Shown: piece by piece, positions 1 to 60,186 of the stretch
Layout of the letters: each line of letters begins with the position of its first letter
How positions within the stretch are numbered: the stretch's first letter is position 1
IMG/VR virus record: IMGVR_UViG_3300035698_017217
Coordinates: 1 to 60,186 of that record
Origin: a virus
Length of the DNA: 60,186 nt
Strand: one strand, 5' to 3'
Program-made: the position numbers and the translations under genes
Notes under the pieces: model-generated
Told to the model about the DNA's origin: nothing
Seen by the model: only the letters and a program-made list of their open reading frames with translations
Database searches by the model: none

Positions 1-124
1 CATCAGTAACGTCTTCGATTAGTTCTAGTACTTCGTCAACTAGTTCTGTGTCGTCAACTAGTTCACTCTCATCAGTAACGTCTTCGATTAGTTCTAGTAC
101 TTCGTCAACTAGTTCTGTGTCGTC
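1..124 (+). repeat. 55-bp direct repeat, 69-bp period
   Basis: Bases 1-55 recur exactly at 70-124. The 69-bp period equals 23 codons, so the repeat keeps the frame and lengthens the Ser-rich linker. Further, less exact Ser/Asp repeats follow to about 240. The array probably continues left of the window. Confidence 0.9.
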
Positions 125-668
125 TGTGTCCTCAGCTTCATCAGATCAATCTAGTGCAAGTTCAGATTTAAGTTCACTCAGTTCAGATCAATCATCAGGT
201 GGGTCATCAGCAAGTTCAGATTTAAGTTCTGGTGGTTCATCCAACAGTAGTTCTACCGAATTACCATGTTGCCCAGAATGTGCATTTGGTAGACAAGTGG
301 CTGTAACATTAGGTGGTTTTATCAATCCAATTGCAGTCACACTTGTTGATTGCCCTGATTGCACCGATCTTAGTAGAACATATTATTGCGACTTTGTTTC
401 TGGGACGGCTAGCACCCCCTGCATATGGCAAGTGACTGGTCCGGATACTGCTGATTGTATCAATGGACCAATGACAGTACGTGTGTCGGTGACTTGCTCA
501 CTAGGCGTAATTAGTTGGACGGTAACCGTAACAGACGGCTCGTCCAATTCATTGTTTTTTGGAGCCAATGGGTCTTGTTCCGGTGGCAGTCTTAATATTT
601 TAAGTGCAGGTAATGATTTTGTATGCCGAGTCCCATATACTAGCTTAACCTGTTCGGTGTCCGCATGA
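1..668 (+). CDS. Ser-rich linker, Cys-rich C-terminal protein (5' partial)
   Basis: The reading frame is open to the left edge (codons from base 3), so the true start lies outside the window; an internal GTG at 48 is not a convincing start. The first ~70 visible residues are almost only Ser with Thr, Val, Asp and Gly, a flexible linker. From about base 260 a compact domain begins with Cys pairs (CCPEC, CPDC) and roughly ten cysteines, rich in beta-prone residues. This architecture is common in tail or virion decoration proteins. I infer a virion-associated, possibly adhesive, protein; no enzymatic motif is visible. The next gene overlaps its stop by 4 bases. Confidence 0.7.
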   Translation, partial: SVTSSISSSTSSTSSVSSTSSLSSVTSSISSSTSSTSSVSSVSSASSDQSSASSDLSSLSSDQSSGGSSASSDLSSGGSSNSSSTELPCCPECAFGRQVAVTLGGFINPIAVTLVDCPDCTDLSRTYYCDFVSGTASTPCIWQVTGPDTADCINGPMTVRVSVTCSLGVISWTVTVTDGSSNSLFFGANGSCSGGSLNILSAGNDFVCRVPYTSLTCSVSA

Positions 669-1108
669 CAAAGCAGGTATATTGCAAATTTGAGCCTGAC
701 GGCAGCAACGCTTGCCGCTGCACACGATGCGGTTTTCTCAGTGACGTGTTAGATTGTCAGAAGAGTGTGCGGATATGTGATGTGCAATCTGATATTATTC
801 AGAATGAGAGAAAACAGATGCCCAAAAGATTTTGCACTGATTCTGGATGGGAAAAATCTAAACGTTGGTTGAAAGCTGTAGCAAAATGGACAGCAGACGG
901 TTGTCCTGTTCGTAATGATTTAGAAATAGAAACCTATTATGAAATTTGCCATGGCACAGAAGGAGAATCAGAACCATGCAGGTTTTTTAGTAAAGAAGGT
1001 TCTTGTAAATTATGTGGATGTAAATTAAGTAAAAGTAGAATCGCTTTTTTGAATAAGATACGAATGGCAACTGAATCATGCCCAAAAGGATATTGGCCTT
1101 ATGATTGA
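665..1108 (+). CDS. Cys-rich zinc-ribbon-like protein
   Basis: A 147-aa protein with many cysteines in CxxC pairs. The C-terminal part, CKLCGCKLSKSRI followed by ESCPKGYWP, matches the layout of small phage zinc proteins (DUF6171-like) that often accompany phage glycosyltransferases. The N-terminal half has CRCTRCGF, a second likely metal site. ATGA overlap with both neighbours suggests one transcript with the radical SAM gene. Function unknown; metal binding is inferred from cysteine spacing. Confidence 0.75.
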   Translation: MTKQVYCKFEPDGSNACRCTRCGFLSDVLDCQKSVRICDVQSDIIQNERKQMPKRFCTDSGWEKSKRWLKAVAKWTADGCPVRNDLEIETYYEICHGTEGESEPCRFFSKEGSCKLCGCKLSKSRIAFLNKIRMATESCPKGYWPYD

Positions 1109-1817
1109 TTATATGTTTAAGAAAGCTTACTACATGTCTTTGTATGTTTGCTCTGTTTGCAATTATGGATGTGCTAATTGTGGCAAGATAGAAATGAGGA
1201 AAGCTGATCCTCATTATCAAATGTCTATTGAAGAATTGAAACAGTTTATCTACTCATGGCGAAAATCTGGCTACAGACCGTATAGAACGCTTGTACTAAC
1301 AGGTGGTGAACCATTGATGTGGGAGAATTTGAACGAAGGGGCAGAATTGTTAAAACGGGCTGGTGTTTCTAAAAGACTGGATTTGTTTACCAATGGATTG
1401 ATAGTAGAAAATGTAACTTCTGATTTACTATCAGGCCGTTTTCAATTACGTATCTCAAGATACAAAAGAAATGAAGAAAACGTAAAAACGCTTTGTAATA
1501 AGTTTGGTAAAAAAGTACGTGTAGTCAATCAACAAACGCATTATATTGTTCCGAAGGCTTTACATCCTGAAGATACCATACCTTGTGCATGTAAATGTCA
1601 AGGGTTGTTTGTATACGATTGGAATGTCTATGCTTGTACAAATCTTATTGATGTGTATTTGGGATGTAAACAGTCTTTGGGAGAAATTGAAAAATACAAA
1701 ACGTCTTTACAACCCGGTTATCATCAAGCATTGTCTGAATTCCCCAGAGCTAATCATATTTTTTGTAGAGGTTGTATAGCAAACAAAAATCTTGGGGAAA
1801 GGATGAAAAGAGTATGA
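1101..1817 (+). CDS. Radical SAM protein
   Basis: This 238-aa protein carries CNYGCANC near residue 20, the CX3CX2C motif that binds the 4Fe-4S cluster of radical SAM enzymes. LTGGEP follows at about residue 67, the usual SAM-contacting GGE motif. Its C-terminal half has CACKCQG, CTN and CRGC, suggesting an auxiliary cluster (SPASM-like). The substrate is unknown; its place at the head of a sugar-modifying gene run suggests nucleotide-sugar or peptide/glycan chemistry. Starts at 1113 and 1131 are also possible; 1101 overlaps the upstream stop. Confidence 0.85.
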   Translation: MIDYMFKKAYYMSLYVCSVCNYGCANCGKIEMRKADPHYQMSIEELKQFIYSWRKSGYRPYRTLVLTGGEPLMWENLNEGAELLKRAGVSKRLDLFTNGLIVENVTSDLLSGRFQLRISRYKRNEENVKTLCNKFGKKVRVVNQQTHYIVPKALHPEDTIPCACKCQGLFVYDWNVYACTNLIDVYLGCKQSLGEIEKYKTSLQPGYHQALSEFPRANHIFCRGCIANKNLGERMKRV

Positions 1818-3193
1818 TCCTTCCAAGGATGAAACAAGATTTCATAAAAGATTTTGATGAACTAATAAAAGCTTTTGATAATAATGTACCTTTTGTTATA
1901 TCTAGATATGGTGATGGTGAAATTCGTGTTTTGCAAAAAATCAGAATACGGAGATCAAGTGGGTGGTCTTGCTTAAACCCTAAAACACATCCATTGGCAA
2001 AACGATTGAGAAAGTCTTTTGAATACCATGATCCTGGTTATTACAAGGGCATATTATGTCCATGCTGTGTAGAAAACATGAATAGATGGTACAGACGCCA
2101 TACCAATCATCCTATTCATCAATTGACATTTGCCAGTATTTTTATACGGGCCAATCATCGTTTTTTTCTAAGATGGCTAGGGAATAAACCAAGGGATAGT
2201 TACACATTAGTTTCGCCTAACAACGGAGATATAAAAGTCCCAAAAAACGGGTTTGAAAATGGATACGATTGGAACAAAACTGTTGATGAAATGATTGCTG
2301 CTGACAAGCCTCTTTTAGTTGCTGCTGGTCCTTTAGCTAATGTTTTGGTTTATGATTATTGGACAAGAGGTCCAAGGAAACACCCTGCCTTGGATATAGG
2401 ATCAGTGCTAGACCGTTCCCTTGTTCATAAAAAAGTCACTAGAAGATACCAGAGATCTAATACAACAGCTTCTCGAAAAGTATGTGTTTGGAGATTGGAA
2501 GAATACATAAGTATAAAAGAATCAGTTTCAGAAAAATCAAAACCAATTGATCTAAACGAAATAGGAATTTCTGTAGGTGCTGCTGATGTTTCAGACAATG
2601 AGATAACACGTTTTTTAAGCTTCATTGATAAAGAAGTAAGTCATTCAATTATTACTGAAGCTCCTTCTGGTCCACTAAGTAGGTCTTTGTTGTTGAACAA
2701 AGGAATAGAAAAGCTTCGTGACCATTGCAAGATTATAGTGTGTACTGATATAGATCTTATTATACCACCTGGGTTGATAGAGTATGTTGCAAAAACAGTA
2801 AAGCCCGGTGTTTCTGTATGGGCTCAAAGAAGAAAGTTTGATTTCCCTGATGATTTTAATTACCAGAACATTGATGAGAACCAATGGAAAGAGTGGTTGA
2901 GATTGATGCCATGTCCTACTGGTAAGGGTTGTTGGCAGGCTATGCATATTGATGATTGGAAAAAAATTGGTGGTTGGGATGCTAGATTGTCTGGTTGGGG
3001 TGGAGAAGATGATGTTCTAGAAATCAAAAAGAAAAGATATGGTATCCAGACTATTACAAGTGCTGCTTTTCCATTGATGCATATCAACCATGATAACCGA
3101 AGTCGATGGGAGTTACGACGAGGAAAAGAAAATTTGAGATTAGGCAAAGAATTGATAAAAGAAGAGTTAATAGGGAAAAGACCTATAGATTGA
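1814..3193 (+). CDS. Two-domain glycosyltransferase (GT-D-like plus GT-A-like)
   Basis: 459 aa from an ATGA overlap start with GGAAAGG just upstream; a longer in-frame ATG at 1772 lies deeper inside the previous gene and is less likely. Residues ~10-200 contain ISRYGDGE, as in the GT-D fold (DUF1792-type) glycosyltransferases. The C-terminal half has a DxD site in VCTDIDLIIPP and a GGWDARLSGWGGEDD segment followed by an HINHD stretch, as in GT7-C/GT2 transferases. I infer a bifunctional enzyme adding two sugars. The acceptor is unknown. Confidence 0.8.
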   Translation: MILPRMKQDFIKDFDELIKAFDNNVPFVISRYGDGEIRVLQKIRIRRSSGWSCLNPKTHPLAKRLRKSFEYHDPGYYKGILCPCCVENMNRWYRRHTNHPIHQLTFASIFIRANHRFFLRWLGNKPRDSYTLVSPNNGDIKVPKNGFENGYDWNKTVDEMIAADKPLLVAAGPLANVLVYDYWTRGPRKHPALDIGSVLDRSLVHKKVTRRYQRSNTTASRKVCVWRLEEYISIKESVSEKSKPIDLNEIGISVGAADVSDNEITRFLSFIDKEVSHSIITEAPSGPLSRSLLLNKGIEKLRDHCKIIVCTDIDLIIPPGLIEYVAKTVKPGVSVWAQRRKFDFPDDFNYQNIDENQWKEWLRLMPCPTGKGCWQAMHIDDWKKIGGWDARLSGWGGEDDVLEIKKKRYGIQTITSAAFPLMHINHDNRSRWELRRGKENLRLGKELIKEELIGKRPID

Positions 3194-3276
3194 TTTTTGG
3201 TTTTGTTCTATATTGTAATTTCACTTATTGAAATTGATAGTTTGTAGATTAGCGGATAAGGATTTGATGAATATGA

Positions 3277-3534
3277 ATGTGGGCTGACGTTGAACCAATT
3301 GCATGTGCTATTCGGGTGTTCCATGATGGGGCTGTATATGGTGATCCGTATACGTGGGCAGCTACGATACGATATATTGATCGGAAAACTATTGAGATTA
3401 TTGGCATTACCTGTGCTCCGAAGCCTAGTGAATGGCGGGCTATCGTAGCTAGAATGAAGTGTGATGGGGTTAGTAAGATAGTATTCAGCCGTAAACGTGG
3501 TGGCAATGATGAATCTCATACGATAGATGTGTAA
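3277..3534 (+). CDS. Hypothetical 85-aa protein
   Basis: No recognised motif. It is a compact alpha/beta-looking sequence with two tryptophans and a basic C-terminus (SRKRGG). It lies after an 83-bp gap that may hold a promoter and just overlaps the next reading frame. Ribosome site weak (AAGGA about 14 bases upstream). Most likely a real small gene because it fills the space between two tightly packed genes. Confidence 0.55.
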   Translation: MWADVEPIACAIRVFHDGAVYGDPYTWAATIRYIDRKTIEIIGITCAPKPSEWRAIVARMKCDGVSKIVFSRKRGGNDESHTIDV

Positions 3535-3571
3535 GCAATGCTTACAGGCTGAACAGTTAAAAGGACGAAGA

Positions 3572-4639
3572 ATGTCTGAAAAAGAATGTGAATATCAGTT
3601 TGAAGAAATGGATAATGGTAAACACAAATGCTCATTATTTCAAGAAGATAATGGGAATAACTGTGATGGATGTATCAAAAAATTACCATTAACTGATGAG
3701 CATTTTATAGAAAAATGGAAAGATCCTCTTATTGTTTTGGATCGAACACGTACTAAGACTGATTCTATTCACAATTTGCTTGGTGGTGGTTGTGCCTTTC
3801 TTGTTGGTGGTGGTCCATCCACTAAGAAATTTGCACTAGAGAAGTTGAATTATCGTGGTGTCTTCACGATGGGTGTAAATAATGTAGCCGCTCACCCGAG
3901 GTTCAGGGCTTCCTCGTTTGTGTGTTCCGACCCACCAAAGAAATTTTCGAATAGTATTTGGTTAGATCCGCATTGTATGAAATTCGTACCATCCCCAAAA
4001 ATGACCGGTCGTAGGCAAAAATTGAGAATGAAGAAAAATGGGGTATTCTATAAATCCGACACAGGTGTTTCTGAATGTCCTAATATATGGGCATTCAAAC
4101 GGCACAGTCATCTAAGGCCAGATGAAACTTTTTTCACTGAAGAAGGAGCATTTTGGGGAAACCATAACAAGGGTGTGAAGATGACAGGAGAGAAAAAGAC
4201 AGTTTGTACCATGCTGTTGGCTATGAGGTTGTTGTACTTCCTTGGAGCAAGACGTATCTTTCTAGTTGGTGTTGATTTCCTTATGAGCCCTGGGGCTGTC
4301 TATTCGTTCGATCAAGGTAAATCAGATGGTGGTTGTGATTCCAATAATAACCAATACACCGTAGTCAATGATTGGCTATGTAAGATGGAAGATGATGATG
4401 TATTTGGTAAATTTGGGTTAGAAATTTTTAACTGTTACGAACACAGTGGATTGAGGGCATTTCCTTATGTATCATTTGAAGACGCTATTGACATAGCTAC
4501 CCAAAACGTTGAACAAGTTCCTGATTTGAAAGATTGGTACGATAAGGACGAATGCCCAAATAAAGAATGCAAAAGTTGGCATTTGCATATAGTAGATGGC
4601 AAAAAAACATGTCTTGATTGTGGAAACGTTTGGGAATAG
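3572..4639 (+). CDS. Maf/MptE-like (DUF115-type) protein with zinc ribbon
   Basis: 355 aa from ATG 3572, chosen because AGGACGA lies 5-12 bases upstream; an in-frame ATG at 3527 would overlap the previous gene. The core has AFLVGGGPS followed by GVFTMGVNNVA and SFVCSDPP, resembling the DUF115/MptE-like fold found in flagellin-glycosylation Maf proteins and in phage glycan loci. The C-terminus CPNKEC...CLDCGNVWE is a zinc ribbon. N-terminal cysteines may form another metal site. Role inferred: sugar transfer or nucleotide-sugar handling. Confidence 0.7.
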   Translation: MSEKECEYQFEEMDNGKHKCSLFQEDNGNNCDGCIKKLPLTDEHFIEKWKDPLIVLDRTRTKTDSIHNLLGGGCAFLVGGGPSTKKFALEKLNYRGVFTMGVNNVAAHPRFRASSFVCSDPPKKFSNSIWLDPHCMKFVPSPKMTGRRQKLRMKKNGVFYKSDTGVSECPNIWAFKRHSHLRPDETFFTEEGAFWGNHNKGVKMTGEKKTVCTMLLAMRLLYFLGARRIFLVGVDFLMSPGAVYSFDQGKSDGGCDSNNNQYTVVNDWLCKMEDDDVFGKFGLEIFNCYEHSGLRAFPYVSFEDAIDIATQNVEQVPDLKDWYDKDECPNKECKSWHLHIVDGKKTCLDCGNVWE

Positions 4640-4648
4640 GAGATATTC

Positions 4649-5167
4649 ATGAACCTTATGCCGTTAATACTTCTGCAATGCATTCTCGTTGTGTCAGTCA
4701 TGATATACACTGAAATGAAAATGGGAAGAAAGTTGGGAACGTTGCAGCTTACAGCACCCAATTCAAGAGGTGTAATTGATGTTTATACGATGTCGCATAT
4801 CATCCATGGTTTTGTGTTCTACTGTTTGCTATCGATGCATTTTCCATTTGCTGCTGTGCTTCTGTATTCGGTCATACTAGAGTGCACTTGGGAGATATTC
4901 GAAAACACACCATTCGTAATCAACCGATACCGAAACACTATGTCTGCTGATTACCAAGGTGACACATTGATAAATTCATTCAGTGATGTTTTGTTTATGA
5001 GTGTGGGTGTTTTTGTTGCTTACGCTTTACCTGTTTGGTCTGTAGTATCGGTAATTTTGTTTTTTGAATTACTGTCTCTTTATTTGGTACGTGATAATTT
5101 GTTTTTGAATGTACTCATGCTGATCTACCCATTTGAATCTGTGAAGAAGTGGCAGAAAGCTGCTTAG
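4649..5167 (+). CDS. DUF2585 / UPF0314-like membrane protein
   Basis: 172 aa with about five hydrophobic segments. The middle contains DVYTMSHIIHGFVFY and WEIFENTPFVINRYR, then DYQGDTLINSFSDVL, which match the conserved core of UPF0314/DUF2585 membrane proteins. Family function is unknown. AGGAG lies 6 bases before the start. Its position in a glycan island suggests a membrane step, but that is inference. Confidence 0.8.
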   Translation: MNLMPLILLQCILVVSVMIYTEMKMGRKLGTLQLTAPNSRGVIDVYTMSHIIHGFVFYCLLSMHFPFAAVLLYSVILECTWEIFENTPFVINRYRNTMSADYQGDTLINSFSDVLFMSVGVFVAYALPVWSVVSVILFFELLSLYLVRDNLFLNVLMLIYPFESVKKWQKAA

Positions 5168-5180
5168 TAGAAAGAAGAAC

Positions 5181-5564
5181 ATGCTACCCACACACAATAT
5201 CCCACCCATTGGCCCGAAGCAGGGCAAGGTATGGGGCAAGACACAGCTAGTCTATGCTGACAGCTCCACAGAGACCCATGTGATAGAAGGTATTGCTGGG
5301 TACAAATGTAGTCGTCATTCTCACAAGTATAAATGGAATAGGTTTGTTGTGCTTAGTGGTAAGCTGACAGTTCGTATGTTTCCAGAAAGTGGGCTTATTG
5401 TTGATGAAACTACGCTTGGTCCTGGACAAGTCACTGATGTGCCTCCTGGTGTTTATCATGAATTTGAAGTGAAAGAAGACTTACAGGCCATTGAAATTTA
5501 TTGGGTAACATTAGATGCTGCTGACATAACCAGAGATGGTTTTGGAGGTAAGGTTAATGTTTGA
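5181..5564 (+). CDS. Cupin-fold protein
   Basis: 127 aa. The pattern CSRHSHKYKWNRF (metal-ligand His pair), GKLTVR, then PPGVYHEFE (second His) is a single cupin barrel. Related small cupins occur in phage and bacterial sugar loci as isomerases/epimerases or binding proteins. The substrate cannot be read from sequence. It overlaps the next coding region by 8 bases. Confidence 0.8.
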   Translation: MLPTHNIPPIGPKQGKVWGKTQLVYADSSTETHVIEGIAGYKCSRHSHKYKWNRFVVLSGKLTVRMFPESGLIVDETTLGPGQVTDVPPGVYHEFEVKEDLQAIEIYWVTLDAADITRDGFGGKVNV

Positions 5565-6342
5565 ACCTGATTATACAATTGTTTGTGGAGTAGACAAAAA
5601 ACATTTGCGTCAACTTACTTGGACATGGGCTACGTGGAAGTTTGCTAAACCCTCGTTACTGAATCATCCGATGTTGGTGTTTTATGATAGAGATGGAGTA
5701 ACGTCTGAACAGATCTTTGAGATGGTAGATCATCCGAATCTAACGACCGTTCCTTGGTGCCCGCCAAATATTAGTTATGAACGAAGAGTAGAAGGAAAGT
5801 TTGGTTGTCCTCAACGGTATAAAATGCTTGCTGGTTTTGTTCATGTTCCTGCTCGATATGTTAATACTAAGTATTGGTTAAAAATTGATGTTGATACTGT
5901 TGCAAATGGTGTCGATGATTGGATACAAGAAGAATGGTTCGATGATAATCCTGCTATTATTTCTCATCCATGGGGATTCACGAAACCACCGAATCAAATG
6001 CTTGAGTTGGATAAATGGGCTGATAGATTCCTGACGTTTAGTAATAATCCACCATTGAATCTGAAACCAAAAGAAGGTTGGAGTAGAGTTCGGCACAAGC
6101 GAATAATTAGTTGGGTTGGTTTCTTTAGTACGTACTTCACAAAGCTGTGTGCTGGCTTAACGATTGATGATTGTCCTTACCAATTACCTGTATCGTCACA
6201 AGATGGTTATATGTGGTACGTTGCAAAAAGATTAGAACTTGGCATTATCAGAACAAACATGAAGTCCAAAGGATGGGATCATTTGTCAAGTGAATCCAGT
6301 ATCCGTAAATCTGTAGAAAGAGTATTAAATAATGGCCAGTAG
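5557..6342 (+). CDS. Glycosyltransferase-like protein (GT-A)
   Basis: 261 aa, started at ATG 5557 because GGAGGTAAGG ends 3 bases before it. KIDVDTVANG is a DxD-type site preceded by a YWLK strand, as in nucleotide-diphospho-sugar transferases. A conserved-looking CPPN/CPQRYK region lies before it. Acceptor unknown. It overlaps the FkbM gene by 11 bases, so the two are probably co-translated. Confidence 0.7.
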   Translation: MFEPDYTIVCGVDKKHLRQLTWTWATWKFAKPSLLNHPMLVFYDRDGVTSEQIFEMVDHPNLTTVPWCPPNISYERRVEGKFGCPQRYKMLAGFVHVPARYVNTKYWLKIDVDTVANGVDDWIQEEWFDDNPAIISHPWGFTKPPNQMLELDKWADRFLTFSNNPPLNLKPKEGWSRVRHKRIISWVGFFSTYFTKLCAGLTIDDCPYQLPVSSQDGYMWYVAKRLELGIIRTNMKSKGWDHLSSESSIRKSVERVLNNGQ

Positions 6343-7030
6343 AATATTACGAAGAAGTGGTGCTGCTGTTTGTATTGTAGCTGAAAGACTTGGGTGGGAT
6401 GCTGATTTGATTATCCAAGTAGGTGTTGGTTTTCATCACAAAGAAATAGATGTAATGAAATCCGAAAAATGGCCTGATGCCGAATTGATTGGGTATGAGC
6501 CTAATCCAAAAATATTTATTGGGATTGATGGAAAGTATCCCGGTACAGTTATAAACAAAGCCGTTTCGTCTAAATCTGGTGTTATGAGTTTGTGGGAGAA
6601 AAAGGCACACAAAGATGGATCTTCACTCAAGAAATTCAATGGTACTAATAGAAAATTATTCGAACATACTGTTTACGTTACTACTCTTGATGAACAAATT
6701 TCTTGTCGTTTTAGCACTGATGGTAATATTCTTTTGTGGTTAGATTGTGAAGGCAGTGAATTGGATGTGCTTAATGGTGCTACTACGTTACTTGGCCATG
6801 TTGATATGATTAACATCGAAATGACTTCAGATCCTCCCAGTGATGAGTGGCCTGATACCCGTGTTGTGCATAATAAGTTACGGGATCATGGCTTCTTTCG
6901 TCAATATTTGCACACGATGAAAGGCAACCAGTATGATGCTATTTATGTGAAACCAAAACTGTTTGATTCTAGATTTTGTTGTTGTCCATTTTCGATTGAT
7001 GAGTATGAAAAGGAATTTGGTCTGAAATGA
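6332..7030 (+). CDS. FkbM-family SAM methyltransferase
   Basis: 232 aa. IIQVGVGFHHKE (SAM-binding loop), IGYEPNPK (acidic residue binding ribose) and LWLDCEGSELDVLNGA are the classic FkbM order. This family O-methylates sugars and related small molecules. Neighbouring glycosyltransferases suggest it caps a phage-modified glycan. ATGA overlap with the following gene. Confidence 0.85.
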   Translation: MASRILRRSGAAVCIVAERLGWDADLIIQVGVGFHHKEIDVMKSEKWPDAELIGYEPNPKIFIGIDGKYPGTVINKAVSSKSGVMSLWEKKAHKDGSSLKKFNGTNRKLFEHTVYVTTLDEQISCRFSTDGNILLWLDCEGSELDVLNGATTLLGHVDMINIEMTSDPPSDEWPDTRVVHNKLRDHGFFRQYLHTMKGNQYDAIYVKPKLFDSRFCCCPFSIDEYEKEFGLK

Positions 7031-7905
7031 AAAACCGTGTATTCTACGTAATGAGTGGTCCTGCCCATTTGCCTTATTTGCTTGTGTCATTGAAAACACT
7101 TCGGGAGCATTATGATGGAGAGGTTGTTGTTTTTGCTTGGAAAGAATCAATTGATATAGCCAGGAAGATAGCAGAAGATAAACGACTAAACATAGAAGTC
7201 AGATTACGTGAACCAGCACACCGATCTAAAAATGCTCAGTTCATGGATAAGATCAAAGTTGCTGCTGCCCAAAAGGGCGAAATTGATTGTGTTTTGTATT
7301 TAGATGCTGATACGACAATACACGGGTCTCTTGATTTCCTGTTTAATAATGCCTACGTACATGGTTTTGCTGCTACACAATTCAACAGTTGGTTGACTAC
7401 CCAAGGCATTCCGTCTAAACGTATTGTGAAATTGCTAAAGTATGATGGACAGATTGATCCTGTATTGGTCAATGAATGTTTGGATAAAGATAGTCGGATA
7501 CCCAGTGTGAATGGTGGTGTGTGGGCTTGTCGTCCTGAAAGTGCTGTTTTAGATGATTGGTACAACATGACTGAGATAGCACGGTCAGAGTTTATTGCTG
7601 ATGAAGTAGTGATGCATCTACTTGCACCGAAATTCAAAACAACTGGGAATTACACCATTGTTACTGGCAATGGAAAATTTAACTGTAGTCCGAAGTTTCA
7701 AAGCAAACGTCTTCATGATGATGACGTGACAATAAGACATTACCATGGAGATTCTAACGTTCGTCCTCAGAAAAATCAAAAAGGGTATGATCTGTGGTGG
7801 CCTATTTATTTGGAATGTTTGAAAGAAAATTTTGGTAATATTCAACAATGGATATTAGACATTGATAACAAATGGATGAATTTATTAAGAGAAAGAAGTG
7901 ACTGA
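7027..7905 (+). CDS. GT8-like glycosyltransferase
   Basis: 292 aa. VLYLDADTTIHG holds the DxD metal site; SVNGGVWACRP and IRHYHGDSNVRP correspond to the conserved NGG and late His regions of GT8-like retaining transferases. N-terminus FYVMSGPAHLPYLLVSLKTL fits the start of the GT-A fold. The sugar donor cannot be inferred. Confidence 0.8.
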   Translation: MKNRVFYVMSGPAHLPYLLVSLKTLREHYDGEVVVFAWKESIDIARKIAEDKRLNIEVRLREPAHRSKNAQFMDKIKVAAAQKGEIDCVLYLDADTTIHGSLDFLFNNAYVHGFAATQFNSWLTTQGIPSKRIVKLLKYDGQIDPVLVNECLDKDSRIPSVNGGVWACRPESAVLDDWYNMTEIARSEFIADEVVMHLLAPKFKTTGNYTIVTGNGKFNCSPKFQSKRLHDDDVTIRHYHGDSNVRPQKNQKGYDLWWPIYLECLKENFGNIQQWILDIDNKWMNLLRERSD

Positions 7906-7907
7906 TA

Positions 7908-8540
7908 ATGGCTAGAACAATGGGATTACTCCCTGGAAATTTTGAATTTACAAGGCAATGGTTTCAGAACCGAAATTTAAAAACGTTTGTCAGTCATGTT
8001 TTGCCTGTATGGGCAGATAAACCTATTGAGTATCTTGAGATTGGTGTGTTTGAAGGCATGTCAATGACTTGGATGCTGCAACGAATCCTCACGCATGTAG
8101 ACAGTAGGGCATATGGTATAGATCCTTGGCTGATTACTAGGAAAATTGATGAATTAGAAATGGAAAAGGTTCGTGGCAGAGCCATTCATAATACTTCACA
8201 ACCTGAATTCAAAAACAAATGCACTTTGATACGTGGAAATAGTGTTGAGGTTTTGAATAGAATGATAAGTAAAAGTGGGTATCGTGGTGTGAAGAAAGAG
8301 ACCATTGATATTTGTATGGTAGATGGCGATCATAATGCTCAAGCTGTTGTTCAAGATGCTGAGTGTTGTATGAAATTGATGAAGCCCGGTGGTTGGCTTC
8401 TTTTTGATGATGTTGAAAACAGAATTGTCAAAAAAGATCATGTGAAGCAAGGGCTGGAAATTTTCTTGGTTAGGAACCCAAGAGAGGTTAAGCTTTTATG
8501 GAAAGATCGGTTCATGGAATGTTATCAGGTGAAAGGTTGA
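7908..8540 (+). CDS. Class I SAM methyltransferase (Methyltransf_24-like)
   Basis: 210 aa. YLEIGVFEGMS is the SAM-binding glycine loop, AYGIDPW the acidic ribose site, and MVDGDHNAQAVVQD plus PGGWLLFDDV are the metal/late motifs seen in Methyltransf_24 and TylF-type sugar O-methyltransferases. It is followed by two shorter paralogues, forming a run of three related genes. Confidence 0.85.
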   Translation: MARTMGLLPGNFEFTRQWFQNRNLKTFVSHVLPVWADKPIEYLEIGVFEGMSMTWMLQRILTHVDSRAYGIDPWLITRKIDELEMEKVRGRAIHNTSQPEFKNKCTLIRGNSVEVLNRMISKSGYRGVKKETIDICMVDGDHNAQAVVQDAECCMKLMKPGGWLLFDDVENRIVKKDHVKQGLEIFLVRNPREVKLLWKDRFMECYQVKG

Positions 8541-8546
8541 AGAGTA

Positions 8547-9077
8547 ATGAGTAAAAATGACAGAGCCCATAGAATGCATTTGGCTGCATTAGATATAGTT
8601 CTAGACAACGTTACTTTTCCAGCAAAAGGTTGTGAAGTTGGCGTTTTAAGAGGAGAGCTAACATCTAAATTGTTGGCCAAGTTTCCTGAACTAACTATGT
8701 ATATGGCAGATCCGTATTTGATGGACAAAGGAAAACGTCCGCATGAAGTCATGATGAAAATCATGTCTACTGCATTCACGAACACACTGCCATTTGCTAA
8801 TCGTCGTATCATGCTAGTTGGTACTTCGACACAAGTAGTTCATTTAATTGAAGACGAATCACTTGATTTTGTTTATATTGATGCACGTCATAGTCGAAGG
8901 GCTGTGAAGATTGATATTGGTACGTGGTTTCCAAAAGTTAAGAAAGGTGGTCTGGTCAGTGGTCACGATTACAGCTTGACATATAACCATGGTGTAAAGA
9001 AGTCTGTGGATGAATTTGCAGCCAAAAATGGATATGAAGTTCAAGTAGAATTAACAAATTGGTGGTTTGTGAAATGA
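8547..9077 (+). CDS. Methyltransf_24-like protein, paralogue 1
   Basis: 176 aa. GCEVGVLRGELTSKL (SAM loop), YMADPYLM, LDFVYIDARHSRRAV and KGGLVSGHDY give a complete class I methyltransferase core. It is strikingly similar to the next gene, which points to a local tandem duplication. The start at ATG 8547 has GAAGAG nearby. Confidence 0.8.
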   Translation: MSKNDRAHRMHLAALDIVLDNVTFPAKGCEVGVLRGELTSKLLAKFPELTMYMADPYLMDKGKRPHEVMMKIMSTAFTNTLPFANRRIMLVGTSTQVVHLIEDESLDFVYIDARHSRRAVKIDIGTWFPKVKKGGLVSGHDYSLTYNHGVKKSVDEFAAKNGYEVQVELTNWWFVK

Positions 9078-9130
9078 ATTGGTTAAACAGATAACAGAAG
9101 ATCGCTCATAGACGTGAATTACTTCTAGAA

Positions 9131-9613
9131 GTGCTAGAAGACCATGTGGTGTTCCCTGCTATTGGTTGTGAAGTCGGTGTGTTAGATGGTGATTTATCTG
9201 TTGCTTTGCTAGAAAGATACGAAGACCTTGTTCTGTATATGGTTGACTGTTTCAAAGAATATCACGATTATGATGAAATTCGTATGAAAGGTGCTTTGAC
9301 ACATTCTTTTGTAAGCACTACTCCATACGCTGATCGTAGAATCATGTTTTTGGGAAAGTCTGTTCAAGTAACTCCGTTGATTAAAGACGAATCGCTTGAT
9401 TTTGTTTACATTGATGCCAATCATAAAAAAGTACCTGTATGTACTGATATAAATGCTTGGTGCCCAAAAGTGAAACCAGGGGGTTTTGTTAGTGGTCATG
9501 ATTATACTTCGGAGTTCCCCGGTGTTGTTTCTTCAATAGATCGTTTTGCAGAAGAAAATTGTTATACTGTAAATGAAGTAGGAAATCACTGGTGGTTTGT
9601 AAAAGATGATTAA
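9131..9613 (+). CDS. Methyltransf_24-like protein, paralogue 2 (5' end unclear)
   Basis: 160 aa from GTG 9131. GCEVGVLDGDLSVAL, LDFVYIDANHKK, PGGFVSGHDYT and the WWFVK ending mirror the upstream paralogue. Similarity continues upstream of the GTG (AHRR... aligns with the paralogue's AHRM...) until an in-frame TAA at 9092, with an ATG six codons before that stop. The N-terminus may therefore be shortened by a nonsense change, or a non-ATG start may be used. Confidence 0.7.
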   Translation: MLEDHVVFPAIGCEVGVLDGDLSVALLERYEDLVLYMVDCFKEYHDYDEIRMKGALTHSFVSTTPYADRRIMFLGKSVQVTPLIKDESLDFVYIDANHKKVPVCTDINAWCPKVKPGGFVSGHDYTSEFPGVVSSIDRFAEENCYTVNEVGNHWWFVKDD

Positions 9614-10157
9614 CTATAAACTGTTAGAATTTGCTGCACCGCCTTGTACTAAGGAAAATTGGTATGTCAAATCGTTTCAGTTGCTTGGTCTTGGTCCTGG
9701 AACTGTTTCTAATGCCCATTCCGCATGGGATCATGGGGATAAGCACAGACTGCTACGCTTGACGCTTGTGAGGAACCCTATTGATTGGCTAGTGGCTTTT
9801 TATCAAGCAGTAAGAACAGGAAAATCGAAAGAGTTAAATGGGACGTTTGGCCCTTTGGCTACTTTGAATTTTTCTAGTATAGATGGGTTTTTTGATTCAT
9901 ATTTACATAAAGCCCAAGGTTGTGTTACCAGTTTATTCAATAATTTTGAAGCTGACATTGTGCATAAGTCAGAAGATGCACCATACGCATTGATGGATTT
10001 TACGGATACATTGGAGATACCCAAAATCATGTCTAATCAATTGTTGAAAATAAAGTTGTGTTGTACTAATGAAGAACCGATTTCTATCAGTCCTTGGGTA
10101 AGAACTGAGATAAAGAAATCCGAACAGGAGATTTTTGATCGTTATGACTACTGGTAA
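9606..10157 (+). CDS. Sulfotransferase-like protein
   Basis: 183 aa. RLLRLTLVRNPIDWLVAFYQAV is close to the 3'-phosphate-binding region of PAPS-dependent sulfotransferases (RNP..W..S.Y). The early AAPPCTKENWYVKSF segment sits where the P-loop-like 5'-phosphosulfate site occurs, though the usual Lys-Ser-Gly pattern is not clean. Inferred role: sulfation of a sugar built by neighbouring enzymes, or a degenerate relative. Confidence 0.6.
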   Translation: MINYKLLEFAAPPCTKENWYVKSFQLLGLGPGTVSNAHSAWDHGDKHRLLRLTLVRNPIDWLVAFYQAVRTGKSKELNGTFGPLATLNFSSIDGFFDSYLHKAQGCVTSLFNNFEADIVHKSEDAPYALMDFTDTLEIPKIMSNQLLKIKLCCTNEEPISISPWVRTEIKKSEQEIFDRYDYW

Positions 10158-10854
10158 ACCGAGGAAAGTTATTGTTATTCCTGCTAGAATGGATTCTGGT
10201 AGACTGCCCGGTAAAGCTATGGCGGATATTAACGGCCTACCTCTTGTGCATAAAACATATAAGGCAGCCATGAGAACAAAGGCTAATTCGGTGTTTGTCA
10301 CAGCACCAGATGATGAAATTGAAATTTATTGTTCGAATCATGGCATTCCATTCCAGAGAACAGATAGTAACCTAACCAATGGAACACAAAGATGCCATCA
10401 AGCATTAGTTCGGTTGTTTGGTGATTCTGTATCCGATTTAACAACAGTTGTGAATTGGCAAGTTGATGAGCCGTTGGTAGATCCAACATATGTTAACAGA
10501 ATGCTTACTTCAAAATTATTTGTTATACATACTCTTGTTTCATACAAAGGAATTGATTTCCCCACAAAAAATGAAGTAAAAGTTATTGTCAATGACCAAT
10601 GCACTAGATGTCATTGGTTCACACGTAACGCTGTTCTTGGTGCTGCTTTTCATTGTGGAGTCTATTCATTTCCTTGGTTTGCTCTTGAGAAAATAGTGTT
10701 GTTGGTACCAAGTGAAAAAGCAGTATTGGAATCATTGGAGCAATTGACTTGGCTAGAACATGGGTTTTCCATAAAGCCTATTAAGATGCATATAATGCCT
10801 GTTGGCATAAATACCGAATCAGATCTTGAAGAATGTAGGAGATTGTTACGATGA
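10144..10854 (+). CDS. KdsB-like cytidylyltransferase
   Basis: 236 aa. VIPARMDSGRLPGKAMADINGLPLV closely follows the nucleotide-binding start of 3-deoxy-manno-octulosonate cytidylyltransferases, and NWQVDEPLVDP corresponds to QGDEP. These enzymes activate Kdo-like acid sugars as CMP-sugars. The gene suggests the phage makes or steals a CMP-linked sugar for its own transferases. ATG 10144 preferred; a TTG at 10135 is possible with AGGAG nearer to it. Confidence 0.8.
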   Translation: MTTGKPRKVIVIPARMDSGRLPGKAMADINGLPLVHKTYKAAMRTKANSVFVTAPDDEIEIYCSNHGIPFQRTDSNLTNGTQRCHQALVRLFGDSVSDLTTVVNWQVDEPLVDPTYVNRMLTSKLFVIHTLVSYKGIDFPTKNEVKVIVNDQCTRCHWFTRNAVLGAAFHCGVYSFPWFALEKIVLLVPSEKAVLESLEQLTWLEHGFSIKPIKMHIMPVGINTESDLEECRRLLR

Positions 10855-11561
10855 AGATTGAATTAGTTTCACATTGTTATGCTGAGAAGTTGGATTTTTT
10901 TGCAACTTGTCTAGCTGCTCAAATACGATCTATCTACCAAGATCCTTGTAAGCATGAAGTGACTTTGTCCGTTATTCTCACACCAGAAGACAAAGCTACT
11001 ATTGCTGTGATTGATAAATTTAGGTATTGGATGAACAAGATGAAGTTGCACTATATGCCTATTTCTCTTTGTGGGCGTAGGGCTATCGGACGTAACCAAG
11101 CTGCTTTGAATACTGATGCCGATTTTGTCTGGTTTACTGATGTGGATCATTGTTTCCCAAATCAGATGCTTGATAGATTGCCTGAAATAGAATGGCCAGA
11201 AGATGCAGTGATGATTTATCCTGAGATGATTTATATTCACAAAAATCATGCTATCGGTGATGAGTTCACTGGTAAGCTTAGACTGTCTGGTTACGAAGGC
11301 TATATGAACTTCGATAATTTTGTTCCCAAACGGTATGGTATGGCCATTGGCGGTGTGCAAATTGTGAAAGGTGATTTTGCACGTAAGTATGGTTATTTGC
11401 CTGATGTTGAAAAATGGCAAACGCCTGTTGATCGTCCTTTTCAAAAATCGAAAGAAGACATTGCTTACCGCAAGTTCTGCAAAACGAAAGGCACCATAGC
11501 AAAGGTTGATTATCCTGGTGTGTATCGTATCCGTCATGCTGAGATGTCTGAAAATCGTTGA
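10851..11561 (+). CDS. GT-A glycosyltransferase
   Basis: 236 aa. The GRNQAALNTDADFVWFTDVDHCF stretch gives the GT2-like donor-site helix plus a DxD. IGGVQIVKGDFARKYGYLPDV resembles the acceptor-side region. ATGA overlap with the cytidylyltransferase implies the pair works together: CMP- or UDP-sugar made, then transferred. Last gene of the sugar island. Confidence 0.75.
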   Translation: MKIELVSHCYAEKLDFFATCLAAQIRSIYQDPCKHEVTLSVILTPEDKATIAVIDKFRYWMNKMKLHYMPISLCGRRAIGRNQAALNTDADFVWFTDVDHCFPNQMLDRLPEIEWPEDAVMIYPEMIYIHKNHAIGDEFTGKLRLSGYEGYMNFDNFVPKRYGMAIGGVQIVKGDFARKYGYLPDVEKWQTPVDRPFQKSKEDIAYRKFCKTKGTIAKVDYPGVYRIRHAEMSENR

Positions 11562-11567
11562 TGCTGT

Positions 11568-11577
11568 TGTGATAATA
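11568..11577 (+). promoter_or_regulatory. Class B promoter-like motif (TGTGATAATA)
   Basis: An extended -10-like motif, consensus YGYGAKAATA, seen about eight times in this window at the start of gene runs and without a clear -35 box. Here it lies 21 bases before the XRE gene. Confidence 0.5.
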
Positions 11578-11598
11578 AGATGAAGATGAAATATACAT

Positions 11599-11853
11599 AT
11601 GAAAAAGAAACGAATGAAAAGAATGAATGCATTGACTAACTATACACAACTGGTAAAAGTTTTTGGTCCAAGACTTGCTGAACAACGTAAAAAAATGGGT
11701 TGGACTCAAATGGAACTTGCGAGGCGTTTGGTTGTAAATCAAGTTACAGTCGCTGGATGGGAAACAGGGGGACATATCCCGTCTCGAATCAATATTGATA
11801 GGATTTGTAAACTATTCAACATAAATCGATATGATATCGAAAAAACTTCTTGA
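11599..11853 (+). CDS. XRE-family helix-turn-helix regulator
   Basis: 84 aa. FGPRLAEQRKKMGWTQMELARRLVVNQVTVAGWETG is a textbook lambda-repressor-type HTH (Q-x-E-LA...V...ISxWE), and the remaining helices fit the five-helix XRE domain. No second domain is present, so it is a Cro-sized DNA-binding protein. It sits between the sugar island and the array of early-type promoters, where it could regulate either. Internal ATG codons at 11614 and 11623 are alternative starts. Confidence 0.85.
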   Translation: MKKKRMKRMNALTNYTQLVKVFGPRLAEQRKKMGWTQMELARRLVVNQVTVAGWETGGHIPSRINIDRICKLFNINRYDIEKTS

Positions 11854-11886
11854 AATCCGAGTAAAATGGTGTTGTTTGCTTGTTTT

Positions 11887-11961
11887 TTACTTGACTTATA
11901 GTCTATCGGGTTATAGAATAGAAGTAGTCGGAGGGGTAAGTCAGAGGGCAAAAAGGAAAAA
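11887..11961 (+). promoter_or_regulatory. Class A promoter/leader module, variant 1
   Basis: TTGACT (11891) and TATAGA (11912) form a sigma70-like pair with short 15-bp spacing. The downstream leader AGGGGTAAG...AGGGCAAAAAGGAAAAA is shared with the other class A modules, although the upstream part differs. Confidence 0.6.
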
Positions 11962-11964
11962 ATG

Positions 11965-12339
11965 ATGTCAACAGAAGTTCGAGACACGACTGTTTATCCT
12001 CAAAATCGTGATGGTTTTGTAGCCACACAACATGCGTTGATTTACAAAATGAGAGGCGAATACCCGACCATTCGGCGAATCTATGAAGTCGAAGATGCGA
12101 CCGTTGATTGGGATCTGCCCGAGTTGAGAGCTTCGCTAAAAGATGGCGAAAAGGTGTACGCGATGGGATCGCATTTTGGGTTCTATTGTTACATTATTTT
12201 GAAGCAGAGTGGACGCAAAGAAACTCTCTCGCCATTTGGTAATCTTGGTATGCATTACCGGGTAACTTGCAATATACAAGAAGAAGAATGTGATGTTGAG
12301 ACCTTCGGTGCTCACGTTGTTAAAAATTACTGGAGATAA
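11965..12339 (+). CDS. Hypothetical 124-aa protein (class A cassette)
   Basis: No recognised domain. ATG 11965 is chosen because the GGA of the leader is 7-8 bases before it, as in the other cassettes; ATG 11962 is also in frame. Aromatic-rich central part with several acidic patches. Single-gene cassette flanked by class A modules, so likely an early accessory or host-takeover protein (inference). Confidence 0.7.
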   Translation: MSTEVRDTTVYPQNRDGFVATQHALIYKMRGEYPTIRRIYEVEDATVDWDLPELRASLKDGEKVYAMGSHFGFYCYIILKQSGRKETLSPFGNLGMHYRVTCNIQEEECDVETFGAHVVKNYWR

Positions 12340-12450
12340 TTAGTCTGGTTTCTGCCTAATATCTTTGCCCCAAAACGAATATATAAGTATAGGGGCAAGG
12401 ATTCAAAGGGCAAAAAAGAAATAAAACATCTGCTGAAATAGGAGATAGTC
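12339..12450 (+). promoter_or_regulatory. Class A promoter/leader module 2
   Basis: Contains CTGCCTAATAT (12352) and TATAAG (12382) plus the inverted repeat TTGCCCC (12365-12371) / GGGGCAA (12392-12398) flanking the -10. The leader ends in AGGGCAAAAAAG and a GGAG ribosome site. Confidence 0.75.
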
Positions 12451-12732
12451 ATGGCTACCCGAATGGAACTACGGATTGCAAAATTGCAGAAATTGTTTCC
12501 TTGTATTGATGGAATCAAGGATGGCAAAGAGTTCAATGGAACAGAAACCAATTCGATTCATCTTGGCAATGCGGCTGAAGGTGGCACTATTGGTGGCCTT
12601 CCGGCTGCTGACTACTGGCAAGAATTCTCTGATAAACAGTTTCACCCGAAGCTTGAGGATGCATTGTACAAGATGGGCTATTTTGTTGAATGGCATGATG
12701 CTGGCACTGTTATTGCTTATCCTTTTAGATAG
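12451..12732 (+). CDS. Hypothetical 93-aa protein (class A cassette)
   Basis: No recognised motif. A Gly-rich centre (EGGTIGGLPAADYW) and aromatic C-terminus. Good AGGAG upstream. Followed 12 bases later by a second small gene in the same cassette. Confidence 0.7.
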   Translation: MATRMELRIAKLQKLFPCIDGIKDGKEFNGTETNSIHLGNAAEGGTIGGLPAADYWQEFSDKQFHPKLEDALYKMGYFVEWHDAGTVIAYPFR

Positions 12733-12744
12733 ACTGGGAATGAT

Positions 12745-13059
12745 ATGAAAATCAAACGAGACAGTGAAATCTATCAACGAGTAAGAACAGCCATGAAAGA
12801 AGCTGTTGAAAAACATGGTGCAAATCGGTGGTTAGCAGCATACAAAAAACATACTGTCAAGAGAATGCTATGGGACATTTATTGGAAATGTTCTCAGACC
12901 AAACGTATTTCTATAAATGAGTCGAATGAATTCAATATTTTGGATACTCATATAGAAACGATGCTGTTTGCCATAGGTCGTGATATTGAATTGCTGCTTC
13001 CTCCAAATGGACGTGCGTGTGTTATGCACGAAATGAGAAAAGCAGGAAAAATTTCTTAG
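12745..13059 (+). CDS. Hypothetical 104-aa basic protein
   Basis: Lys/Arg-rich, predicted mainly helical; no known family recognised. Shares a transcript with the preceding gene. Its stop directly abuts the next class A module. Confidence 0.65.
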   Translation: MKIKRDSEIYQRVRTAMKEAVEKHGANRWLAAYKKHTVKRMLWDIYWKCSQTKRISINESNEFNILDTHIETMLFAIGRDIELLLPPNGRACVMHEMRKAGKIS

Positions 13060-13060
13060 T

Positions 13061-13146
13061 GATTAGTCTGTTTTCTGCCTAATATTATAGCCTAATGGAC
13101 GATATATAAGTAGAGGGGCAAGGCATGGGCAAAAATGGAGAAAACG
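13061..13146 (+). promoter_or_regulatory. Class A promoter/leader module 3
   Basis: ATTAGTCTG, TTTTCTGCCTAATAT, then GACGATATATAAGTAGAGGGGCAAGG and a GGGCAAAAATGGAGAAAA leader. The upstream arm of the inverted repeat is diverged compared with module 2. Confidence 0.75.
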
Positions 13147-13470
13147 ATGTACGCTCAAATGAAAAGGAGTGGTGAGATGAAACATGTAGAACAGAAAGTT
13201 TTGCACCATTGGACTATTGTTGGTAAGTGGTACGGTGGTCCTGCTGCTCCGAATGGCTCTGTTCCTGGAACGCAAGAGCGAAGAGTGTGGGAGAACACTG
13301 TGTTTGAAGTGGATTACGGTCGTGGTGTCGTCCGTCAAATGAATGTGAAGCCATTTCTACATTATATACATAATGGCTGCATGTGCGAAAGCCGGTTGGC
13401 TGGTTGGCAGCATGGGAATCAGAAAGTGATCGATGAGTATCTTAAAAGAATGGGATGTGAGAAATGTTAA
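13147..13470 (+). CDS. Hypothetical 107-aa protein (class A cassette)
   Basis: Start 13147 fits the GGAG of the leader; an ATG at 13135 lies inside the leader consensus. Has several Cys near the C-terminus (CMCESR, CEKC), possibly metal-binding, and Trp/His-rich segments. Function unknown. Confidence 0.65.
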   Translation: MYAQMKRSGEMKHVEQKVLHHWTIVGKWYGGPAAPNGSVPGTQERRVWENTVFEVDYGRGVVRQMNVKPFLHYIHNGCMCESRLAGWQHGNQKVIDEYLKRMGCEKC

Positions 13471-13814
13471 AACCCGTTTCAATCACTTACAAAATTTTTG
13501 ATTGTAAGTTGTACCTCACACGAACCGATAATCCAGATATCATAGGAATTGGTTTGGTGGATGGTACTGAAGACATTCGATATTCAGTTGCATATGATGG
13601 TAAGCGTGATGTTAGCAGTGACAACGATGTTGGTGTTTTCGTCTTGTCTGGGAGAATCCTCAGTAAGGCATTTGGTGAAAGGTTTCTTGTTCTGACTGAA
13701 CTAGAATTGGAAAACTGGGCTGTTAAACTGCCAAAAGCAATCACGGATTTTTTCTGTTCAGAACCTACACCGAAACATTTCATTCCTGGTCTGTTTTCTA
13801 AGAAAGGTGTGTGA
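13464..13814 (+). CDS. Hypothetical 116-aa protein
   Basis: No recognised domain; beta-rich looking N-terminus. Overlaps the previous gene's end by 7 bases, implying coupled translation. Confidence 0.6.
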   Translation: MLKPVSITYKIFDCKLYLTRTDNPDIIGIGLVDGTEDIRYSVAYDGKRDVSSDNDVGVFVLSGRILSKAFGERFLVLTELELENWAVKLPKAITDFFCSEPTPKHFIPGLFSKKGV

Positions 13815-13815
13815 T

Positions 13816-14022
13816 ATGGCCACAAAGCCTATACGACGAGTCAATTTTACCAATGCCATTCCTGGAGGTATGTGGATAGAACGCAAAGGTGGAGGACGTA
13901 CCTGGGAGTCATTTGTTACGCTGTCTCATCAAATCGGTGAAGACATGATGGAGAAACTTTTGGAAACAGCCATGTCTGGTGTCGGTATGTGGCATGAAGT
14001 GGAGGATGAAAACGATGCCTAG
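13816..14022 (+). CDS. Hypothetical 68-aa protein
   Basis: ATG 13816 follows AAAGG; a GTG at 13807 would overlap the previous stop. Basic N-terminal third and acidic tail. Function not recognisable. Confidence 0.55.
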   Translation: MATKPIRRVNFTNAIPGGMWIERKGGGRTWESFVTLSHQIGEDMMEKLLETAMSGVGMWHEVEDENDA

Positions 14023-14176
14023 AACTGCTATATCAACTCGTCAACCTGAAGTTTTTGTTGAGTACGATTGTAGAGGAAATCGTAAACGTGTTTTGTTACC
14101 GGCGTGGAAGGCAAAACAGTTGTTTGTTCAAAAACTGAAATGTGATCGAAATCCAAAACTGATAAAAAACATGTAA
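14015..14176 (+). CDS. Hypothetical 53-aa basic protein
   Basis: ATG 14015 has GGAGG ending 9 bases upstream and overlaps the previous gene by 8 bases. Strongly basic C-terminal half. Likely a small regulatory or nucleic-acid-binding protein (inference). Confidence 0.55.
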   Translation: MPRTAISTRQPEVFVEYDCRGNRKRVLLPAWKAKQLFVQKLKCDRNPKLIKNM

Positions 14177-14253
14177 TCAGTAAATATTAGCCAACGTGTA
14201 GCGAATATAAGTTAGTAGGTTCAAGTTTACAGTCAATCAAACAGGAGAGTATT
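14177..14253 (+). promoter_or_regulatory. Diverged class A-like promoter region
   Basis: TAAATATTAGCC and GCGAATATAAGTTAG keep the spacing of the class A core, but the GGGGCAAG leader is lost. A CAGGAGAG ribosome site precedes the DUF932 gene. Confidence 0.4.
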
Positions 14254-15270
14254 ATGAGTCACGACATTACGATTAGAGAAAATGGTTTTGCGGAAGCTGC
14301 TTATTCGATGAAGCCCGCATGGCACGGTCTTGGTGAGGTCTACGATCATGCCATGACAAGCCAAGAAGCTTTGACTGGTGCTGGATTGGATTGGAAGGTG
14401 ATTCAAAAAGAAGTAGCCATTTATCCAATCGAAGAAAATCCCACACCCGTTGAAGGTTATCGATTGAATATCCGAGAGGATACGAAAGAAGTCCTTGGTC
14501 AAGTCACTGACCAATACAAGCCGGTACAAAACATTGAAGCTTTCGAATTTCTCGATGAATTGATCGATGAAGGAGAAATGATGTATGAATCGGCATTCAG
14601 TATGCGAGGTGGAAAACAAGTTGTTCTTCTCGCTCAAATGCCTGGATCGTTCGAGGTTTCTCAGGATGACCATTTGCTTAACTTCATTATGCTCAGTAGT
14701 TCGCATACTGGCAAACAGGCTTTGCAATTTGGTCCTACTTCAATTCGTGTAGTCTGTGCGAATACATTCAATATGGCTATGAATGCTCAAGGCAGTAAAG
14801 TCAAAGGACTCACTATCAATCATAATGGTGATATCAAAAGCAAGTTGGCTGAAGCCCGTAAACTCTTGCAAGGTGCTCAAGACACGCTCGAACAGTACAA
14901 CGCATCTGCTGTGGAACTTGCTCAAACAACGTTGTCGAAAGACCAATGGAAAAAGTATCTGGATATTCTGTGTCCTGAGCTTGATCCGCTGGACCCAAAC
15001 TACACATCACGGCGGGCAGACAAGGTTTCTGAAACTCGACTGGCTATCAAAGCCTGTTACAAAAACGACCGACAGCAGTCTGCTCCGAATACTGCGTGGG
15101 CTGCATTCAATGCCTTCACTGAGCATGTGGATCATCTACCCCGCAAGGGACAAGGACGACGCCAAGCAGAGACAAGGTTCAATGTGACTCTGTGTGGGAT
15201 AGGCAAAGATATGAAACAACGGGCCTATGAGCTTGCTTGTAATATGGCAGAAATCAAAGCTGCTGTGTAA
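14254..15270 (+). CDS. DUF932 phage/plasmid-like protein
   Basis: 338 aa. The AWHGLGE opening, the central VTDQYKPVQNIEAFEFLDEL segment, FSMRGGKQVVLLAQMP and VRVVCANTF-like IRVVCANTFNMA are hallmarks of the DUF932 (TIGR03299) family, widespread in phages and plasmids. Molecular role unsettled in the family. Ends at a strong hairpin terminator, so it forms a single-gene unit. Confidence 0.85.
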   Translation: MSHDITIRENGFAEAAYSMKPAWHGLGEVYDHAMTSQEALTGAGLDWKVIQKEVAIYPIEENPTPVEGYRLNIREDTKEVLGQVTDQYKPVQNIEAFEFLDELIDEGEMMYESAFSMRGGKQVVLLAQMPGSFEVSQDDHLLNFIMLSSSHTGKQALQFGPTSIRVVCANTFNMAMNAQGSKVKGLTINHNGDIKSKLAEARKLLQGAQDTLEQYNASAVELAQTTLSKDQWKKYLDILCPELDPLDPNYTSRRADKVSETRLAIKACYKNDRQQSAPNTAWAAFNAFTEHVDHLPRKGQGRRQAETRFNVTLCGIGKDMKQRAYELACNMAEIKAAV

Positions 15271-15283
15271 CTCTTTCCCTATG

Positions 15284-15315
15284 AACCGGGTAGGAATTGT
15301 CTTACCCGGTTTTGA
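15284..15315 (+). terminator. Hairpin terminator after DUF932
   Basis: AACCGGGTA (15284-15292) pairs perfectly with TACCCGGTT (15303-15311) around a 10-base loop, followed by T-rich sequence. Probably rho-independent, though the T tract is interrupted. Confidence 0.7.
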
Positions 15316-15336
15316 TGGCTTTTTGAAAGGTGTGTT

Positions 15337-15618
15337 ATGACTATTGCATTTACACAACACGTTCGCCCAAATGGAATCAAAAGAATATGTAATATTCATA
15401 TAGGCGAAGACGTTAAAGACAAAGCCAAGAGAATTATTGATGCTGGCTTTATTTTAGAATGTGAAGTTCTGAAAACAGATGAAGTTTCTTTCACCATTGC
15501 AGATGGTGAAAAAGATATTGCGATTGAGATCTGTTCTAACGGTCCTGATGTTCTTATGGCTATTAGAAAATTGATTATCGGTTTCCAATTAGCAGGAGAT
15601 GATGATGCCTCCCACTAG
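15337..15618 (+). CDS. Hypothetical 93-aa protein
   Basis: No recognised family. Alternating charged/hydrophobic residues suggest an alpha/beta fold. AAGG precedes the start. Overlaps the next gene by 14 bases. Confidence 0.6.
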   Translation: MTIAFTQHVRPNGIKRICNIHIGEDVKDKAKRIIDAGFILECEVLKTDEVSFTIADGEKDIAIEICSNGPDVLMAIRKLIIGFQLAGDDDASH

Positions 15619-16036
15619 ACAATTATATGAATGGTTTGCTTCCACGTTACAAGCATTGCAAAATTGTATAGCGAATGGCAATACTGTATGGATAGATAAA
15701 CATGAAGAAACGTTGGAAGCACTAAAACGATTCCTTCCTAGTGGCAGTGGAATCGATAGTGGAATGTCTTTCAATGAAAATGAATCACATAAGAATTATT
15801 TGGTGTTTGGTCTAGACTTCCACCATATGGATGAAATGGGTGTATACGATAGATGGACTACACACAAGGTGACAGTTCGACCGTCGTTGGTTCATGGTAT
15901 TGATATTCGTATTCATGGGTCTGATAAGAATGGAATAAAAGAATACTTGTACGATGTTTTGTATTATGTTTTTAGAATGAAACTGGAAGCTGATGTTGGG
16001 GATCATGCAAAATTTACTGAGGTTAAAGAGGATTAG
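15605..16036 (+). CDS. Hypothetical 143-aa protein
   Basis: The third of three consecutive ATG codons (15605) is best spaced from AGGAG at 15594. Contains FGLDFHHMDEMGVYDRWTTH and IDIRIHGSDKN; no family recognised. Probably cotranscribed with both neighbours. Confidence 0.65.
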   Translation: MPPTRQLYEWFASTLQALQNCIANGNTVWIDKHEETLEALKRFLPSGSGIDSGMSFNENESHKNYLVFGLDFHHMDEMGVYDRWTTHKVTVRPSLVHGIDIRIHGSDKNGIKEYLYDVLYYVFRMKLEADVGDHAKFTEVKED

Positions 16037-16038
16037 TT

Positions 16039-16590
16039 ATGAGCGAAGAAACAGTACAACAAATAATTGCTGGCGGCACATTGCGTATGTCAGAGGAAAA
16101 ATATCGTCATATCGATTACGATTCTGGCAGCGTGGCAGAAAATACGCGGGGGCTGCCCGATGGCACCAAAATCGATATCGTCGCCCACGTACCAGTCGAA
16201 AGGAAGCTTGTGCGACCGCAGGGAGCGGTGTGGGTGGAGAGTGCTATCCGGGATGGAGCTTGGGACTTATGGTGTGGTAAGGGTATTGCGTTTGCTAGAG
16301 ATGATGGCAGTAAGTTTTGCTGGGTGACTAGAGATAAACGATGGCAGGCCGACACATTTAAAACCGCCAAACTCCAAGCAGAGCAGGCCCTAGCTGATGA
16401 TGGGTTGCATGGCTTTTCGTGGCGAAAGCCACCAGTGATTAGCCAATTCATTTGCGAAGCATGTCCGATGCCATGCAGGCTGGCAGCAGAATCTGAATGT
16501 CGCAGCATTGCCCCAGAGACCTGCCCGTATCGTAAGCATGGCGACATCCGTGAAGCTTACTGGGTTGAGGAAAGTGAGATGACGGGATGA
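16039..16590 (+). CDS. Cys-rich hypothetical protein of higher GC
   Basis: 183 aa. The C-terminal third has CEACPMPCRL...C...CPYR, a plausible metal-binding cluster; the N-terminal two thirds have several Trp/Asp-Gly turns. Its base composition (many GC-rich codons, e.g. 16130-16260) stands out from neighbours, suggesting recent acquisition. No function recognised. Confidence 0.7.
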   Translation: MSEETVQQIIAGGTLRMSEEKYRHIDYDSGSVAENTRGLPDGTKIDIVAHVPVERKLVRPQGAVWVESAIRDGAWDLWCGKGIAFARDDGSKFCWVTRDKRWQADTFKTAKLQAEQALADDGLHGFSWRKPPVISQFICEACPMPCRLAAESECRSIAPETCPYRKHGDIREAYWVEESEMTG

Positions 16591-16661
16591 GCGATAAGAA
16601 GAAAGTGATTCCACTTATGGAAGATACGGAAATTCGTGTGTCTTATAGAATTTTGGGTTGA
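16587..16661 (+). CDS. Possible 24-aa peptide
   Basis: ATGA overlap start with the preceding gene and a short basic reading frame (MSDKKKVIPLM...). Could be real or chance; nothing else occupies the space before the class A module. Confidence 0.3.
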   Translation: MSDKKKVIPLMEDTEIRVSYRILG

Positions 16662-16666
16662 ATATT

Positions 16667-16749
16667 TCTTTTTTTTTTCAGCCTAATATTATAAGGCAAA
16701 GGACGATATAATAGTAGATAACATTGGGGCATTTGTAAAGGAGAAAAAG
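16667..16749 (+). promoter_or_regulatory. Class A promoter/leader module 4
   Basis: Has a T-tract, CAGCCTAATATTATAAGGC, then a perfect TATAAT at 16707-16712 where other modules have TATAAG. The leader here is less conserved (GGGGCATTTG) but ends in AAAGGAGAAAA. Confidence 0.7.
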
Positions 16750-17142
16750 ATGGACGTAAAAATAAAGTTCGGTGGGAATCTAGAATTGAAGTTGTGTGAT
16801 GAAGACATTATCAATCCAGATGAGATTGGTTCTGGTTATTCGTTATTCATTCTCCACGACCATGGATTTGTAGTCTGTGCGGTGTGGATGAGCAATTTGC
16901 AAGATGCTATCGATGAAGCCGTTGATGAAGACAAGATGGAACGGTATTTGATCGATAAATCTGAGTATGCTGATTACAAAGTGAATTCGGATGAAGCTAC
17001 TTGTTCATTCCTCGGCAACGCTGGTGAGCCTCACGATATCGATACCCTTGGGTACATCGAAATTGCTCCACCCAAAACCCGATCAAATTGTGCTGAGTTA
17101 GCTGCTATAGATATCCATGTTTCTAATTACCATATATATTAG
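16750..17142 (+). CDS. Hypothetical 130-aa protein (class A cassette)
   Basis: Acidic; GYSLFILHDHGFVVCAVW suggests a beta-strand pair, then a charged helical stretch. No known family. Single-gene cassette ahead of the sigma-like gene. Confidence 0.7.
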   Translation: MDVKIKFGGNLELKLCDEDIINPDEIGSGYSLFILHDHGFVVCAVWMSNLQDAIDEAVDEDKMERYLIDKSEYADYKVNSDEATCSFLGNAGEPHDIDTLGYIEIAPPKTRSNCAELAAIDIHVSNYHIY

Positions 17143-17158
17143 AAACATATTATCAGTC

Positions 17159-17187
17159 TTTACGCATGTAAGGCAAATCACTATAAT
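17159..17187 (+). promoter_or_regulatory. Sigma70-like promoter for sigma-like gene
   Basis: TTTACG (17159-17164), 17-bp spacer, TATAAT (17182-17187), 24 bases upstream of the start at 17211. Best vegetative-type promoter match in this part of the window. Confidence 0.6.
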
Positions 17188-17210
17188 CTAAATCATAGGA
17201 TGATGTACAG

Positions 17211-17732
17211 ATGATATGTGCTGTGAACAAAACAGAAACCAGATATGCCGATTGTGAAAAGTTGTTAAAGAAGCTGGCTTGGGATGCTCATCGAAAATAC
17301 GGTAACACATTCGATGAATTTCTGTCAGCAGCAAATGAAGGTTTTGCTCGTGCCAATGCAACGTATAACGAAAAATCCAGTGCTAAGTTTTCTTCTTGGG
17401 TGTATTGGAATGTGAAAAGGACCATACTTGATTCGTTGCGGAAAAGAACAGCGGAAAAAAGAACACGTTTTTCCAAAACTGGTGATATGACACATTTTTC
17501 TAAACTAGAATCTTTTAATCTTGAAAGTTATATAAGTAGACTTACTGATGATGGTAAAAGTGTTGTTCAATTACTGTTAGACCATCCATTAGACTTGATT
17601 GAAATGTATAAAGTACCAGAAGGTGTCGAATGCATTCAAGAAGGTTTGATGAAACAATTATCTGATGCTGGTTGGTGTCTTAGTCGATGTATCAAAGCTT
17701 GTAATGACATAAGAGAAGAACTGTGTCTTTGA
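17211..17732 (+). CDS. Sigma-70-like factor
   Basis: 173 aa. LLKKLAWDAHRKYGNTFDEFLSAANEGFARA...TYNEKSSAKFSSWVYWNVKRTILDSLRKR follows sigma region 2: core-binding helix with an acidic motif, then FSSWVYW corresponding to the -10-recognition/melting helix. Region 4 is not clear in the C-terminal 80 residues, so -35 recognition may be lost or different, matching the motif-B promoters that lack a -35. Likely redirects host RNA polymerase to phage promoters. Confidence 0.75.
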   Translation: MICAVNKTETRYADCEKLLKKLAWDAHRKYGNTFDEFLSAANEGFARANATYNEKSSAKFSSWVYWNVKRTILDSLRKRTAEKRTRFSKTGDMTHFSKLESFNLESYISRLTDDGKSVVQLLLDHPLDLIEMYKVPEGVECIQEGLMKQLSDAGWCLSRCIKACNDIREELCL

Positions 17733-17787
17733 TTGTAAGGGTTTTGTATTTAGTTTATAACATAGTAGTAAATGGTGGAGATGAACT

Positions 17788-17982
17788 GTGCCTCATAATG
17801 AAAAAACAGAGTTCTTAAAACCTAGATTATCTAATTCGTACAATAAACGATGTTCATGTTGTCCAGCACCAATCCACAAAACCAATTCATCTGGTTTATG
17901 TACTGATTGTGCTGTTCATTTGCGACATACCGGAGAGTATCAATCTCATGTCAAGAATAATCAAAACACGGCAAATTGTTAA
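17788..17982 (+). CDS. Small zinc-finger-like protein
   Basis: 64 aa from GTG 17788 with GGAG upstream. CSCCPAPIHKTNSSGLCTDC is a four-Cys zinc-finger pattern. Function unknown; such proteins often bind nucleic acid. The GTG start is uncertain. Confidence 0.5.
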   Translation: MPHNEKTEFLKPRLSNSYNKRCSCCPAPIHKTNSSGLCTDCAVHLRHTGEYQSHVKNNQNTANC

Positions 17983-18154
17983 TGTTGTTGAACGTAGAAA
18001 AGACAATGATAAATACATTATAATTTACGATGAAGATCACCGTGAAAGAGCAATGATGAAACTTTTTACCTGGGCTATACGTCCTGAATTGAATCTGGAT
18101 ATTCAAGATGCTCAAACAGCTTGTGACTTGATAGATAATGTTGAATACAAATGA
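17948..18154 (+). CDS. Hypothetical 68-aa protein
   Basis: ATG 17948 overlaps the previous gene by 35 bases; ends in an ATGA overlap with the SNF2 gene. Charged, with a DEDHRERAMMKLFTW helix. No family recognised. Confidence 0.5.
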   Translation: MSRIIKTRQIVNVVERRKDNDKYIIIYDEDHRERAMMKLFTWAIRPELNLDIQDAQTACDLIDNVEYK

Positions 18155-19509
18155 AGATAAAACCAAAACCGTTTCCATATCAACGTGAGTGCATTGATGA
18201 AATTGCTAAATTTGGTGGTAGGGTTTTGCTGAGTGCAGATATGGGTTTAGGTAAAACACCTATGTCCTTGTGGTATCTACAAGAGAATGCCAGTAAGGCT
18301 TTGCCTGCGGTTGTTGTATGCCCTGCTTCCGTGAAATATCAATGGGCTCATGAAGCAAAAAAATTCATTGGTGTAAAAGCGTCTATAGCAGAAGGCAGAA
18401 CACCACCGAGATATGCACCATCAAGAACACCGTTGTTGATAATCAATTATGATATTCTGTCTTACTGGGAAAAGTGGCTTTATAAGTTAAAGCCTAATAC
18501 AATTGTAATAGATGAATGCCAGTTTGTAGCAAACCCTAGCACTAAGCGAACGAAAGCGGTACAGCGTTTGTGTAAGAGATCTAAGCATGTGATTGCTTTA
18601 TCTGGTACTCCACTAATGAATCGGCCCATTGAATTGTTTCCTATGCTTAACATTTTGAAGCCTGTTTATTTTAATAGCAGATTTCAATATGGAACTGAGT
18701 ATTGTGGTGCAAAGATGACACCATGGGGATGGGATTTCAAAGGTGTTTCAAAAACGAAGAAGCTAAATAAGTTGTTGTTGAAAACTTGTATGGTGCGGAG
18801 AAGAAAAGTTGACGTATTAAAAGATCTGCCTGATAAGATGAGGCAGGTAGTTCCGATCAAGTTAGCTGATAAGAAAGAGTACGATAGTGCTGTTAATGAT
18901 TTTCTGTCTTGGTTACGAGGAAAGAACAGTGCTGCTGCTAAACGTGCAGAAAAAGCACAAGCTATGCTCAAAGCCGGTTACCTGCTAAGACTGGTTGGTG
19001 AAATGAAATGGAAGTTTGTTGCTGCATGGTGTAATGAATTTTTCGAAAACACTGATAAGAAGTTGGTGGTGTTTGCAGTTCATACGCAAATGATAAAATT
19101 GCTTAAAGAAAACACAAATGTAAAATCTGTTGTGATTGATGGAAGCGTAACAGGAAAGAATAGACAGAAAGCTGTCATGAGTTTTCAGAATGATCCAAAA
19201 ACTAGATTGTTGTTAGGTAACATACGTGCGGCTGGTATTGGTATCACGTTGACTGCTGCATCAGATGTGGTGTTTGCAGAACTACCATGGAGACCGGCTG
19301 ATTTGACCCAAGCTGAAGATAGATGCCATAGGATTGGCCAAAAAGATGTTGTGTGGGGTCATTACCTCATAGCTATTGGCACCATTGAAGAACGATTGTG
19401 CAAGATCTTACAACATAAGCAAACTACTTTGTCTGCGATTCTTGATGGTGGTAAGGTTAAAGGTGATCTTGATGTGTTCGATAAACTAATGCAAGGGCTG
19501 ATTGCATGA
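18151..19509 (+). CDS. SNF2/SWI2-type helicase-like ATPase
   Basis: 452 aa. Motif I ADMGLGKTPMS, motif Ia VVCPASVKYQW, motif II VIDECQF (DExx), motif III LSGTPLMN, and motif VI QAEDRCHRIGQ are all present in order, with GIGITLTAASDVVF before motif VI. This is a complete two-lobe SF2 translocase of the SMARCAL1-like phage group. Likely remodels forks or displaces proteins from DNA. It is translationally coupled to the primase that follows. Confidence 0.9.
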   Translation: MKIKPKPFPYQRECIDEIAKFGGRVLLSADMGLGKTPMSLWYLQENASKALPAVVVCPASVKYQWAHEAKKFIGVKASIAEGRTPPRYAPSRTPLLIINYDILSYWEKWLYKLKPNTIVIDECQFVANPSTKRTKAVQRLCKRSKHVIALSGTPLMNRPIELFPMLNILKPVYFNSRFQYGTEYCGAKMTPWGWDFKGVSKTKKLNKLLLKTCMVRRRKVDVLKDLPDKMRQVVPIKLADKKEYDSAVNDFLSWLRGKNSAAAKRAEKAQAMLKAGYLLRLVGEMKWKFVAAWCNEFFENTDKKLVVFAVHTQMIKLLKENTNVKSVVIDGSVTGKNRQKAVMSFQNDPKTRLLLGNIRAAGIGITLTAASDVVFAELPWRPADLTQAEDRCHRIGQKDVVWGHYLIAIGTIEERLCKILQHKQTTLSAILDGGKVKGDLDVFDKLMQGLIA

Positions 19510-20384
19510 CGGTTCAAGAAATTTTAGAAGAAAGCAATGTTGAATACGTTGAGTATGGTCAGCATCACCACACTCGATTCGGATGGATACAGATTGATTG
19601 TCCGCATTGTGGAGAAGAATCGAAGAAGTTCCACCTCGGCATAAACATAGAAGGTACTTACGCTAATTGCTGGCAATGTGGTCCATTACAAATCGTTGAT
19701 GTGCTTGCTGCTGTCACTAGAATCGAACGCTATGTAATTCTGAAGCGTCTAAAAATCCTTCCACACGCCCGTACTCGCACGGATGGACGTGAAAGGGGAT
19801 TATCTAAGGTAAAAATCCCGAAGGGCTTACAATCGATCACAAGAGCCGAGAAACGATATCTAATAGACAGGGGCTTCGATCCTGGTGAGATTGAAGAGAA
19901 ATGGGGCATAAAAGCTACTGGTATTGTTGGTCGTTTGTCTTGGAGAATATGGATACCGATACATTTGGGGGGCAAAGTAGTAAGCTGGACAACTAGGGCC
20001 ATTGGTAAGAAAGGTTTGCGTTATTTGTCTGCTGCTCCAGATGAAGAATCTGTTTCACATAAGACGTTGTTGTATGGGGAAGATTTCACCCAAAATGCTG
20101 TGATTGTTGTTGAGGGACCGCTTGATGTGTGGAAAGTTGGTCCTGGTGCTGTTGCCATCATGGGGCTTAACTTCACTGGGGAACAACGTGACCGCATAGC
20201 AAGATACTCACGTCGAGTTATTTGTTTAGACAGCTCGAAAGATGCACAATCTGTGGGCACGAAACTTGCTGATGAGCTTTTATGCCGTCCTGGTGAAACT
20301 CAATTGGTTCACTTAGAAACCGGTGACGATCCAGGGGAAGCTGATAAGGCTGAATTAGATGATTTGAGAGCCTTGATTCGTTAG
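19506..20384 (+). CDS. DnaG-like primase (zinc finger plus TOPRIM)
   Basis: 292 aa. CPHC...CWQC at residues ~32-58 is the zinc-binding domain that reads template. VIVVEGPLDVWK is the TOPRIM Glu site, and RRVICLDSSKDAQSVG sits where the DxD acidic pair should be, but only the first Asp is obvious. So the metal site may be altered, or the alignment uses a nearby Asp. Much shorter than bacterial DnaG; lacks a helicase-binding tail. Inferred role: priming on phage DNA. Confidence 0.8.
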   Translation: MTVQEILEESNVEYVEYGQHHHTRFGWIQIDCPHCGEESKKFHLGINIEGTYANCWQCGPLQIVDVLAAVTRIERYVILKRLKILPHARTRTDGRERGLSKVKIPKGLQSITRAEKRYLIDRGFDPGEIEEKWGIKATGIVGRLSWRIWIPIHLGGKVVSWTTRAIGKKGLRYLSAAPDEESVSHKTLLYGEDFTQNAVIVVEGPLDVWKVGPGAVAIMGLNFTGEQRDRIARYSRRVICLDSSKDAQSVGTKLADELLCRPGETQLVHLETGDDPGEADKAELDDLRALIR

Positions 20385-20412
20385 TTTTTTTCGAGAAAAT
20401 CCGAGCAAAATA

Positions 20413-20496
20413 ATCCTGGTTTCTGCCCAATCTTATAGGGTTTTATGCGATAATAAGTATAGAGGGGCAAGGCAGAGGGCAAAAAAGGAAAAAATC
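20413..20496 (+). promoter_or_regulatory. Class A promoter/leader module 5
   Basis: GGTTTCTGCCCAATCTTATAGG, then GCGATAATAAGTATAGAGGGGCAAGG and AGGGCAAAAAAGGAAAAAA. The -10 region here also resembles class B (GCGATAATA), linking the two promoter classes. Confidence 0.7.
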
Positions 20497-20703
20497 ATGA
20501 CTACAGTAAAAATCACCATCACAGCCAAAACTGGTGTGAAGTCATCTTGGTATGTTCGTGATACCCCGGAGAACTTCTACCAATTGCGTAAACGGCTAAA
20601 CGACGGATTTCCAGAGGTTCGTTACCGCTGGCAAGACCTGAATGGGGAATATGATGATTCTGTTACAGCCGCTTGTATTGTGGATTTCGTGGTTTCTGCC
20701 TAA
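20497..20703 (+). CDS. Hypothetical 68-aa protein (class A cassette)
   Basis: Small protein with no known domain. Its stop codon is the TAA of GGTTTCTGCCTAATAT of the next module, so the last residues (VVSA) are encoded by promoter sequence, as also happens for the gene ending at 23598. Confidence 0.65.
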   Translation: MTTVKITITAKTGVKSSWYVRDTPENFYQLRKRLNDGFPEVRYRWQDLNGEYDDSVTAACIVDFVVSA

Positions 20704-20769
20704 TATCTTTGCCCCAAAACGAATATATAAGTAGAGGGGTAACTTAGAGGGCAAAAAACGGAGAAAATC
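20691..20769 (+). promoter_or_regulatory. Class A promoter/leader module 6
   Basis: GGTTTCTGCCTAATATCTTTGCCCC, ACGAATATATAAGTAGAGGGG, then AGAGGGCAAAAAACGGAGAAAA. Overlaps the 3' end of the preceding gene. Confidence 0.75.
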
Positions 20770-21039
20770 ATGGCTTCAATAAAAAATGAGTTTCGTTCGT
20801 CCCAAAAATGGTTCAATGACATAGCCCCCGCTGCGAAAGATCTTGCAGAAACTACTGTTGATGAACTGCTTGCTTCTGATCCTGTTCTTTTGCGTGTCAT
20901 GTACAGGGAATGGATGGGACCAGTCGATATGGATGACAGAAAAACTGTTGCTGAAATAGTACACAAACATCATGTTCACATGTGGGATTGGCTGCAATAC
21001 ATGATGAAAAAGAACGGTCGTAAAAATCCGTGTGATTGA
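20770..21039 (+). CDS. Hypothetical 89-aa protein (class A cassette)
   Basis: Mostly helical and charged, with WGMPV-free but Trp-rich C-terminus (MWDWLQYMMKK). No family recognised. Confidence 0.65.
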   Translation: MASIKNEFRSSQKWFNDIAPAAKDLAETTVDELLASDPVLLRVMYREWMGPVDMDDRKTVAEIVHKHHVHMWDWLQYMMKKNGRKNPCD

Positions 21040-21042
21040 AAA

Positions 21043-21134
21043 ATTAGTCTGTTTTCTGCCTAATATTATAGGCTAACGGACGATATATAAGTAGAGGGGC
21101 AAGCAAGCCAAATGGCAAAAAGGAAATACGAGTT
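21043..21134 (+). promoter_or_regulatory. Class A promoter/leader module 7
   Basis: ATTAGTCTGTTTTCTGCC, TAATATTATAGGC, GACGATATATAAGTAGAGGGGCAAG, leader GGCAAAAAGGAAATACGAG. Nearly identical to module 3 in its upstream half and to module 8 in its leader. Confidence 0.75.
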
Positions 21135-21755
21135 ATGGCTACTATGACCAAACGAATGAGCAAAAAGGAAAAAGCGATAACCATGCTTGATGATAATGGT
21201 TTGTCGCGTGTGTGGGAATTGTATCATATGTCCAGCAATGAACGAATTGCTGCTGGAGCCGCCGATATGGTTCATGGTTCTTTGGAATATACCCCGATGT
21301 ATTGCATTCTTCGAGAGATGGTCGATAAGCTGCTTAGATGGGGAAGCTTGTCGGAAAAACAAATTAAGTTCCTGCATTCCATCGTTGAGCGGATTGGTAA
21401 CCGGAAAGAGATCGAAGCAAAGCGGGCAATTGATAAGATGAATACCAAAGATTGTCCTGCTGGCAAAGTTGTGGTCGAAGGAACTGTCATCAAGGTAAAA
21501 ACGCATTTCAACCGTTACGGCGAGTCATTGAAAATGACTGTGAAACACGACGATGGCTGGTTGGTTTGGGGTTCTGTGCCTTCAAATCTTCAATTGTTTA
21601 ATGTGGAGAAGTCTGTTGATGGAGAAATTTGGACTGAGCAACGTGGTTTAGTCCGAAATGATCGTGTTCGTTTTACCGGAACTGTTGTTGTGAGTGACAC
21701 AGATTCGAAATTTGGTTTCTTCAAGCGACCTACGCAAGCGTCCTTGGTTGAATAG
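21135..21755 (+). CDS. OB-fold-like phage protein (class A cassette)
   Basis: 206 aa. The C-terminal half (VVVEGTVIKVKTHFNRYGE, KMTVKHDDGWLVWGSVP, NDRVRFTGTVVVSD, KFGFFKRPTQA) has the repeated beta pattern of an OB-fold module common in phage and actinobacterial proteins of unknown role. The N-terminal half is helical. Could bind nucleic acid; not shown. Confidence 0.7.
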   Translation: MATMTKRMSKKEKAITMLDDNGLSRVWELYHMSSNERIAAGAADMVHGSLEYTPMYCILREMVDKLLRWGSLSEKQIKFLHSIVERIGNRKEIEAKRAIDKMNTKDCPAGKVVVEGTVIKVKTHFNRYGESLKMTVKHDDGWLVWGSVPSNLQLFNVEKSVDGEIWTEQRGLVRNDRVRFTGTVVVSDTDSKFGFFKRPTQASLVE

Positions 21756-21769
21756 TCCGTAACTTATAT

Positions 21770-21791
21770 CCTCCCACAATCGTGTGGGAGG
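21770..21791 (+). promoter_or_regulatory. Perfect 9-bp hairpin before winged-helix gene
   Basis: CCTCCCACA pairs exactly with TGTGGGAGG around ATCG. There is no T tract, so it is not a standard terminator; the 3' arm contains GGGAGG close to the next ribosome site, so it could gate translation. Confidence 0.6.
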
Positions 21792-21805
21792 TGGGAGACA
21801 GAACG

Positions 21806-22039
21806 ATGAAAGACATGACCCCGTTACAATACAAAATGTTGAAAGCGATCAACGATGGTGATTTTGCTTTGTGTCATTTGTATAACCATTTCAATTGTAA
21901 AATTTCTTACGAGCGATTCAAAAAACACTTGTATATTTTGAAAAATTTTGGACACGTTTATGTGACTGAAACTAATGGTGGGTTTACTTTCGGCATGACT
22001 GCCCAAGGTCGTGATTACATGAAACCGATCATTTACTAG
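21806..22039 (+). CDS. Small winged-helix-like protein
   Basis: 77 aa from ATG 21806. TPLQYKMLKAINDGDFALCHLYNHFN...FKKHLYILKNFGHVYVTE...FGMTAQGRDYM fits a short winged HTH (MarR/PadR-like proportions). Possibly a transcription regulator. Confidence moderate because helices are inferred by pattern only. Confidence 0.55.
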   Translation: MKDMTPLQYKMLKAINDGDFALCHLYNHFNCKISYERFKKHLYILKNFGHVYVTETNGGFTFGMTAQGRDYMKPIIY

Positions 22040-22048
22040 GAGAGTACG

Positions 22049-22408
22049 ATGCCCATTACAGAACCGAGAATGGAAAGTGTTTGTGATAAAGTCAAAGCGG
22101 TGCTCGAATTCCGTACACCATATATGATTATCACAACAGATGATAGTATCTGTTCCAGTGTGATGATACGTGGATCGTTTGAATCACGTGAAGATTGGCC
22201 AAATTCGATACTCCACAACAGCCGGTATTTCATGTTTCGGATCGGACCAAAGGGCAAGGAACGATACTACAAAAATGGATCAAAAATGACGGTTGCACTA
22301 TTCAGTTATGGGAGTGGTCTGAACAAATTCAGGAAGTACACCGGTACTGTGGAAAAAGTCGTTGAAAAAATCGAAAAGTGGTTCAAAAACAATGAGGAAA
22401 AATCATGA
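22049..22408 (+). CDS. Hypothetical 119-aa protein
   Basis: AGGAG precedes the start. No recognised domain; basic C-terminus. ATGA overlap with the MutS_I-like gene. Confidence 0.6.
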   Translation: MPITEPRMESVCDKVKAVLEFRTPYMIITTDDSICSSVMIRGSFESREDWPNSILHNSRYFMFRIGPKGKERYYKNGSKMTVALFSYGSGLNKFRKYTGTVEKVVEKIEKWFKNNEEKS

Positions 22409-22719
22409 ATGAAATTGATCGATATTTGGTGTCTAAACGGTATAAGGCAATGCGAGAAAAGGATCCTGATTCTATTTTTCTGTTCAAGATTTGGGATTTT
22501 TACGAAACGTTTTATCAAAACGCTTTAACTCTTCATAAAGTGCTTGATCTGTCACTGACTAAAATAGAATGGAAAAATGATTCTGTTCCTATGACTGGCT
22601 TTCCTTGTTCTCTTCTACATCACAATTTGGATAAATTGATACGTTCTGGGTTTCGTGTTGTTGTAATAAAGAAAGAGAAGAATAAAGAAAAAGATATAGA
22701 AGAAGAAGGAAAAACATAA
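22405..22719 (+). CDS. Stand-alone MutS domain I-like protein
   Basis: 104 aa. DPDSIFLFKIWDFYETFYQNA followed by VLDLSLTK, PMTGFPCSLLHHNLDKLI and GFRVVVIKKE follows mismatch-repair MutS domain I, where GDFYE(L/M)F contains the Phe-x-Glu that reads the mismatch; here it is WDFYETF. No clamp or ATPase domain follows. It may bind distorted DNA or act as a MutS mimic. Basic/acidic tail of about 15 residues. Confidence 0.8.
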   Translation: MNEIDRYLVSKRYKAMREKDPDSIFLFKIWDFYETFYQNALTLHKVLDLSLTKIEWKNDSVPMTGFPCSLLHHNLDKLIRSGFRVVVIKKEKNKEKDIEEEGKT

Positions 22720-23016
22720 ATGAATATTTTAGAAGAGGCTGCTAAGCTTGCAGCGTCGTACAACTGGCAACCCAAGTACTTTTATCCCGAACATAACATT
22801 TTGTACGGTAAAGTTCCTGAAGGTTTTGGAACAGAAGTTGGCAAGACCATTGCTTTATTCTTGCAGACGTTTCCGTTTGGAAAAACTAAAGCTGAAGACA
22901 TTGCAGATCGTATTCATGCAAAGGAATTAGGACGTTTACGATTATTGGTTTCTCGAATCAACCGAATGAATTTAGAAGAAAAGGCGAAATTATGCCCGAA
23001 GAAAGAATTGTTGTAA
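22720..23016 (+). CDS. Hypothetical 98-aa protein
   Basis: No family recognised. Starts directly after the previous stop; ends 25 bases into the next gene. Helical, charged C-terminal half. Confidence 0.55.
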   Translation: MNILEEAAKLAASYNWQPKYFYPEHNILYGKVPEGFGTEVGKTIALFLQTFPFGKTKAEDIADRIHAKELGRLRLLVSRINRMNLEEKAKLCPKKELL

Positions 23017-23186
23017 CCGAAGAAGAATTCAACCGATACGTTGATATTCAAAAAGGGGGTAGGTTCAACATGCTGGACCCACGGGCATTGGAGGCAACTG
23101 GTCTAACACACGCTGTTTATAGGGAAATATTACTGGATTACACAGCATTGGTAAAAAAGTATCCTGATGTAAATGGTATTCATTGA
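22992..23186 (+). CDS. Hypothetical 64-aa protein
   Basis: Acidic small protein; overlaps the preceding gene out of frame. No motif recognised. Followed directly by a class A module. Confidence 0.5.
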   Translation: MPEERIVVTEEEFNRYVDIQKGGRFNMLDPRALEATGLTHAVYREILLDYTALVKKYPDVNGIH

Positions 23187-23188
23187 AA

Positions 23189-23280
23189 ATTAGTCTGGTT
23201 TCTGCCTAATATCTTTGCCCCAAAACGAATATATAAGTAGAGGGGCAAGTAAGCCAAAGGGCAAAAAGGAAATACGAGTT
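23189..23280 (+). promoter_or_regulatory. Class A promoter/leader module 8
   Basis: Nearly identical to module 2 upstream (TTAGTCTGGTTTCTGCC, TTGCCCC arm, ACGAATATATAAG) and to module 7 in its leader (AAGCCAAAGGGCAAAAAGGA). Confidence 0.8.
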
Positions 23281-23598
23281 ATGAATAACAAAACCAGAAC
23301 CTTTTCAAAGTCTGATCGTGAGCTTTTTTTGGGTGCAATGAATTGGGACGATCTCGAAGATAACGAACCTGTGATTCGGTATTTCGCAAACGACGCTATA
23401 GCGGTCGCTGACCCTTACGGCTGTGAAATCACTTTGTTTGACGCTGATGGGTTTCCTGAAGAGTACCGGCTTCCCATTAAAACCTTCTCAAACCAGACTG
23501 TTGCTAGAGTGTTTTTGAGCGGTCTGCCTTACACTTTGGACGTAGTTTTTGTTGAGAAGCTTTGTGGTTTTCCTGTAAATAAGGTGGTTTCTGCCTAA
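23281..23598 (+). CDS. Hypothetical 105-aa protein (class A cassette)
   Basis: Start 23281 matches the leader's ribosome site; the longer frame upstream only reads through promoter sequence. No family recognised. Ends inside the next class A module (VVSA stop). Confidence 0.7.
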   Translation: MNNKTRTFSKSDRELFLGAMNWDDLEDNEPVIRYFANDAIAVADPYGCEITLFDADGFPEEYRLPIKTFSNQTVARVFLSGLPYTLDVVFVEKLCGFPVNKVVSA

Positions 23599-23661
23599 TA
23601 TAATTCGTCAAAAACGAATATATAAGTAGAGGGGCAAGGCAGGGGCAAAAAGGAAAAAACG
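23586..23661 (+). promoter_or_regulatory. Class A promoter/leader module 9
   Basis: GGTTTCTGCCTAATATAATTCG, ACGAATATATAAGTAGAGGGGCAAGG, GGGGCAAAAAGGAAAAAACG. The upstream arm is ATTCGTC... pairing with GACGAAT-like sequence instead of TTGCCCC. Confidence 0.75.
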
Positions 23662-23901
23662 ATGAAAACGCTTGAACTGTCGCCTAAAAAAGTGGAGATT
23701 TTCGGTGAAAACTCCATTTCAATTGCAGCCATTTTTGAGTATCTGCAATTACCAAATCACCCGTTTCATGAACAAGCGAAAGAGAAAGCTTCCTCGTTCA
23801 TCGAAGCACAACAAAACGAGCAACGCAAACGAGACCATGAATCGATGCAGCGAAACATGGAAAACATGACGCAATCTGAATGGTCCCGTATCGTTGACTG
23901 A
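23662..23901 (+). CDS. Hypothetical 79-aa protein (class A cassette)
   Basis: C-terminal half is a charged, Gln/Glu/Arg-rich helix, possibly coiled coil. No family recognised. Confidence 0.65.
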   Translation: MKTLELSPKKVEIFGENSISIAAIFEYLQLPNHPFHEQAKEKASSFIEAQQNEQRKRDHESMQRNMENMTQSEWSRIVD

Positions 23902-23930
23902 TCTGTTTCAAATTTTTAAGGAGATGTATG

Positions 23931-24590
23931 ATGTCTGAATTGCAAATTGACCAACAGGTTATCTACCAAAATTGTACTTGTGGAATGCCAGTTATTGGCC
24001 GTGTCACCCGTGTGACCAAGACACAAGCTAGGGTCACAGTTATGTCTGATAACACTGTGAAAGAAGTCGGTCCTTTCAAAAGAAATTCTCACATTGACAG
24101 GCATGATATTATTTGTGGAAAATATGATAGTGGTCATGTTTTCTCTGATCTTGAAAAACTGCATGAACTTGAAAAATCTCATTTTGCTCACGAATCCCGT
24201 AAAGATGCAAAGATAAAGAAGCATCTAGAAGAAAGAGAACAGCGTGAGAAAGAACGAGAAAAAAGAATGATAGCCACCAAGAAAGCTATCATGGACGCTG
24301 GTGGGTTGGAAACTGTTGTGGATTATGAAGATGAGATTTCTGACGATGTGACGTTTTTGGTCGCCAATGTTCCTCATAATCCCGATGTTCGCAATCCTTC
24401 AACCAAATGCATCATGAACATTCGTGTTTTGAAAGAAGATGAAATGCACCGAGATGGTGAGACCGTGGAGATTGGGTTCACTTACACAAAAACGAATGGT
24501 GGTGGTTTCTCTTCAATAGGGACCACGTATCATAAAACGCACGAAGAAGCTGTTCTGGCCGCTATCAACAGTGTATACCATTCGTGGTAA
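23931..24590 (+). CDS. Hypothetical 219-aa protein with central coiled coil
   Basis: ATG 23931 chosen for AGGAG spacing. N-terminal ~50 residues are beta-rich with a CTCGMP turn, the centre (about 75-125) is an Asp/Lys/Glu/Arg coiled coil, and the C-terminal part is alpha/beta. No known family; may be a scaffold or regulator. Confidence 0.65.
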   Translation: MSELQIDQQVIYQNCTCGMPVIGRVTRVTKTQARVTVMSDNTVKEVGPFKRNSHIDRHDIICGKYDSGHVFSDLEKLHELEKSHFAHESRKDAKIKKHLEEREQREKEREKRMIATKKAIMDAGGLETVVDYEDEISDDVTFLVANVPHNPDVRNPSTKCIMNIRVLKEDEMHRDGETVEIGFTYTKTNGGGFSSIGTTYHKTHEEAVLAAINSVYHSW

Positions 24591-24600
24591 GGAGATAGTT

Positions 24601-24822
24601 ATGTTGTTCCAAAGTAAAGAAGGTTTTGACGTTATCAAATTCTTAGATGATGTCGAAGAAGGACAATTGAGCGAACAGGAAACTATCGATGGTTTCCAAG
24701 AGTTGATAAACACAAAAATGGTTTGGCAGTTACGTGGTTGGTATCGACGAACCGCTAACATATTGATTGATACTGATCGTTGTGCATTACCCAAGGAGAA
24801 AGAAAATGACTGTGCTTACTGA
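24601..24822 (+). CDS. Hypothetical 73-aa protein
   Basis: Start 24601 has AAGGAGA upstream. FLDDVEEGQLSEQETIDGFQELINTKMVWQLRGWYRRTA resembles small phage proteins predicted helical (DUF-type 'dip' proteins), role unknown. Confidence 0.65.
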   Translation: MLFQSKEGFDVIKFLDDVEEGQLSEQETIDGFQELINTKMVWQLRGWYRRTANILIDTDRCALPKEKENDCAY

Positions 24823-25117
24823 ATACCATGTGATTGGATGTTTTGAATTGGTACTGGTTAAAGAAAAGGCAATTGGAATGCCGAGAAAGGTTTTGCTTGA
24901 AGCTATCAAAGTTGTTTATCCTGATATCATTCATGATAAATCAGAACTGGATTTAGCTACCATTCTTAATCGGTTAGTGGCTAACAAGGAACTTGCACGA
25001 CATAAGGGCATGATTTACATGCGTGGCCTGCGATACAAAAATTTGATGGAACGTGTTGGAAGTTACGTTACGAAACTTGAAAAGTCGATGGTGAAGAAGG
25101 AGGTGTGCAGTGGTTAA
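24806..25117 (+). CDS. Hypothetical 103-aa protein
   Basis: ATG 24806 follows AAGGAGAAAG and overlaps the previous gene by 17 bases. Predicted mostly helical with a possible winged-helix ordering; not assigned. Confidence 0.6.
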   Translation: MTVLTEYHVIGCFELVLVKEKAIGMPRKVLLEAIKVVYPDIIHDKSELDLATILNRLVANKELARHKGMIYMRGLRYKNLMERVGSYVTKLEKSMVKKEVCSG

Positions 25118-25454
25118 ACATACACCAGGACCATGGGATAGAAATGGTTTGGTAATTTATACTCTTGGGGAGAGTGGTAACAATTCATTTTGTTGCGGAT
25201 TAGATCCATCATTTTTGCCTGATTACGATGATGAAGAAACACAGCTTGCAAATGCTCGATTGATCCAACACGCACCAAAACTATTTGATTTGTGTGAAAA
25301 GTTTTTGGACGGGTATTATATATTCGAGGCTGATGACCAATATCAATGTTCATTCTGTCTTGTCAAACATAGTAAACCTACTGATTTTCCACACAATTGT
25401 GATTGTCCAATTATCAAAGCAAGGTCTGTTATAAAGGACATAAACGATGGTTAA
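25110..25454 (+). CDS. HTPGPW-type phage protein with CxxC motif, copy 1
   Basis: 114 aa from GTG 25110 with GAAGGAGG upstream. Starts HTPGPW and has NARLIQHAPKLFDL, the two signatures of small Ead/Ea22-like phage proteins. The C-terminal part CSFC...HNCDC is a probable zinc site shared with the gene at 25799. One of three tandem relatives. Confidence 0.7.
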   Translation: MVKHTPGPWDRNGLVIYTLGESGNNSFCCGLDPSFLPDYDDEETQLANARLIQHAPKLFDLCEKFLDGYYIFEADDQYQCSFCLVKHSKPTDFPHNCDCPIIKARSVIKDINDG

Positions 25455-25797
25455 GCATACACCTGGACCATGGCAAGTCTGTAATCAATCACCAGTTCGT
25501 CCTTATTATGTGGCTCAAGTTGGACATAGAGTAGCTGCTTATAGTATGGTCTCTTCTGGCACCCCAACTGGTGGCTCTGGTTGGCCAACAATTGGTCCTT
25601 GTGGACGTTCAATAGATGAGATTAAAGCAAATGCGTTGTTAATCGCTGCTGCTCCTGATTTGCTAATATGTTTACAGCAAATCCAAACTGAATTACACAA
25701 ACTATCTGATCGATGTGGTAACATACATTTACAGACAGCCATAGAATCCAGCATAGTAGTGAATAATATAGCCATTCAAAAAGTATTAGGAGTATGA
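25447..25797 (+). CDS. HTPGPW-type phage protein, copy 2
   Basis: 116 aa, begins HTPGPW and has NALLIAAAPDLLICL like copy 1, but lacks the CxxC tail. Tandem duplication and divergence with its neighbour is likely. Function of the family is unknown. Confidence 0.7.
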   Translation: MVKHTPGPWQVCNQSPVRPYYVAQVGHRVAAYSMVSSGTPTGGSGWPTIGPCGRSIDEIKANALLIAAAPDLLICLQQIQTELHKLSDRCGNIHLQTAIESSIVVNNIAIQKVLGV

Positions 25798-25798
25798 A

Positions 25799-26146
25799 AT
25801 GGATAGTCCGAAAGAATCTTATTTGGTATGGGACAAACAAGGTTTCAGTGTGGGTTTTCATCATTCGACTGCTGAGTACTATCGAAATGAAGGTTGCTTG
25901 GTTGTTGATGAAGAGATTTGTAAAAATGCAAAAAATCTCTTAGACATATGCACAGAATTAGTTGATAACCATAGAGCGTATCAGTATGATGGTGTGTGGA
26001 TCTGCCCGTTTTGTTATGCTAGATCATTGAGCCAAGATACGTTTGTGCATGATACTCACTGTCCAGTATTGAAAGCAAGGAAGATGGTGAAAAACCTTCT
26101 GAACAATTTCAAATCTCGCATTGTGGGTGGCAAAGCAATATGGTAA
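25799..26146 (+). CDS. Relative of HTPGPW copy 1 C-terminus
   Basis: 115 aa. CPFCYARS...HDTHCPVLKARKMVK parallels the C-terminal zinc-like segment of the gene at 25110 (CSFC...CDCPIIKARSVIK), while the N-terminus is unrelated. Suggests a modular zinc tail shared by fusion or recombination. Confidence 0.65.
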   Translation: MDSPKESYLVWDKQGFSVGFHHSTAEYYRNEGCLVVDEEICKNAKNLLDICTELVDNHRAYQYDGVWICPFCYARSLSQDTFVHDTHCPVLKARKMVKNLLNNFKSRIVGGKAIW

Positions 26147-26239
26147 AATGATGAACGGATGAGAGTTAATGAAATGTTGTTAGTGACCAGCATTTTTTTA
26201 GAACAAAAGATAAAAGTGTATGATACAAAATGATACTGT

Positions 26240-26290
26240 CGATAGGCTCATCCTTGCTTCCCAACTTACGTTGGTTCTTTTGTCCTATCG
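26240..26290 (+). ncRNA. Structured leader / small RNA candidate
   Basis: CGATAGG (26240-26246) pairs with CCTATCG (26284-26290), enclosing a CCAAC-TTAC-GTTGG hairpin (26261-26274). Directly followed by a strong terminator, so this 200-base gap may make a short terminated RNA or an attenuator in front of the replication operon. Confidence 0.5.
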
Positions 26291-26293
26291 CTA

Positions 26294-26333
26294 AAGCCTG
26301 CTCCGTCACTAAATGGGGCAGGCTTTCTTTTTA
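26294..26333 (+). terminator. Rho-independent terminator before replication genes
   Basis: AAGCCTGCTCC (26294-26304) and GGGGCAGGCTT (26315-26325) form an 11-bp stem with one wobble pair, then TCTTTTTAT. Strongest terminator in the window, separating the early region from the initiator gene. Confidence 0.85.
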
Positions 26334-26354
26334 TCCGTTGCAAAGGAAAGAACC

Positions 26355-27245
26355 ATGTCTGTAGAAACCCATGAGCGGCAGTTCACAGGAATGTGGATAC
26401 CTGCTGAGGTTGTTGAATTATTTGATGATGATTTGATAAACATGAAAGAGATGGTTTTGTTGGCAACGATCCATAGTTTTTCAAAAACACAGCTTGGTTG
26501 TTTTGCATCAAATGCATATCTTGGTAAAACGATAAATGTTGGTGAAGAACGTATCCGACAAATGATCGCCCATATGAAAGAGTTGAGATTGCTCACACAG
26601 ACCAAGTTTGATGGAAGAAAGCGTTGGTTAAAAACAACTTATGGGAATGTGGAAATACTGAGACCCCAAAAAAATTTGGGGTCTCCCCCCAAAGAATCTT
26701 TGGATCACACCCCAAAAAAATTTGGGGTCTCCCCCCAAAAAAATTTGGGGTATATAAAAGAAGAAGATAAGACAAGCTTAAACAGTTATTCATTATCTAA
26801 AGATAATGAACGGCGGGCCAAACCCCGCCGACGTGATAAATCACATTCTGATGATCTTCTTTCTGATCCAACTGATCGTATTCATGCCGCTGAATTACGA
26901 AGCATCATAATGATCCATTCACCCGATATACTTGCAGCACGTAAGAAATTCAATGGTAAACCAGCCAGTAAACCAATAACTCTTGACCATTTGACAGAAC
27001 TAATTAAATGTATACGAATAGAAAAAGCTGTTGAGCCTGCGATAATAGACAGCTTGCTTGAATGGTTACGAACGAATTATGGAGATAAGTTTACCCCAGT
27101 TATAAACATATATACTGATTTCTTCAATAAATGGGAGAAGTTTATAGCTGCTCAAAAAAGAAGTAAGAATGGCAATGCTCCAAAAAACAAAACAGATCGA
27201 ATGATGGCAATTGCTGAAAAGATTGGGGAAGAGGAAGATGGTTAA
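26355..27245 (+). CDS. Replication initiator (lambda O-like role) with internal iterons
   Basis: 296 aa from ATG 26355 with AAAGGAAAG upstream; the longer frame would start inside the terminator. Residues ~10-95 (GMWIPAEVVELFDDDLINMKEMVLLATIH..., GCFASNAYLGKTINVGEERIRQMIAHMKELRLL) match the HTH_36-type winged helix of phage initiators. A low-complexity linker coded by the iterons follows, then a basic patch and a helical C-terminal domain that could bind the helicase loader. Gene order initiator-loader-helicase supports this. Confidence 0.8.
   Translation: MSVETHERQFTGMWIPAEVVELFDDDLINMKEMVLLATIHSFSKTQLGCFASNAYLGKTINVGEERIRQMIAHMKELRLLTQTKFDGRKRWLKTTYGNVEILRPQKNLGSPPKESLDHTPKKFGVSPQKNLGYIKEEDKTSLNSYSLSKDNERRAKPRRRDKSHSDDLLSDPTDRIHAAELRSIIMIHSPDILAARKKFNGKPASKPITLDHLTELIKCIRIEKAVEPAIIDSLLEWLRTNYGDKFTPVINIYTDFFNKWEKFIAAQKRSKNGNAPKNKTDRMMAIAEKIGEEEDG
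26661..26750 (+). repeat. Four palindromic iterons, putative replication origin
   Basis: Three copies of CCCCAAA-AAAA-TTTGGGG (centres ~26672, 26718, 26741) and one diverged CCAAAG-AAT-CTTTGG (centre ~26696), spaced about 23 bp. The first has 10-bp perfect arms (AGACCCCAAA/TTTGGGGTCT). AT-rich sequence follows (26751-26815). They lie inside the initiator gene, as the lambda origin lies in O. Confidence 0.8.
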
Positions 27246-27606
27246 TGATATCCAGCGTAAAATTCAACTACTTATAGAAATGGCAGGGGCTTTCAATAAA
27301 GAATACCATGAACTTGTGTTAAGACGATTGGTAAAATCTGTAAAATCTATGACAGTTGAAGAACTTGAATATGCTATTGATAAAGTGATAGTTGAGAATG
27401 TATTTGCTCCTACTATTGCAGAATTGTGGAAGATCATTGGTATTAAACGAACAGAAGAAAAGTTTGTGCTTTGCAATAAGGTGATGACGTGGTTGCATAA
27501 AAACACTGACTGGGATTATTCCCAACATGCTGTGCAATGTGATATAGACACAGCTTTAATAGCTCTTGGGAAAAAAGCAGGATCGGTAACTACAGATGAT
27601 ATTTGA
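27238..27606 (+). CDS. Probable helicase loader
   Basis: 122 aa, ATG overlapping the initiator's stop. ENVFAPTIAELWKIIG resembles the short motif in phage loaders and in lambda P-like positions, and the gene lies exactly between initiator and helicase. No AAA+ motif, so it would be a non-ATPase loader. Assignment rests mostly on gene order. Confidence 0.5.
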   Translation: MVNDIQRKIQLLIEMAGAFNKEYHELVLRRLVKSVKSMTVEELEYAIDKVIVENVFAPTIAELWKIIGIKRTEEKFVLCNKVMTWLHKNTDWDYSQHAVQCDIDTALIALGKKAGSVTTDDI

Positions 27607-27623
27607 ATGGAGTTCGGAAAACC

Positions 27624-29006
27624 ATGAAGGTAAAGAAATACGATGGAACTGAAGAACGAAGAATTTTAGCCGAGATGGTGACGAATCAAACAGTATGCAT
27701 CAGAATAGCCAGTCAATGGAAAGACGATGGTGAAGGGTTATTTGGTTCGAAGTGGTCTAACTTAGTTGCTGGTTGGTGTATAAAACATGTAAGAAACTAC
27801 AACACAGCACCAAACAAACATTTACGTCCTATCTTCGATAGTTGGGCATCAACTACAAAAATGCCTGAATCGACCATTGATATGGTTGAGGACTTTTTGT
27901 CCGGTTTGTCTGATGAACATAGCCAGGATGAACAAAAGTCAAATGATTTCATCTTGGATATGGCAGGAGAGCATTTTAATAAGATACAAATCAAACGTGC
28001 CATGACTGAAGTGGATCTTCAGTTAGATCGAGGTAAGGTGGATCTTGCTAGATCTGCAATGCTTGAATTGGATAAGGTTGAGCTAGGTGAAGGGGCTTTG
28101 CTCAAACCATCTGAAAACTTCGAGATATGGAATGATGCATATAATGAAGAGATGGAACGTCCATTGGTTCCATATGGTGGTAAACTTACTAGTTTTCTAA
28201 ATGACGTAATGGTTCGTGATAGTTTTGTAGCATACATGGCTCCAGATAAAACTGGTAAGTCAATGATGTTGCTTGATGCTGCGTACCGAGGTATTAGGAA
28301 TAATTGTAAGGTAGCTTATTTTGAAGTTGGGGATATGAGTCTATCGCAAGTGTTAAAACGACTTGGACAAAGGGCTTCCAGAACACCAAAATCAAAAGGC
28401 AAGATCCGTTTGCCAAAATCTATTGATGATGAAATGAACGTTAAGTACGAAGTCAAACGATTTGATGAAGGTTGTACTGCTAGAAAGGGATTCAAATCAT
28501 TTAGAAAAGTATGCAAGGGTAAAGATCTTTTTAGATTGTCTTGTTATCCGAATAGTAGTATGGATATATTACGAATTGATAATATTCTAAGAGATTGGAG
28601 TTTAGAAGGGTGGGTGGCAGATGTGGTAGTCATAGATTATGCTGATATCCTTGCACCACCGTCACGGTCATCAGATCCACTAGAACAGATAGATATGACG
28701 TGGAAGCTTCTACGTCGAATGTCACAAGAGCACCATTGCTTAGTGCTTACTGCTACTCAAAGCAGTGCTGCTGCCTACACAAACAAAGCCAGTGTTCTTA
28801 CGAAGAGACATTTTTCGGGACGAAAGACCAAGTTAGCCCACGTTAATGCGATGATAGGTATCAATGTTTCTCCTGATGATAAAAAGAATGGAGTCACTAG
28901 GTTGAATTTTGTTGTGAGACGAGATGGGTATTTTAGTGAGAATCGGTATGTTGCTGTTGCTGGATGTTGGGATATTTGTAGTCCGTTGATGAAAACAGCG
29001 GAGTAA
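27624..29006 (+). CDS. DnaB-type replicative helicase
   Basis: 460 aa, starting at ATG 27624 (a TTG at 27603 would overlap the loader). N-terminal ~170 residues are helical, as in DnaB N-domains. The RecA-like domain has Walker A APDKTGKS, VAYFEVGDMS, Walker B VVIDYADIL and LTATQSS (sensor), with a later arginine-rich FVVRRDGYF segment. Likely the fork helicase that works with the loader and primase. Confidence 0.9.
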   Translation: MKVKKYDGTEERRILAEMVTNQTVCIRIASQWKDDGEGLFGSKWSNLVAGWCIKHVRNYNTAPNKHLRPIFDSWASTTKMPESTIDMVEDFLSGLSDEHSQDEQKSNDFILDMAGEHFNKIQIKRAMTEVDLQLDRGKVDLARSAMLELDKVELGEGALLKPSENFEIWNDAYNEEMERPLVPYGGKLTSFLNDVMVRDSFVAYMAPDKTGKSMMLLDAAYRGIRNNCKVAYFEVGDMSLSQVLKRLGQRASRTPKSKGKIRLPKSIDDEMNVKYEVKRFDEGCTARKGFKSFRKVCKGKDLFRLSCYPNSSMDILRIDNILRDWSLEGWVADVVVIDYADILAPPSRSSDPLEQIDMTWKLLRRMSQEHHCLVLTATQSSAAAYTNKASVLTKRHFSGRKTKLAHVNAMIGINVSPDDKKNGVTRLNFVVRRDGYFSENRYVAVAGCWDICSPLMKTAE

Positions 29007-29022
29007 ATTTTTCTAACTGAGG

Positions 29023-29032
29023 TGCGATAATA
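29023..29032 (+). promoter_or_regulatory. Class B promoter-like motif (TGCGATAATA)
   Basis: Lies 45 bases before the next start, after the helicase operon ends. Same extended -10-like core as the other class B sites. Confidence 0.5.
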
Positions 29033-29077
29033 GAATGTGTGTAAATTTTTGTTTTGTTTTTTAAGAGGAGAAATTGT

Positions 29078-29998
29078 ATGAAGTCTTTTAAGCGTGATGA
29101 TTTGATTGCCCTGTTCCAAGGTCTTGGTTATCCTAATGCCGAAACTTGGAAGAAGAAACGAATGTTCCACAAGGTCGAATCATTAGCTGAAATGATGGTT
29201 GATTCTGTCATTGCTGTTGAGGAAGGCACTGAGGATGAAGAACGGCTGAATGGTATTCTTGTTGAATTGAAAGATGCTGATGGTGATTACAGTATCGTGT
29301 CTGGTATTGATCCCGATGAACCGGTGAAAAAGCCAGTGAAGAAGAAAATAATAAGAAAGCCCAAGAAGGTCGAAAATCCGGTTGTTGAAGATGAAGATGA
29401 TGAAGATGATGAAGATGATGAAGAAGCAACCGATGAACCAGTAAAAGAGCCGATAAAGAAGAAAGTAACAAGAAAGACCAAGAAGGTCGAAAATCCGGTT
29501 GTTGAAGATGAAGATGATGACGCAACTGAGGAACCGGTGAAAGATGCGTGTACGGTTGAAGAATGTACGGTTGAACCAAAGAAAGAAGAAGTAAAGGTAG
29601 AAATATCTGTTATAGATCCTGAAGCAGCATGTAAATTTGAGGATCATATTCGTGAATTGGTGGACCAACGTTTTGGTACGTTGATGCTTGATTTCACTAA
29701 TGCAATGACAAATGCTTTGTCTACGTTGAAGCCTAAAGCATTGGCTACTGTTGCAACGAAAACTGTTGGTGGTGGCAAATCTTCTGATGTGGTGGATGCA
29801 ATTGTAGAATTCTATGGAGAAGCTTCCAAGGAGTATCCGTCTACTCTGAAGGAGATGCATAAGAAGTTGGCAAAACGTTTTCCTGATAAGAAGCCCGAAA
29901 CGTTGAGGAACACTTTGTACCTCTATAGCCCTAATAAGCTGTTAAAGGAAAGAGGTCTGGTGGTAAACGTTGAAGGTCAAAATCGATGGACTGATTAA
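29078..29998 (+). CDS. Acidic/basic repeat protein of unknown function
   Basis: 306 aa from ATG 29078 (AGAGGAG upstream). Residues ~80-170 alternate Lys-rich (KKPVKKK) and Asp/Glu-rich blocks, including a duplicated VENPVVEDEDD unit. The C-terminal ~70 residues (YPSTLKEMHKKLAKRFPDKKPETLRNTLYLYSPN) look like a folded winged-helix or SAP-sized domain. Could be a DNA-bound scaffold; unassigned. Confidence 0.7.
   Translation: MKSFKRDDLIALFQGLGYPNAETWKKKRMFHKVESLAEMMVDSVIAVEEGTEDEERLNGILVELKDADGDYSIVSGIDPDEPVKKPVKKKIIRKPKKVENPVVEDEDDEDDEDDEEATDEPVKEPIKKKVTRKTKKVENPVVEDEDDDATEEPVKDACTVEECTVEPKKEEVKVEISVIDPEAACKFEDHIRELVDQRFGTLMLDFTNAMTNALSTLKPKALATVATKTVGGGKSSDVVDAIVEFYGEASKEYPSTLKEMHKKLAKRFPDKKPETLRNTLYLYSPNKLLKERGLVVNVEGQNRWTD
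29361..29519 (+). repeat. 42-bp in-frame duplication
   Basis: An exact 42-bp segment at 29361-29402 recurs at 29478-29519, coding the KKVENPVVEDEDD unit twice. Suggests recent slippage or recombination in the linker. Confidence 0.85.
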
Positions 29999-30009
29999 GG
30001 AGTTACAAA

Positions 30010-30183
30010 ATGTTAGCGTTAACTAGGGAAGAAGAAGAACAGGTTTTGATAGGTTCAGATATTAGAATTACTGTAATTAAAGTTCTTCACAGGAAAGTAG
30101 AAATTGGGATAGAAGCCCCCAGACATTTACGTATCGAACGGGTAAGACCTGGGGAGGAGGTTTATAATGAAGGTAAATCGTGA
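30010..30183 (+). CDS. csrA: CsrA/RsmA translational regulator
   Basis: 57 aa, too short for usual ORF cut-offs. MLALTREEEE, VLIG, VIKVLHRKVEIGIEAP and RIERVRPGEE reproduce the CsrA backbone: Leu2/Leu4-Thr5-Arg6, IG at 14-15, IG at 32-33, AP at 36-37 and Arg44, matching residue by residue with E. coli numbering. Leu4 and Arg44 are key RNA-binding residues in the family. CsrA dimers bind GGA in hairpins over ribosome sites. The gene overlaps the sliding clamp start by 17 bases, with GGGGAGGAGG inside csrA serving the clamp. It may control phage leaders or host CsrA targets. Confidence 0.9.
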   Translation: MLALTREEEEQVLIGSDIRITVIKVLHRKVEIGIEAPRHLRIERVRPGEEVYNEGKS

Positions 30184-31177
30184 AGACGTATTGATTAAGT
30201 TAGAGACCATTGTTCCTGGTATTACTACCGACGATGTTATTGAACAAGGGAATTGCTTTGTGTTTGTGGATGGCCAAGTGGTATCCTTCAATGACGAAGT
30301 AGCTTGTTTTGCTAAACTTGATCTTGGTTTTGAAGGAGCAGTACAAGCAAAGCTATTTTTGGGCTTGTTGCGAAAAATGACAGAAGAGATAATTGATATT
30401 TCTTTAGATGAATCTGTTATTGTTGTTAAAGGCAAGAGGAAGAAAGCAAAGATTGTTGTTGAGAATGATATTGTTCTAGGTGTTGAAGATATCGAATCTC
30501 CAGAAGATTGGAGTAAACTTGATGATGATTTTTCAAATGCGTTATCAACAACAATTCATTGTGCTAGTAAAGTAGAGTCACAATTTCTTTTGACATGTAT
30601 TCATATATGTCCTGATTGTTTGGAAGCTTGTGACAGATACCAAATAATCAAGTATCCAATTGTCATTGACATTTCTGATAATGTTTTGGTCAAAGCTACT
30701 TCATTACGTTATGTAGCTGATATGGGTATGAGTGAATTCAGTTTGACAAAAAATTGGATTCATTTTCGTAATGATGATGGTAGTGTGTTTAGTTGTAGAA
30801 TTTATAACGAAACGTTCATCAAGACCGAAAATCATTTTAACACTACTGGCGATAAAGTAGAATTCCCGAAAGACCTGAATAAAGCTATTACGACTGCTGC
30901 TATCTTCGCTACAGATTCGAATTCTGATGATGTGCTGAAGATTAAACTGACTCGTAGTAAAATGAAAGTAACTGGTGAAGGGACCAGTGGTGTTTACACT
31001 GAAGTCATACCAATTGATTATGAAGGGAAAGAGATTGAGTTCTTTATTGCACCCAAGTTTTTGTCTGAAGTGCTGAAGTACTCATATGAATGTGTTGTTT
31101 CGAAAGAAAGATTGATGGTAACTACTGACAAGTTTAAGTATGCCACTTGTTGTTGCCATGCACCATCAGGAAACTAA
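30167..31177 (+). CDS. DNA polymerase sliding clamp
   Basis: 336 aa with the repeated beta-alpha-beta pattern of beta-type clamps: Phe/Val-rich strands, FPKDLNKAITTAAIFA and a C-terminal FIAPKFLSEVLKYS segment similar to the final clamp domain. Its neighbours (loader ATPase at 35708, polymerase at 33544) complete the processivity set. Length is slightly short for DnaN, typical of phage clamps. Family assignment by pattern. Confidence 0.8.
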   Translation: MKVNREDVLIKLETIVPGITTDDVIEQGNCFVFVDGQVVSFNDEVACFAKLDLGFEGAVQAKLFLGLLRKMTEEIIDISLDESVIVVKGKRKKAKIVVENDIVLGVEDIESPEDWSKLDDDFSNALSTTIHCASKVESQFLLTCIHICPDCLEACDRYQIIKYPIVIDISDNVLVKATSLRYVADMGMSEFSLTKNWIHFRNDDGSVFSCRIYNETFIKTENHFNTTGDKVEFPKDLNKAITTAAIFATDSNSDDVLKIKLTRSKMKVTGEGTSGVYTEVIPIDYEGKEIEFFIAPKFLSEVLKYSYECVVSKERLMVTTDKFKYATCCCHAPSGN

Positions 31178-31178
31178 A

Positions 31179-32372
31179 ATGAATGGATTTTTTGATACTG
31201 ATTTTTCTAAGACTAGTCGTATGTCTAAAGTGCCTAGATGTAGAATGTGTAAGCTAGATAGAAAATGCATGTCACCAAGGATGGAACCTTATGGAAAAGG
31301 TGAAAGAAAAATCCTTGTTGTTACAGAGGCACCCGGTGAAGCGGAGGATGAGCAGAATGTTCGATATGTTGGAAAGTCATGGCAATTGTTGGACAAGATG
31401 TTTGATGAGGTCGGTTACGACTTAGAGATGGACTGCTGGGTTACGAGTGCGGTCACTTGCCGACCAATAGACAACAGAACGCCAACTAGGAAAGAGATTG
31501 ATTTTTGCCGTCCTTCGCTTCTTAATACAATTGATGAGTTAAAACCGTTTGCTGTTATTTTGATGGGAACGTCTGCTGTTGATTCGTTGCTTGGATCTGT
31601 TTGGAAAAAGGACATCGGTGGTATATCCAGATGGGCTGGTTATCAAATACCGTTGAGAGAGAAGAATATCTGGGCATGTCCAATTTTCCATCCATCGTAT
31701 GTTATACGAATGGAGAATGATGTACTTGATTTGTGGTACAAGAAGCATATCAAAAATGCAATGAAGTTGATGAGTGTGCCTTGGCCTGTTGGTCCACCTG
31801 ATTATGAAAAGATGGTAGTCAAGATACTTGACCATAAGAAAGCTGCAAAAGAAATCAATAAGTTTGTTGATTCTGGAAAGCCTGTTGCTTTTGATTATGA
31901 AACAGATCGTCTGAAGCCTGATGATCCTAGATCGAAAATAGCTAGCTGTGCTATAAGTGATGGTGTTAGAACTATTGCTTATCCATGGGAAGGTGATGCA
32001 GTACAAGCGTCTAGTGATTTTCTGAAAAGTGGTGTTCCAAAAATTGCTGCGAACATAAAGTTTGAAGAGCGATGGACGAAAGCTGTACTTGGTCATGGTG
32101 TAAACAATTGGAAGTTTGACACCATGCAAGCTTCTCATGTTTTCAATAACGAAGCTGGTATAACGTCTGTAAAATTTCAGTCTTTTATCCGTCTTGGTGT
32201 TGGTGACTATGATTCTTATATCCATCCATTTTTGTCCCAAGAAGGGCTGAACGGAGGAAATAGAGTTTTCCAAGCAGATATTGATAAGCTGCTTCTGTAC
32301 AATGGCATGGATGCAATTCTTGAATACCAAATAGCCGAACGACAGATGAAAGAAGTTGGAATCGTTTTATAA
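31179..32372 (+). CDS. UDG-like domain fused to 3'-5' exonuclease
   Basis: 397 aa from ATG 31179. Residues ~10-200: CRMCKLDRKC cluster cysteines, ILVVTEAPGEAEDEQ (UDG superfamily active-site loop), CWVTSAVTCRP and CPIFHPSY, as in family 4/5 uracil glycosylases and the UDG-like start of SPO1-type polymerases. Residues ~225-397: exo I AFDYETD, exo II AANIKFEERW, exo III LYNGMDAILEY. The polymerase domain expected next is on a separate ORF at 33544, after an HNH gene. Confidence 0.9.
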   Translation: MNGFFDTDFSKTSRMSKVPRCRMCKLDRKCMSPRMEPYGKGERKILVVTEAPGEAEDEQNVRYVGKSWQLLDKMFDEVGYDLEMDCWVTSAVTCRPIDNRTPTRKEIDFCRPSLLNTIDELKPFAVILMGTSAVDSLLGSVWKKDIGGISRWAGYQIPLREKNIWACPIFHPSYVIRMENDVLDLWYKKHIKNAMKLMSVPWPVGPPDYEKMVVKILDHKKAAKEINKFVDSGKPVAFDYETDRLKPDDPRSKIASCAISDGVRTIAYPWEGDAVQASSDFLKSGVPKIAANIKFEERWTKAVLGHGVNNWKFDTMQASHVFNNEAGITSVKFQSFIRLGVGDYDSYIHPFLSQEGLNGGNRVFQADIDKLLLYNGMDAILEYQIAERQMKEVGIVL

Positions 32373-32379
32373 ACGTGGT

Positions 32380-32389
32380 GTGAGAATAA
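32380..32389 (+). promoter_or_regulatory. Class B promoter-like motif (TGTGAGAATA)
   Basis: Lies 42 bases before the HNH gene and just after the exonuclease stop. If 32373-33543 is an intron this motif would lie inside it. Confidence 0.45.
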
Positions 32390-32431
32390 GATAGACAGTT
32401 TAAGTCAATTTTATTTTTACATGAGAGAACC

Positions 32432-33022
32432 ATGATCTGTAGAACCGATTGTGTTTTGAAAGAATGTAAAGAGTGTTGGGGTAAATTTACCACAAAGAAT
32501 AAAGATGAAAAGTATTGTTCTGCTGAATGTCGTGAAGAAGCAGAAAGAACTAAAACAATGGATCGTATAAGGAGACTTTCTGGTCCAATACTTGGTGAAT
32601 CAAACTCCAAAAAAAGAAGCCTTGCTTATTCTGATGATAGATTAGAAAAAGTTGAGTGTAAAGATGGAAAATGGGATATGTGGGTACGCAAAGATAGAAA
32701 AACTGCTTTTGTAAGAAAAGTAGTTGTTGTATTAGAAAAAGATAAGGGCAGTGAACTTACAAGGGGTGAAAAACAACGAATTCGTTTTAGAGATGGAAAC
32801 CGATTAAATACTCATATAGATAATTTGTTGTTTTCAAAAACAGAATATAAATTTAGAGTATGTAAAGTGTGTGGTGATGAGAAGTCAGTTCTCAAAGTCC
32901 ATTATGATACTTTTCAAGGAGTGTGTAGAAAATGTCATATTAAAATTGTTGGGCGTGGTCATAGAAAGCAAGATGCTGAGCAGGTAGTTGGAAGTAATAA
33001 TAAGGAGAATCAAAATGTCTAA
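32432..33022 (+). CDS. HNH endonuclease-like protein (possibly inactive)
   Basis: 196 aa. N-terminal CKECWGKFTTKNKDEKYCSAEC is a zinc finger typical of phage HNH proteins; IRFRDGNRLNTHIDNLLF aligns with the HNH core (HxDGNxxNNHIDNL) but the first catalytic His is Arg/Phe. C-terminal CKVCGDE...CRKCH is another zinc site. Could be a degenerate homing enzyme or a DNA-binding relic. It sits between the two halves of the polymerase. Confidence 0.8.
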   Translation: MICRTDCVLKECKECWGKFTTKNKDEKYCSAECREEAERTKTMDRIRRLSGPILGESNSKKRSLAYSDDRLEKVECKDGKWDMWVRKDRKTAFVRKVVVVLEKDKGSELTRGEKQRIRFRDGNRLNTHIDNLLFSKTEYKFRVCKVCGDEKSVLKVHYDTFQGVCRKCHIKIVGRGHRKQDAEQVVGSNNKENQNV

Positions 33023-33524
33023 GATAATCACCATAGAAGAATTGATAGTTGCTTTTGAAAAGAAATGTAATTTTGAAATACCAGTAGAAGGAATTTATGA
33101 GTGTGCTGTTGATGCGGTACAAATAAATAAACACAAAGATTACAAACGATCCATAATGTTGGATAAACTTAATACATGTTTAGATGGTTTCTGTTGTGAT
33201 TTTACAGATATTCGTCATATGATACATGAATGGCCGACTTTAGTGCAATGGAAAAAAGAAGGCTTGCAGACGATGAGGGATAAAATACATCAAGAAGAAA
33301 GAGGTAACAATGTAAGATGTAAGGTCAAAGTAAAATCAAAAACAAAAATAGAAATAGAATCTGGATTATCTAGAGCGTCTATGGCTAAAGAAGTTGCTTT
33401 GAAAAAACTACTCAAAGAAAAAGAAAAACAACATAAAGATGATAAAAAACAAATTGAATATTTATTGCAAATTTGTGAGAATCAAAAAGATGAAATTGCA
33501 CGTCTAAAAAAACGTGGAAAATAA
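33015..33524 (+). CDS. Hypothetical 169-aa protein with C-terminal coiled coil
   Basis: Start 33015 follows TAAGGAGAATC. N-terminal 70 residues helical with four Cys; C-terminal ~60 residues are a Lys/Glu coiled coil (KEVALKKLLKEKEKQ...). Lies with the HNH gene in the insert between exonuclease and polymerase ORFs. Confidence 0.65.
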   Translation: MSKIITIEELIVAFEKKCNFEIPVEGIYECAVDAVQINKHKDYKRSIMLDKLNTCLDGFCCDFTDIRHMIHEWPTLVQWKKEGLQTMRDKIHQEERGNNVRCKVKVKSKTKIEIESGLSRASMAKEVALKKLLKEKEKQHKDDKKQIEYLLQICENQKDEIARLKKRGK

Positions 33525-33543
33525 TTAGTTAAAGTAGCAAACT

Positions 33544-34884
33544 ATGAAATTCAAAACAAAAGACGCTTACAAATTGATGCATGATGGAGCATTGGCGTTG
33601 GCTCAAGTTGAGTCTGATGGTATGCGAATCGATGTTAAACGAATGGATCGTGCCATTGTTGAAACTGGTGAACGTATTACCAAAATGACAGCAGAGTTGA
33701 AGGAAGATGAGATTTGGAGAACATGGAAAAAGCTATTTGGAAAAAAGTCCAATCTTGGTAGTACTCACCAGTTAGGCAAAATCTTGTTTGAGGAACTTGG
33801 TTATGAGCCTAGATCTAGAACGAAAACAGGTAAGCCACAAGTCAATGAAGAAAACTTACGGTCTATTGATTTGAAGTTCATTGATGATTATCTCACCATT
33901 AAGAAATTGATGAAGCTACAATCTACTTACTTAAAGGGTATACGAAAAGAAGTAGTTGATGGGTTTCTTCGACCATCGTTCAATTTGCATCTTACCAAAA
34001 CGTTTCGGTCCAGTAGCAACAATCCAAATTTTCAGAACATACCAATCAGGGACAAAGAAATTGGCAAGTTGATTCGTTCGTGTTTCATACCAAGGGATGG
34101 GCATGTGTTGGTAGAAGTCGATTACGGTGCATTGGAGTTTCGGATTGCTGCATCGTTTTGGAAAGACAAGAACATGGTTGAGTATGCGTCTGATCCTGAT
34201 CTTGATATCCATAGAGACATGGCTGCTGAATGCTATTGCATGAAAAAGTCTGAAGTCACGAAAGAAGCTAGATTCTATGCAAAGAATCAGTTCGTATTTC
34301 CTACGTTGTATGGTTCGTACTACGTCACTACTGCTAGAGATCTGTGGACTGCTATGCAGAAAGAGAAACTGAAAACAGCAGATGGTGTTCCTCTTCAGCA
34401 GCATATGAGAAAGAAAGGTATCACTCAGCAAAATTTTGAATCACATATCAAAAAGGTAGAAGAATCCCTAAACGAACGATTTGCAACGTGGAGTGATAGA
34501 AAAGAAAAGTGGTGGAACAAGTATCAGAAAACTGGTGGCTTTGATTTGCTAACAGGCTTTCATATAGATGGCGTCTATTCTAAAAACCAATTGATGAATA
34601 CACCCATTCAAGGACCAGCATTCCATTGCTTGTTATGGTCGTTGATAAAAATGGTGAAGTGGCTGAATAAGAAACAGATGCGAAGTTGTGTCATTGGTCA
34701 GATTCATGATAGTATCGTGGCAGATGTGCATGTTGATGAATTGAAGACTTATCTTAGGAAGATAAAAAATGTGATGACTGTTGATGTGCGTAAGCATTAT
34801 AAATGGATCAGAACACCATTGGAGATCGAAGCTGAAGTGGCAGAAACGACGTGGTTTGATAAGAAAGAAGTTGATATCCCGTAG
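33544..34884 (+). CDS. Family A DNA polymerase domain
   Basis: 446 aa. Motif A VEVDYGALEFRIAA, O-helix region ARFYAKNQFVFPTLYGSY (Arg, Lys, Tyr-Gly), and motif C VIGQIHDSIVADVH, where the usual HDE is HDS. NPNFQNIPIRD and RTKTGKPQVNEENL are also standard. It has no exonuclease or UDG part; those lie upstream at 31179. No clear ribosome site precedes the ATG, which leaves open that it is joined to the upstream ORF by splicing or is translated by coupling. Confidence 0.9.
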   Translation: MKFKTKDAYKLMHDGALALAQVESDGMRIDVKRMDRAIVETGERITKMTAELKEDEIWRTWKKLFGKKSNLGSTHQLGKILFEELGYEPRSRTKTGKPQVNEENLRSIDLKFIDDYLTIKKLMKLQSTYLKGIRKEVVDGFLRPSFNLHLTKTFRSSSNNPNFQNIPIRDKEIGKLIRSCFIPRDGHVLVEVDYGALEFRIAASFWKDKNMVEYASDPDLDIHRDMAAECYCMKKSEVTKEARFYAKNQFVFPTLYGSYYVTTARDLWTAMQKEKLKTADGVPLQQHMRKKGITQQNFESHIKKVEESLNERFATWSDRKEKWWNKYQKTGGFDLLTGFHIDGVYSKNQLMNTPIQGPAFHCLLWSLIKMVKWLNKKQMRSCVIGQIHDSIVADVHVDELKTYLRKIKNVMTVDVRKHYKWIRTPLEIEAEVAETTWFDKKEVDIP

Positions 34885-34957
34885 AGTTAATTTTGGTAAA
34901 CCAACCGCGATAATTTCAATGTGAGTGGTGATTGTAGGTTCGAATCCTACCGGGATA
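34875..34957 (+). tRNA. tRNA-like RNA A (83 nt)
   Basis: 7-bp acceptor TATCCCG (34875-34881)/CGGGATA (34951-34957), perfect T arm GTAGG-TTCGAAT-CCTAC (34934-34950), but the D arm is poor and no standard 5-bp anticodon stem with a 7-base loop can be drawn. The 5' acceptor strand overlaps the last codons and stop of the polymerase gene. No encoded CCA. Confidence 0.45.
34906..34915 (+). promoter_or_regulatory. Class B promoter-like motif inside tRNA-like A
   Basis: CGCGATAATT resembles the class B core. It could drive tRNA-like B, or simply be part of tRNA-like A. Confidence 0.3.
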
Positions 34958-34976
34958 GTTTTATGAAAGAATTGGT

Positions 34977-35172
34977 TATCTTGAGGCGAGAGGTACACGC
35001 TAAGACTACGAAAATGACCCTAATTGTTACGGCTGATCGGTCTCTGGTGACAGAGATGAATATCCAAAGCGGATCGGCTCCTAGTGAGTTCCATGCTTGA
35101 GTACTCATGATGATGGAAACTGGTAGCACGTAGTTACATGGGTTATCGGGGGTTCGAATCCCACTAAGATAA
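34977..35172 (+). tRNA. tRNA-like RNA B with ~115-nt insert
   Basis: Acceptor TATCTTG (34977-34983)/TAAGATA (35165-35171) with one wobble, D stem GCG/CGC around a GG-containing loop, T arm GGGGG-TTCGAAT-CCCAC with one mismatch, discriminator A. A 7-bp stem GACTACG (35004-35010)/CGTAGTT (35129-35135) takes the anticodon-stem place and encloses two further hairpins: GCTGATC/GATCGGC with an inner TCTCTG-GTGA-CAGAGA, and TTCCAT/ATGGAA. This looks like a tRNA with an inserted domain. Confidence 0.5.
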
Positions 35173-35196
35173 TTTTTTTTTGAAAAGGAGAATGAA

Positions 35197-35529
35197 ATGG
35201 AAAAGGAAACTGGACGGATTTATACAGAAGCAGAAATGAAACGGATGGTATTAGAAGGCAGACATGCTTCTGATTTTGTGTCTATGGGAAAGAGCCCCAC
35301 TGCCAAACAACTGCGAAGAAATCCACAAAGTGTTGGACGGAATGAACCATGTGGATGTGGCAGTGGTAATAAGTTTAAGAAATGTTGCTTGGCGAAAGCT
35401 CGTAATGTTGAGCATGAAAGAAAGATGGCAATACTTAGAAGACAGGCTGAAATGTGTGTTTTGCTTGGTGAGTCATCAAGCAGTTTTTCAAGTCCACCAG
35501 AACCAGATAGAGGCGTTGAAAATGTGTAA
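35197..35529 (+). CDS. SEC-C motif protein
   Basis: 110 aa. VGRNEPCGCGSGNKFKKCC is an exact SEC-C zinc motif, found at the C-terminus of SecA and in many small proteins. The remaining residues are helical and Ser-rich at the end. Probably a zinc-dependent adaptor; partner unknown. AAAGGAG upstream. Confidence 0.85.
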   Translation: MEKETGRIYTEAEMKRMVLEGRHASDFVSMGKSPTAKQLRRNPQSVGRNEPCGCGSGNKFKKCCLAKARNVEHERKMAILRRQAEMCVLLGESSSSFSSPPEPDRGVENV

Positions 35530-35623
35530 TGTAAAAATTGATGCTAGATTTATTGAAATAGCTATAACTGTTCCTTTTACTATTGGTACAGTTAAGTTGG
35601 TGTTTGAAAAACAAAAAATTTAG
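35522..35623 (+). CDS. Possible 33-aa protein
   Basis: ATG overlaps the previous stop; hydrophobic-leaning frame (FIEIAITVPFTIGTVKLVF). Could be a small membrane peptide or chance. Confidence 0.35.
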   Translation: MCNVKIDARFIEIAITVPFTIGTVKLVFEKQKI

Positions 35624-35707
35624 AAACTACCAAACGGTTATGTTGTTTTTCTGCAAAGGCGAATTTAGATCCATTATTTGTATGGAAAGAGATTTACGGA
35701 GAATGAT

Positions 35708-36634
35708 ATGGAATTATATAGAAAGTACCGGCCTTCAAAATTAAAAGATGTTGTTGGCCAAGATGATGTTATTGAGATGCTTAATGATTTTGGCATAAAA
35801 GGAACGCTGCCACATTGCATCCTATTTTCTGGACCATCAGGATGTGGCAAGACAACTGTTGCTCGTATCTTGCGGACAAAGTTGAAGTGTCGAGATACTG
35901 ATTTTATGGAAGTTAATGTTGCTGATTTCCGTGGCATTGATATGGTTCGTGATATACGATCAAAAATGTCGCTAGCTCCAATGTCTGGGAATACACGGGT
36001 ATGGTTGATCGATGAAGCAGCTTCATTGACTAAGGATGCTCAGAATGCGTTTCTGAAAATCCTAGAAGATACACCAAGGCATGTGTATTTCTTTTTGGCC
36101 ACAACTGATCCACAGAAATTGTTGAGGACGATTCGAACTAGGACTACCGAAATTAAGATGAATGCTCTTGGTAGTGCTGATATGGAAACGTTGGTACTGT
36201 CAGTTTGTAAGAAGGAAGAAAAGAAGCATCTTGAAGATAGTGTGTTGGACAAGCTTGTTAGGATGGCTGATGGTAGTCCACGAAAAGCATTGGTGTTGTT
36301 GAATCAGATCATTGCTATAGATGATGAAGACATAGCTTTGGAGGTACTTGGTCAAGGTGACAATGATGAAGAAGCTATTGCACTAGCTAGGCTGCTGCTG
36401 AAAAACAACGTCAGATGGTCTGAGATAGCCGCCATGATAAAATCGATTAAAGGGATCAATGAACAGGTAGAAAGTATTCGTTGGCTTGTGCTTTCATACA
36501 TGAGTTCGGTTGTTTTGGGTGATGGGAAACAAGCTGCTAAAGCATGTGTTGTGATGGAAGCATTCAGAGATCATTTCTATGACAGTAAGAAAGCTGGTTT
36601 AATACTAGCATGTCGTGAAGCTATCGGTTTATGA
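35708..36634 (+). CDS. AAA+ clamp-loader ATPase
   Basis: 308 aa from ATG 35708 with CGGAG upstream. ELYRKYRPSKLKDVVGQDDV, Walker A GPSGCGKTT, Walker B VWLIDEAAS, sensor 1 FFLATTDPQ and a TIRTRTTE segment in place of the SRC box match DnaX/RFC-small/gp44 loaders. Only one loader subunit is visible; a partner may be elsewhere or the RarA-C-like protein at 47863 may serve. Confidence 0.9.
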   Translation: MELYRKYRPSKLKDVVGQDDVIEMLNDFGIKGTLPHCILFSGPSGCGKTTVARILRTKLKCRDTDFMEVNVADFRGIDMVRDIRSKMSLAPMSGNTRVWLIDEAASLTKDAQNAFLKILEDTPRHVYFFLATTDPQKLLRTIRTRTTEIKMNALGSADMETLVLSVCKKEEKKHLEDSVLDKLVRMADGSPRKALVLLNQIIAIDDEDIALEVLGQGDNDEEAIALARLLLKNNVRWSEIAAMIKSIKGINEQVESIRWLVLSYMSSVVLGDGKQAAKACVVMEAFRDHFYDSKKAGLILACREAIGL

Positions 36635-36640
36635 TTCAGT

Positions 36641-36650
36641 TGCGATAATA
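36641..36650 (+). promoter_or_regulatory. Class B promoter-like motif (TGCGATAATA)
   Basis: 14 bases before the next gene, immediately after the clamp loader stop. Exact class B consensus. Confidence 0.5.
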
Positions 36651-36663
36651 GAAAGGAATAACC

Positions 36664-36837
36664 ATGAAAGTTAGTTTCGGTTTAACTAGAACGTTACAAA
36701 CCAAGCAGTATGAAAACGTGAAGATCGAATTGCATTTAGAAGATGAATGTGAAAAGAAAGATCTTGTTACTACGTTTAACAAAATGAGAAAGTTTGTAAA
36801 AGAATCTGTACAAGATGAGGAAGACGAATGGGTATAG
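36664..36837 (+). CDS. Hypothetical 57-aa protein
   Basis: Starts after AAAGGAATA and class B motif; ends by overlapping the next start by 10 bases. FGLTRTLQTKQYENVKIELHLED looks like two beta strands. Short but well placed between a promoter and a conserved gene. Confidence 0.65.
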   Translation: MKVSFGLTRTLQTKQYENVKIELHLEDECEKKDLVTTFNKMRKFVKESVQDEEDEWV

Positions 36838-37295
36838 TAACAAAAGCTGATTTTCAGATTGATGAAAATGCTTTGGATCAAGAATGGATAAAGCAGCCAT
36901 CTTTGTTTTCAAAATATGCAAAGACTGCTGCTGATGCACGTATGGAGATGGATGAAGCTAAGAATAGTTTGGAGGTGATTAAAGCCGAGGTTTCTGTTTC
37001 TATTCGTAGAGAACCAGAAACCCATGGTTTGGCTAAAGTCACTGAAGCATCATTGAAAGAACTTGTTGAATGCTGTGACCAAGTGAGGGTGGCAAATACT
37101 ATATTGATTGAGCAACGGCACCATTATGAAATTATGCAAGCAGCAGTGGGTGCAATGGACCATCGAAAGAAAGCACTTGAAGGATTAGTTAGTTTGTTTC
37201 TTGCTGACTATTACAGTCAACCAAGGGCAAAGAGTAGTGGTGCAAAAGAAGTCATGGATGAAAAGGAGAAGCAAGCAATCCGACGTAAGAGGTAA
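36828..37295 (+). CDS. Conserved phage protein next to SSB
   Basis: 155 aa. ALDQEWIKQPSLFSKYAKTAADARMEMDEAKNSLEVIKAE and MDHRKKALEGLVSLFLADYY are typical of a helical phage family located beside SSB and RecA genes. Its role is unknown; position suggests recombination or SSB partner. GAGG upstream. Confidence 0.7.
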   Translation: MGIVTKADFQIDENALDQEWIKQPSLFSKYAKTAADARMEMDEAKNSLEVIKAEVSVSIRREPETHGLAKVTEASLKELVECCDQVRVANTILIEQRHHYEIMQAAVGAMDHRKKALEGLVSLFLADYYSQPRAKSSGAKEVMDEKEKQAIRRKR

Positions 37296-37299
37296 TTAG

Positions 37300-37455
37300 A
37301 TGAGTATTTTTTCAGCAATCATTTGGACGCTTTTGATACTGATTGGCATTCCATATATTGCTTATGTTGTTGTCAAAGTAGGTACGCTTGGTTTTCTCCA
37401 AGCACAAAATGAATACAAGAAAGATAAGGAAAAAAGAAATGGCGACCAAAAGTAA
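37300..37455 (+). CDS. Small single-pass membrane protein
   Basis: 51 aa. One strong hydrophobic helix (IIWTLLILIGIPYIAYVVV) then a charged Lys-rich tail. Overlaps the SSB gene's start by 17 bases. Function unknown. Confidence 0.6.
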   Translation: MSIFSAIIWTLLILIGIPYIAYVVVKVGTLGFLQAQNEYKKDKEKRNGDQK

Positions 37456-38326
37456 ACGAAAACGAGAAAGAGTATCAGCACGTCACCGAGCAGTTACTCG
37501 TGAAACTGGTGGTGGGAGTAAGTTTTATGACATTCCTGATGGGTTTGGTGTGTTCAATCCTAAAGATGGCACGTACAGGCTAGACATAATTGAGTATGTT
37601 GTTGGTAAAGGTAATCCTTATGCTGAGGAAGGAAAGACTCATTATGAACGAACCTTTTGGATTCATCGTGATGTTGGTCCCAATAAAGAATGGCACTTGT
37701 GTGCTGCCAGGACGTTAGGAAAATCATGTCCTATCTGTGATTACAAGGCTGAAATGGCTCGTAATCCTGATGCAGATGAAAAGATCCTCAAACAGTTAGA
37801 AGCAAAAGAACGTCAACTGTTCATCGTTATCGATCTTGAAAAACCAGATGATAAATTGATCTGGGAGTATTCTGTCTATTTGTTTGGTAAGAAGCTTGAT
37901 GACAAAATTAAATTTTCTGATGAAGAAGATGAGTATGATTATTTTGCTTCGCCTAATGATGGTAAGACTCTGCGAATTACGTTTAGTCAGTCTGACAAAG
38001 GCAAGTGGTTAGATACTTCTGACCTTGAGTTTCGTAAACGTAAGAATCAGTATGATGCAGATCTGGCTGAAGAAATGCCATGTCTTGATGAGATGTTGAA
38101 ATGTACTCCTTATGATGAACTGAAGAAAATCTTCTTGCAGGAACCAGAAGTAGACGATGATCCTGAAGATGATCCTGATGAGGCTCAAGGAAAAGAGCAG
38201 CAGATTGACAATGAGGAAAATGACGATGAATCTGTAAAGAATGAAAAGAAGAAGGATAAAAAGAAGGATAAAAAGAAGGGCAAGAAAAACCCTAAGTCTG
38301 AAGATGAAGATGAATGGGACGTGTAG
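37439..38326 (+). CDS. Single-stranded DNA-binding protein (gp32-like)
   Basis: 295 aa from ATG 37439 with AAGGAAAA upstream. FYDIPDGFGVFNPKDGTYRLDIIEYVVG, HYERTFWIHRDVG and the CxxxxxxxxCPIC zinc site follow the core of T4 gp32-like SSBs; DGKTLRITFSQSDKGKW is a late beta segment. The tail is strongly acidic then Lys-rich, as in SSB tails that recruit partners. Adjacent RecA supports this. Confidence 0.85.
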   Translation: MATKSKRKRERVSARHRAVTRETGGGSKFYDIPDGFGVFNPKDGTYRLDIIEYVVGKGNPYAEEGKTHYERTFWIHRDVGPNKEWHLCAARTLGKSCPICDYKAEMARNPDADEKILKQLEAKERQLFIVIDLEKPDDKLIWEYSVYLFGKKLDDKIKFSDEEDEYDYFASPNDGKTLRITFSQSDKGKWLDTSDLEFRKRKNQYDADLAEEMPCLDEMLKCTPYDELKKIFLQEPEVDDDPEDDPDEAQGKEQQIDNEENDDESVKNEKKKDKKKDKKKGKKNPKSEDEDEWDV

Positions 38327-38356
38327 TTTGCTTCTGAATGTGTGGTGCGATTTAGT

Positions 38357-38392
38357 GGGAAGAGGGATTAACCCCCCTCTTCCTACGTTTTA
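38357..38392 (+). terminator. Hairpin terminator before RecA gene
   Basis: GGAAGAGGG (38358-38366) pairs with CCCTCTTCC (38375-38383), followed by TACGTTTT. The next ribosome site begins just downstream, so termination is probably partial. Confidence 0.6.
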
Positions 38393-38403
38393 AGGAGAAG
38401 ACT

Positions 38404-39501
38404 ATGAAGACTGAAGATGTAAAAAATTGTATGACTGCCAAGAAAGAAAAATCCACACCCATTGAAGAAATGGAATTGCTTCATACAGGCAGTACATTGC
38501 TTAATCTTGCATGTTCTGGGAAATCTGATGGTGGTTTTCCACAAGGTTGCTATATATTTTTTGTTGGTGATTCCATGTCTGGTAAAACGTGGTTTTCGCT
38601 TACGTGCATGGCTGAAGCGTCTATTGATGAAAGATTTGATGATTATCGATTCATCTACGATAACGTTGAACGTGGTGCTAGGATGGATTTGATACGGTAC
38701 TTCGGTCAGAAGATGGCTGACAGATTGGAGCCACCTGCTGTTGATGAAGATGGAGATCCTGTCTACTCTTCGTATGCAGAAGAATTCTATTTCAATTTGG
38801 ACGATGCTTTTGAAGTAGGCAAGCCGTTCATTTATATCATGGATTCGATGGATAGCCTTGATACGTTTGCTGACGATAAGAAGATGGGTGAATGGAAAAA
38901 AGATCATCGTGCTGGTAAGGCAACAAAAGGCACGTATGGTATGAGTAAGGCCAAATTGAATTCTACTAATCTCAGAAAGATTTGTGCAAGGCTTGAGAAG
39001 ACTGGTAGCATTCTGATTGTAATTAGTCAGACAAGGGACAATGTTGATCCAAAACAACCGTTCCAGACTAAGACAAGAGGTGGTGGTAGAGCTTTGCGTT
39101 TTTATGCTACCATTGAAATGTGGTCATCAGTTATCGGCAAGATTCAAAAAACGTATAAGGATAAAAAGCGTCAGATTGGATCGAACGTAAAGCTGAAGAT
39201 CCAAAAGAACCGTTTGACTGGTAAGGAATGCGAAGTAGTTGTTCCAATTTATCATAGTATTGGAATAGATGATATTGGATCATGTATTGATTATCTTGTT
39301 GATGAGAAAGTGTGGACGCAAACAAAATCAGGTGTTGTATCTCCGAATAATATTGGTCCTGTTAAACCTATGCGTAGGGACAAATTGATTGAGTATATTG
39401 AAAAGCATGATTTAGTCATGGATGTGCAAGATTTAGTTGGAGATGAGTGGCAGAAGATTGTTGATGCTACTGCTGTAAAACGTAAACCTAAATATGAATA
39501 A
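38404..39501 (+). CDS. RecA/UvsX-like recombinase
   Basis: 365 aa. Walker A FFVGDSMSGKTWFS, Walker B FIYIMDSMDSL, LIVISQTRDN, and the ATP-site LRFYATIEMW segment fit RecA/UvsX. It lacks the DNA-binding C-terminal domain of bacterial RecA but has a winged-helix-like tail. Works with SSB, SbcCD and RuvC here. AAGGAGAAG upstream. Confidence 0.9.
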   Translation: MKTEDVKNCMTAKKEKSTPIEEMELLHTGSTLLNLACSGKSDGGFPQGCYIFFVGDSMSGKTWFSLTCMAEASIDERFDDYRFIYDNVERGARMDLIRYFGQKMADRLEPPAVDEDGDPVYSSYAEEFYFNLDDAFEVGKPFIYIMDSMDSLDTFADDKKMGEWKKDHRAGKATKGTYGMSKAKLNSTNLRKICARLEKTGSILIVISQTRDNVDPKQPFQTKTRGGGRALRFYATIEMWSSVIGKIQKTYKDKKRQIGSNVKLKIQKNRLTGKECEVVVPIYHSIGIDDIGSCIDYLVDEKVWTQTKSGVVSPNNIGPVKPMRRDKLIEYIEKHDLVMDVQDLVGDEWQKIVDATAVKRKPKYE

Positions 39502-39513
39502 AGGATTATAGTT

Positions 39514-40839
39514 ATGGATATTGCTGTTATTGGAACTGGTTACGTTGGGCTTGTTACTGGTGCATGTTTGGCTAACACTGGTCATCATGTGACTTGTATT
39601 GACAAAGATATTAAAAAGATATGGAAGTTGAACAACAGACAGATTCCAATCTATGAGCCTGGACTGAAGAAGATAGTAGACAAAGCTTTTGATAAAGGAA
39701 CAATTGCTTTTTCAACTGATATTGCGAATGCTATCAATAACTGTAATGTGATTTTCATATGTGTTGGTACACCATCGGATCATAAAAGTAGAGCAGATCT
39801 TTCGTCATTGATAGCTGTTGTTGGTTCAATAAGTTTTCAAGATCAGCATACGAAACTAGATCAGAAGACCATCATAATCAAAAGTACTGTTCCTGTTGGA
39901 ACAAACGAAAAGATGTTTTTGTTGCTAGACAAAAAACACAATGTCATCAGTAATCCGGAATTCCTGCGTGAAGGACATGCCTTAGATGATTGTACGAATC
40001 CCGATAGGATCGTAGTAGGCACCAGAAGCAAAGGAGAGACAGAATTGATGGAGAGAATTTATAAAGAAACTATTTCTGATTTTTCTCCGTTGGTTTCAAT
40101 GTCTCCCGAAAGTGCTGAAGTCACTAAGTATGCCGCCAATGGTTTTCTCGCTACGAAAATTTCGTACATGAATGAGATCGCCAATTTTTGTACTGCCGTT
40201 GGTGCTGATATTGATGAAGTAAAGAAAGGGGTAGAAGGTGATTCTAGGATCGCTGGGGCATTCTTAAACGCTGGCATCGGTTATGGGGGATCTTGCTTCC
40301 CAAAAGACATTAGAGCCTTGTGGCGGAGTGCAGAGGAAGTAGATCGACCTATGGTGATACTTGGAACCGTCGATATTATCAATGAGAGGCAAAAGGTTGT
40401 TTTGATGAAACCTTTGTTAGATCATTTTGACAATAATTTAGAAGGTAAGCGTATTGCTATATGGGGATTGGCTTTCAAACCCGACACAGATGATATACGC
40501 GAAGCTCCTTCTTTGGACATAGTTGAAAGACTGCTGGACCATAGAGCAAATGTAGTAGTGCATGATCCGCAAGCTTTAGAAAATTTCAAGGAGTTGTTTG
40601 GGGAAAGAATAGAGTACTGCGATAATAAGATGGAAGCAGTAAAAGGAGCAGATGCTTTAGTTATTGTTACTGAATGGGATGAGTATAAAAGGGCTCATGT
40701 GGATTCAGTTCGTTACGTTATGAACGATGCTGTTATATTTGATGGTCGAAACGTGTTTGATCCAGAATCTATGTACGATTTTATGTATTACAGCATCGGA
40801 AGAAAAACTGTTTATGGAGAAACTGATGAGAGTAGCTAA
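39514..40839 (+). CDS. ugd: UDP-glucose 6-dehydrogenase
   Basis: 441 aa, normal family length. AVIGTGYVGLVTGACLA (NAD-binding), FICVGTPSD, STVPVGT, NPEFLREGHA, SAEVTKYAANGFLATKISYMNE, GYGGSCFPKD with the catalytic Cys and GLAFKPDTDDIREAPS are all present, so it is predicted active. It oxidises UDP-glucose to UDP-glucuronate using NAD+. It sits in the recombination/replication block rather than the sugar island, so its product may decorate DNA or feed a phage-specific pathway. Confidence 0.95.
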   Translation: MDIAVIGTGYVGLVTGACLANTGHHVTCIDKDIKKIWKLNNRQIPIYEPGLKKIVDKAFDKGTIAFSTDIANAINNCNVIFICVGTPSDHKSRADLSSLIAVVGSISFQDQHTKLDQKTIIIKSTVPVGTNEKMFLLLDKKHNVISNPEFLREGHALDDCTNPDRIVVGTRSKGETELMERIYKETISDFSPLVSMSPESAEVTKYAANGFLATKISYMNEIANFCTAVGADIDEVKKGVEGDSRIAGAFLNAGIGYGGSCFPKDIRALWRSAEEVDRPMVILGTVDIINERQKVVLMKPLLDHFDNNLEGKRIAIWGLAFKPDTDDIREAPSLDIVERLLDHRANVVVHDPQALENFKELFGERIEYCDNKMEAVKGADALVIVTEWDEYKRAHVDSVRYVMNDAVIFDGRNVFDPESMYDFMYYSIGRKTVYGETDESS

Positions 40840-41686
40840 ACCATGGTTAGTGTTGGACGTTAGCAATATAGCATATAGATCGTTGTATGCTATGCGGGAT
40901 CTTTCTGATGGTAATGGTGCTACCGGAGCTATCTATGGAGTGCTGCGGGATCTTGTTGGTTTGATGGAAAAGTTTCAAACCCTCAAATGTGTGTTTTGTT
41001 TCGATGGTGGTAGGGAAGAACGAGAGAAGATCTATCCTGAATATAAGTCAAACAGAAAACGAATGTTGGATATGACCGACGAGGAGAAGGAGTTTCGAGA
41101 AGATCTACACAAACAGCTTACTAAGTTGAGACAGATTGAATTACTTAAAATTGGTTTTAGGAATGTGTTTTGGCAGCAAGGATTTGAAGCTGATGATTTG
41201 ATTGCGTCTGTGTGTAAAGATAAGAAACAAGATTTTATTGTTGTTAGTTCTGACCAAGATATGTTTCAATTGCTTTCTAAGCATGTTGAAATTTATAACC
41301 CAATGTCTAAGAAGTTTATTACTAAGAGTTCATTTACAGATAAGTATGGTGTGAAGCCGAAAGAATGGGCGACTGTTAAAGCTATTGCTGGTTGTTCTAG
41401 TGATGGTGTTCCTGGTGTTTCTGGTGTTGGTGAAAAGACTGCTATTAAATTTATGAATGGGGATCTAAAGCAGACTACGAAAGCGTTTGTGAGTATTGCG
41501 AATAGCACTGATTTGATTGAGCGTAATTTGAAATTGGTGAAACTACCTTTGCCTGAAACATTATCGTTTAAGTTGTATAATGATAAAGTAACAGGCTCAC
41601 GATGGGACGTTGGTATGTCTCGAATGGAAATGAATTCGTTGATGAAAAAGTATCCCATTCATTTGAATAGGAAGGGATTGGTATGA
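40826..41686 (+). CDS. 5'-3' exonuclease / flap endonuclease
   Basis: 286 aa from ATG 40826 (GGAG at 40816). LVLDVSNIAYRSLYA, VFCFDGGREEREKIYPEYKSNR, FEADDLIASV, VVSSDQDMFQLL and the HhH-like GVPGVSGVGEKTA are the order of T5/T7-type and PolA-type 5' nucleases. Probably removes RNA primers. Overlaps the stop of ugd by 14 bases. Confidence 0.95.
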   Translation: MRVAKPWLVLDVSNIAYRSLYAMRDLSDGNGATGAIYGVLRDLVGLMEKFQTLKCVFCFDGGREEREKIYPEYKSNRKRMLDMTDEEKEFREDLHKQLTKLRQIELLKIGFRNVFWQQGFEADDLIASVCKDKKQDFIVVSSDQDMFQLLSKHVEIYNPMSKKFITKSSFTDKYGVKPKEWATVKAIAGCSSDGVPGVSGVGEKTAIKFMNGDLKQTTKAFVSIANSTDLIERNLKLVKLPLPETLSFKLYNDKVTGSRWDVGMSRMEMNSLMKKYPIHLNRKGLV

Positions 41687-42144
41687 AAGTAGTAGTACAT
41701 AAAATGCCTCCCACTGTTTATGATTTATGGGATTTGATAGAAGATCTTTCCGCTCATCTGTCATTTGTTTTGTTAGAAAACGTGCATAGTATGCCTAATG
41801 ATGGAAAGAAAGCAATCACAACGTTCATGAAGCATGTTGGTCATTTAGAAATGGCTTTAGCTGCTGCTGAGATTTCATATGGTTTGATCGCTCCAACAAA
41901 ATGGCAAGCTCATTTTGGTTTGTTGAGAAAATCAAAAAGTGAAACTAAAACAGCGAAGAAGAACCGACACAAGGCAAAGGCACAAGCTTTGTTTAATGGA
42001 CATGGTTTCAATATTATTCATGCCACTGCTGATGCTTTGTTAATAGCTCAGTATAATCTTGAAAATAATCAAGCAATGTATGACCATTGGATTGGCATTG
42101 ATCCTGGTATAGATGGTGGCATTGCGATAATAAGTAGAGGGTGA
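41683..42144 (+). CDS. RuvC-like resolvase, apparently circularly permuted
   Basis: 153 aa. FVLLENVHSMPNDGKKAITTF supplies the second catalytic Glu; APTKWQAHFGL, KKNRHKAKAQALF and HATADALLIAQY (last acidic residues) follow in normal order. But the first strand with the initial Asp, WIGIDPGIDGGIAII, lies at the C-terminus (residues ~137-151) rather than the N-terminus. All four acidic positions appear present, so a permuted yet active fold is plausible. ATGA overlap with the exonuclease. Confidence 0.85.
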   Translation: MKVVVHKMPPTVYDLWDLIEDLSAHLSFVLLENVHSMPNDGKKAITTFMKHVGHLEMALAAAEISYGLIAPTKWQAHFGLLRKSKSETKTAKKNRHKAKAQALFNGHGFNIIHATADALLIAQYNLENNQAMYDHWIGIDPGIDGGIAIISRG

Positions 42145-42146
42145 TT

Positions 42147-42347
42147 ATGGAAGAACGACGATGTGAGTTGTGTGGTTATTGGGATAAGACAAAAGAAAAA
42201 TGTCATCGGTATCCGCCTATTAAAGGTTTGAGTTCATCTGAGACCACGTTGTTTATTACAACGTATAAGCTTGATTGGTGTGGTGAGTTTCAACCAAAAG
42301 ACAAGAAAAAGAAAAAGAAAAAGATAAAAAATTGCAGCGGGGTTTGA
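42147..42347 (+). CDS. Small four-Cys phage protein, copy 1
   Basis: 66 aa. CELCGYWDKTKEKCHRYPP...DWCGEFQPK gives a probable zinc site; the same layout occurs at 52810. Lys-rich tail. Family common in phages, function unknown. A GTG six bases upstream is also in frame. Confidence 0.7.
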   Translation: MEERRCELCGYWDKTKEKCHRYPPIKGLSSSETTLFITTYKLDWCGEFQPKDKKKKKKKIKNCSGV

Positions 42348-42375
42348 CTGGATTGCCTAATGATTAGGAGATGTT

Positions 42376-42573
42376 ATGGATAAGTATGAAGAATTAGAAT
42401 TGCCTAATATTCGAGTAGATAAAATACGGAGAACTGATAGAACAATTTCCGGTTTTTCGCCTACATGGATTTTTTGGTCTTATGTTTCATCTGCTGTTGC
42501 TGGTCTTGGTCTAGGTTATCTTGTGGTGCTGTGGATAGAGAAGAACAAAAATCTGTTGTACATAGAATGGTGA
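42376..42573 (+). CDS. Small membrane protein
   Basis: 65 aa with one hydrophobic helix (FWSYVSSAVAGLGLGYLVVLW) in the second half. AGGAGATG upstream. Function unknown. Confidence 0.65.
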   Translation: MDKYEELELPNIRVDKIRRTDRTISGFSPTWIFWSYVSSAVAGLGLGYLVVLWIEKNKNLLYIEW

Positions 42574-42576
42574 AGC

Positions 42577-43611
42577 ATGATTGAAAAACTGAGAATACGT
42601 AATTTTCAACGACATGAAAAACTTGACATAAATATTGATACCAAAGTAGTTGCTATTGTTGGTCCTACTGATACTGGCAAGTCTTCTGTTTTGCGTGCTT
42701 TGCGATGGGTAGCCATGAATCGACCAATGGGTATGGGATTCATGAGAGATGGTTGTGACAGTGTTGATGTGTCGGTGAAAGTTGATGGTGATACCCAGAT
42801 CAAACGAGATAGGTCAAAATCGAAGAATACCTATAGGGTAAAACACAATGGAAAAGTAAGTGATTTCAAAGCTATTGGTTCAGATGTGCCGTTGAAAGTG
42901 GAAAATGCTTTGAATGTAGGACCAGAAAATTTTCAAGGGCAGCATGATCCTCCGTTTTGGTTTATGCTGTCTAGTAGTGATGTAGCTAAGTCCTTGAATA
43001 AGATAGTAGATTTATCGACCATAGATCTTGTTGCTTCCAGTATTGGTAAAAGTGTACGAAAGCAGAAGGTTGAAGGTCAAGTATGGCAAAAGCTTGTGCA
43101 AAAAAGTTTTGCTGATATTGATCGATATGGTTACGTTGAAGATATAGCTGATGATCGAGACACGTTGGAAGATTTATCTGATACTAGTGAAAAAGCAGAA
43201 TCATTTGCTAAGGAAATGAGGATTTTGTTTCGTTTGGCTGATGGTGCGGAGATAGATCGTAGGAATAAAGCTTTTGTTTTGGAAAAAGCTAAGGTCGTTG
43301 TAAGATTAGGTAATGATGCTTATGAAGCTGAAGAAAAAGTGGATGGTCTGCGTGATGTGACAATAAGAGGAAGAGAGTTAGCAGAATCGATAAGTATTGA
43401 TGTTCCTAACATTGATAGATTGATTGAGTCTTATGAATTGTGTGATAGGTTCAAAGAAGATGAAGGAGATTTACAGGAAATTGTTCGTAGGATCAAAAAA
43501 CAAGAAAGTATGTTTCTGACAAAGAATGCCATGTTGACTACAGCCGAAAGTGAATTGGTTGATGAGCTAGATGGCGTATGTCCAATATGTGGAGGACCAT
43601 TTGATGGGTAG
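42577..43611 (+). CDS. SbcC/Rad50 N-terminal half with zinc hook
   Basis: 344 aa. IEKLRIRNFQRHEKLDINI, Walker A VGPTDTGKSSVLRALRW and the Q-loop region QGQHDPPF are the N-lobe of SMC/Rad50 ATPases. A coiled coil follows, and the protein ends exactly at the zinc hook CPICGGPFDG. The C-lobe is not present in this protein but on a separate ORF at 44766, making a split Rad50. Confidence 0.9.
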   Translation: MIEKLRIRNFQRHEKLDINIDTKVVAIVGPTDTGKSSVLRALRWVAMNRPMGMGFMRDGCDSVDVSVKVDGDTQIKRDRSKSKNTYRVKHNGKVSDFKAIGSDVPLKVENALNVGPENFQGQHDPPFWFMLSSSDVAKSLNKIVDLSTIDLVASSIGKSVRKQKVEGQVWQKLVQKSFADIDRYGYVEDIADDRDTLEDLSDTSEKAESFAKEMRILFRLADGAEIDRRNKAFVLEKAKVVVRLGNDAYEAEEKVDGLRDVTIRGRELAESISIDVPNIDRLIESYELCDRFKEDEGDLQEIVRRIKKQESMFLTKNAMLTTAESELVDELDGVCPICGGPFDG

Positions 43612-44518
43612 AGTTATAGCTTTGTTGTGTTCTGATATTCATCTTAGTCATAAGCCTCCTGTGGCTAGATCTGCTGAGCCTGATTGGTATGCTGTTCAAG
43701 CTAGGGTGATGGATCAATTGAGGATGATTTCAAAAGACTACCCTGGTCGTCCAATTTTATGTGCTGGTGATTTGTTTCATAAGTACAATCCACCTCCTGA
43801 ATTGATTAACTTGGCCATTCGTAATTTGCCATTGATGTTCACTGTGCCCGGTCAACATGATTTGCCGTATCATGATTTTGAGGAAGTTGGGAGATCAGCA
43901 TATCAAACGATGGTTCATGCTGATGTGATTCAAGCATTACCTGTTGAAAGTCATATGTCGTTGGGAGAAGATTTATTTGTAAAAGGCATTCCGTGGGGAT
44001 TTGATGTTACGTCGATTGATGAAGAAAATGATGATCGGTTGAAAGTAGCGGTGTTGCATAAGTATGTGTGGGTGAAAGGATTTAGCTATCCTGGAGCACC
44101 AGTAGAGAACATGTCTACAAGTATGAAGGATGAATTGAGTGGATACGATGTAGCTGTGTTTGGTGATAATCACCATAGTTTTACAACCAAGTCTGGTAAG
44201 TGTGTGGTTCGTAATTGTGGGTGCTTGATACCACGTCATCAGGATGAAAGAAATCGTATACCTGAAGTTGGTTTGTTGTATGATGATGGTTCTGTTGGTT
44301 CGGTTGAATTGGATGTAAGTTACGATAAGTGGTTAGATCCAGAAGATACACCAAGTATTGGCAGTAGTCTTTCGATGGATGAATTGATGAAAGAATTGAA
44401 GACAGCCGATTATGAAGATATAGATTACCGTGAAGCAGTCAAGCGGTATCTTGGTGAACATGAAACAAAACAAAGTGTGTCTGATATTTTATTTGAGCTA
44501 TTGGAGGACGAAGTATGA
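43604..44518 (+). CDS. SbcD/Mre11-like nuclease
   Basis: 304 aa from ATG 43604 with GGAGG 8 bases upstream. ALLCSDIHLSH (D-x-H), ILCAGDLFHKY (GD), VPGQHDLPYH (GNHD equivalent, Asn changed to Gln), AVLHKYVW and VFGDNHHSF give the metallophosphatase set; the last motif is GDNHH rather than GHxH. It lies between the two SbcC halves and should form the SbcCD nuclease with them. Confidence 0.9.
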   Translation: MGRVIALLCSDIHLSHKPPVARSAEPDWYAVQARVMDQLRMISKDYPGRPILCAGDLFHKYNPPPELINLAIRNLPLMFTVPGQHDLPYHDFEEVGRSAYQTMVHADVIQALPVESHMSLGEDLFVKGIPWGFDVTSIDEENDDRLKVAVLHKYVWVKGFSYPGAPVENMSTSMKDELSGYDVAVFGDNHHSFTTKSGKCVVRNCGCLIPRHQDERNRIPEVGLLYDDGSVGSVELDVSYDKWLDPEDTPSIGSSLSMDELMKELKTADYEDIDYREAVKRYLGEHETKQSVSDILFELLEDEV

Positions 44519-44766
44519 TAAGTGCTAGAAGATTTGAAGAACTGAAGAAAAAAGTATCTGGAATCAAAGAAGATGTTTCTAGGTCTGAGGGTGCATTTGA
44601 AGAACATATGAAAACCATCAAAAAGAAGTTTGGTTGCAATACGTTGGAAGATGCGGAGTCGAAGTTGAGGACGTTGACTAAGAAAGCTGATAAGGCGAAG
44701 GAGAAGTTCGAAGAGGAGATGGAGTCGTTTATGGAGAAGTGGGGTGAAGAGTTGGAGGTTGAGTGA
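44515..44766 (+). CDS. Coiled-coil protein, probable Rad50 linker arm
   Basis: 83 aa, nearly all charged heptads (KAKEKFEEEMESFMEKWGEELEVE). ATGA overlap before, and overlap with the C-lobe gene after. Its place suggests it supplies the returning coiled-coil arm of the split Rad50. Confidence 0.65.
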   Translation: MISARRFEELKKKVSGIKEDVSRSEGAFEEHMKTIKKKFGCNTLEDAESKLRTLTKKADKAKEKFEEEMESFMEKWGEELEVE

Positions 44767-45350
44767 TGAATATAACAGAAGTTAATAAACTGGTTGAGAC
44801 ATTACGAGATAGGGCCAAACAGGTTGCCATTGTTCATGATGGAAATTTGAAGCACCTAGCGATTGTAGAAGCATCGTTAAGAGACTATGAAGAAGCCCAG
44901 GTAATAACACAAATCATAGCTCGGGAGATGCAACAACGAGTCCATACGAAGATTTCGAAGATAGTTAGTAGATGCTTAGTTGCTGTGTTTGCAGAACCTT
45001 ATGAATTTGAAATAAAATTCGTTTGTAAGAGAGGAAAAACAGAAGCAAATTTGGTATTCATCAGGGATGGGTTAGAACTTGATGATCCGATAAATCAGGT
45101 TGGTGGTGGTGTGATTGATGTTGCTGCTTTGGGGCTTAGATTGGCTTGTATCTTACTTGCAAGACCAAGACGAAGAAGGCTGCTTGTGCTGGATGAACCA
45201 TTGAAGAATGTGCGTGGCAAGCAAAACCGTATGAATGTTAGATCATTGCTTGAGGCGTTAGCTGATGAGATGGATGTTCAGATAGTGTTGAATGTGGATG
45301 TTGATGCTTATCCAGAATTTGTTTTAGGAACTGTTATTGAAATGTCGTAG
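44766..45350 (+). CDS. SbcC/Rad50 C-terminal half
   Basis: 194 aa from ATG 44766 (GGAGG upstream). QVGGGVIDVAALGLRLACILL is the ABC signature helix and RLLVLDEPLKNVRG is Walker B with the D-loop, as in the Rad50 C-lobe. A short coil precedes them. Together with 42577 and 44515 it completes one Rad50 in three chains. Confidence 0.85.
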   Translation: MNITEVNKLVETLRDRAKQVAIVHDGNLKHLAIVEASLRDYEEAQVITQIIAREMQQRVHTKISKIVSRCLVAVFAEPYEFEIKFVCKRGKTEANLVFIRDGLELDDPINQVGGGVIDVAALGLRLACILLARPRRRRLLVLDEPLKNVRGKQNRMNVRSLLEALADEMDVQIVLNVDVDAYPEFVLGTVIEMS

Positions 45351-45353
45351 AGG

Positions 45354-45363
45354 TGTGATAATA
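45354..45363 (+). promoter_or_regulatory. Class B promoter-like motif (TGTGATAATA)
   Basis: 43 bases before the next start, right after the Rad50 C-half stop. Confidence 0.5.
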
Positions 45364-45406
45364 ACATAGATGAAAAATAGAACTTGTTCAAAACAGGAGA
45401 AAATTG

Positions 45407-45523
45407 ATGAAGATCAAAGTACAAAACAAAGATGATCGAGAATGGTTATCATTGATTGTTGTTTGTGTTCTAGCTTTGTTTATTTCCATAATGGTTGAAT
45501 TGCCAGCATGGTTGTTTTTTTGA
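45407..45523 (+). CDS. Small membrane peptide (38 aa)
   Basis: CAGGAGAAA upstream. One strong transmembrane helix (LIVVCVLALFISIMV). Function unknown. Confidence 0.6.
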   Translation: MKIKVQNKDDREWLSLIVVCVLALFISIMVELPAWLFF

Positions 45524-45545
45524 TGTACATATAAGGAGATTTGGT

Positions 45546-45836
45546 ATGTCTAACAATGATAATTGGGGGGACATGCTAGCAAAACCTATAGCTGTGCTCG
45601 AAGAACATGGTTTAAGTATTAGGGAGATAAATGTATTAGAAGAACAATTAGGTTTTATCTATGTACGAGATTTGCAAGAAATTACTAGAGAAGAGCTTCT
45701 GCAATGTCCGAACTTTGGCAAAACTTTCATGTTGAATTTGCAAACAAGTCTTTTACATTTTCTTGAAAAGGAAGTCATAGATGTCCAAGAAAAAAAGAAA
45801 GCAGGCATCACGACCAAGGTTAAAAAACGCAATTGA
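45546..45836 (+). CDS. RNA polymerase alpha-CTD-like protein
   Basis: 96 aa from ATG 45546 (AAGGAG upstream). PIAVLEEHGLSIREINVLEEQLGFIYVRDLQEITREELLQCPNFGKTFMLNLQTSL follows the helix-hairpin-helix core of the RpoA C-terminal domain, where the matching region is ...TVGDLL...EEDLL...NFGKKSL. It could bind UP elements or transcription factors in place of the host domain. Lys-rich tail. Confidence 0.8.
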   Translation: MSNNDNWGDMLAKPIAVLEEHGLSIREINVLEEQLGFIYVRDLQEITREELLQCPNFGKTFMLNLQTSLLHFLEKEVIDVQEKKKAGITTKVKKRN

Positions 45837-46155
45837 CAAAACCATCTTTGGTATGCTTGAAGGTGGGAGTACATATGAAGAGATTGAAAAGTCTCTTCAT
45901 GTTTCGTTGGAGAACATAATTGCAGTTGAAAAATCAAGAACTAAAATAATTCACAAACCAAGGAAAAAAATAGAACCGGTTATGGACATTCTTTACATGC
46001 CATTGAATGTTGTGGGGACAGAAATCATGGATGTTGTGATAAAAGAAAGAGCTAGAGAAATAAGGGAGGATGGTTATTGGTGTGTGGGTTTAGACAGTGG
46101 TGGGTCTGTTGAAGAACCTGTATGGATTCCAGCGTGGGATGATAAATTTTATTAA
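45781..46155 (+). CDS. Hypothetical 124-aa protein with possible HTH
   Basis: Overlaps the alpha-CTD-like gene by 56 bases. MLEGGSTYEEIEKSLHVSLENIIAVEKS may be an HTH; the rest has a WxVGLDSGGSVEEPVWIPAW motif. Unassigned. Confidence 0.65.
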   Translation: MSKKKRKQASRPRLKNAIDKTIFGMLEGGSTYEEIEKSLHVSLENIIAVEKSRTKIIHKPRKKIEPVMDILYMPLNVVGTEIMDVVIKERAREIREDGYWCVGLDSGGSVEEPVWIPAWDDKFY

Positions 46156-46166
46156 AGGAGGTTGTT

Positions 46167-46997
46167 ATGATACGAAATCGTATAAAAGAATTTAGGATGG
46201 TAAAGGCGTCGGAACTGAAAGCCAATCCTAAAAACTGGAGAGTACATCCAAAAGAGCAGAAAGATGCTTTGAAAAGTATTTTGTCTGAAATTGGCTATGC
46301 TGATGCTTGTTTAGCTCGTGAATTATCAGATGGTTCATTGGAGTTGATTGATGGTCATTTACGGCAATCCATAGATCCAGATCAATTGATTCCTGTTCTT
46401 ATTCTGGATATAGATGAAGCTGAAGCTGATAAGTTGATGGCTGTGTTAGATCCATTAGCTTCGATGGCTGGAACAAATGCAGAACAGTTAGACAAATTGT
46501 TGTTTGATGCGACTATCAATAACCATGACTTGCGTTTGTTGCTTGAGGAGTTGTCTGAATTCACTAATGATGGTGATGAAGCTGAAAAGGAATTGAATAA
46601 AACCAAAGTTGCTTTGATTCCAGAAATGGAATTGCGGCCTTATGAACATTACGATTATGTGATTCTGTTATGTAAGGAAAGAACTGTGTTTGCCAATTTG
46701 TGTGATAAACTGAAATTGGAGAAACAGCACCAGATGGGGCGTCCAAAGAAGATTGGTCTTGGTCGTGCAATCAATGGGCAGATCATTCTTGATATGCTTG
46801 CTGGTGTAACAGAAGACACGCCCATGGTGGTGATAGATTCTGCAATTGGGATAGACGATGAAGAGTTGTCTCGTTCTAAAGAAAAAACAGTTGATCCACC
46901 AGTAACGACTATTCCTGATTTCGATGATGCATACGAAGAAGAGTGGGATGATACCATTGGTGGTGATGAGGAGGACGACGATGATTGGGACGAGTGA
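46167..46997 (+). CDS. ParB-like nuclease domain protein
   Basis: 276 aa. KASELKANPKNWRVHPKEQKDALKSIL...LIDGHLRQS is a ParB N-terminal (Srx-like) domain with GHxR. Middle is helical and the C-terminal 60 residues are very acidic. In phages ParB-like domains often accompany DNA-modification genes; the next gene (TAGT-like) fits. Confidence 0.85.
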   Translation: MIRNRIKEFRMVKASELKANPKNWRVHPKEQKDALKSILSEIGYADACLARELSDGSLELIDGHLRQSIDPDQLIPVLILDIDEAEADKLMAVLDPLASMAGTNAEQLDKLLFDATINNHDLRLLLEELSEFTNDGDEAEKELNKTKVALIPEMELRPYEHYDYVILLCKERTVFANLCDKLKLEKQHQMGRPKKIGLGRAINGQIILDMLAGVTEDTPMVVIDSAIGIDDEELSRSKEKTVDPPVTTIPDFDDAYEEEWDDTIGGDEEDDDDWDE

Positions 46998-47733
46998 TAT
47001 TGCTATTGTTGTTCCTAGCAGGCGTAGGGCTGCTTGCATTCCACGTATTCGTGAGATACTTCCATCTGCTTATTTCTATGTTGATGAAAGAGAAGCAGAC
47101 GACTACAAGGATGCTGGTGACAAGCTGGTACTGCATTCTCCTACCAATTATTTGGCCGATGTTCGCAATTTGTTGATTGAGCACTTTCAGGAAAAAGTTA
47201 TTGTTCAGATTGATGACGATTTGACTGGAATTGTTCAATTGCCCAAGGGTAGAAAGTTGACCAATCCAGAATCGATATTCAGTGTGATTTATAACGCTGC
47301 TGTTATTTCTGAGGATATGGATGTTGGTGTTTTTTGTTGGAATAGAAATGCGTCACCAATGCATTTCAATGATTTCGATCCGATTGCACTGTCTACCGGT
47401 TTTGTTAGTTCGTCATTTGGTGTACGTGGCGAAGCTCGGCACCGGTTGCATAGCAGTGAGTTTGCTGGTCTAGAAGACATGGATTTTACGATGCAGGCTT
47501 ATTTGCTTGATCGTATTATGTTTTGTGATAAACGGTTTTATTTCGACCATGGTAAAGTGTTTGGGCAGCATGGTGGTGCTGTTGGTATCACTGATAAGAA
47601 TAGATATGAGACCAGTTTGGACAATCTACAATCCAGGTGGGGAGCATACGTCAATCATACCTATGGAAAGAGGGGAAATGACTCAAAATTGAGTGTTCAC
47701 ATGAAAATTCCTCGAAAATATGGAGATCTGTAG
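46981..47733 (+). CDS. TAGT-like glycosyltransferase (TET-associated family)
   Basis: 250 aa from ATG 46981 with GAGGAGG upstream. IAIVVPSRRRAACIPRIREILPSAYFYVDEREADDYK, LADVRNLLIE and VIVQIDDDLTGI (DxD) are like the phage TET-associated glycosyltransferases, which modify hydroxymethyl bases. Together with ParB and UDP-glucuronate production it suggests sugar-modified phage DNA. Substrate unproven; no base hydroxylase is visible in the window. Confidence 0.65.
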   Translation: MIGTSDIAIVVPSRRRAACIPRIREILPSAYFYVDEREADDYKDAGDKLVLHSPTNYLADVRNLLIEHFQEKVIVQIDDDLTGIVQLPKGRKLTNPESIFSVIYNAAVISEDMDVGVFCWNRNASPMHFNDFDPIALSTGFVSSSFGVRGEARHRLHSSEFAGLEDMDFTMQAYLLDRIMFCDKRFYFDHGKVFGQHGGAVGITDKNRYETSLDNLQSRWGAYVNHTYGKRGNDSKLSVHMKIPRKYGDL

Positions 47734-47808
47734 TAATATTCTTATGTATTAGACGAATAGTAGATAGGAGAAAATGGTTACGTTTTTCACAGATTTTTTC
47801 TTACGTGA

Positions 47809-47818
47809 CGTGAGAATA
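47809..47818 (+). promoter_or_regulatory. Class B promoter-like motif (CGTGAGAATA)
   Basis: 45 bases before the RarA-C-like gene; nearly identical to the site at 50846. Confidence 0.5.
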
Positions 47819-47862
47819 AAGTAGATGAAACAGCCAACATAATTAAAAAGGAGATCAAAAAG

Positions 47863-48492
47863 ATGGGAATTCCCCTGACGAAGAATGGGATGAACGCCAT
47901 GGAGTGTGTTTCTGCTATGCAGAAATCAATCAGACGCAGCTTAGAACGAGAAGCAATGGAATTTGCTGTTGAGCTAGCTCAAACCAGTAGGGGTTTTAGT
48001 ACGATGGTCTGTAACAGGTTAGAGATCATATCTCACGAAGATATTGACTGCTTGGCATGTCCTGAAATAGTTCCATTTGTTAATGCTGCTTGTGAGATGG
48101 CAAAGCGTCATTATAACGCTGAAGATCTTGGAAGATGGGCGATGCCAATAGGTAATGCAATCCGGTTGATGTCACGGGCACCAAAAAACAGAGAAGGTGA
48201 TTGGTTCCAAGCGGCTGTGGTTTTGAATGCATCACTGAATGGGTATCAACCTACCATTCCTGATTTTGCTAAGGATAAGCATACTTTCGCTGGTAAACGA
48301 ATGGGCAGAGGGACTCAACATTTTATCGATGATGGTCAAATTCTTGTGCCTGAAGCTCCTAAAAGTGTTTACAAGAAAGAAGCTGAAACGCTGTGGCTGC
48401 AACAAGATGATCCGAAAACAACGTCAAAATCCATTAAGAACCTTTCTAAGAAGAAAGAAGCTGGTGGTAAAATGCTGTGGGATGATGATTGA
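47863..48492 (+). CDS. RarA/MgsA C-terminal-like protein
   Basis: 209 aa. SAMQKSIRRSLEREAMEFAVELAQTSRGFSTMVCNRLEIISHEDIDCL...IRLMSRAPKNREGDWFQAAV follows the C-terminal tetramer domain of RarA/MgsA (SAFQKSIRGSD...ARRLxxIASEDIGLADP...APKSN). The AAA+ ATPase part is missing. In phages such pieces may cooperate with the clamp loader at 35708. Ends in a Lys/Asp-rich tail. Confidence 0.75.
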   Translation: MGIPLTKNGMNAMECVSAMQKSIRRSLEREAMEFAVELAQTSRGFSTMVCNRLEIISHEDIDCLACPEIVPFVNAACEMAKRHYNAEDLGRWAMPIGNAIRLMSRAPKNREGDWFQAAVVLNASLNGYQPTIPDFAKDKHTFAGKRMGRGTQHFIDDGQILVPEAPKSVYKKEAETLWLQQDDPKTTSKSIKNLSKKKEAGGKMLWDDD

Positions 48493-48524
48493 TCCGATTT
48501 CCTCTTGAATACTGGTGTTTGATT

Positions 48525-48731
48525 ATGGTAGAAATCACTATAAGACAGAAGTTCGAAAAATTGTTCTGTGTTTATGATATTCTGTTTGAACCTGAAGAAG
48601 TTCTGTTGATTACTAAATTCAACGAGGAGACTAACACCTACGAGGATGAATTGGTACAGATGGCGTGGAAGATGTTTCAAAAAGATGGAAAACAACACCA
48701 AGAGATAGATTTATTTAGGCATAGGGATTGA
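48525..48731 (+). CDS. Hypothetical 68-aa protein
   Basis: ATG 48525; a TTG at 48489 would overlap the previous gene. FEPEEVLLITKFNEETNTYEDELVQMAWKMFQKDG is helical. No family recognised; ribosome site weak. Confidence 0.5.
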   Translation: MVEITIRQKFEKLFCVYDILFEPEEVLLITKFNEETNTYEDELVQMAWKMFQKDGKQHQEIDLFRHRD

Positions 48732-48760
48732 TAAACCAAGCATTTGACCAAGGAGTTGTT

Positions 48761-48883
48761 ATGAAAGTTAGATCAAAATTGATTGGTGAATTGTTTGAAA
48801 GTTTTTTGTTGGGTGTTTTTGTTACTTCACTTGCTGGAGGTTTATTGTTAGCTGTGCTAAAGATGATTGGTCTTGTTCGATGA
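48761..48883 (+). CDS. Small membrane protein (40 aa)
   Basis: AAGGAG upstream. Hydrophobic helix FLLGVFVTSLAGGLLLAVL. ATGA overlap with the next basic gene. Confidence 0.6.
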   Translation: MKVRSKLIGELFESFLLGVFVTSLAGGLLLAVLKMIGLVR

Positions 48884-49038
48884 AACGAAAAAGAAATGTT
48901 GTTGGGCATAGGCAAGCAGGAAAACGAAAAAACATTTCACGAAAGATGTTGGTTAAATTGAAAAAGAAGAAGGGCCGTAGGAAAGAAAATGTGCAGAAAA
49001 CAAATAGGACCAAATGTTGTATTGGTGCAATTAAATAG
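48880..49038 (+). CDS. Highly basic 52-aa protein
   Basis: About 40% Lys/Arg (KRKRN, KLKKKKGRRK). Could bind nucleic acid. Start overlaps the previous stop (ATGA). Coding status moderately supported by layout. Confidence 0.5.
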   Translation: MKRKRNVVGHRQAGKRKNISRKMLVKLKKKKGRRKENVQKTNRTKCCIGAIK

Positions 49039-49408
49039 AACACATAATGGTAGATATTCTACTGATTGTGGTTATCCTGCTTTGTGCCCAGAATTCGTTG
49101 AGCAGTATTTTTCATACATGGCTTGGCATTCTGACATTACTGTTCAATTTTCTATTCATGGCACTGATGGGTTTTTACCTATCACGATACGTAAATTTCC
49201 AGATGACAGGTTGCATTGGAAAGCAGGTTTGTTCCCATACCATAGATCTTGGTTTTTCCGATGGTTGCGAAGAAAGTATGGCAATAGGAAAAAATTCAAA
49301 CCAATGTATCCAGAAATGGAAACTATATTAAATGAATTGTTGGAAGTTCGTGAATTGAAGAATTGCTGTTGCACAACTATCTATATGCATATCAATTGTG
49401 AATTATGA
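48989..49408 (+). CDS. Hypothetical 139-aa protein
   Basis: GGAAAG upstream, overlaps the basic gene by 50 bases. Trp/Tyr/His-rich centre (WFFRWLRRKYG) and a Cys triplet near the end. Unassigned. Confidence 0.6.
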   Translation: MCRKQIGPNVVLVQLNRTHNGRYSTDCGYPALCPEFVEQYFSYMAWHSDITVQFSIHGTDGFLPITIRKFPDDRLHWKAGLFPYHRSWFFRWLRRKYGNRKKFKPMYPEMETILNELLEVRELKNCCCTTIYMHINCEL

Positions 49409-49522
49409 AGAAACCACAATTCGTTTTTGTGATGTTCTACAAATAACCCATGTTTTTGCTGTTTTCTATATAGAAGAAATAGACGAATTTGACTAATAAA
49501 TCGTCTATAAAACCAAAAAAAA

Positions 49523-49801
49523 ATGAAAGAAGAGTGTGTAAAAATGCCTGAGTATATTCATACCAATAAAGAAATCCAAAAAAAGATTGAAGAAGTTACA
49601 GTTGTGAATAATGAACTGTGGAACAACTCCATAGATATTATTGACGATAGTTCTACTGAAGATAAATTGAAACAGATTTTGATGAATCAAGGAGCTTTGT
49701 TTGGTAGTATTGGTTTGTTGTTGATTGTTGCAAGAAATGAACTGAAAGCAGCATCACCAGTAGAAGTGGCAACTGTTGAAGATATGGAGAAATTAGGATA
49801 A
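49523..49801 (+). CDS. Hypothetical 92-aa protein
   Basis: Helical with a short hydrophobic run (LFGSIGLLLIVARNEL) near residue 65. A later ATG at 49544 (MPEYIHTNKE) is an alternative start. Abuts the next gene. Confidence 0.55.
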   Translation: MKEECVKMPEYIHTNKEIQKKIEEVTVVNNELWNNSIDIIDDSSTEDKLKQILMNQGALFGSIGLLLIVARNELKAASPVEVATVEDMEKLG

Positions 49802-50013
49802 TGCATGTCTTTAATTGGTTGTTAGTAGAGCTTGCTCCTATGCTGGTTTTAGTTTTTGGAATGTTTTTCTATGGCTATATAATAGGATATACAAAAGGAA
49901 AAAAGCACGGAGTAGAGGAGTATAAAAAACATTTTAATGAAAAGTGGTTTTTATCCACCCGTTGTGCAGAATCGTATGTAAAATCTTATAAGGGGGAGAA
50001 TGAAGATGGATAG
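49801..50013 (+). CDS. Membrane protein (70 aa)
   Basis: N-terminal transmembrane helix (LLVELAPMLVLVFGMFFYGYIIGY) then a charged cytoplasmic-type tail. Related layout to the following gene. Function unknown. Confidence 0.65.
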   Translation: MHVFNWLLVELAPMLVLVFGMFFYGYIIGYTKGKKHGVEEYKKHFNEKWFLSTRCAESYVKSYKGENEDG

Positions 50014-50245
50014 CTTTTCTGTTTTTGTGGCTGTTTTGGCATTGTTTAACGTGCTCTTTTTTTACAATTTAGGATTCTATTTAGGAAGACGATGTGGACT
50101 GCAAGAGATTGAGTTTGACAATAGAATAGAAGTATTGAAGAAATCTCTTGCAGCAGATTTGGAATGTGATAACTGTGATGGATGTCCTCCTGAGTCTGAA
50201 ATACATGAAGAAGATCCCGATAAATGTCCATTGGGAAAGTGGTAA
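50006..50245 (+). CDS. Membrane protein with Cys cluster (79 aa)
   Basis: ATG 50006 chosen because GGGGGAG is 7 bases upstream (ATG 50000 is too close). TM helix, then CDNCDGCPPES...DKCPLGKW, a probable metal site like that of the gene at 665. Unknown role. Confidence 0.65.
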   Translation: MDSFSVFVAVLALFNVLFFYNLGFYLGRRCGLQEIEFDNRIEVLKKSLAADLECDNCDGCPPESEIHEEDPDKCPLGKW

Positions 50246-50306
50246 AATGTGTGAATGAATATAAAGAAAAACAACTAAAAAGGCATTCAACAAAAAGAAA
50301 AAGTAC

Positions 50307-50825
50307 ATGAGTATTCCTAAGCACATTACAGATAAGGAGATGGCAGAAGCTATAAAAGCTTGTGGTGGAAAGCTTACACTTGCAGCAGAAAGGCTTAGAT
50401 GTGCTTTTTCTACAGTCTATAATAGAGTCAATAAAGTTCCGAAACTCCAAAGGGTAGTTGAGCGGGAAAGAGAAGCATTTATAGATTTGGCTGAAATGAA
50501 GTTGAAGCAGGCTGTAATAGGAGGAGAACCATGGGCAATAAAGCTCTTATTGAAATGTCAGGGTAAGAAACGTGGATGGGTGGAGAATCCTGTAAATGTG
50601 AATGAGCAAATAACTGTTGGTATAGAAACTGCTTTTAGGTCCAGTTTAGTGGATCTGAGTAAGGTTTCACCAGAAGAGATTCTTAGAGCTATGTCTGCAT
50701 TAGATAGATTGAAGAAAGCAGCTTTAGAATCGAATGTTCCTCCAGCTTTGAAAATGCTAGAAGGAGATGTTATAGATGTGGATGCAGAAGATGAAGATGA
50801 TGATGAGGATGATGGATGGGATTAG
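50307..50825 (+). CDS. Terminase small subunit
   Basis: 172 aa. KEMAEAIKACGGKLTLAAERLRCAFSTVYNRVNK is an HTH, and AEMKLKQAVIGGEPWAIKLLLKCQGKKRGWVE is typical of phage small terminases. Acidic tail. The small subunit recognises packaging sites; it is followed by RNA genes and then the large subunit. Confidence 0.8.
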   Translation: MSIPKHITDKEMAEAIKACGGKLTLAAERLRCAFSTVYNRVNKVPKLQRVVEREREAFIDLAEMKLKQAVIGGEPWAIKLLLKCQGKKRGWVENPVNVNEQITVGIETAFRSSLVDLSKVSPEEILRAMSALDRLKKAALESNVPPALKMLEGDVIDVDAEDEDDDEDDGWD

Positions 50826-50845
50826 GTTTTGTTTTTGGATGAAGA

Positions 50846-50855
50846 CGTGAGAATA
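50846..50855 (+). promoter_or_regulatory. Class B promoter-like motif (CGTGAGAATA)
   Basis: Only 8 bases before the start of the following gene, so its transcript would have a very short leader, or serve the downstream RNA block. Confidence 0.45.
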
Positions 50856-50862
50856 AGAAGTA

Positions 50863-51078
50863 ATGGATGGACTGTACACAAAGGAAGCCGTGAATCAAAT
50901 GAAATTCAATATCTTTTTTCGTATTCGTGGTACGGTCGGTGAAATGGAAATCCCAAACACCACTAACCCAATTGAGGCGGAAAACATCACGGATGTCTTG
51001 GAAAAATTGGTCACTCATTGGGTGCCTGACAACGCTTTAATATGCACAGTAGGTATCCGAATTGAATGTATTAAATGA
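50863..51078 (+). CDS. Hypothetical 71-aa protein
   Basis: No recognised motif; two beta-like strands (KFNIFFRIRGTVGEMEI, LICTVGIRIECIK) around a helix. Ends where the GC-rich RNA block begins. Confidence 0.6.
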   Translation: MDGLYTKEAVNQMKFNIFFRIRGTVGEMEIPNTTNPIEAENITDVLEKLVTHWVPDNALICTVGIRIECIK

Positions 51079-51313
51079 TTGTAGTAATTTATGAAACACC
51101 GTTCGACGGGATCTCGCAACCCGTTATTGAAGTTTGCGGCAATGACCTAGACGTTAATACTCGCTCCGCCCAGAGCATAAGGCCAGGGCAACAGGCCAGT
51201 AGCTACGGCTAAGTATATGGTGGAACGGTGGAAGTAGACCGGGTATTACCATTCCCGGCTGACCTGGGTGATTGCGGGAGAGCCCCAGTAAGAGTGACAA
51301 AAATCCCGACCAT
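51079..51313 (+). ncRNA. GC-rich structured RNA candidate upstream of tRNA-like C
   Basis: 235 bases without a coding gene and clearly richer in G+C than its surroundings. Hairpins visible: ACGGG (51106)/CCCGT (51120), CCGGG (51239)/CCCGG (51254), CTGGG (51264)/CCCAG (51284), CGGGA (51275)/TCCCG (51304). Together they suggest a folded RNA of unknown class. Confidence 0.45.
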
Positions 51314-51434
51314 GCCCTGGTAGCTCAATTGGTTGAGCGGCGGAAACAAGATCCGCGTCACCTGCAATAGGGAAGTACAACTTCGCAGGGGCGGCTATAG
51401 TAACGCTTTTGAGGGTTCGAATCCTTCCCAGGGC
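51314..51434 (+). tRNA. tRNA-like RNA C (121 nt) with 50-nt insert
   Basis: Acceptor GCCCTGG/CCAGGGC perfect (51314-51320/51428-51434); canonical D arm GCTC-AATTGGTT-GAGC (51323-51338); T arm GAGGG-TTCGAAT-CCTTC (51411-51427). GCGGA-AACAAGA-TCCGC (51340-51356) could be an anticodon arm with CAA, but position 33 is A not U, and 54 bases lie between it and the T arm. A GGCGG duplication flanks the extra piece. Confidence 0.6.
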
Positions 51435-51446
51435 TTTTATCTATAT

Positions 51447-51550
51447 GGCTCTGTAGAAATAATTGGCAAAATCACATGGGCGACCATGCCCATGCGGGTT
51501 TCTGTTCTAGATAAGGAAATCCTGTGTTGGTTCGAATCCAGCCGGAGCCG
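51447..51550 (+). tRNA. tRNA-like RNA D (104 nt)
   Basis: Acceptor GGCTCTG/CGGAGCC with one wobble, T arm GTTGG-TTCGAAT-CCAGC. In the anticodon place is a 7-bp perfect hairpin CATGGGC-GACCAT-GCCCATG (51475-51494), longer than normal, then a 7-bp variable-arm-like hairpin GGGTTTC/GAAATCC (51496-51522). D arm weak. Not a standard tRNA. Confidence 0.5.
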
Positions 51551-51591
51551 CTTATGTGTTTATCAATATTCCATAAATGAGGAGAACGAAA

Positions 51592-51804
51592 ATGAATCTT
51601 GCTGAATTGCGTAAGTATCCTTCAGTTATGGTCTACAAGGACGCTAAGCCAAAAGATCGTATCATGCAGGAGCATTTTAGAGCTTATTACTGTGTGCAAA
51701 AAGTCAGAGAGCTTTTGATGTCTCAACATCCACCAGACCATAAGTTTTTGTTGGAAGTTATTGATGACATTATGGATGCTTCTGTAACCGAAAGATTTGT
51801 ATAA
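51592..51804 (+). CDS. Hypothetical 70-aa protein
   Basis: Starts at ATG 51592 after GAGGAGAACG. Helical, charged. No family recognised. Confidence 0.6.
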   Translation: MNLAELRKYPSVMVYKDAKPKDRIMQEHFRAYYCVQKVRELLMSQHPPDHKFLLEVIDDIMDASVTERFV

Positions 51805-52290
51805 ATGAGAAAGAAGGCAGTATCAACGTGCAAGTGTGGTGAATTTGTTCCAATTCGTTTGCCTAAAAACATTCCAAATACTCGTGTGCGACGTATTGAA
51901 ATAGAAATGTGGAATGATGCATACGAGATGGTTCGGCTTGAGCAGTGGACTAACAATAAGTTAGTTTTTAGTTTTCAACAGCTAGATAAAAATTCCTCGT
52001 TGATTGAAATTAGTCCAGAAGATGAGGAGGCTATGTTTGATCTACTGTTAGCAAGAAGAAAAAGAATGACTGAAAAAGAAGTAAGAATAACTGAAAAAGA
52101 AGTAAGGTTGGCTGCATGTGCTTTAGGATTACAAAAGCAGTTGCGTGTATATACACACCTATCTGTTAGAAGACATCAAACCGATGAGGTTTTGGCTGAG
52201 TTATTTTTGCGTGCTGCGAAGATAGGATATACAAAAGAAGACGTTAGAAGAATTGTTTGTTTTGTAGAAAGCAAGACTGATAAAGGATAA
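51805..52290 (+). CDS. Hypothetical 161-aa protein
   Basis: Begins one base after the previous stop. CKCGEF is an early CxC turn; later TEKEVRITEKEVRL is a short internal repeat. The C-terminal half is helical. Unassigned. Confidence 0.6.
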   Translation: MRKKAVSTCKCGEFVPIRLPKNIPNTRVRRIEIEMWNDAYEMVRLEQWTNNKLVFSFQQLDKNSSLIEISPEDEEAMFDLLLARRKRMTEKEVRITEKEVRLAACALGLQKQLRVYTHLSVRRHQTDEVLAELFLRAAKIGYTKEDVRRIVCFVESKTDKG

Positions 52291-52295
52291 TAACG

Positions 52296-52469
52296 ATGGC
52301 TTGGATATGCACTAACTGTGCTAGAGACAAAGGTTTGAAATGGCCAGAAGGAAAAGAATCAACGTTCCATATGAACGATTGTGAAATATGCAAAAAGTTT
52401 CGTCCAGTTTGTGATGAAAGAGAATGGAACACATCAGTTAATTTTGTTAAGAAAGAAGAACAAAAATGA
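52296..52469 (+). CDS. Small four-Cys zinc-like protein (57 aa)
   Basis: CTNCARDKG...CEICKKFRPVC suggests a zinc finger. AAGGA upstream; overlaps the next start by 4 bases. Too short for usual ORF tracks but well placed. Confidence 0.6.
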   Translation: MAWICTNCARDKGLKWPEGKESTFHMNDCEICKKFRPVCDEREWNTSVNFVKKEEQK

Positions 52470-52801
52470 AGAAGTTCAAAATTGAGTCACCAGTATTACG
52501 TAGAAAGTATGGTTCATACTATCTAGAAAAAGAAACACATGCTTTGTGTACTGAAATTATGGAAGAGCTTTTCGAATTAGGAAAAGCTAAGAAGATCTCA
52601 GTTCAAATTTCCAGTGAGAAGACTAAACAATCTGTGGCTTTTCGATTCGATCCTATGAATGCTGATAAAAGGGTTTGGCCGCTTGGTAAGAAGAATGAAG
52701 CCGAGTTTATGTACTTCAAAGCTGCTGAGTGGATAAAGAGGCAGTTCCCAGATCAGAAGAAACCGTTTACCATCCACGTCACTGTGTTTATTCATGGGTG
52801 A
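52466..52801 (+). CDS. Hypothetical 111-aa protein
   Basis: Basic N-terminus (KYGSYYLEKETHALCTEIMEELFELGKAKKIS). No known domain. Confidence 0.6.
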   Translation: MKKFKIESPVLRRKYGSYYLEKETHALCTEIMEELFELGKAKKISVQISSEKTKQSVAFRFDPMNADKRVWPLGKKNEAEFMYFKAAEWIKRQFPDQKKPFTIHVTVFIHG

Positions 52802-52809
52802 ATAGTTGT

Positions 52810-53004
52810 ATGGCTAGTACAAAAGAAAAATGTTATGTATGTTTGTATTGGAAAATTGGTCCGTATCCAGATGACCAAAAAGATGGTCGAGGTTATTGTA
52901 GGAAAAATGCTCCTATAGTAACTTCTGATGTTTCTCAATCTCGGTTTCCATTAGTTTCGCTTACTGATTGGTGTGGAGAGTTTAGACTTAAATGCACAGA
53001 ATGA
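52810..53004 (+). CDS. Small four-Cys phage protein, copy 2
   Basis: 64 aa from ATG 52810. CYVCLYWKIG...GYCRKNAP...DWCGEF matches the family of the gene at 42147. Overlaps the large terminase by 13 bases. Such pairs are common in phages; role unknown. Confidence 0.7.
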   Translation: MASTKEKCYVCLYWKIGPYPDDQKDGRGYCRKNAPIVTSDVSQSRFPLVSLTDWCGEFRLKCTE

Positions 53005-54575
53005 CCCCAACTGAAATAGCTGTATACGAAGATCATTTATCTGGTGGCTATATAGAAGCTGCTAAGGATGATTTTATGGTCTATGTAAAAGGTTTGACAA
53101 TACCGTCTGCATTCGGCCCACAAGTGTTTAGGGATTGTATGGCTGACTTTCAGTCAGAAACATTTGAATCATTTGGCCCGTCATTTACGGCTATTCGATA
53201 TGGTGTAATGCCACCCATCCGTAGATTTTGGTTAGAAAGAACGAAGAAGGCTGGTAAAGATTCTGATTTAGCTATTGCTCTGTTGTGGCTCATGGCATTC
53301 TGTGAACGTCCTATAAAGTGTCAAGTTTGTGCTGCCAATAGTAAGCAAGCTCGAATTGTAGAAGATAGAGCTATTGAGATCTTGCATTATAATCCGTGGA
53401 TGAATGAGTATGTAGAAATTGTCCAAGGGATTATTCGTAGCAAAGCAAAACCTAGAGAGGTATGGGTACGGATTGAGGCAACTGGATCTGCTGGACAAGC
53501 ACAGGGACAAACACCTGACATTTTGATATTGAATGAATTAGTACACGTTGATAAATGGTCTGTTATGCAGGCTCACATGAACAACGCTGCTGGTGTACCA
53601 CAGGGGCTCATTATCATATCGACGAATGCAGGTATCAAAGGCTCACCGGCTGAAGGGTGGAAGAAGGAAGCCCAAGATGATCCGAAACGTTGGACTATGC
53701 ATCTGTTTAATCAGTTAGCACCGTGGATCAGCAAAGAGGATGTTGATGATGCTAGAAGACAAGATCCGATTGGTGCTGAATTTGCTAGATTGTGGGAAGG
53801 TAAGTGGGTTAGTGGTATTGGTAACGCAGTAGATGAATCGTCCATAGAAAGAGCTTTCCGTTCAGATGGACCATGTCATAAGAAGGAGCCTGGGTGGGTC
53901 TACTTGGCTGGCTTAGACTTGGGTGTGAGTCATGACCATTCTGGATTAGCAGTTGTTGGAATCAATCAGAAGGAGCAAAGATTGAAGATCGTGTTCCACA
54001 AAGCATGGGAACCAACGATGGTAGTTGATGATAAAGGAAAAAAGGAAATTGATTTATCTGCTGTAGAAGCTGAATGTTTTCGAGTAAGTAGGTTATATTC
54101 GATAGTGTGGTTTGGTTATGACCCCGCTGCTGGTGGGTCGTTTATGGCCCAAAGGTTGCGAAAGAATAATGTGTCCATGAAGGAGATGACATTCAGTGCC
54201 ACGAATCTCACTGCAATGGCTACTTCGTTTGTACAGGTTATGAAAGATGGGATAATTGAATGCTATGAAGATCCAGAAAACAGGCTCAGGAGGGATTTTG
54301 GCAAGTTTAATATCGAACATAGACCACCATCGAATTATAAGCTTGTTGCTATTAGTGATGAATTCGGACATGCTGATGTCGGAACAGCTTTGGTTATTGC
54401 ATTACCCGAAGCTACTACAAGAATGGAAGGATGGGCAACAATGACAGAGATTTTCGTACAAGATGATGCTCCATTGACCAAAAAAGAAATTAGTGATATG
54501 CCACCCGAATTGAGGGATATATATGAAATGGATTTAGGCGAAGACGAATACGAAGACGAAGAAGACCTCTACTGA
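52992..54575 (+). CDS. Terminase large subunit
   Basis: 527 aa. The ATPase has a divergent Walker A (LERTKKAGKDSDLAIALLW) and Walker B region DILILNELVHV (Asn-Glu rather than Asp-Glu). The nuclease half has AGLDLGVSHDHSG, WFGYDPAAGG and DEFGHADVGTALVIAL, giving the acidic metal sites. It cuts and packages phage DNA with the small subunit at 50307. A start at 53001 is also possible. Acidic tail. Confidence 0.85.
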   Translation: MHRMTPTEIAVYEDHLSGGYIEAAKDDFMVYVKGLTIPSAFGPQVFRDCMADFQSETFESFGPSFTAIRYGVMPPIRRFWLERTKKAGKDSDLAIALLWLMAFCERPIKCQVCAANSKQARIVEDRAIEILHYNPWMNEYVEIVQGIIRSKAKPREVWVRIEATGSAGQAQGQTPDILILNELVHVDKWSVMQAHMNNAAGVPQGLIIISTNAGIKGSPAEGWKKEAQDDPKRWTMHLFNQLAPWISKEDVDDARRQDPIGAEFARLWEGKWVSGIGNAVDESSIERAFRSDGPCHKKEPGWVYLAGLDLGVSHDHSGLAVVGINQKEQRLKIVFHKAWEPTMVVDDKGKKEIDLSAVEAECFRVSRLYSIVWFGYDPAAGGSFMAQRLRKNNVSMKEMTFSATNLTAMATSFVQVMKDGIIECYEDPENRLRRDFGKFNIEHRPPSNYKLVAISDEFGHADVGTALVIALPEATTRMEGWATMTEIFVQDDAPLTKKEISDMPPELRDIYEMDLGEDEYEDEEDLY

Positions 54576-54584
54576 CATACGTGT

Positions 54585-54613
54585 TGGTGTGTCGTTACGA
54601 TTCGTTTATAATG
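54585..54613 (+). promoter_or_regulatory. Sigma70-like promoter before virion genes
   Basis: TTGGTG (54585-54590), 17-bp spacer, TATAAT (54608-54613), 51 bases before the next gene. Likely drives 54664 and the exported genes. Confidence 0.6.
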
Positions 54614-54663
54614 AATTTGTGGTTAATAGCCAGTTGTTTCATTATGAAGAATGAGGTGTGACG

Positions 54664-55071
54664 ATGCGAAAAAAATTGTTGGAGAACATGTTTATCAATT
54701 TCCTGCTCAGGCTGCTACCTGACTGGAAAGATCCTGAATCAACACGGGAATTTGTGTTGAAATTTCTTGGCTTTGCTGCCTCTCTGGCACAAGGAACCGC
54801 TACAACAGCCGACGATAAGTTAGTTGTTTTCATGCAAAAGATTGCAGGCAATGCTGAAAGTTGGAGTAATCTCCATGGCTTGCTGTTGATTTTGTTTGCT
54901 GGAGAAGATCTTAATCCTGAAGATGGGAGAATCTATGCTCTTGCTGATGAAGTTGAGATGGACCCCGCAACAGTGGTTATGATTATTGGTGCAATCTACC
55001 AGTTAATCAAGTTGTGGAGAAATCGGCACGAAGGTTCCGATGCCATGACTTTTGTTGTAGATTCCGAGTAA
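54664..55071 (+). CDS. Hypothetical 135-aa protein
   Basis: Helical with two hydrophobic stretches (FVLKFLGFAASLAQGTAT, VVMIIGAIYQLIKLW). Preceded by GAGGTG. Possibly membrane-associated; no known family. Confidence 0.65.
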   Translation: MRKKLLENMFINFLLRLLPDWKDPESTREFVLKFLGFAASLAQGTATTADDKLVVFMQKIAGNAESWSNLHGLLLILFAGEDLNPEDGRIYALADEVEMDPATVVMIIGAIYQLIKLWRNRHEGSDAMTFVVDSE

Positions 55072-55119
55072 TGCTGAAAACAGCATAAATCACGAAGAGT
55101 TTTTTAAGGAGTGTGTTCT

Positions 55120-55485
55120 ATGAAACGATGGAAGTTTTTTTGTGTTTGTCTTGGCCTGTTCGCAATGTTTATCATGTGCTTCGCTACCGTAGGCGTCGTG
55201 GATGCTGCAACGTCTTTCCAAGCCAAAAGTAAATCAGTTGTGAAAACAACTTGTGTCAGTAACTGTGATGGCTGTGATAAGAAAGTCATCTGTAAAGACG
55301 AGAAATGTTATGTGCCTGTTCTGCCTATGGTAAAAAAGAAGACGGTAACTAAAACCGTAATTGTTGCCAATAAGGTTATACGACGTGGTGTTTTTACAAG
55401 TCTACGTTTTCGAATAGCCAGTAGATGGCAAGAGCGACGACAACGTCCGCGTGGTTTGTTTACTAGACGTTCTTGTTGCCACTGA
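55120..55485 (+). CDS. Exported Cys-rich protein
   Basis: 121 aa from ATG 55120 (AAGGAG). Clear signal peptide: KRWKFF then a long hydrophobic core and an AxA-like VVDA site. The mature part has CVSNCDGCDKKVICKDEKCY, several cysteines for disulfides or metal, and an Arg-rich tail ending CCH. Exported phage proteins can act at the envelope; role unknown. Confidence 0.7.
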   Translation: MKRWKFFCVCLGLFAMFIMCFATVGVVDAATSFQAKSKSVVKTTCVSNCDGCDKKVICKDEKCYVPVLPMVKKKTVTKTVIVANKVIRRGVFTSLRFRIASRWQERRQRPRGLFTRRSCCH

Positions 55486-55503
55486 TTCGTCCGTATGCCT
55501 TTG

Positions 55504-55555
55504 TCCTGCTTCTAGATTGAACATCCCTAGTGTTCTTCTAGAAGCAGGATTTTAT
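55504..55555 (+). terminator. Long-stem rho-independent terminator
   Basis: TCCTGCTTCTAGA (55504-55516) and TCTAGAAGCAGGA (55537-55549) are a perfect 13-bp inverted repeat followed by TTTTA. Ends the exported Cys-rich gene transcript. Confidence 0.85.
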
Positions 55556-55570
55556 ACAGAAAGCTTTCAT

Positions 55571-55729
55571 ATGGGACGATATGGTCCTGTAGATACTTGG
55601 TCTGATTTAGTTGGTTATCTTGCTTGGCAAGGACTAGCTATGTTTTTTATAGTGGTGACTTATCCATGTCTTGTTGCTATTTCCTGTTTTAATTTCTGCA
55701 TTAGAATATGTAGAAAATGTTTTCTATAA
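55571..55729 (+). CDS. Possible small membrane protein (52 aa)
   Basis: ATG 55571 lies after the terminator; a longer frame from 55451 runs through the terminator and is unlikely. Contains GYLAWQGLAMFFIVVTYPCLVAISCF, one or two TM helices, and a Cys/Arg tail. Ribosome site weak. Confidence 0.45.
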   Translation: MGRYGPVDTWSDLVGYLAWQGLAMFFIVVTYPCLVAISCFNFCIRICRKCFL

Positions 55730-55741
55730 AGGAAAATGTAA

Positions 55742-56497
55742 ATGAAGAATACAATTGTTGTTTATGTCTTACTATTGGCATTGCTAACAGTTCCTGCATT
55801 TGGGGTAGTTCCAAGTGACAAGAAGATTGTTGTAGCACCTCCTGTAGTTGTGAAGGTGAAGACTGATCCCATTCCTCCACCTGTTTTAGAGCCAAAGATT
55901 GTTGGGCCAGAAAAATCTGATCCTGGTAATTTGTGTGTTTTTGAAGCTACAGTTCCTGAAGGAAGTAAGCTTGCATGGCTGATTGATGGACCAAAGGAAT
56001 CGTTTCAGGTAGATAGTTCTGGTGAAATGGCGTTCTTCGCTAGTCCCAAGAAAGGAAGATTTGTCATTTTCCTTGCTGTTTGTGATAAAGAAGGAAAAAC
56101 AGTAAGGGCTTTGATGCATGTTCTTACACAAGGAGATGATCCTAATCCTCCGCCTCCACCCCCGCCGCCTCCACCACCCCCAAATCAAAAATACCAAGTA
56201 ATGGTGTTCCATGAGTCTGATGATTTAGATAATTACACACAAGATCAACGAAGAATGTTATCTGGTAGATTGTTTAGAACTGAACTGGCTGCTGCTGGTC
56301 ATAGTTTCACTGGATCATTCGATAGGGATGCTGTTGATGGTGATGTAATAAAAGAACTAAGACCATGGTGGAATTCTGTAAAAGGCATGAAACTCCCAGT
56401 GGTTGCTATAGCTCCAATTGATGGTGGAGATATCCAAGCATTCGAAATGCCTGATACTGTCGATGAACTGATGAAAAAGTTAGGAGTAGACAAATGA
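55742..56497 (+). CDS. Exported PKD-like protein with poly-Pro linker
   Basis: 251 aa. Signal peptide (KNTIVVYVLLLALLTVPAFG), then a beta-sandwich-like domain (GNLCVFEATVPEGSKLAWLIDG) resembling PKD-type domains, a run of 12 prolines, and a C-terminal alpha/beta domain that may be thioredoxin-like (lacking CxxC). Likely envelope-exposed or virion-associated. ATGA overlap with the peptidase gene. Confidence 0.7.
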   Translation: MKNTIVVYVLLLALLTVPAFGVVPSDKKIVVAPPVVVKVKTDPIPPPVLEPKIVGPEKSDPGNLCVFEATVPEGSKLAWLIDGPKESFQVDSSGEMAFFASPKKGRFVIFLAVCDKEGKTVRALMHVLTQGDDPNPPPPPPPPPPPPNQKYQVMVFHESDDLDNYTQDQRRMLSGRLFRTELAAAGHSFTGSFDRDAVDGDVIKELRPWWNSVKGMKLPVVAIAPIDGGDIQAFEMPDTVDELMKKLGVDK

Positions 56498-57288
56498 TTC
56501 GTATCAATTGTGATAAAGATTGGAAAACACTTCGTCGTAAGAATGAAAAGGCTGATACCTTTGGAGTCTTTGAGCGGGAAACTGTATATGGTTCGAAAGA
56601 TGCTGAAGAATATGGCATGAAGCCGTTTGGCGAAGCATTCCCAGATAAGCTTGTGGCAGAAAAAGACTACAAGGATGTAATCAATGAATGTGAGGAACAG
56701 AGGATTTTCCCTGTTTATCATCAGAAAGATACGTGGTGTCCTGTTGGTAAGAGGTACAACCAAAATGGTCTGCCTTATTGCTGGGCATGGGGTATGGCTT
56801 CTACGTTGATGGATTGTCGTGCAAGGGAAGGTAAACCAATCATCCAACTGGCTCCAGTCTCTCTAGGCCACACAGTAGGCTGGAAAAGCCGGGGAAATTA
56901 TCTTGAATCTGCTATCAAGGGAGCTTCTGAACGTGGCATATGCTCTTCTAAGTTTGTGCCTAATCAGCATTCACGGAATTACAAAGGGTACAAGGATGGG
57001 TGGGAAGATGATGCTATGAAGCAGCGTCTTGGCGAAGTGTGGGATACTGACAAACGAAACATGATCCAACACGCAATTTCTATTCTGCGATGTGGTGTGA
57101 GTTTGTATATTGCCTATAATTGGTGGTCACATGCTCTAGCTTGTGTTGGTGTTCGTTGGGATGAGTCAGAACGTAATAATCTAGTATGGTTGATTCGAAA
57201 CTCACACAACGAAGATGATGTTATTGAATTGACTGGAAGCCGTGGTGTTCCTAGCGAAGCTTTTGGTATTCGATCTTCAATATCGTAA
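56494..57288 (+). CDS. Papain-like (C1) cysteine peptidase
   Basis: 264 aa. NGLPYCWAWGMASTLMD has the catalytic Cys after the oxyanion region, NWWSHALACVGV the His, and WLIRNSHNED the Asn, the C1 order. N-terminal ~80 residues may be a pro-region. Papain-type peptidases occur in some tailed phages as virion or exported enzymes. Coupled to the exported protein upstream. Confidence 0.8.
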   Translation: MIRINCDKDWKTLRRKNEKADTFGVFERETVYGSKDAEEYGMKPFGEAFPDKLVAEKDYKDVINECEEQRIFPVYHQKDTWCPVGKRYNQNGLPYCWAWGMASTLMDCRAREGKPIIQLAPVSLGHTVGWKSRGNYLESAIKGASERGICSSKFVPNQHSRNYKGYKDGWEDDAMKQRLGEVWDTDKRNMIQHAISILRCGVSLYIAYNWWSHALACVGVRWDESERNNLVWLIRNSHNEDDVIELTGSRGVPSEAFGIRSSIS

Positions 57289-57337
57289 GATGGGCTTAGT
57301 TGCAACATAATGATTAGTAATTCGATTAGAAAGAAGT

Positions 57338-57604
57338 ATGATGATTAGAGCCTTGCCTTATACTTTTTGTGTTTTGGTCGCTGGAGAAGTTATGGCACCG
57401 ATTGCTCCGAATGTAGGAGCCTTGACACAATTGGGAGCAGTTGGAGTGTTATCGTGGATAGCGTATTCGCAACATCAAGAGCAGAAATCACTTCGAAAAA
57501 CGATGCATGATGATAGTGCAAAATTGAATGATACTCTTAGGGTAATGGCTGGGCAGTGTGCTACTGTCCAAGAATCACTCAAACAGAACCAAAACCAAGA
57601 TTAG
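57338..57604 (+). CDS. Small membrane protein
   Basis: 88 aa with two hydrophobic segments (LPYTFCVLVAGEVMAPIAP, LGAVGVLSWIAYSQ) then a charged helix. Size and layout are compatible with a holin-type or tail-accessory protein, but no lysis enzyme is adjacent. Start 57338 or 57341. Confidence 0.55.
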   Translation: MMIRALPYTFCVLVAGEVMAPIAPNVGALTQLGAVGVLSWIAYSQHQEQKSLRKTMHDDSAKLNDTLRVMAGQCATVQESLKQNQNQD

Positions 57605-57617
57605 AAAGTAAATCATA

Positions 57618-57932
57618 ATGACCATTGAAAATGTAGAAGCAGTCAAATTTTCAAATGAACGGATTCGAGTTGCTGCAAACAAAATCAACGCAGCTTACAA
57701 ATTTGGAAATGAAGTATTGGCTGAATGGACAGCCAATGGTGGAGCAAGCTTGATTCCGAATACGTCAGACAATATTGTAGATGGATCTGCAATCGATGGC
57801 CGTCATCCAATTACTGGGGTTGATGCAAATAATATCATCAACAGGTTGTCCGAGCTGAAAGCTGATTATGAAGAGTTCAGCTCGGCCAAGCTCAATACCA
57901 TTTTAGCAGTAGCTACAAACGATCGAGTATAA
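57618..57932 (+). CDS. Virion-type hypothetical protein
   Basis: 104 aa; repeats of Asn/Asp/Ala-rich turns (NTSDNIVDGSAIDGRHPITGVDANNI) as in tail-adaptor proteins. Lies directly before the beta-helix gene. Function inferred from position only. Confidence 0.55.
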   Translation: MTIENVEAVKFSNERIRVAANKINAAYKFGNEVLAEWTANGGASLIPNTSDNIVDGSAIDGRHPITGVDANNIINRLSELKADYEEFSSAKLNTILAVATNDRV

Positions 57933-57935
57933 GCG

Positions 57936-59285
57936 ATGGCATTTTTGGCGACTTCGGTAATAGAAGTACAAACCGGTGGGAGTGATTCTAACGGTGGCGG
58001 ATTTGATGCTACCGGTTTGCCATCTGGGGTTGATTACTCGCAGCAATCGGGTGCCCAAGCCACGCTTACTTCATTAAGTGCAATCAATGCTTCTGATGCT
58101 ACAAAAATAGATGTAAGTAGTATTGATTATTCTTGTGGTATTGTCGATATTGGGAATTTCTTTCAGATGCTTACTGGCGGTACTCCCGGATTTTATCGCA
58201 TTACTGCCCAAGCAGGACAGGTATGGACATTAGACAGAACTTGTGGATCTACCGGAGCTACAATAACCGGTAGAATGGGTGGAGCGTTGGCGTCACCGGG
58301 CATGGGTGGTAAGTTTTGTGCCGATCATGGTGTGCATAAAATGAAAATGTATATCAAGTCTGGAACTTACAACTTGTCCAGTGCGGGTGTTAATGTTGTT
58401 GGTGGTGTATTCTCGACCGCTGTTGGTAATTTGGCGAACAAGGGACTACATATACAGGGATATGATACTGACAGAACGGTAATATCCTCTGGAAACAGAC
58501 CCACTATAAATGCTAATGGTTATTCCCCCACACAGATGTTTTATTTGAATGGAACTGTGAATAACCATCAGAACCTAACTAATATGATACTTGATGGAGA
58601 CAACCAATCACTTACGTATGCTGCTGCAAGTGATGGTGCTTTCTACGCAGTTTTGAATAATGTGCTAATAAGAAATTGTGATGGTACTGCTGCTTGTTAT
58701 GCTTTTGATGTTCACGGATGTAAGGTTGAGGATTGTAACGCTAATGGATTTGATGCTTGTCGAGGGATGACCAACTGTTGGGCTGATAACTGTACTGGCC
58801 GTGGATTCAACAATGACTTGACATACACGTATGGTACTAATTGCATATCATCTAATTGTGATATTGGGTATTATTTTGGTCGATATGCTTACCTCAATAA
58901 CTGCATTAGTTATAACAGTGACACGGTTGGTTTTCGCTTGCTATATCACGAACAATTGAATAACTGTATTGCTGTATTAGATGGCACATATGCTTATGAT
59001 GTTTATAGTTCTGACCAAACAAATTATCTACGCAATTGTGCGTCATACAATGCAGCCAGTGGTAGGATTGATGTTACTGATTACCCATATGATTTTGATC
59101 CAATAACTCTATCCGCTGACCCATTTATTGCTGCAGCCAATGGGGATTTCCGGTTGAACGATGCAGCGGGCGGTGGGATGTTATGTAAACGGGCCGGGCT
59201 TGGAATTCCCGGACAACTATGGACACCTGACGTCGGATCTAGCATGTCAGGAATACAATTGCTTGGATTAGTAAATACACCGTAG
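57936..59285 (+). CDS. Right-handed beta-helix tail protein
   Basis: 449 aa. After an N-terminal TGGSDSNGGGF region, the middle repeats short strands ending in Asn/Cys (NMILDG, NCDGTAA, NCISYNS, NNCIAVL), about 20-25 residues each, typical of parallel beta-helix spikes. Such proteins bind or cleave surface polysaccharide. Many Asn ladders; catalytic residues not identified. Confidence 0.75.
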   Translation: MAFLATSVIEVQTGGSDSNGGGFDATGLPSGVDYSQQSGAQATLTSLSAINASDATKIDVSSIDYSCGIVDIGNFFQMLTGGTPGFYRITAQAGQVWTLDRTCGSTGATITGRMGGALASPGMGGKFCADHGVHKMKMYIKSGTYNLSSAGVNVVGGVFSTAVGNLANKGLHIQGYDTDRTVISSGNRPTINANGYSPTQMFYLNGTVNNHQNLTNMILDGDNQSLTYAAASDGAFYAVLNNVLIRNCDGTAACYAFDVHGCKVEDCNANGFDACRGMTNCWADNCTGRGFNNDLTYTYGTNCISSNCDIGYYFGRYAYLNNCISYNSDTVGFRLLYHEQLNNCIAVLDGTYAYDVYSSDQTNYLRNCASYNAASGRIDVTDYPYDFDPITLSADPFIAAANGDFRLNDAAGGGMLCKRAGLGIPGQLWTPDVGSSMSGIQLLGLVNTP

Positions 59286-59324
59286 CAACGTAAAACAGTA
59301 CTCAAATTAGATAGGAATAAAGAC

Positions 59325-59639
59325 ATGGCCAGTTACGAAACCCTTTACACCATACTCAATTCGCCAGTAGGGTCACAGCCGTTATGGCGGCAGGTTTACG
59401 TGGCTATTCTCAAAGCGTCCACTGATATCCGCAATGAGGCTGGGGCTACCGAAAATCACGCCAACCGTATGCTGTGGGCCGAACAAGCGGAGCAAGACGC
59501 AGCTTCAAAAGTCAACGAAATGCGAGAGCGGGTAATGGAAAATACCACAATCCAAGCTGCCCCGAATAACGCCTTGGATGGCGATATTCAATTCGTCGTT
59601 AACAGTCTTATTGACACCTTTGCAACCGGAGCAAGCTAA
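59325..59639 (+). CDS. Conserved phage virion-region protein
   Basis: 104 aa, helical, A/N/E-rich; begins near PLWRQVYVAILKASTDIRNE. GC content rises here compared with the replication region. Role unknown. Confidence 0.6.
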   Translation: MASYETLYTILNSPVGSQPLWRQVYVAILKASTDIRNEAGATENHANRMLWAEQAEQDAASKVNEMRERVMENTTIQAAPNNALDGDIQFVVNSLIDTFATGAS

Positions 59640-59640
59640 C

Positions 59641-60078
59641 ATGGCAACAACATTCCCATGGGAAGCTGCCACTAGTCGCAGTACGGGCATCTCAGCCACT
59701 ACGCTAGCCGATGGTGCTAATCTATTATCGAGTGAAATTGATAATGGAACCAATCTTGACGATATGTTGGCATTGGAATTACGCTTCACAAGCGATCCTG
59801 CACCATCGGCATACAAGCCGGTTGAGGTGTATTTAATTATGGATCTCACTTCCGCCGATTATGATGATGGTGATGCAACACCAACCGACCCGGCTGGTTT
59901 GCCTGTGGCTTCATTTTTAGCACGTAATATCACAGCAGCACAGTCGCCACAAAGCCCATACCACATTCCCATTCCACCGTTTCCGTTTAAGTTATTGTTA
60001 AAATCTGAGTTGGGAGTAGCCGCAACAGCGGTGACTCTCAAAGCGTATACATACAAACGGGAAGCCGTAACCACCTAA
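59641..60078 (+). CDS. Virion-type beta protein
   Basis: 145 aa from ATG 59641, two bases after the previous stop. LALELRFTSDPAPSAYKPVEVYLIMDL and PFKLLLKSELGVAATAVTLKAYTY look like a beta-sandwich typical of tail or capsid accessory proteins. Unassigned. Confidence 0.6.
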   Translation: MATTFPWEAATSRSTGISATTLADGANLLSSEIDNGTNLDDMLALELRFTSDPAPSAYKPVEVYLIMDLTSADYDDGDATPTDPAGLPVASFLARNITAAQSPQSPYHIPIPPFPFKLLLKSELGVAATAVTLKAYTYKREAVTT

Positions 60079-60186
60079 TGAGTCTACACCGGCCAACCAT
60101 TGCTGAAATTTATTCCGTTGCCCAAACCCGTGGGCAAAGCGGAGAAAATCCGTGGGCATGGGATGGATTAACCGATTATTGGAATG
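60078..60186 (+). CDS. 3'-partial virion gene
   Basis: Starts at ATG 60078 overlapping the previous stop by one base and runs off the window (MSLHRPTIAEIYS...). Too short to assign. Confidence 0.5.
   Translation, partial: MSLHRPTIAEIYSVAQTRGQSGENPWAWDGLTDYWN

Follow-up and report, generated by a model that had tools for sequence, protein, structure and literature searches.

Background

Proteins of the CsrA/RsmA/RsmE family (Pfam PF02599) are RNA-binding regulators whose contact with RNA depends critically on two residues of CsrA, L4 and R44. The high-affinity form of the CsrA site is a GGA presented in an ANGGAN hexaloop, and two GGAs can be bridged by CsrA when they are spaced 10-63 nt apart; the csrA gene of E. 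coli is autoregulated, and glgC has a hairpin-plus-Shine-Dalgarno arrangement of its sites (PMC7652899). CsrA can also act on a downstream gene through translation of the frame before it, as in the case of iraD, which is repressed through the overlapping stop and start of an upstream open reading frame (PMC5574718).

Members of the same family are encoded by phages such as F116, the Bcep22-like JC1, Vibrio phages and PTXU04 (gp28). Of the 2517 phages surveyed by Sobrero and Valverde (2020), 30 had a csrA (PMC7366521); many more such genes were reported from GenBank and IMG/VR by Campa (2021), who suggested that they serve as anti-CRISPR factors (PMC8450108). The CsrA of JC1 is perhaps present in the virion (PMC9144972), and knockdown of the PTXU04 csrA by CRISPRi-ART results in smaller plaques (PMC11879866). 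This is the one knockdown of a phage csrA to have been reported.

The present analysis deals with a csrA gene (positions 30010..30183, plus strand) of an uncultivated virus, in the IMG/VR record IMGVR_UViG_3300035698_017217. The whole stretch of 60,186 bases that was analysed is referred to hereafter as the window, and it carries a single csrA. The gene lies immediately before the gene of the DNA polymerase sliding clamp. In JC1, csrA is located between the portal and capsid genes, and in the Vibrio phages among small genes of no known function. Phage csrA is already known from many phages; what is new is the pairing of csrA with the clamp gene, recurring in distantly related phages. No csrA before a sliding clamp was seen among the annotated phage records examined, and a recurrent pairing of the two genes was not found described in the papers searched, of which a single one, a T4 omics study, mentions CsrA, sliding clamp, phage and DNA polymerase together. 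With csrA linked in cis to a replication gene across a range of phages, there would be a concrete, testable target, namely its own leader and the clamp, as opposed to diffuse effects on the host.

Identification of the CsrA-family protein

The open reading frame starts with ATG and encodes a protein of 57 amino acids (MLALTREEEEQVLIGSDIRITVIKVLHRKVEIGIEAPRHLRIERVRPGEEVYNEGKS) that was assigned to the CsrA family by Pfam, PHROG and PDB matches of both sequence and fold. PF02599 covers residues 1-53 (E=4e-16, 59.2 bits; family cut-off 27), PHROG 9500, annotated as 'CsrA-like regulator', was matched with E=2e-11, and the PDB sequence search retrieved nine distinct CsrA/RsmA/RsmE sequences. The NCBIfam equivalog cut-offs for CsrA were missed (51.7 versus 73 bits for NF002469 and 46.2 versus 70.1 bits for TIGR00202), and the protein is therefore placed within the family but not equated with the standard bacterial CsrA.

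The residues retained are L4, R6, G33, A36, P37, I42 and R44, of which L4, R6 and R44 and the G33/A36/P37 core agree in the alignment with 34 other viral CsrAs. The window protein shares its fold, its length, L4/R6/R44 and the GxxAP loop with the bacterial CsrA/RsmA/RsmE proteins, and its identity with the E. coli, B. subtilis and RsmE sequences used for comparison is about 38-43%; apart from the equivalog scores, it differs from them in the region of the C-terminal helix, the start of which is replaced by a proline/glycine-containing stretch (RPG). Position 43 carries E in place of H.

A monomer model was predicted by AlphaFold from an input alignment of 35 viral CsrAs (pLDDT 88.6). CsrA/RsmA/RsmE chains make up all 15 of its best PDB fold matches (rmsd 1.5-2.8 A), most of them at about 1.6 A across 44 residues, and RNA-bound structures of RsmE and RsmA are included among the fold matches. 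Only three strands are assigned in the monomer model, since in the CsrA dimer the outer strands pair between the two subunits. The preliminary description of this DNA, made without database searches, had proposed a 57-residue CsrA with L4 and R44 conserved, and the database matches bear this out and extend the retained set to R6, G33, A36, P37 and I42. The window frame is thus confirmed as a genuine CsrA-family gene with its RNA-binding residues retained.

Genomic context of csrA

The gene lies among replication genes on the plus strand. A DnaB-like replicative helicase (27603..29006; PHROG 19, E=4.7e-24) is followed by a gene for a lysine/acid-rich protein of 306 amino acids with no family match (29078..29998), by csrA and by the sliding clamp of 336 amino acids (30167..31177; PHROG 947, processivity factor, E=1.6e-25). 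Further downstream on the same strand are a gene combining a UDG-like part with the 3'-5' exonuclease part of DNA polymerase (31179..32372; PF03167 and PF01612) and a family A DNA polymerase (33544..34884; PF00476, E=2.7e-60), and beyond these the clamp loader (35678-36634) and uvsX (38404-39501).

The 3' end of csrA overlaps the start of the clamp gene by 17 nt, a value that relies on the agreement of the clamp start at 30167 with the start residue of its homologues. The earlier claim that csrA stands just before the clamp gene and overlaps it is accordingly upheld; its placement directly after the helicase is incorrect, the 306-residue protein gene separating the two, and the term 'hidden' is an overstatement for a kind of short overlapping gene that is common in phages.

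On reading the sequence, csrA is preceded by the Shine-Dalgarno AAGGAG (29997..30002, plus strand), 7 nt before the ATG, which also provides the second GGA of the leader. The clamp has a Shine-Dalgarno region of its own inside csrA (GGAGGAGG, approximately 30153..30160, plus strand), and since this is a strong one, translational coupling to csrA is not required. Folding revealed no structure beyond that of shuffled sequences that would hide the clamp Shine-Dalgarno (z=-0.09), nor any exceeding shuffles at the starts of csrA and the clamp gene.

Distribution of csrA among the relatives of the clamp

Relatives were gathered by a clamp search, which gave 80 loci, and the full contigs were then scanned for csrA. 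The closest clamp found, 47% identical to that of the window, is from the locus L010 (IMGVR_UViG_3300017989_001732), in which csrA is immediately 5' of the clamp gene and ATGA is common to the csrA stop and the clamp start. As in the window, csrA, clamp, UDG-exonuclease, family A polymerase and a clamp-loader-like gene occur in this order, with a csrA-clamp overlap of 4 nt as compared to 17 nt in the window. The L010 CsrA is 47% identical to the window CsrA and is without R6. The L010 contig starts 16 nt upstream of csrA, so that the csrA leaders of the two are not comparable.

In a distant phage (L065/L066), csrA is again immediately 5' of the clamp gene, the two being about 49 nt apart. It lies 2.9 kb upstream of the clamp in L047 and, by the full-contig scans, 6 to 16 kb from it in six further contigs. 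About 70 of the 80 clamp-bearing contigs, which are partly fragments, have no csrA, and the gene is therefore not needed for the clamp. The preliminary description had called the placement unusual, which is correct in that most relatives of the clamp have no csrA 5' of it, but the recurrence in L010 and L065/L066 means that it is not unique.

The window and L010 are sisters in the clamp tree (99/99 support). L065/L066 do not group with them and the intervening backbone is unresolved, so that a single origin of the pairing is possible. Random placement of csrA among the genes of each contig gives P of about 0.001 for the three pairings and about 0.005 for two (without L010), values that are only rough because the contigs are fragments chosen for carrying the clamp. 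Recurrence above chance speaks for some connection between the two genes, either in cis or through timing.

No close relative came up when the single csrA sequence was used as the query. The CsrA tree has long branches and no resolution and does not reveal where the window csrA came from; the case for a common ancestor of the window and L010 genes hence relies on synteny and the clamp tree. A two-sequence pattern search of bacterial genomes detected 17 loci, 11 of them named as planctomycetes, a result that does not fix the host. Between the window and L010 csrA genes the differences at the first, second and third codon positions number 25, 10 and 34, respectively, and different codons are used at 14 of the 26 residues common to the two proteins. 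The predominance of third-position differences and the scarcity of second-position ones show that the CsrA protein is under selection.

Some other features of the related contigs were noted. In contig G001 the csrA (L005:1501-1710) is divergent, has an insertion following residue 15 and is located between SbcD-like and SbcC-like genes. A tRNA-like sequence, recognised by eye (L065:604-733), lies just 5' of csrA in L065/L066. Contig G060 (L179, L180) has an open frame of 331 amino acids with two CsrA-like stretches below threshold, which may be due to chance or represent a split CsrA-like domain.

GGA motifs and hairpins in the leaders

Several phage leaders had been described as carrying GGA at their ribosome sites. 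This is true of 72% of the called window leaders (positions -20 to -5, the genes being called by a simple script and hence approximate), but it was rejected as evidence for CsrA, as the same fraction of leaders has a Shine-Dalgarno and the frequency falls within the 20-100% observed in relatives without csrA.

A check of the leaders for GGA hairpins, as had been recommended, did find a weak excess of the ANGGAN form. Stems of at least 5 bp carry 3 of the 58 window motifs, compared with 2 of 540 in the relatives that lack csrA (Fisher p=0.008); for stems of at least 4 bp the counts are 5 of 58 and 10 of 540 (p=0.01; p=0.08 when compared with low-GC relatives). These tests were post hoc, and several loops were tried. 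The excess includes the csrA leader itself, where a candidate CsrA site with a 5-bp stem and an AUGGAC hexaloop (29981..29996, plus strand) abuts the Shine-Dalgarno. With -0.4 kcal/mol and a pairing probability of 0.27-0.40 this hairpin is weak, and its GGA (29988-29990) is 11 nt from the Shine-Dalgarno GGA, at the lower limit for bridging. The region 29981-30002, with its weak ANGGA hairpin and a Shine-Dalgarno GGA spaced at that limit, is a candidate for an autoregulated leader of the E. coli csrA/glgC type. The hairpin search identified a second candidate site, also weak (-0.1 kcal/mol), in which an AAGGAG hexaloop holds the uvsX Shine-Dalgarno (38387..38402, plus strand).

In L065, the csrA Shine-Dalgarno lies in an AAGGAA hexaloop on a 5-bp stem, which is predicted to be disrupted in context (pairing probability 0.04). 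Of 80 distinct leaders of viral csrA genes only 3 contain an ANGGAN hairpin, which was accordingly rejected as a general trait of viral csrA. Given this rarity, the weakness of the hairpins and the post hoc nature of the tests, the excess is to be treated as a lead only. Rfam gave no match in the window, neither to a sponge RNA of the Csr type nor to any other known family of RNAs.

Probable role and alternative explanations

The reading preferred here, with a probability of roughly 0.5, is that the window encodes a functional RNA-binding phage CsrA which autoregulates, in so doing adjusts the clamp coupled to it, and has further targets among the mRNAs of phage and host. A small dimeric CsrA, produced from the replication gene cluster along with the replication proteins, would bind GGA in RNA hairpin loops and block ribosome binding. 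It would repress its own translation via the GGA pair of its leader, provided by the hairpin and the Shine-Dalgarno, and so hold its own level; ribosomes ending csrA could start the clamp, so that autorepression would also limit the clamp. In trans its targets may include a few phage mRNAs, with uvsX as the best candidate, as well as mRNAs of the host. The preliminary description had suggested that the protein could switch phage translation between stages or seize host CsrA targets, both of which are conjectures. We infer expression, dimer formation, RNA binding, autoregulation, coupling and targets of this CsrA from the family and fold, the retained residues, the selection seen against L010, the recurrent pairing with the clamp, the leader hairpins and the precedents described above. 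The proposal is weakened by the feeble leader hairpin, the 11-nt spacing, the clamp's own Shine-Dalgarno, the altered C-terminal helix and the relatives without csrA. A stricter version, in which the coupled csrA-clamp pair governs replication and recombination as a dedicated regulon (own mRNA, clamp and uvsX) and the pairing arose at least twice, is considered doubtful; if true, an RNA-binding protein would set replisome dosage.

The chief rival to autoregulation and clamp control is action on host mRNAs, and both can hold together. The phage protein would then add to or replace the host CsrA and lower host mRNAs for metabolism, CRISPR-Cas or other defence, with the position at the clamp merely ensuring timely and strong expression. 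The precedents that RsmA represses CRISPR-Cas and that phage csrA correlates with csrA-bearing hosts (PMC8450108), together with the many positions of csrA among the relatives, as expected of a trans-acting accessory gene, make this a serious possibility although one given somewhat less than even odds, the recurrence of the clamp pairing above chance being the observation that it does not anticipate. The many clamp-bearing contigs without csrA would also suit a passenger (moron) gene that has ended up between two genes of replication and has little effect on the phage. Purifying selection across deep divergence, retention of the RNA-binding residues, the tight overlap, the recurrence of the pairing and the harm done to plaque growth by knockdown of the homologue in another phage (PMC11879866) all make such a passenger improbable. 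Still less credence, indeed very little, is given to a protein that has kept the CsrA fold and lost GGA binding in favour of another role, such as binding a host partner or forming dominant-negative heterodimers with the host CsrA. The change of H43 to E, the proline/glycine-containing stretch in the C-terminal helix region and the loss of even R6 in the L010 CsrA are in line with it; the retention of L4, R6 and R44 in the window CsrA and the match of its predicted fold to RNA-bound RsmE and RsmA structures argue against it.

Other genes of the window

The UDG-exonuclease and polymerase genes, which adjoin in the relative L010, are separated in the window by an HNH-like open reading frame and a familyless one (32432-33524); this insert is probably a homing endonuclease. 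Glycosyltransferase-like genes, with a galactosyltransferase domain and a weak match to a sialyltransferase PHROG, are located at 1772-4639. A UDP-glucose dehydrogenase gene that looks complete, with all three Pfam domains, lies beside uvsX (39514-40839) and may serve as an auxiliary metabolic gene for surface sugars.

Follow-up and report, generated by a model that had tools for sequence, protein, structure and literature searches.

Is the DNA polymerase gene of this virus interrupted by an intron, or is the enzyme permanently made from two genes? The question is posed by a stretch of 60,186 nt from an IMG/VR virus record (IMGVR_UViG_3300035698_017217; hereafter, the window), in which a uracil-DNA glycosylase (UDG)-like and 3'-5' exonuclease gene (UDG-exo) and a family A polymerase gene (pol) lie 1,171 bp apart, with an HNH-like gene between them. 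We consider it likely, at a probability of roughly 85%, that these genes specify a UDG-exo/PolA made as two polypeptides throughout its lineage, with a cargo site at the gene junction; that estimate jointly covers the proposal that separate UDG-exo and pol genes are a trait of a large, mostly uncultured lineage. The case is built on comparison of sequences.

Layout of the polymerase locus

The features considered here are the following.

27603-29006: DnaB-like helicase, in the replisome operon of the window
30167..31177, + strand: sliding clamp gene, in the same operon and immediately 5' of the N chain (synteny; match to the PHROG_947 processivity factor at E 2e-25)
31179..32372, + strand: UDG-like and 3'-5' exonuclease subunit gene, the N chain (Pfam UDG, DNA_pol_A_exo1)
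32373..33543, + strand: junction of the two polymerase genes, empty or otherwise filled in relatives
32432..33022, + strand: HNH-like ORF with CxxC pairs and a degenerate HNH core, putative cargo (HNH_3, PHROG_15471)
33015..33524, + strand: coiled-coil-like ORF with no assigned function, putative cargo (GC3; strong Shine-Dalgarno sequence TAAGGAG)
33544..34884, + strand: family A DNA polymerase domain gene, the C chain (Pfam DNA_pol_A; shared start position)
35678..36634, + strand: clamp loader gene, 3' of the C chain, same operon (PHROG_5846, E 5e-63; synteny)
38404-39501: RecA/UvsX-like protein, in the replisome operon of the window

An ORF scan found the UDG-exo frame open from 31140, with its best start at 31179 (Shine-Dalgarno match AGGA) and its stop at 32372. 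Pfam matched the two polymerase halves to UDG (E 7e-21), DNA_pol_A_exo1 (E 4e-7) and DNA_pol_A (E 3e-60), and of the PHROG_17 profile, positions 470-828 match the first protein and positions 834-1237 the second. Because this match runs on from 828 to 834 across the proteins, the halves are contiguous and complete, with no part missing. The break falls in the linker that follows the last exonuclease helix and precedes the first helix of the polymerase. The coordinates and domain calls of the preliminary description were therefore correct by ORF scan, Pfam and PHROG, and the roughly 1.17 kb between the halves does hold an HNH-like and a coiled-coil-like ORF. The gene order clamp, UDG-exo, pol, clamp loader, recA is kept in relatives.

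Both chains have the residues expected of working enzymes. The C chain carries the family A polymerase motifs A (D..xxE; here VDYGALEFR), B (R...K...F..YG; here RFYAKNQFVFPTLYG) and C (HD; here IHDSI), with key residues invariant in 33 split loci. The N chain has the DnaQ-like 3'-5' exonuclease motifs ExoI (DxE; FDYET), ExoII (NIKFE) and ExoIII (YxxxD; YNGMD), together with the marks of an Fe-S UDG: four Fe-S cysteines (C34, C37, C107, C123), a GEAPGxxE-type motif (EAPGEAED) and an HPS/HPA motif (FHPSY), which are kept in nearly all split loci. From its sequence, we take the UDG module to be a family 4-like Fe-S uracil-DNA glycosylase. The invariance, or near invariance, of the UDG, exonuclease and polymerase catalytic residues in the 33 split loci argues that both chains are kept functional. 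The locus resembles the 43A/43B type in that it comprises two complete, conserved pieces of the kind that jointly make one enzyme. A peculiarity of the UDG-exo gene (31179-32372) is its ExoII motif, NxKFE, in which an invariant Glu replaces the usual Asp in split and fused relatives alike.

Two tRNA-like elements were noticed at and beyond the 3' end of the pol gene. The first (34875-34958), which a focused Rfam search scored as tRNA at 31.2 bits (E 8e-4) and which ARAGORN found at relaxed settings only, overlaps the last polymerase codons with its 5' acceptor strand. The second (34976-35173, about 198 nt) has a 7-bp acceptor (TTATCTT/AAGATAA) and a TTCGAAT T-loop; with introns allowed, ARAGORN calls it tRNA-Ile(GAT) with a 102-nt intron, and its arm spacing is non-canonical. 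Such intron-type calls, which ARAGORN also makes elsewhere in the window, may be false.

The intron question and the split among relatives

A group I or other self-splicing intron with an HNH ORF might interrupt a single polymerase gene, as in SPO1 and SP8. This idea has its precedent in the SPO1-type phages and draws on the HNH-like ORF between the two polymerase pieces. However, when both the region and the isolated gap were searched against Rfam in a permissive mode, no group I or group II intron emerged at E <= 10, and the group I core that the preliminary description had suggested seeking in 32373-33543 was likewise not matched at that level, although the SP8 intron, our positive control, was detected at E 1.6e-4 in the same mode. 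Rfam gathering thresholds miss even the SP8 intron; thus, we discounted gathering-level negatives for the window and its relatives, and the permissive searches alone count. Further, the HNH-like and coiled-coil-like ORFs fill 93% of the gap, leaving 59 and 19 noncoding bases.

Relatives add to this evidence. They came from alignment-based scanning of viral contigs and from a single genome-contig scan (IMG/VR and MAG contigs); single-protein scans with the polymerase, the HNH-like protein and the coiled-coil protein found none, and alignment-based scans alone reached polymerase relatives. Among distinct loci with at least 34% polymerase identity, 88 are split (window included) versus 5 that are fused, and 12 further loci yielded no N half, which lay out of reach or was not found. 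The enzyme is divided at one and the same linker in at least 87 related viral sequences, each with a two-gene polymerase. In the median, window residue 410 marks the end of the N chain (interquartile range 409-413), which is also where it ends in the window. Taking in each locus the start codon closest to the pol ATG of the window, a choice that favors small offsets, places the pol start at that position or 1-3 codons upstream in 83 of 87 loci. These shared positions indicate that the stop and start flanking the gap are ordinary gene ends. Comparison of the loci shows, then, a UDG-exonuclease-polymerase A that comes from two genes and is split at the exonuclease/polymerase linker.

The distance between the genes ranges from -29 to 4,687 bp across the 88 split loci. 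In 35 of them, the exo and pol genes overlap or lie within 17 nt of each other, often as ATGA, an arrangement that points to coupled translation. An intron would not fit into these tight loci, the stop and start on either side of the gap stand at the ordinary gene ends that 87 relatives show, and the inserts at other loci are unrelated genes. An intron is thus very improbable here. When the preliminary description offered an intron or a permanently split polymerase, it was the latter that survived, given 88 split versus 5 fused loci with the same stop and start positions; the former is contradicted by the missing core and the overlapping exo and pol genes of many relatives.

Another possibility is that a split intein or programmed frameshifting joins the halves during or after translation. 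Fractured genes that carry split inteins and endonucleases have precedent (Dassa 2009, as cited in PMC10448857), and a fused relative (L119, 5941-9705) bears an intein-like insert in its polymerase domain, right after the conserved N..xQG stretch. The N chain, however, ends about 20 residues past ExoIII and the C chain begins at the polymerase domain, which leaves no room for intein halves. A programmed frameshift at the junction was ruled out, as the tight loci have two different frame relations (21 and 14 loci) and varied overlaps, and most other loci have long gaps. Of all the explanations weighed, joining of the halves has the least to recommend it, and we regard it as exceedingly improbable.

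Two observations concern the wider set of relatives. No UDG-exo was found up to 6 kb upstream of the polymerase gene in locus L232 (1-6001), where the two genes may be unlinked. MAG contigs with relatives are assigned to Lokiarchaeota, Thermoplasmata and Firmicutes; they may be misbinned virus contigs, and one matches an IMG/VR contig in length and range. For this reason, we name no host.

Order of events and the junction as a proposed cargo site

The HNH-like gene might still have caused the split: a free-standing HNH homing endonuclease could have invaded an intact polymerase gene and so divided it, as mobE did in nrdA of Aeromonas phage Aeh1. There is precedent for such an event (PMC2988022), and the HNH-like gene does sit at the break. 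A tree of 73 loci, made by quick search and carrying no bootstrap, pairs the window with L012 (SH-aLRT 98), a locus that is split with overlapping genes and no insert. Since this nearest relative is split without an insert, the split is older than the HNH/coiled-coil insertion. L012 and many others, free of any endonuclease, count against the role that the preliminary description had implied for the HNH gene in making the split, as do the inserts elsewhere, most of which are not endonucleases, and the HNH core of the window, which is degenerate. We thus deem an HNH-made split improbable, if somewhat less so than an intron. An endonuclease could have made the original split in an ancestor and then been lost.

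In the same tree, the fused enzymes form a basal grade, with fused L095/L098 and L134 nested among split forms. An AU test rejected a single split clade without nested fused forms (p 1.7e-5). Re-fusion must therefore have taken place, or else more than one split; on a quick tree that carries no bootstrap, the count of such events is uncertain.

In active members of the HNH_3 family, whose pattern is HHxDGN..N....NL, the histidines precede the DGN..N....NL part. The core of the HNH-like protein, IRFRDGNRLNTHIDNL, has IRFRDGN where the family has HHxDGN, so that both histidines are absent. Its match to HNH_3 (E 0.017) is below cutoff, PHROG_15471 is matched (E 2e-4) over the zinc-finger part, CxxC zinc-binding pairs lie at both ends of the protein, and an AlphaFold model (pLDDT 35) is uninformative. 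The label "HNH-like" is thus apt as to a weak likeness, but not as to an intact core. This is best described as a degenerate HNH-like protein that probably binds DNA, and homing through its own cleavage is unlikely. The HNH-like and coiled-coil-like ORFs have the two lowest GC3 values (0.19 and 0.20, respectively) of 71 ORFs in the window (mean 0.34), and relatives of either were found neither by tblastn against 50,697 phages, nor by single-protein scans, nor among the loci of polymerase relatives. Lowest GC3 and no detectable relatives are as expected of a recent arrival, and the pair looks like an AT-rich one that would not be an intron and would not have caused the split. The two insert edges (32371 and 33510) share an 8-bp direct repeat, AAACGTGG, which is near chance for the size of the search, and we make no claim for it.

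What occupies the junction differs widely among relatives. Inserts of 69-4,687 bp separate the halves in 53 of the 88 split loci, and BLASTP sorted 94 gap ORFs (including the HNH-like ORF of the window and leaving out its coiled-coil ORF) into 75 groups. They encode MazG pyrophosphohydrolases, small proteins matching Pfam QSregVF_b, DNA methyltransferases, ThyX, CsrA, helicases and a few HNH proteins. An entire cytosine methyltransferase insert is found in just one of two close relatives, L118 and L127. Gaps of at least 150 bp occur between exo and pol in 17 of 33 loci, between pol and clamp loader in 17 of 31, and between clamp and UDG-exo in 2 of 27. The best reading of these patterns is that the junction between the two polymerase genes tolerates insertions and that accessory genes enter and leave it.

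Two loci may preserve traces of this traffic. L106 has a QSregVF_b-like gene at the junction (1162-1499), where its close relative L103 has just a 69-bp gap (1298-1366) with a similar edge, probably a decayed remnant. In L243 (5684-6573), a chimeric ORF between MazG and another ORF consists of the first ~66 pol residues and the last ~23 UDG-exo residues; it suggests the footprint of a tandem duplication at the exo-pol junction, by which new genes may lodge there.

A probable two-chain polymerase and its counterparts

The two polypeptides would be translated separately, in many relatives through stop/start overlap. As the preliminary description had noticed, the pol ORF of the window lacks a good ribosome site: its best Shine-Dalgarno match is 3 nt, versus at least 4 nt at the best start in 76 of 91 window ORFs, a figure inflated by choosing the best start. 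The stop of the coiled-coil gene lies 19 nt upstream of the pol start, and reinitiation after that stop is perhaps the simplest guess. For a pol gene without a clear ribosome site, any expression route is a guess. No terminator was found in the gap, and promoter-like sites there are at the level of shuffled sequence.

Most likely, the chains come together, with no peptide bond between them, as a single clamp-bound, Klenow-like proofreading replicase that bears a uracil-DNA glycosylase module. We infer this assembly from the conserved motifs, the shared operon, the stop/start overlaps, the nested fused relatives, and a fused homologue with the same order in Edwardsiella phage vB_EpM_ZHS. Alternatively, the polymerase may act alone and UDG-exo may be an independent repair or clamp-associated nuclease. 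The genes are separate, at times by kilobases (up to 4,687 bp), and in most relatives the UDG-exo start overlaps the clamp gene region while the exo-pol junction is loose. Against this, the adjacent order is kept in nearly all loci, stop/start overlap is frequent, fused forms are both basal and nested, and the halves match one family profile, PHROG_17, contiguously. We find independent action unlikely, though it is the strongest of the rivals to a two-chain enzyme. A more speculative extension of that two-chain enzyme, which we hold tentatively and at well under even odds, casts UDG-exo as a true subunit, tied to the clamp and regulated on its own, that proofreads and senses uracil. The result would be a dissociable two-subunit family A replicase, for which Pol III alpha/epsilon offers a comparison, with a lasting cargo junction that often holds nucleotide-metabolism genes (MazG, ThyX, methylases).

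If the chains assemble, these viruses hold dozens of natural two-piece proofreading polymerases of one family, with fused sisters to compare. They would permit a direct test of the coupling between synthesis and proofreading, and would supply natural split polymerases for biotechnology. The locus also presents a split essential gene whose junction is reused repeatedly for unrelated insertions, and a split older than the mobile-looking gene within it, which inverts the usual story. Such phages would be misread by gene callers and polymerase surveys built to expect a single ORF or to assume an intron.

Split polymerases are already known. In the literature that we searched, which lay mostly outside subscription journals, neither this lineage nor a family A polymerase divided at the exo-pol boundary was found described. 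The polymerase of SPO1/SP8 (gp31) likewise combines UDG-like, exonuclease and polymerase A domains and has an HNH-family gene between polymerase pieces; SP8, however, has a detectable intron core inside the polymerase domain, whereas the window has no core and is broken between exo and pol. In Aeh1, nrdA, an essential enzyme gene, is split by mobE into pieces around an HNH-family gene and is still functional (PMC2988022). The Aeh1 split was made by the endonuclease insertion, whereas that of the window predates its insert, whose HNH core is degenerate. The OM43 phages MEP401 and MEP402, like most members of their group, encode their family A polymerase on two ORFs that flank a small gene, and an intron was likewise suspected (PMC10580990). 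Their break falls inside the polymerase domain and no UDG is mentioned; that of the window separates exo from pol. Jumbo phages have a split Pol III-like subunit (PMC7824862).

Another parallel is the split gene 43 (43A/43B) of the T4-related Aeromonas phages 25 and 44RR, the halves of which co-purify and are active, and whose endonuclease may have invaded an already split gene (PMC2988022). As here, a replicative polymerase comes from two genes, but that enzyme belongs to family B, has a different evolutionary origin and lacks a uracil glycosylase module. Edwardsiella phage vB_EpM_ZHS resembles the window in its order of clamp, polymerase, small ORF, clamp loader and RecA and in its UDG-exo homology; its polymerase is a single 2,631-bp gene, unlike the two of the window.

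Follow-up and report, generated by a model that had tools for sequence, protein, structure and literature searches.

tRNA frames without an ordinary anticodon arm in a virus genome, and a family of small inserts in phage tRNA genes

Genes and features of the locus

The window, which is the whole 60,186-base virus record IMGVR_UViG_3300035698_017217, contains four tRNA frames, all on the plus strand. They lie in two pairs, RNAs A and B just 3' of a DNA polymerase ORF, and RNAs C and D at 51 kb in a block without long ORFs (Table 1). The polymerase is split over two ORFs that match consecutive parts of PHROG 17, and two ORFs without a Pfam match separate the halves (window 31140-34884). Judging by sequence, the phage seems to carry several sugar-modification genes. 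The 235 nt directly upstream of C have no long ORF and look rich in GC hairpins by eye; this segment folds no better than shuffles and has no Rfam match.

Table 1. Positions in the window of the four RNAs, their parts and the genes mentioned in the text
Feature	Position	Strand	Description
Radical-SAM protein	1101-1817
Sialyltransferase	3527-4639		weak match
Cytidylyltransferase	10135-10854
DNA polymerase, first ORF	31140-32372		PHROG 17
DNA polymerase, second ORF	33544-34884		PHROG 17
RNA A	34875-34958	+	tRNA frame; overlaps the stop of ORF 33544-34884
RNA A acceptor	34875-34881 / 34951-34957	+	TATCCCG/CGGGATA; discriminator G 34958
RNA A anticodon-place loop	34909-34924	+	16 nt, on stem ACCGC/GTGGT
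RNA A T arm	34934-34950	+
RNA B	34977-35172	+	tRNA frame; 147 nt from D stem to T stem
RNA B acceptor	34977-34983 / 35165-35171	+	TATCTTG/TAAGATA
RNA B proposed anticodon-place stem	35004-35010 / 35129-35135	+	GACTACG/CGTAGTT; 118 nt between arms, one G-U pair
RNA B GTGA hairpin	35041-35056	+	inside the proposed stem
RNA B T arm	35148-35164	+	4/5 pairs
UDP-glucose dehydrogenase	39514-40839
Segment upstream of C	51079-51313		235 nt
RNA C	51314-51435	+	acceptor GCCCTGG/CCAGGGC; 4-bp D stem; Rfam tRNA 41.3 bits
RNA C hairpin	51340-51356	+	5 bp, 7-nt loop AACAAGA, no U33
RNA C variable region	51357-51410	+	54 nt
RNA C T arm	51411-51427	+
RNA D	51447-51550	+	acceptor GGCTCTG/CGGAGCC; weak D stem
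RNA D first hairpin	51475-51494	+	7 bp, 6-nt loop
RNA D second hairpin	51496-51522	+	long
RNA D T arm	51526-51542	+

The four tRNA frames

The T-loop string GGTTCGAATCC occurs exactly in A, B, C and D and nowhere else in the window. Each RNA has an acceptor stem paired at 7/7 positions (G-U allowed) and a D loop with GG, and the tRNA hallmarks of a 7-bp acceptor and a T arm with a standard loop are present in 4/4. Together, the string, the acceptor and the GG give four matches in the real window and none in 200 dinucleotide shuffles, and a looser T loop gives four matches against a shuffle mean of 0.025. The tRNA frames are real, and the original prediction of four odd tRNA-like genes in one genome is borne out, with correct coordinates for A, B and the 51-kb pair.

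The D stem is clear in C and weaker in A, B and D. Against the Rfam tRNA model with relaxed filters, C reaches 41.3 bits (cut-off 29) and A reaches 19.4 bits, and ARAGORN and Rfam at default settings and gathering thresholds report none of the four in the window. ARAGORN also finds no ordinary tRNA gene in the window, and every tRNA-shaped gene found in the contig is non-standard; tRNA finders miss such remodelled tRNA-like genes. Rfam families other than tRNA give no match for A-D. The 3' ends do not encode CCA, and the inserts, compared by eye, have no visible mutual similarity that would point to the shared mechanism originally suggested.

RNA A begins within the polymerase gene. Its first 10 nt (TATCCCGTAG; TATCCCG TAG) overlap the last polymerase codons and the stop, and the stop TAG forms nucleotides 8-10 of A. 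The acceptor strand of A had been described as common with the polymerase stop region, and the overlap, with the stop at 34882-34884, agrees with this. A and B have the polymerase ORF on one side and the following same-strand ORF on the other; no terminator-like site was found there, and promoter and terminator scans were uninformative. The 16-nt loop of A lacks U33 at the expected place.

RNA B is the least perfect frame, with a T stem of 4/5 pairs, A in place of U8, and a D stem of 3-4 bp. The frame proposed for B is real by the shuffle test, imperfect as it is. The large domain said to be enclosed by a stem fares less well: the 7-bp stem and the hairpins within it, among them the GTGA one, exist, but a closing helix of equal length is found in 225/2000 insert shuffles (11%), which is chance level. 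The free fold (-53.5 vs -46.3 with the proposed stem) is 7 kcal/mol better and favours another closing stem, TGACCC/GGGTTA. The insert structure of B is not significant against shuffles (p 0.08; whole RNA z -0.73). The case for structure is stronger in the inserts of C (p 0.03) and D (p 0.004) than in that of B.

Anticodon region and excision test

None of A-D has a normal anticodon arm as encoded. In the excision test, one segment between the D arm and T arm is removed, and the remainder is searched for a 5-bp stem with U33 and a position-37 purine in a 7-nt loop. Of 200 shuffles each, 77 (A), 41 (B), 99 (C), and 185 (D) reach the best score. The single-excision model is not supported for A-D, as the scores are no better than those of shuffled inserts, and an archaeal-type tRNA intron is rejected because excision yields no canonical tRNA. 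After excision, C has the outer stem pairs GCG/CGC and the loop CTATAGT, with U33 and G37 rightly placed and CTGCAA in the insert; the anticodon stem has 3/5 pairs, the other two being mismatched.

Several other candidates were dropped. AUUUCAA in A and CUACGAA in B were considered as Glu and Arg anticodon loops, and such 7-mers are frequent by chance. The CTACG..CGTAG TTACAT of B resembles the ends of the Flavobacterium-type inserts described below (stem, then UUAC), and its removal gives no anticodon arm. The tmRNA model RF00023 matches only the T arm of B, at 9.7 bits vs a cut-off of 47, and tmRNA identity is rejected for A-D.

Extended tRNA frames in other genomes

No usable relatives of the phage or of A-D were found by distant BLAST, terminase and polymerase tblastn, back-translated scans, or an exact pattern. 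Only remote RecA and helicase homologues came up. In Rhodothermus phage RM378, the helicase match listed first, no tRNA is annotated and the finder reports no extended frame. As no relatives were found, the search turned to the architecture.

The architecture scan of viral contigs looked for GGTTCGAATCC placed 56-86 nt after a standard D arm, and gave at least 120 matches. Among the matches listed, 79 distinct frames have a 7/7 acceptor, a 5/5 T stem, and a 4/4 D stem. Removal of one insert leaves a canonical tRNA in 44 of these 79 listed frames, while the shuffled-insert control (30 rounds) restores 2.0 on average and never more than 4. The removable inserts are mostly 35-60 nt. The other 35/79 listed frames give no canonical tRNA by the strict excision test. 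Extended tRNA frames are common in viral contigs. A parallel scan of cellular genomes found archaeal contigs whose inserts can be removed, at 37/38 and at other points of the loop; this is what known archaeal introns would give and serves as a positive control.

The commonest insert family, named here after its CAGCAA motif, has 36 restored members with a median insert of 46 nt, 19 anticodons, and 21 distinct anticodon stems, and includes one archaeal outlier (L184). As a rule the insert splits the anticodon stem in its 5' strand, following position 28 or 29 and frequently between ACG and UA. Both sides of the restored anticodon stem co-vary in all five pairs, which is not independent evidence because restoration is a membership criterion. 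The hairpin of the insert and the CAGCAA motif are outside the scoring of the restoration test. This 7-bp hairpin has both-side changes in 7/7 pairs (53 cells), and 0/500 shuffles score as high. Its covariation score is 0.667, and shifting the partner by one column lowers it to 0.27 or less. CAGCAA follows the hairpin, and 33 sequences, which were collected with a loose form of the motif, all share its first C, its G, and its second C.

The family is found in several loci (L006, L036, L044, L054, L068, L073, L081, L089, L123-L130, L133, L136) and in cultured phages (L259-L261). Cronobacter phage GAP32, Serratia phage BF, and Erwinia phage pEa_SNUABM_50 have a tRNA-Lys(UUU) with the CAGCAA insert, and the tRNA-Glu(UUC) of BF and pEa_SNUABM_50 contains the insert variant ACGGCA. 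The Lys gene lies at L260:5928-6049 in BF and at L261:5931-6053 in GAP32. The Lys anticodon stem is CGACA/TGTCG in BF vs GGGCA/TGCCC in pEa_SNUABM_50, with the strands parted by the insert. The BF Lys gene is annotated as tRNA-Pseudo, and the SNUABM_50 Glu gene as tRNA-Phe(aaa); a hypothetical protein is annotated across the GAP32 locus.

From its sequence features, the CAGCAA family looks like a new, very small intron (mini-intron), and the insert is probably excised. The alternative is an unspliced hairpin that bulges from the anticodon stem. A literature search that covered few subscription papers or preprints gave no description of such inserts. The family has conserved, covarying inserts of about 45 nt in the anticodon stems of phage tRNAs that serve many amino acids, cultured phages included; it is weightier than the window RNAs and probably the most important observation of this analysis. 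If the inserts are spliced, phages or their hosts would own a small tRNA intron and a splicing route absent from the literature searched, and the reaction would handle introns far smaller than known self-splicing introns. If they are not spliced, the hairpin stays as a bulge on the anticodon stem, and such tRNAs would work in that form or serve as decoys.

The covariance model of the CAGCAA insert, with filters off, has no match at A-D. RNAs A, B, and D fall outside the CAGCAA family, since neither excision nor the covariance model places them in it. C has hints of membership in its three outer anticodon-stem pairs, its U33 and the CTGCAA string, which fits C(A/T)GCAA, but these are too few to assign it either way.

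Other kinds of insert were also seen. A second family in bacterial tRNA genes consists of a stem, AAAUUACC..GGUCAA, a stem, and UUACUUC, and occurs at L150, L177, L191, L251 (Flavobacterium), L187 (Fluviicola), L246, and L255 (Hymenobacter); one insert of 41-45 nt is exactly removable in L150, L177, L191, L187, and L251. Closing-stem inserts whose 3' end resembles UUAUC/UUACU are present in tRNA genes of L147:3999-4531 (Leptolyngbyaceae), L040, L071, and L212, and the cyanobacterial contig L147 has four of them in a row. Anticodon-loop inserts of L029:2928-3095 and 3871-4022, L125:2123-2270, and L061:9010-9183 hold a T arm or a whole tRNA-like fold, an arrangement that amounts to a tRNA nested in a tRNA.

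Apparently related non-decoding tRNA frames occur at L067:8173-8299, L216:1255-1382 (Yersinia massiliensis), and L183:5729-5855 (Paraburkholderia). They have a small hairpin at the anticodon place and a long structured variable region, and AAGGTTCATAACCCAG and ATCTCATGCGG are common to L067 and L216. Two Bacteroidetes loci, L240:7702-7897 and L247:4521-4711, contain tRNA frames of 191-196 nt, which is about the size of RNA B, and GCACCGAAAT..AAAGTAGGGAAGC is common to their large inserts.

Interpretation of the four RNAs

The favoured reading, held tentatively, is that A-D may be tRNA-derived non-decoding RNAs like T4 species 1, with A and B cut from the polymerase transcript. They would keep the acceptor/T-arm half and the elbow and have lost a usable anticodon arm, so that as encoded they would not be translation adaptors. 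Host tRNA-processing enzymes may cut A and B from the DNA polymerase transcript, with RNase P making the 5' end, and trimming and CCA addition making the 3' end. Expression and processing are inferred. The tRNA-like part might be the working half of the RNAs and, by analogy, might serve as bait for elbow- or acceptor-binding proteins or for tRNA-cutting enzymes; tRNA-attacking defence nucleases are possible targets. Consistent with a non-decoding role are the excess of frames over the shuffles, the lack of an ordinary tRNA gene and of a restoring excision, and the structured inserts of C and D. Such frames also recur elsewhere, as in the 35/79 that fail the strict test among the matches listed and in the insert sequence common to L067 and L216. 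The imperfect frame of B and the decaying-looking features of A count against it, and pseudogenes would fit these as well; so does the lack of sequence relationship to T4 species 1 beyond the T arm count against it.

A possible but rather unlikely explanation is that A-D are precursors of working tRNAs and lose the extra part of their anticodon region at the RNA level, which is also the likely course for the CAGCAA genes of other phages. The restoration of 44/79 extended viral frames, among the matches listed, against a shuffle mean of 2.0 agrees with this, as do the outer pairs, the loop with U33 and G37, and the CTGCAA of C. In contrast, many shuffles match the best excision scores of A-D, the CAGCAA covariance model misses them, and C would retain two mismatched pairs in its anticodon stem. 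It is doubtful that the window RNAs, among which C is the best candidate, are divergent representatives of the phage and some bacterial tRNA genes with a structured anticodon-stem insert of about 35-60 nt that would be excised.

It is likewise unlikely that the four RNAs are decaying tRNA pseudogenes with acquired insertions. Phages readily gain and lose tRNA genes, and the missing U33 in A and C, the T-stem mismatch and missing U8 in B, and the weak D stem in D are the kind of changes that decay would give. However, the 7-bp acceptor and the exact T-loop string are intact in 4/4 and change is confined to the anticodon region, and uniform decay would not leave the same half intact four times. 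The inserts of C and D also fold better than chance, and annotators label insert-bearing genes as pseudo-tRNA too, as in Serratia phage BF.

Least probable is that A and B are processing marks, in which an RNase P cut before 34875 would strip the stop codon (34882-34884) from the polymerase message and lower polymerase late in infection, each transcript yielding either RNA A or a normal message; the stop within A, the position of the pair before the next same-strand ORF, and the failure to find a terminator-like site there fit this, but C and D overlap no gene in like manner.

Comparison with known systems

Bacterial Y RNA (YrlA; partner Ro/TROVE) combines tRNA mimicry with a non-decoding domain. 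This identity is rejected for A-D, with no TROVE gene in the contig, which is possibly incomplete, and no Rfam match; RtcB and T4-type RNA ligase were likewise not found in this possibly incomplete contig. Group I introns in bacterial tRNA genes resemble A-D in placing extra sequence in the anticodon region. They measure some 200 nt or more, and inserts of 31-147 nt are too short for them. The expectation that the RNAs are no known group I intron agrees with Rfam, which has no group I core match for A-D up to E 10, and a group I intron is rejected. According to a 2014 review, all phage introns then known are in protein genes (PMC3984707). The 'T-large' RNA was rejected as a parallel, because it is a group II intron in circularly permuted form (PMC8637638).

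The CAGCAA tRNA genes of GAP32, BF, SNUABM_50, and metagenomic phages are similar to A-D in that the frame is interrupted between the D and T arms, in the anticodon arm. Unlike A, B, and D, they become canonical tRNAs with U33 and five pairs once the insert is taken out, and the insert holds a covarying hairpin and CAGCAA.

T4 species 1 RNA (rnaC, 139 nt) of the T4 tRNA cluster is annotated as a small stable RNA. Stable tRNA-like RNAs have been known in phages since T4 species 1, and to our knowledge they have no settled function. Like A-D, T4 species 1 contains GGTTCGAATCC and lacks an ordinary anticodon arm, and a 7/7 acceptor spans its last 92 nt. In contrast to A-D, it belongs to an operon of ordinary tRNAs, lacks a standard D arm, and has an extra 5' domain, and the similarity between T4 species 1 and the window RNAs is confined to the T arm.

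Follow-up and report, generated by a model that had tools for sequence, protein, structure and literature searches.

Four intergenic elements in a phage record from IMG/VR join the upper half of a tRNA to lower halves in which none has a normal anticodon arm. We refer to them as A, B, C, and D, and to the 60,186-nucleotide stretch of DNA that was analysed as the window. Judging from sequence, we think it likely that these elements are non-decoding stable RNAs built on a tRNA-like scaffold, processed by the host and with the lower half as the working part. This explanation rests on the anatomy of the elements, their non-randomness, the recurrence of such elements in other phages, covariation in a related group that we call family X, replacement of an element's interior between two phages, and the precedent of T4 RNA C. 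The sequence-only reading of this DNA had noted C and D. That observation is real and larger than first noted: A and B, which adjoin the DNA polymerase gene, have the same architecture and are of the same kind.

Anatomy and setting of the four elements

The tRNA-like tops that had been described for C and D are borne out. In C, the acceptor stem (GCCCTGG/CCAGGGC) forms seven Watson-Crick pairs out of seven, the T arm (GAGGG-TTCGAAT-CCTTC) forms 5/5 pairs, and the D arm is canonical (GCTC-AATTGGTT-GAGC). The acceptor of D (GGCTCTG/CGGAGCC) also pairs 7/7, with one G-U, and its T arm (GTTGG-TTCGAAT-CCAGC) 5/5; the D stem is absent. Extra bases and hairpins had been placed at the anticodon and variable region. 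The extras are present, but C keeps an arm at the anticodon position, a 5-bp stem with a 7-nt loop (GCGGA-AACAAGA-TCCGC), and its roughly 50 extra bases lie in the variable region. This loop has A33 in place of U33, a base that is near-universal in decoding tRNAs. The extra hairpin of D is CATGGGC..GCCCATG, and a second stem carries a loop of about 11-13 nt that contains TTCTAGA. The CUA in this loop is unlikely to be a suppressor anticodon because TAG, which ends 8 of the 25 genes surveyed, is a normal stop codon in this phage and because the loop is too large. Compared with shuffled sequences, both C (z -3.4) and D (z -2.8) fold better than nearly all.

The acceptor of A (TATCCCG/CGGGATA) is Watson-Crick paired at all seven positions and overlaps the stop codon (34882-34884) of the DNA polymerase ORF. 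The T arm of A (GTAGG-TTCGAAT-CCTAC) pairs 5/5, its D arm is weak, and the stem at the anticodon position carries a 16-nt loop. In B, the acceptor (TATCTTG/TAAGATA) pairs 7/7 with one G-U, the T arm (GGGGG-TTCGAAT-CCCAC) 4/5, and the D arm is again weak (GCG-AGAGGTACA-CGC). About 120 extra bases stand where the anticodon arm belongs, and a T run follows the element. With a fold z of -0.57 and no tRNA match in Rfam, B is the weakest of the four.

Table 1 Positions of the elements in the window and of comparable features elsewhere.
Feature	Position	Strand	Description
Element A	34875..34957	+	83 nt; found by T-arm and acceptor scan; RF00005 31.2 bits in local search
Element B	34977..35171	+	195 nt; found by T-arm and acceptor scan
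Region U	51079..51313	+	235 nt, 51% GC; no known RNA family
11-base repeat, copy 1 (CGACCATGCCC)	51307..51317	+	overlaps first 4 bases of C
Element C	51314..51434	+	121 nt; T arm, acceptor, D arm; two extra hairpins in variable region
Element D	51447..51549	+	103 nt; acceptor, T arm, extra 7-bp hairpin
11-base repeat, copy 2	51481..51491	+	within extra hairpin of D
Neighbouring elements in G036 and G037	L136 7403-7750 (G036); L127 8187-8393 (G037)		conserved acceptor and T stems
Family X	L178, L194, L196, L248, L649-L719 (IMG/VR)		widespread; encoded CCA, hairpin replaces anticodon
T4 RNA C (species 1)	AF158101 70908-71046		139 nt

The elements are non-random. The window contains exactly four copies of GGTTCGAATCC, one per element, compared with a chance expectation of 0.64 even with one mismatch allowed. 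A strict scan for an acceptor stem plus T arm gave three hits in the window (A, C, and D) versus 0.03 per shuffle; among 300 Markov shuffles, eight had one hit and none had two.

The elements do not behave as ordinary tRNAs in standard searches either. ARAGORN assigned no tRNA and no tmRNA in the window, and Rfam reported nothing for the whole window at the gathering threshold. In local Rfam searches run with relaxed filters, the tRNA model RF00005 scored C at 41.3 bits, with 61 bases separating the two strands that it takes as the anticodon stem, and matched A with 16 nt in the anticodon loop; it did not match B or D. The covariance model therefore fits C and A only with large insertions or an oversized loop, and the assignment of ordinary tRNAs that would have counted against the sequence-only reading did not occur. 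A normal anticodon arm, with a 5-bp stem, a 7-nt loop, and U33, is found in 0/4 elements.

The record encodes terminase, DnaB helicase, primase, clamp, clamp loader, and UvsX, and has an average GC content of 39%, with a peak of up to 64% per 100 bases at 16098-16326. All four elements are intergenic and co-directional. A small gene ends at 51078 and the next one starts near 51592; U, C, and D lie in the roughly 510 bases that separate them. Beside A-D, neither a sigma-70-type promoter nor an intrinsic terminator is conspicuous. HDV-like theta ribozymes have been reported downstream of phage tRNAs in gut phages (PMC10879173); as far as Rfam covers such ribozymes, none was matched beside the elements. 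A small SEC-C motif protein is encoded immediately 3' of B (35197-35529). The DNA polymerase I gene is in two pieces, with homology in ORFs 31140-32372 and 33544-34884; the region between them (32373-33543) holds two unidentified ORFs (32432-33022 and 32988-33524), and the arrangement may reflect either an inserted element or a split gene. Elsewhere, positions 1101-11561 form a sugar-modification block with genes for a glycosyltransferase, a sialyltransferase-like protein, FkbM and other methyltransferases, a radical SAM protein, and a cytidylyltransferase.

Region U abuts C with zero gap. It is probably non-coding because the codon use of the ORF within it (51075-51212) is unlike that of the phage's genes (-0.15 bits per codon; GC3 0.53 versus 0.32), and we rejected a coding role on this ground. 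U had been described as GC-rich and full of hairpins, but it folds no better than its shuffles (z -0.04), and a search of U against Rfam returned nothing at E <= 10. U may be part of the tRNA-like system, for example as a leader of C, or may be unrelated to it. The 11-base repeat noted earlier is indeed present both just before C and inside D; it carries little weight because 52 of 2000 shuffles (about 2.6%) reach it, and we dropped it as a marginal signal.

Related elements in other phages

Sequence searches and T-arm sampling in IMG/VR gave no homologue of any of the window's four elements, which therefore offer no covariation of their own. Protein scans of IMG/VR and INPHARED with the terminase and the DNA polymerase likewise found no close relatives. 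Related phages were collected through a helicase alignment with RM378, phiLo, and others, yielding 80 related contigs; GGTTCGAATCC is present in 8 of the 50 related records searched. Across the window and 60 related stretches (about 1.1 Mb), the scanner found 17 elements versus 0.4 per shuffle, and ARAGORN misses 16 of these 17. Element lengths range from 59 to 178 nt, and a wider scan adds a 47-nt form reduced to the acceptor, the T arm, and one small hairpin. Chance hits in coding DNA may account for a few of the long elements.

Individual relatives show how far the lower half can depart from that of a tRNA. One element of 59 nt (L154 17277-17335) has D and T arms and an encoded CCA, with only 11 bases at the place of the anticodon arm. 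Another, of 67 nt (L136 7684-7750), has a full tRNA body in which the stem at the anticodon position ends in a 4-nt loop. A third extends to 162 nt (L132 4412-4573). One related record, G048, carries large arrays of ordinary tRNAs.

Two related phages, G036 and G037, offer a direct comparison. The sequence flanking the element is almost the same in both, for about 150 bases on one side and about 125 on the opposite side. The enclosed element has the same acceptor (GGATCGG..CCGATCC) and T stem in the two phages, but its interior is wholly different. G036 also holds a second element, of 67 nt, with the same acceptor. Recombination between elements with common acceptor and T-arm sequences would produce this swap, which is also to be expected if the scaffold leaves its interior free to change. 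In one copy among these elements, the T loop reads TGAAAAC in place of TTCGAAT.

We also sampled IMG/VR for exact copies of the T arms found in A, D, and C and obtained 220 usable places. ARAGORN called 197 of them tRNAs. Among those that it did not call, 11 are elements whose 7-bp acceptor is perfectly paired, compared with 1.3 expected by chance. In a control of bacterial genomes with the same T arm, 80 of 86 places were ARAGORN tRNAs and one was an uncalled element. The T arm of C occurs in none of the 11 uncalled IMG/VR elements, two of which lie in contigs of more than 400 kb (L438 and L457). Several of the other T arms that ARAGORN did not call resemble 3' fragments of tRNAs at phage attachment sites. 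The sole bacterial element of the control, 83 nt long with an encoded CCA, is on a contig of a Parvularculaceae MAG (L296) and could lie in a prophage.

Four of the 11 uncalled elements are related to one another and define family X. A motif scan for this family returned at least 120 contig stretches, and the alignment comprised 53 distinct sequences from these. Each of the 12 pairs of the acceptor and T stem is present in 53/53 sequences; moreover, five of the seven acceptor positions show more than one type of standard pair, and three have changed on both sides. At the anticodon position is a hairpin of widely varying length, capped in some members by UUCG or CUUG, followed by a variable arm, and the body is class II-like. 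Where ARAGORN does call a member, it reads a false anticodon from the hairpin cap, in some cases tRNA-Arg(tcg) or tRNA-Pro(ggg), for example. No full-length match was found in cultured phages, and in seven of eight contigs checked no other tRNA was called nearby. No functional clue came from the neighbouring genes, which are of unknown kind apart from radical SAM genes in one contig. Family X shows that the upper half of a tRNA, lacking an anticodon, can be under structural selection in phages.

A second group was considered and set aside. Two distinct tRNA-like RNAs of 70 and 78 nt with an encoded CCA (L225 1142-1211 and L126 3388-3465) have the motif CTGC..ATGATAGC....ATGACAG in common, between the acceptor and the T arm. 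As a large family (family Y) this motif was rejected: only these two are distinct true members, and the other matches are coding or unrelated.

Possible roles of the elements

Each of A-D consists of a tRNA-like upper half, made of the acceptor stem and T arm and usually a D loop, and of a lower half of its own that replaces a working anticodon arm and takes the form of a long insert, of extra hairpins, or of a loop larger than normal. The acceptor and T arm form the part of a tRNA recognised by RNase P, the 3'-end nucleases, the CCA-adding enzyme, and EF-Tu. Host tRNA-processing enzymes, namely RNase P and the 3' nucleases, probably excise the elements from phage transcripts, and the excised RNAs would persist as stable RNAs. 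The lower half would then be the working part, binding protein or RNA, with the tRNA part giving processing and stability.

The elements could instead be decoys, or cleavage-resistant mimics, that titrate or survive host defence proteins that cleave or bind tRNAs. Phage tRNAs have been proposed to evade anticodon nucleases through mutations in the anticodon loop (PMC10264068), phage tRNAs are reported to evade a retron (PMC11555353), and loss of the anticodon would fit insensitivity to anticodon nucleases. But the phage tRNAs that set this precedent replace a host function and keep their anticodon, whereas A-D are unable to decode; one would expect an anticodon-nuclease decoy to retain the target loop; and no RNA ligase or kinase was found among the 30 window ORFs scanned with Pfam. 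We regard decoys as unlikely. That A-D might be decaying tRNA genes, pseudogenes on their way to being lost, seems quite unlikely as well: every lower half is different, the T stem of B has a mismatch, and A-D have no homologues to show selection, yet decay should strike all parts alike, and A, C, D, and most relatives have intact acceptor and T stems, with variation confined to the lower halves. Nor would decay produce the covariation of family X or the conservation of T4 RNA C, an expressed RNA, in about 700 records. It is rather improbable that the elements act in cis, with RNase P and 3' nucleases cutting at their tRNA-like shapes and so separating or stabilising phage mRNAs. Their co-directional, intergenic placement, the overlap of A with the polymerase stop codon, and the minimal content of the 47-nt form would suit such punctuation; it does not explain why C and D have large, folded lower halves or why many relatives encode a CCA.

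Inserts are a classic sign of introns in tRNA genes, and ARAGORN can miss intron-containing tRNA genes, so A-D might be spliced to ordinary tRNAs. We consider this extremely unlikely. Neither cluster has a group I or group II intron match in Rfam at E <= 10. The arm of C is already complete, and losing its variable-region insert would still leave A33; judged by eye, C shows no bulge-helix-bulge joint of the archaeal type that would yield U33. Relatives that have no anticodon arm, a 4-nt loop, or the capped hairpin of family X offer nothing to splice into an anticodon. The sequence-only reading had also raised the possibility of one large RNA, in which U, C, and D would belong to a single structure, or U and C to a divergent tmRNA. 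U does abut C, and it contains TTCGACGGGAT followed by GC and AACCC, which we take to resemble the 5' D-loop region of a tmRNA. Against this, C and D are each closed by their own acceptor, U has no 5' acceptor strand that pairs with C or D, and it shows neither excess fold stability nor an Rfam match. ARAGORN found no tmRNA, and the tmRNA model had no Rfam match in U, C, or D, with a lone 9.7-bit, 13-nt T-loop fragment in B. We therefore rejected U as part of a tmRNA and regard a single large RNA of either kind as very unlikely. The suggestion of tRNAs with a new kind of insert fared better and is partly supported: the top half is that of a tRNA, the lower half is abnormal, and the combination recurs in other phages.

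Significance and comparison with known RNAs

By architecture, A-D are new members of the kind of RNA represented by T4 RNA C, without known homologues of their own, and this kind of phage RNA is real and under-described. It is possible, and we propose it tentatively, that phages hold widespread, largely unannotated RNAs in a tRNA shell, of which A-D, family X, and T4 RNA C would be instances. In such RNAs the upper half would be conserved as a scaffold for processing and stability, often with an encoded CCA, and nothing would prevent the lower half from evolving or being exchanged; certain members, family X for instance, may be charged and serve purposes other than decoding. Standard tRNA finders miss such genes or assign them false anticodons. 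If the elements are expressed, phages have made the tRNA fold carry other RNA domains; biotechnologists also use this fold, to stabilise recombinant RNA. If the proposal is true, T4 RNA C belongs to a testable class and is not an oddity, and families with covariation are now available for study. Searches of mostly freely available literature found no paper describing a class of anticodon-less phage tRNAs.

A-D have in common with canonical tRNAs (RF00005) the 7-bp acceptor and the T arm and loop, and in C the D arm; they differ in lacking a normal anticodon arm in all four and in their lengths of 83-195 nt. The tmRNA (RF00023) is similar in having a tRNA-like domain with a large insert for the anticodon arm and, as in D, no D stem. 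In contrast to tmRNAs, the elements drew no ARAGORN call and no Rfam match beyond the piece in B, and most related elements are far too short. The anticodon-loop mutants of phage tRNAs (PMC10264068) have altered loops, as A-D do, but keep decodable anticodons. Family X resembles A-D in having the upper half of a tRNA, with a hairpin in place of the anticodon loop; unlike A-D, it has a class II-like body and an encoded CCA, and it has no homology to them.

The closest known RNA to A-D is T4 RNA C, also called species 1, a late RNA of unknown function that Northern blots confirmed and that accumulates during infection as a discrete stable species (PMC9697503). Its expression is thus demonstrated, which sets it apart from A-D. 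No sequence similarity was detected between T4 RNA C and A-D, and a search with the window region hit no RNA C. RNA C is absent from Rfam, and blastn with it returns about 700 records, mainly from T-even phages. It lies within a cluster of canonical tRNAs and is mismatched at the centre of its acceptor, two features in which it is unlike A-D. On our reading of the alignments, the third acceptor pair changes from A-T to G-C in distant T-even homologues, and in a homologue from a Yersinia phage the acceptor forms 7/7 pairs. Like A-D, T4 RNA C is encoded in a phage genome, has a T arm (CCGGG-TTCGAAT-CCCGG) at its 3' end and an acceptor-like closing stem, lacks an anticodon, and folds about 60 extra bases into hairpins. 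A-D thus have the architecture of T4 RNA C, an acceptor and T arm around a structured insert that is not an anticodon.
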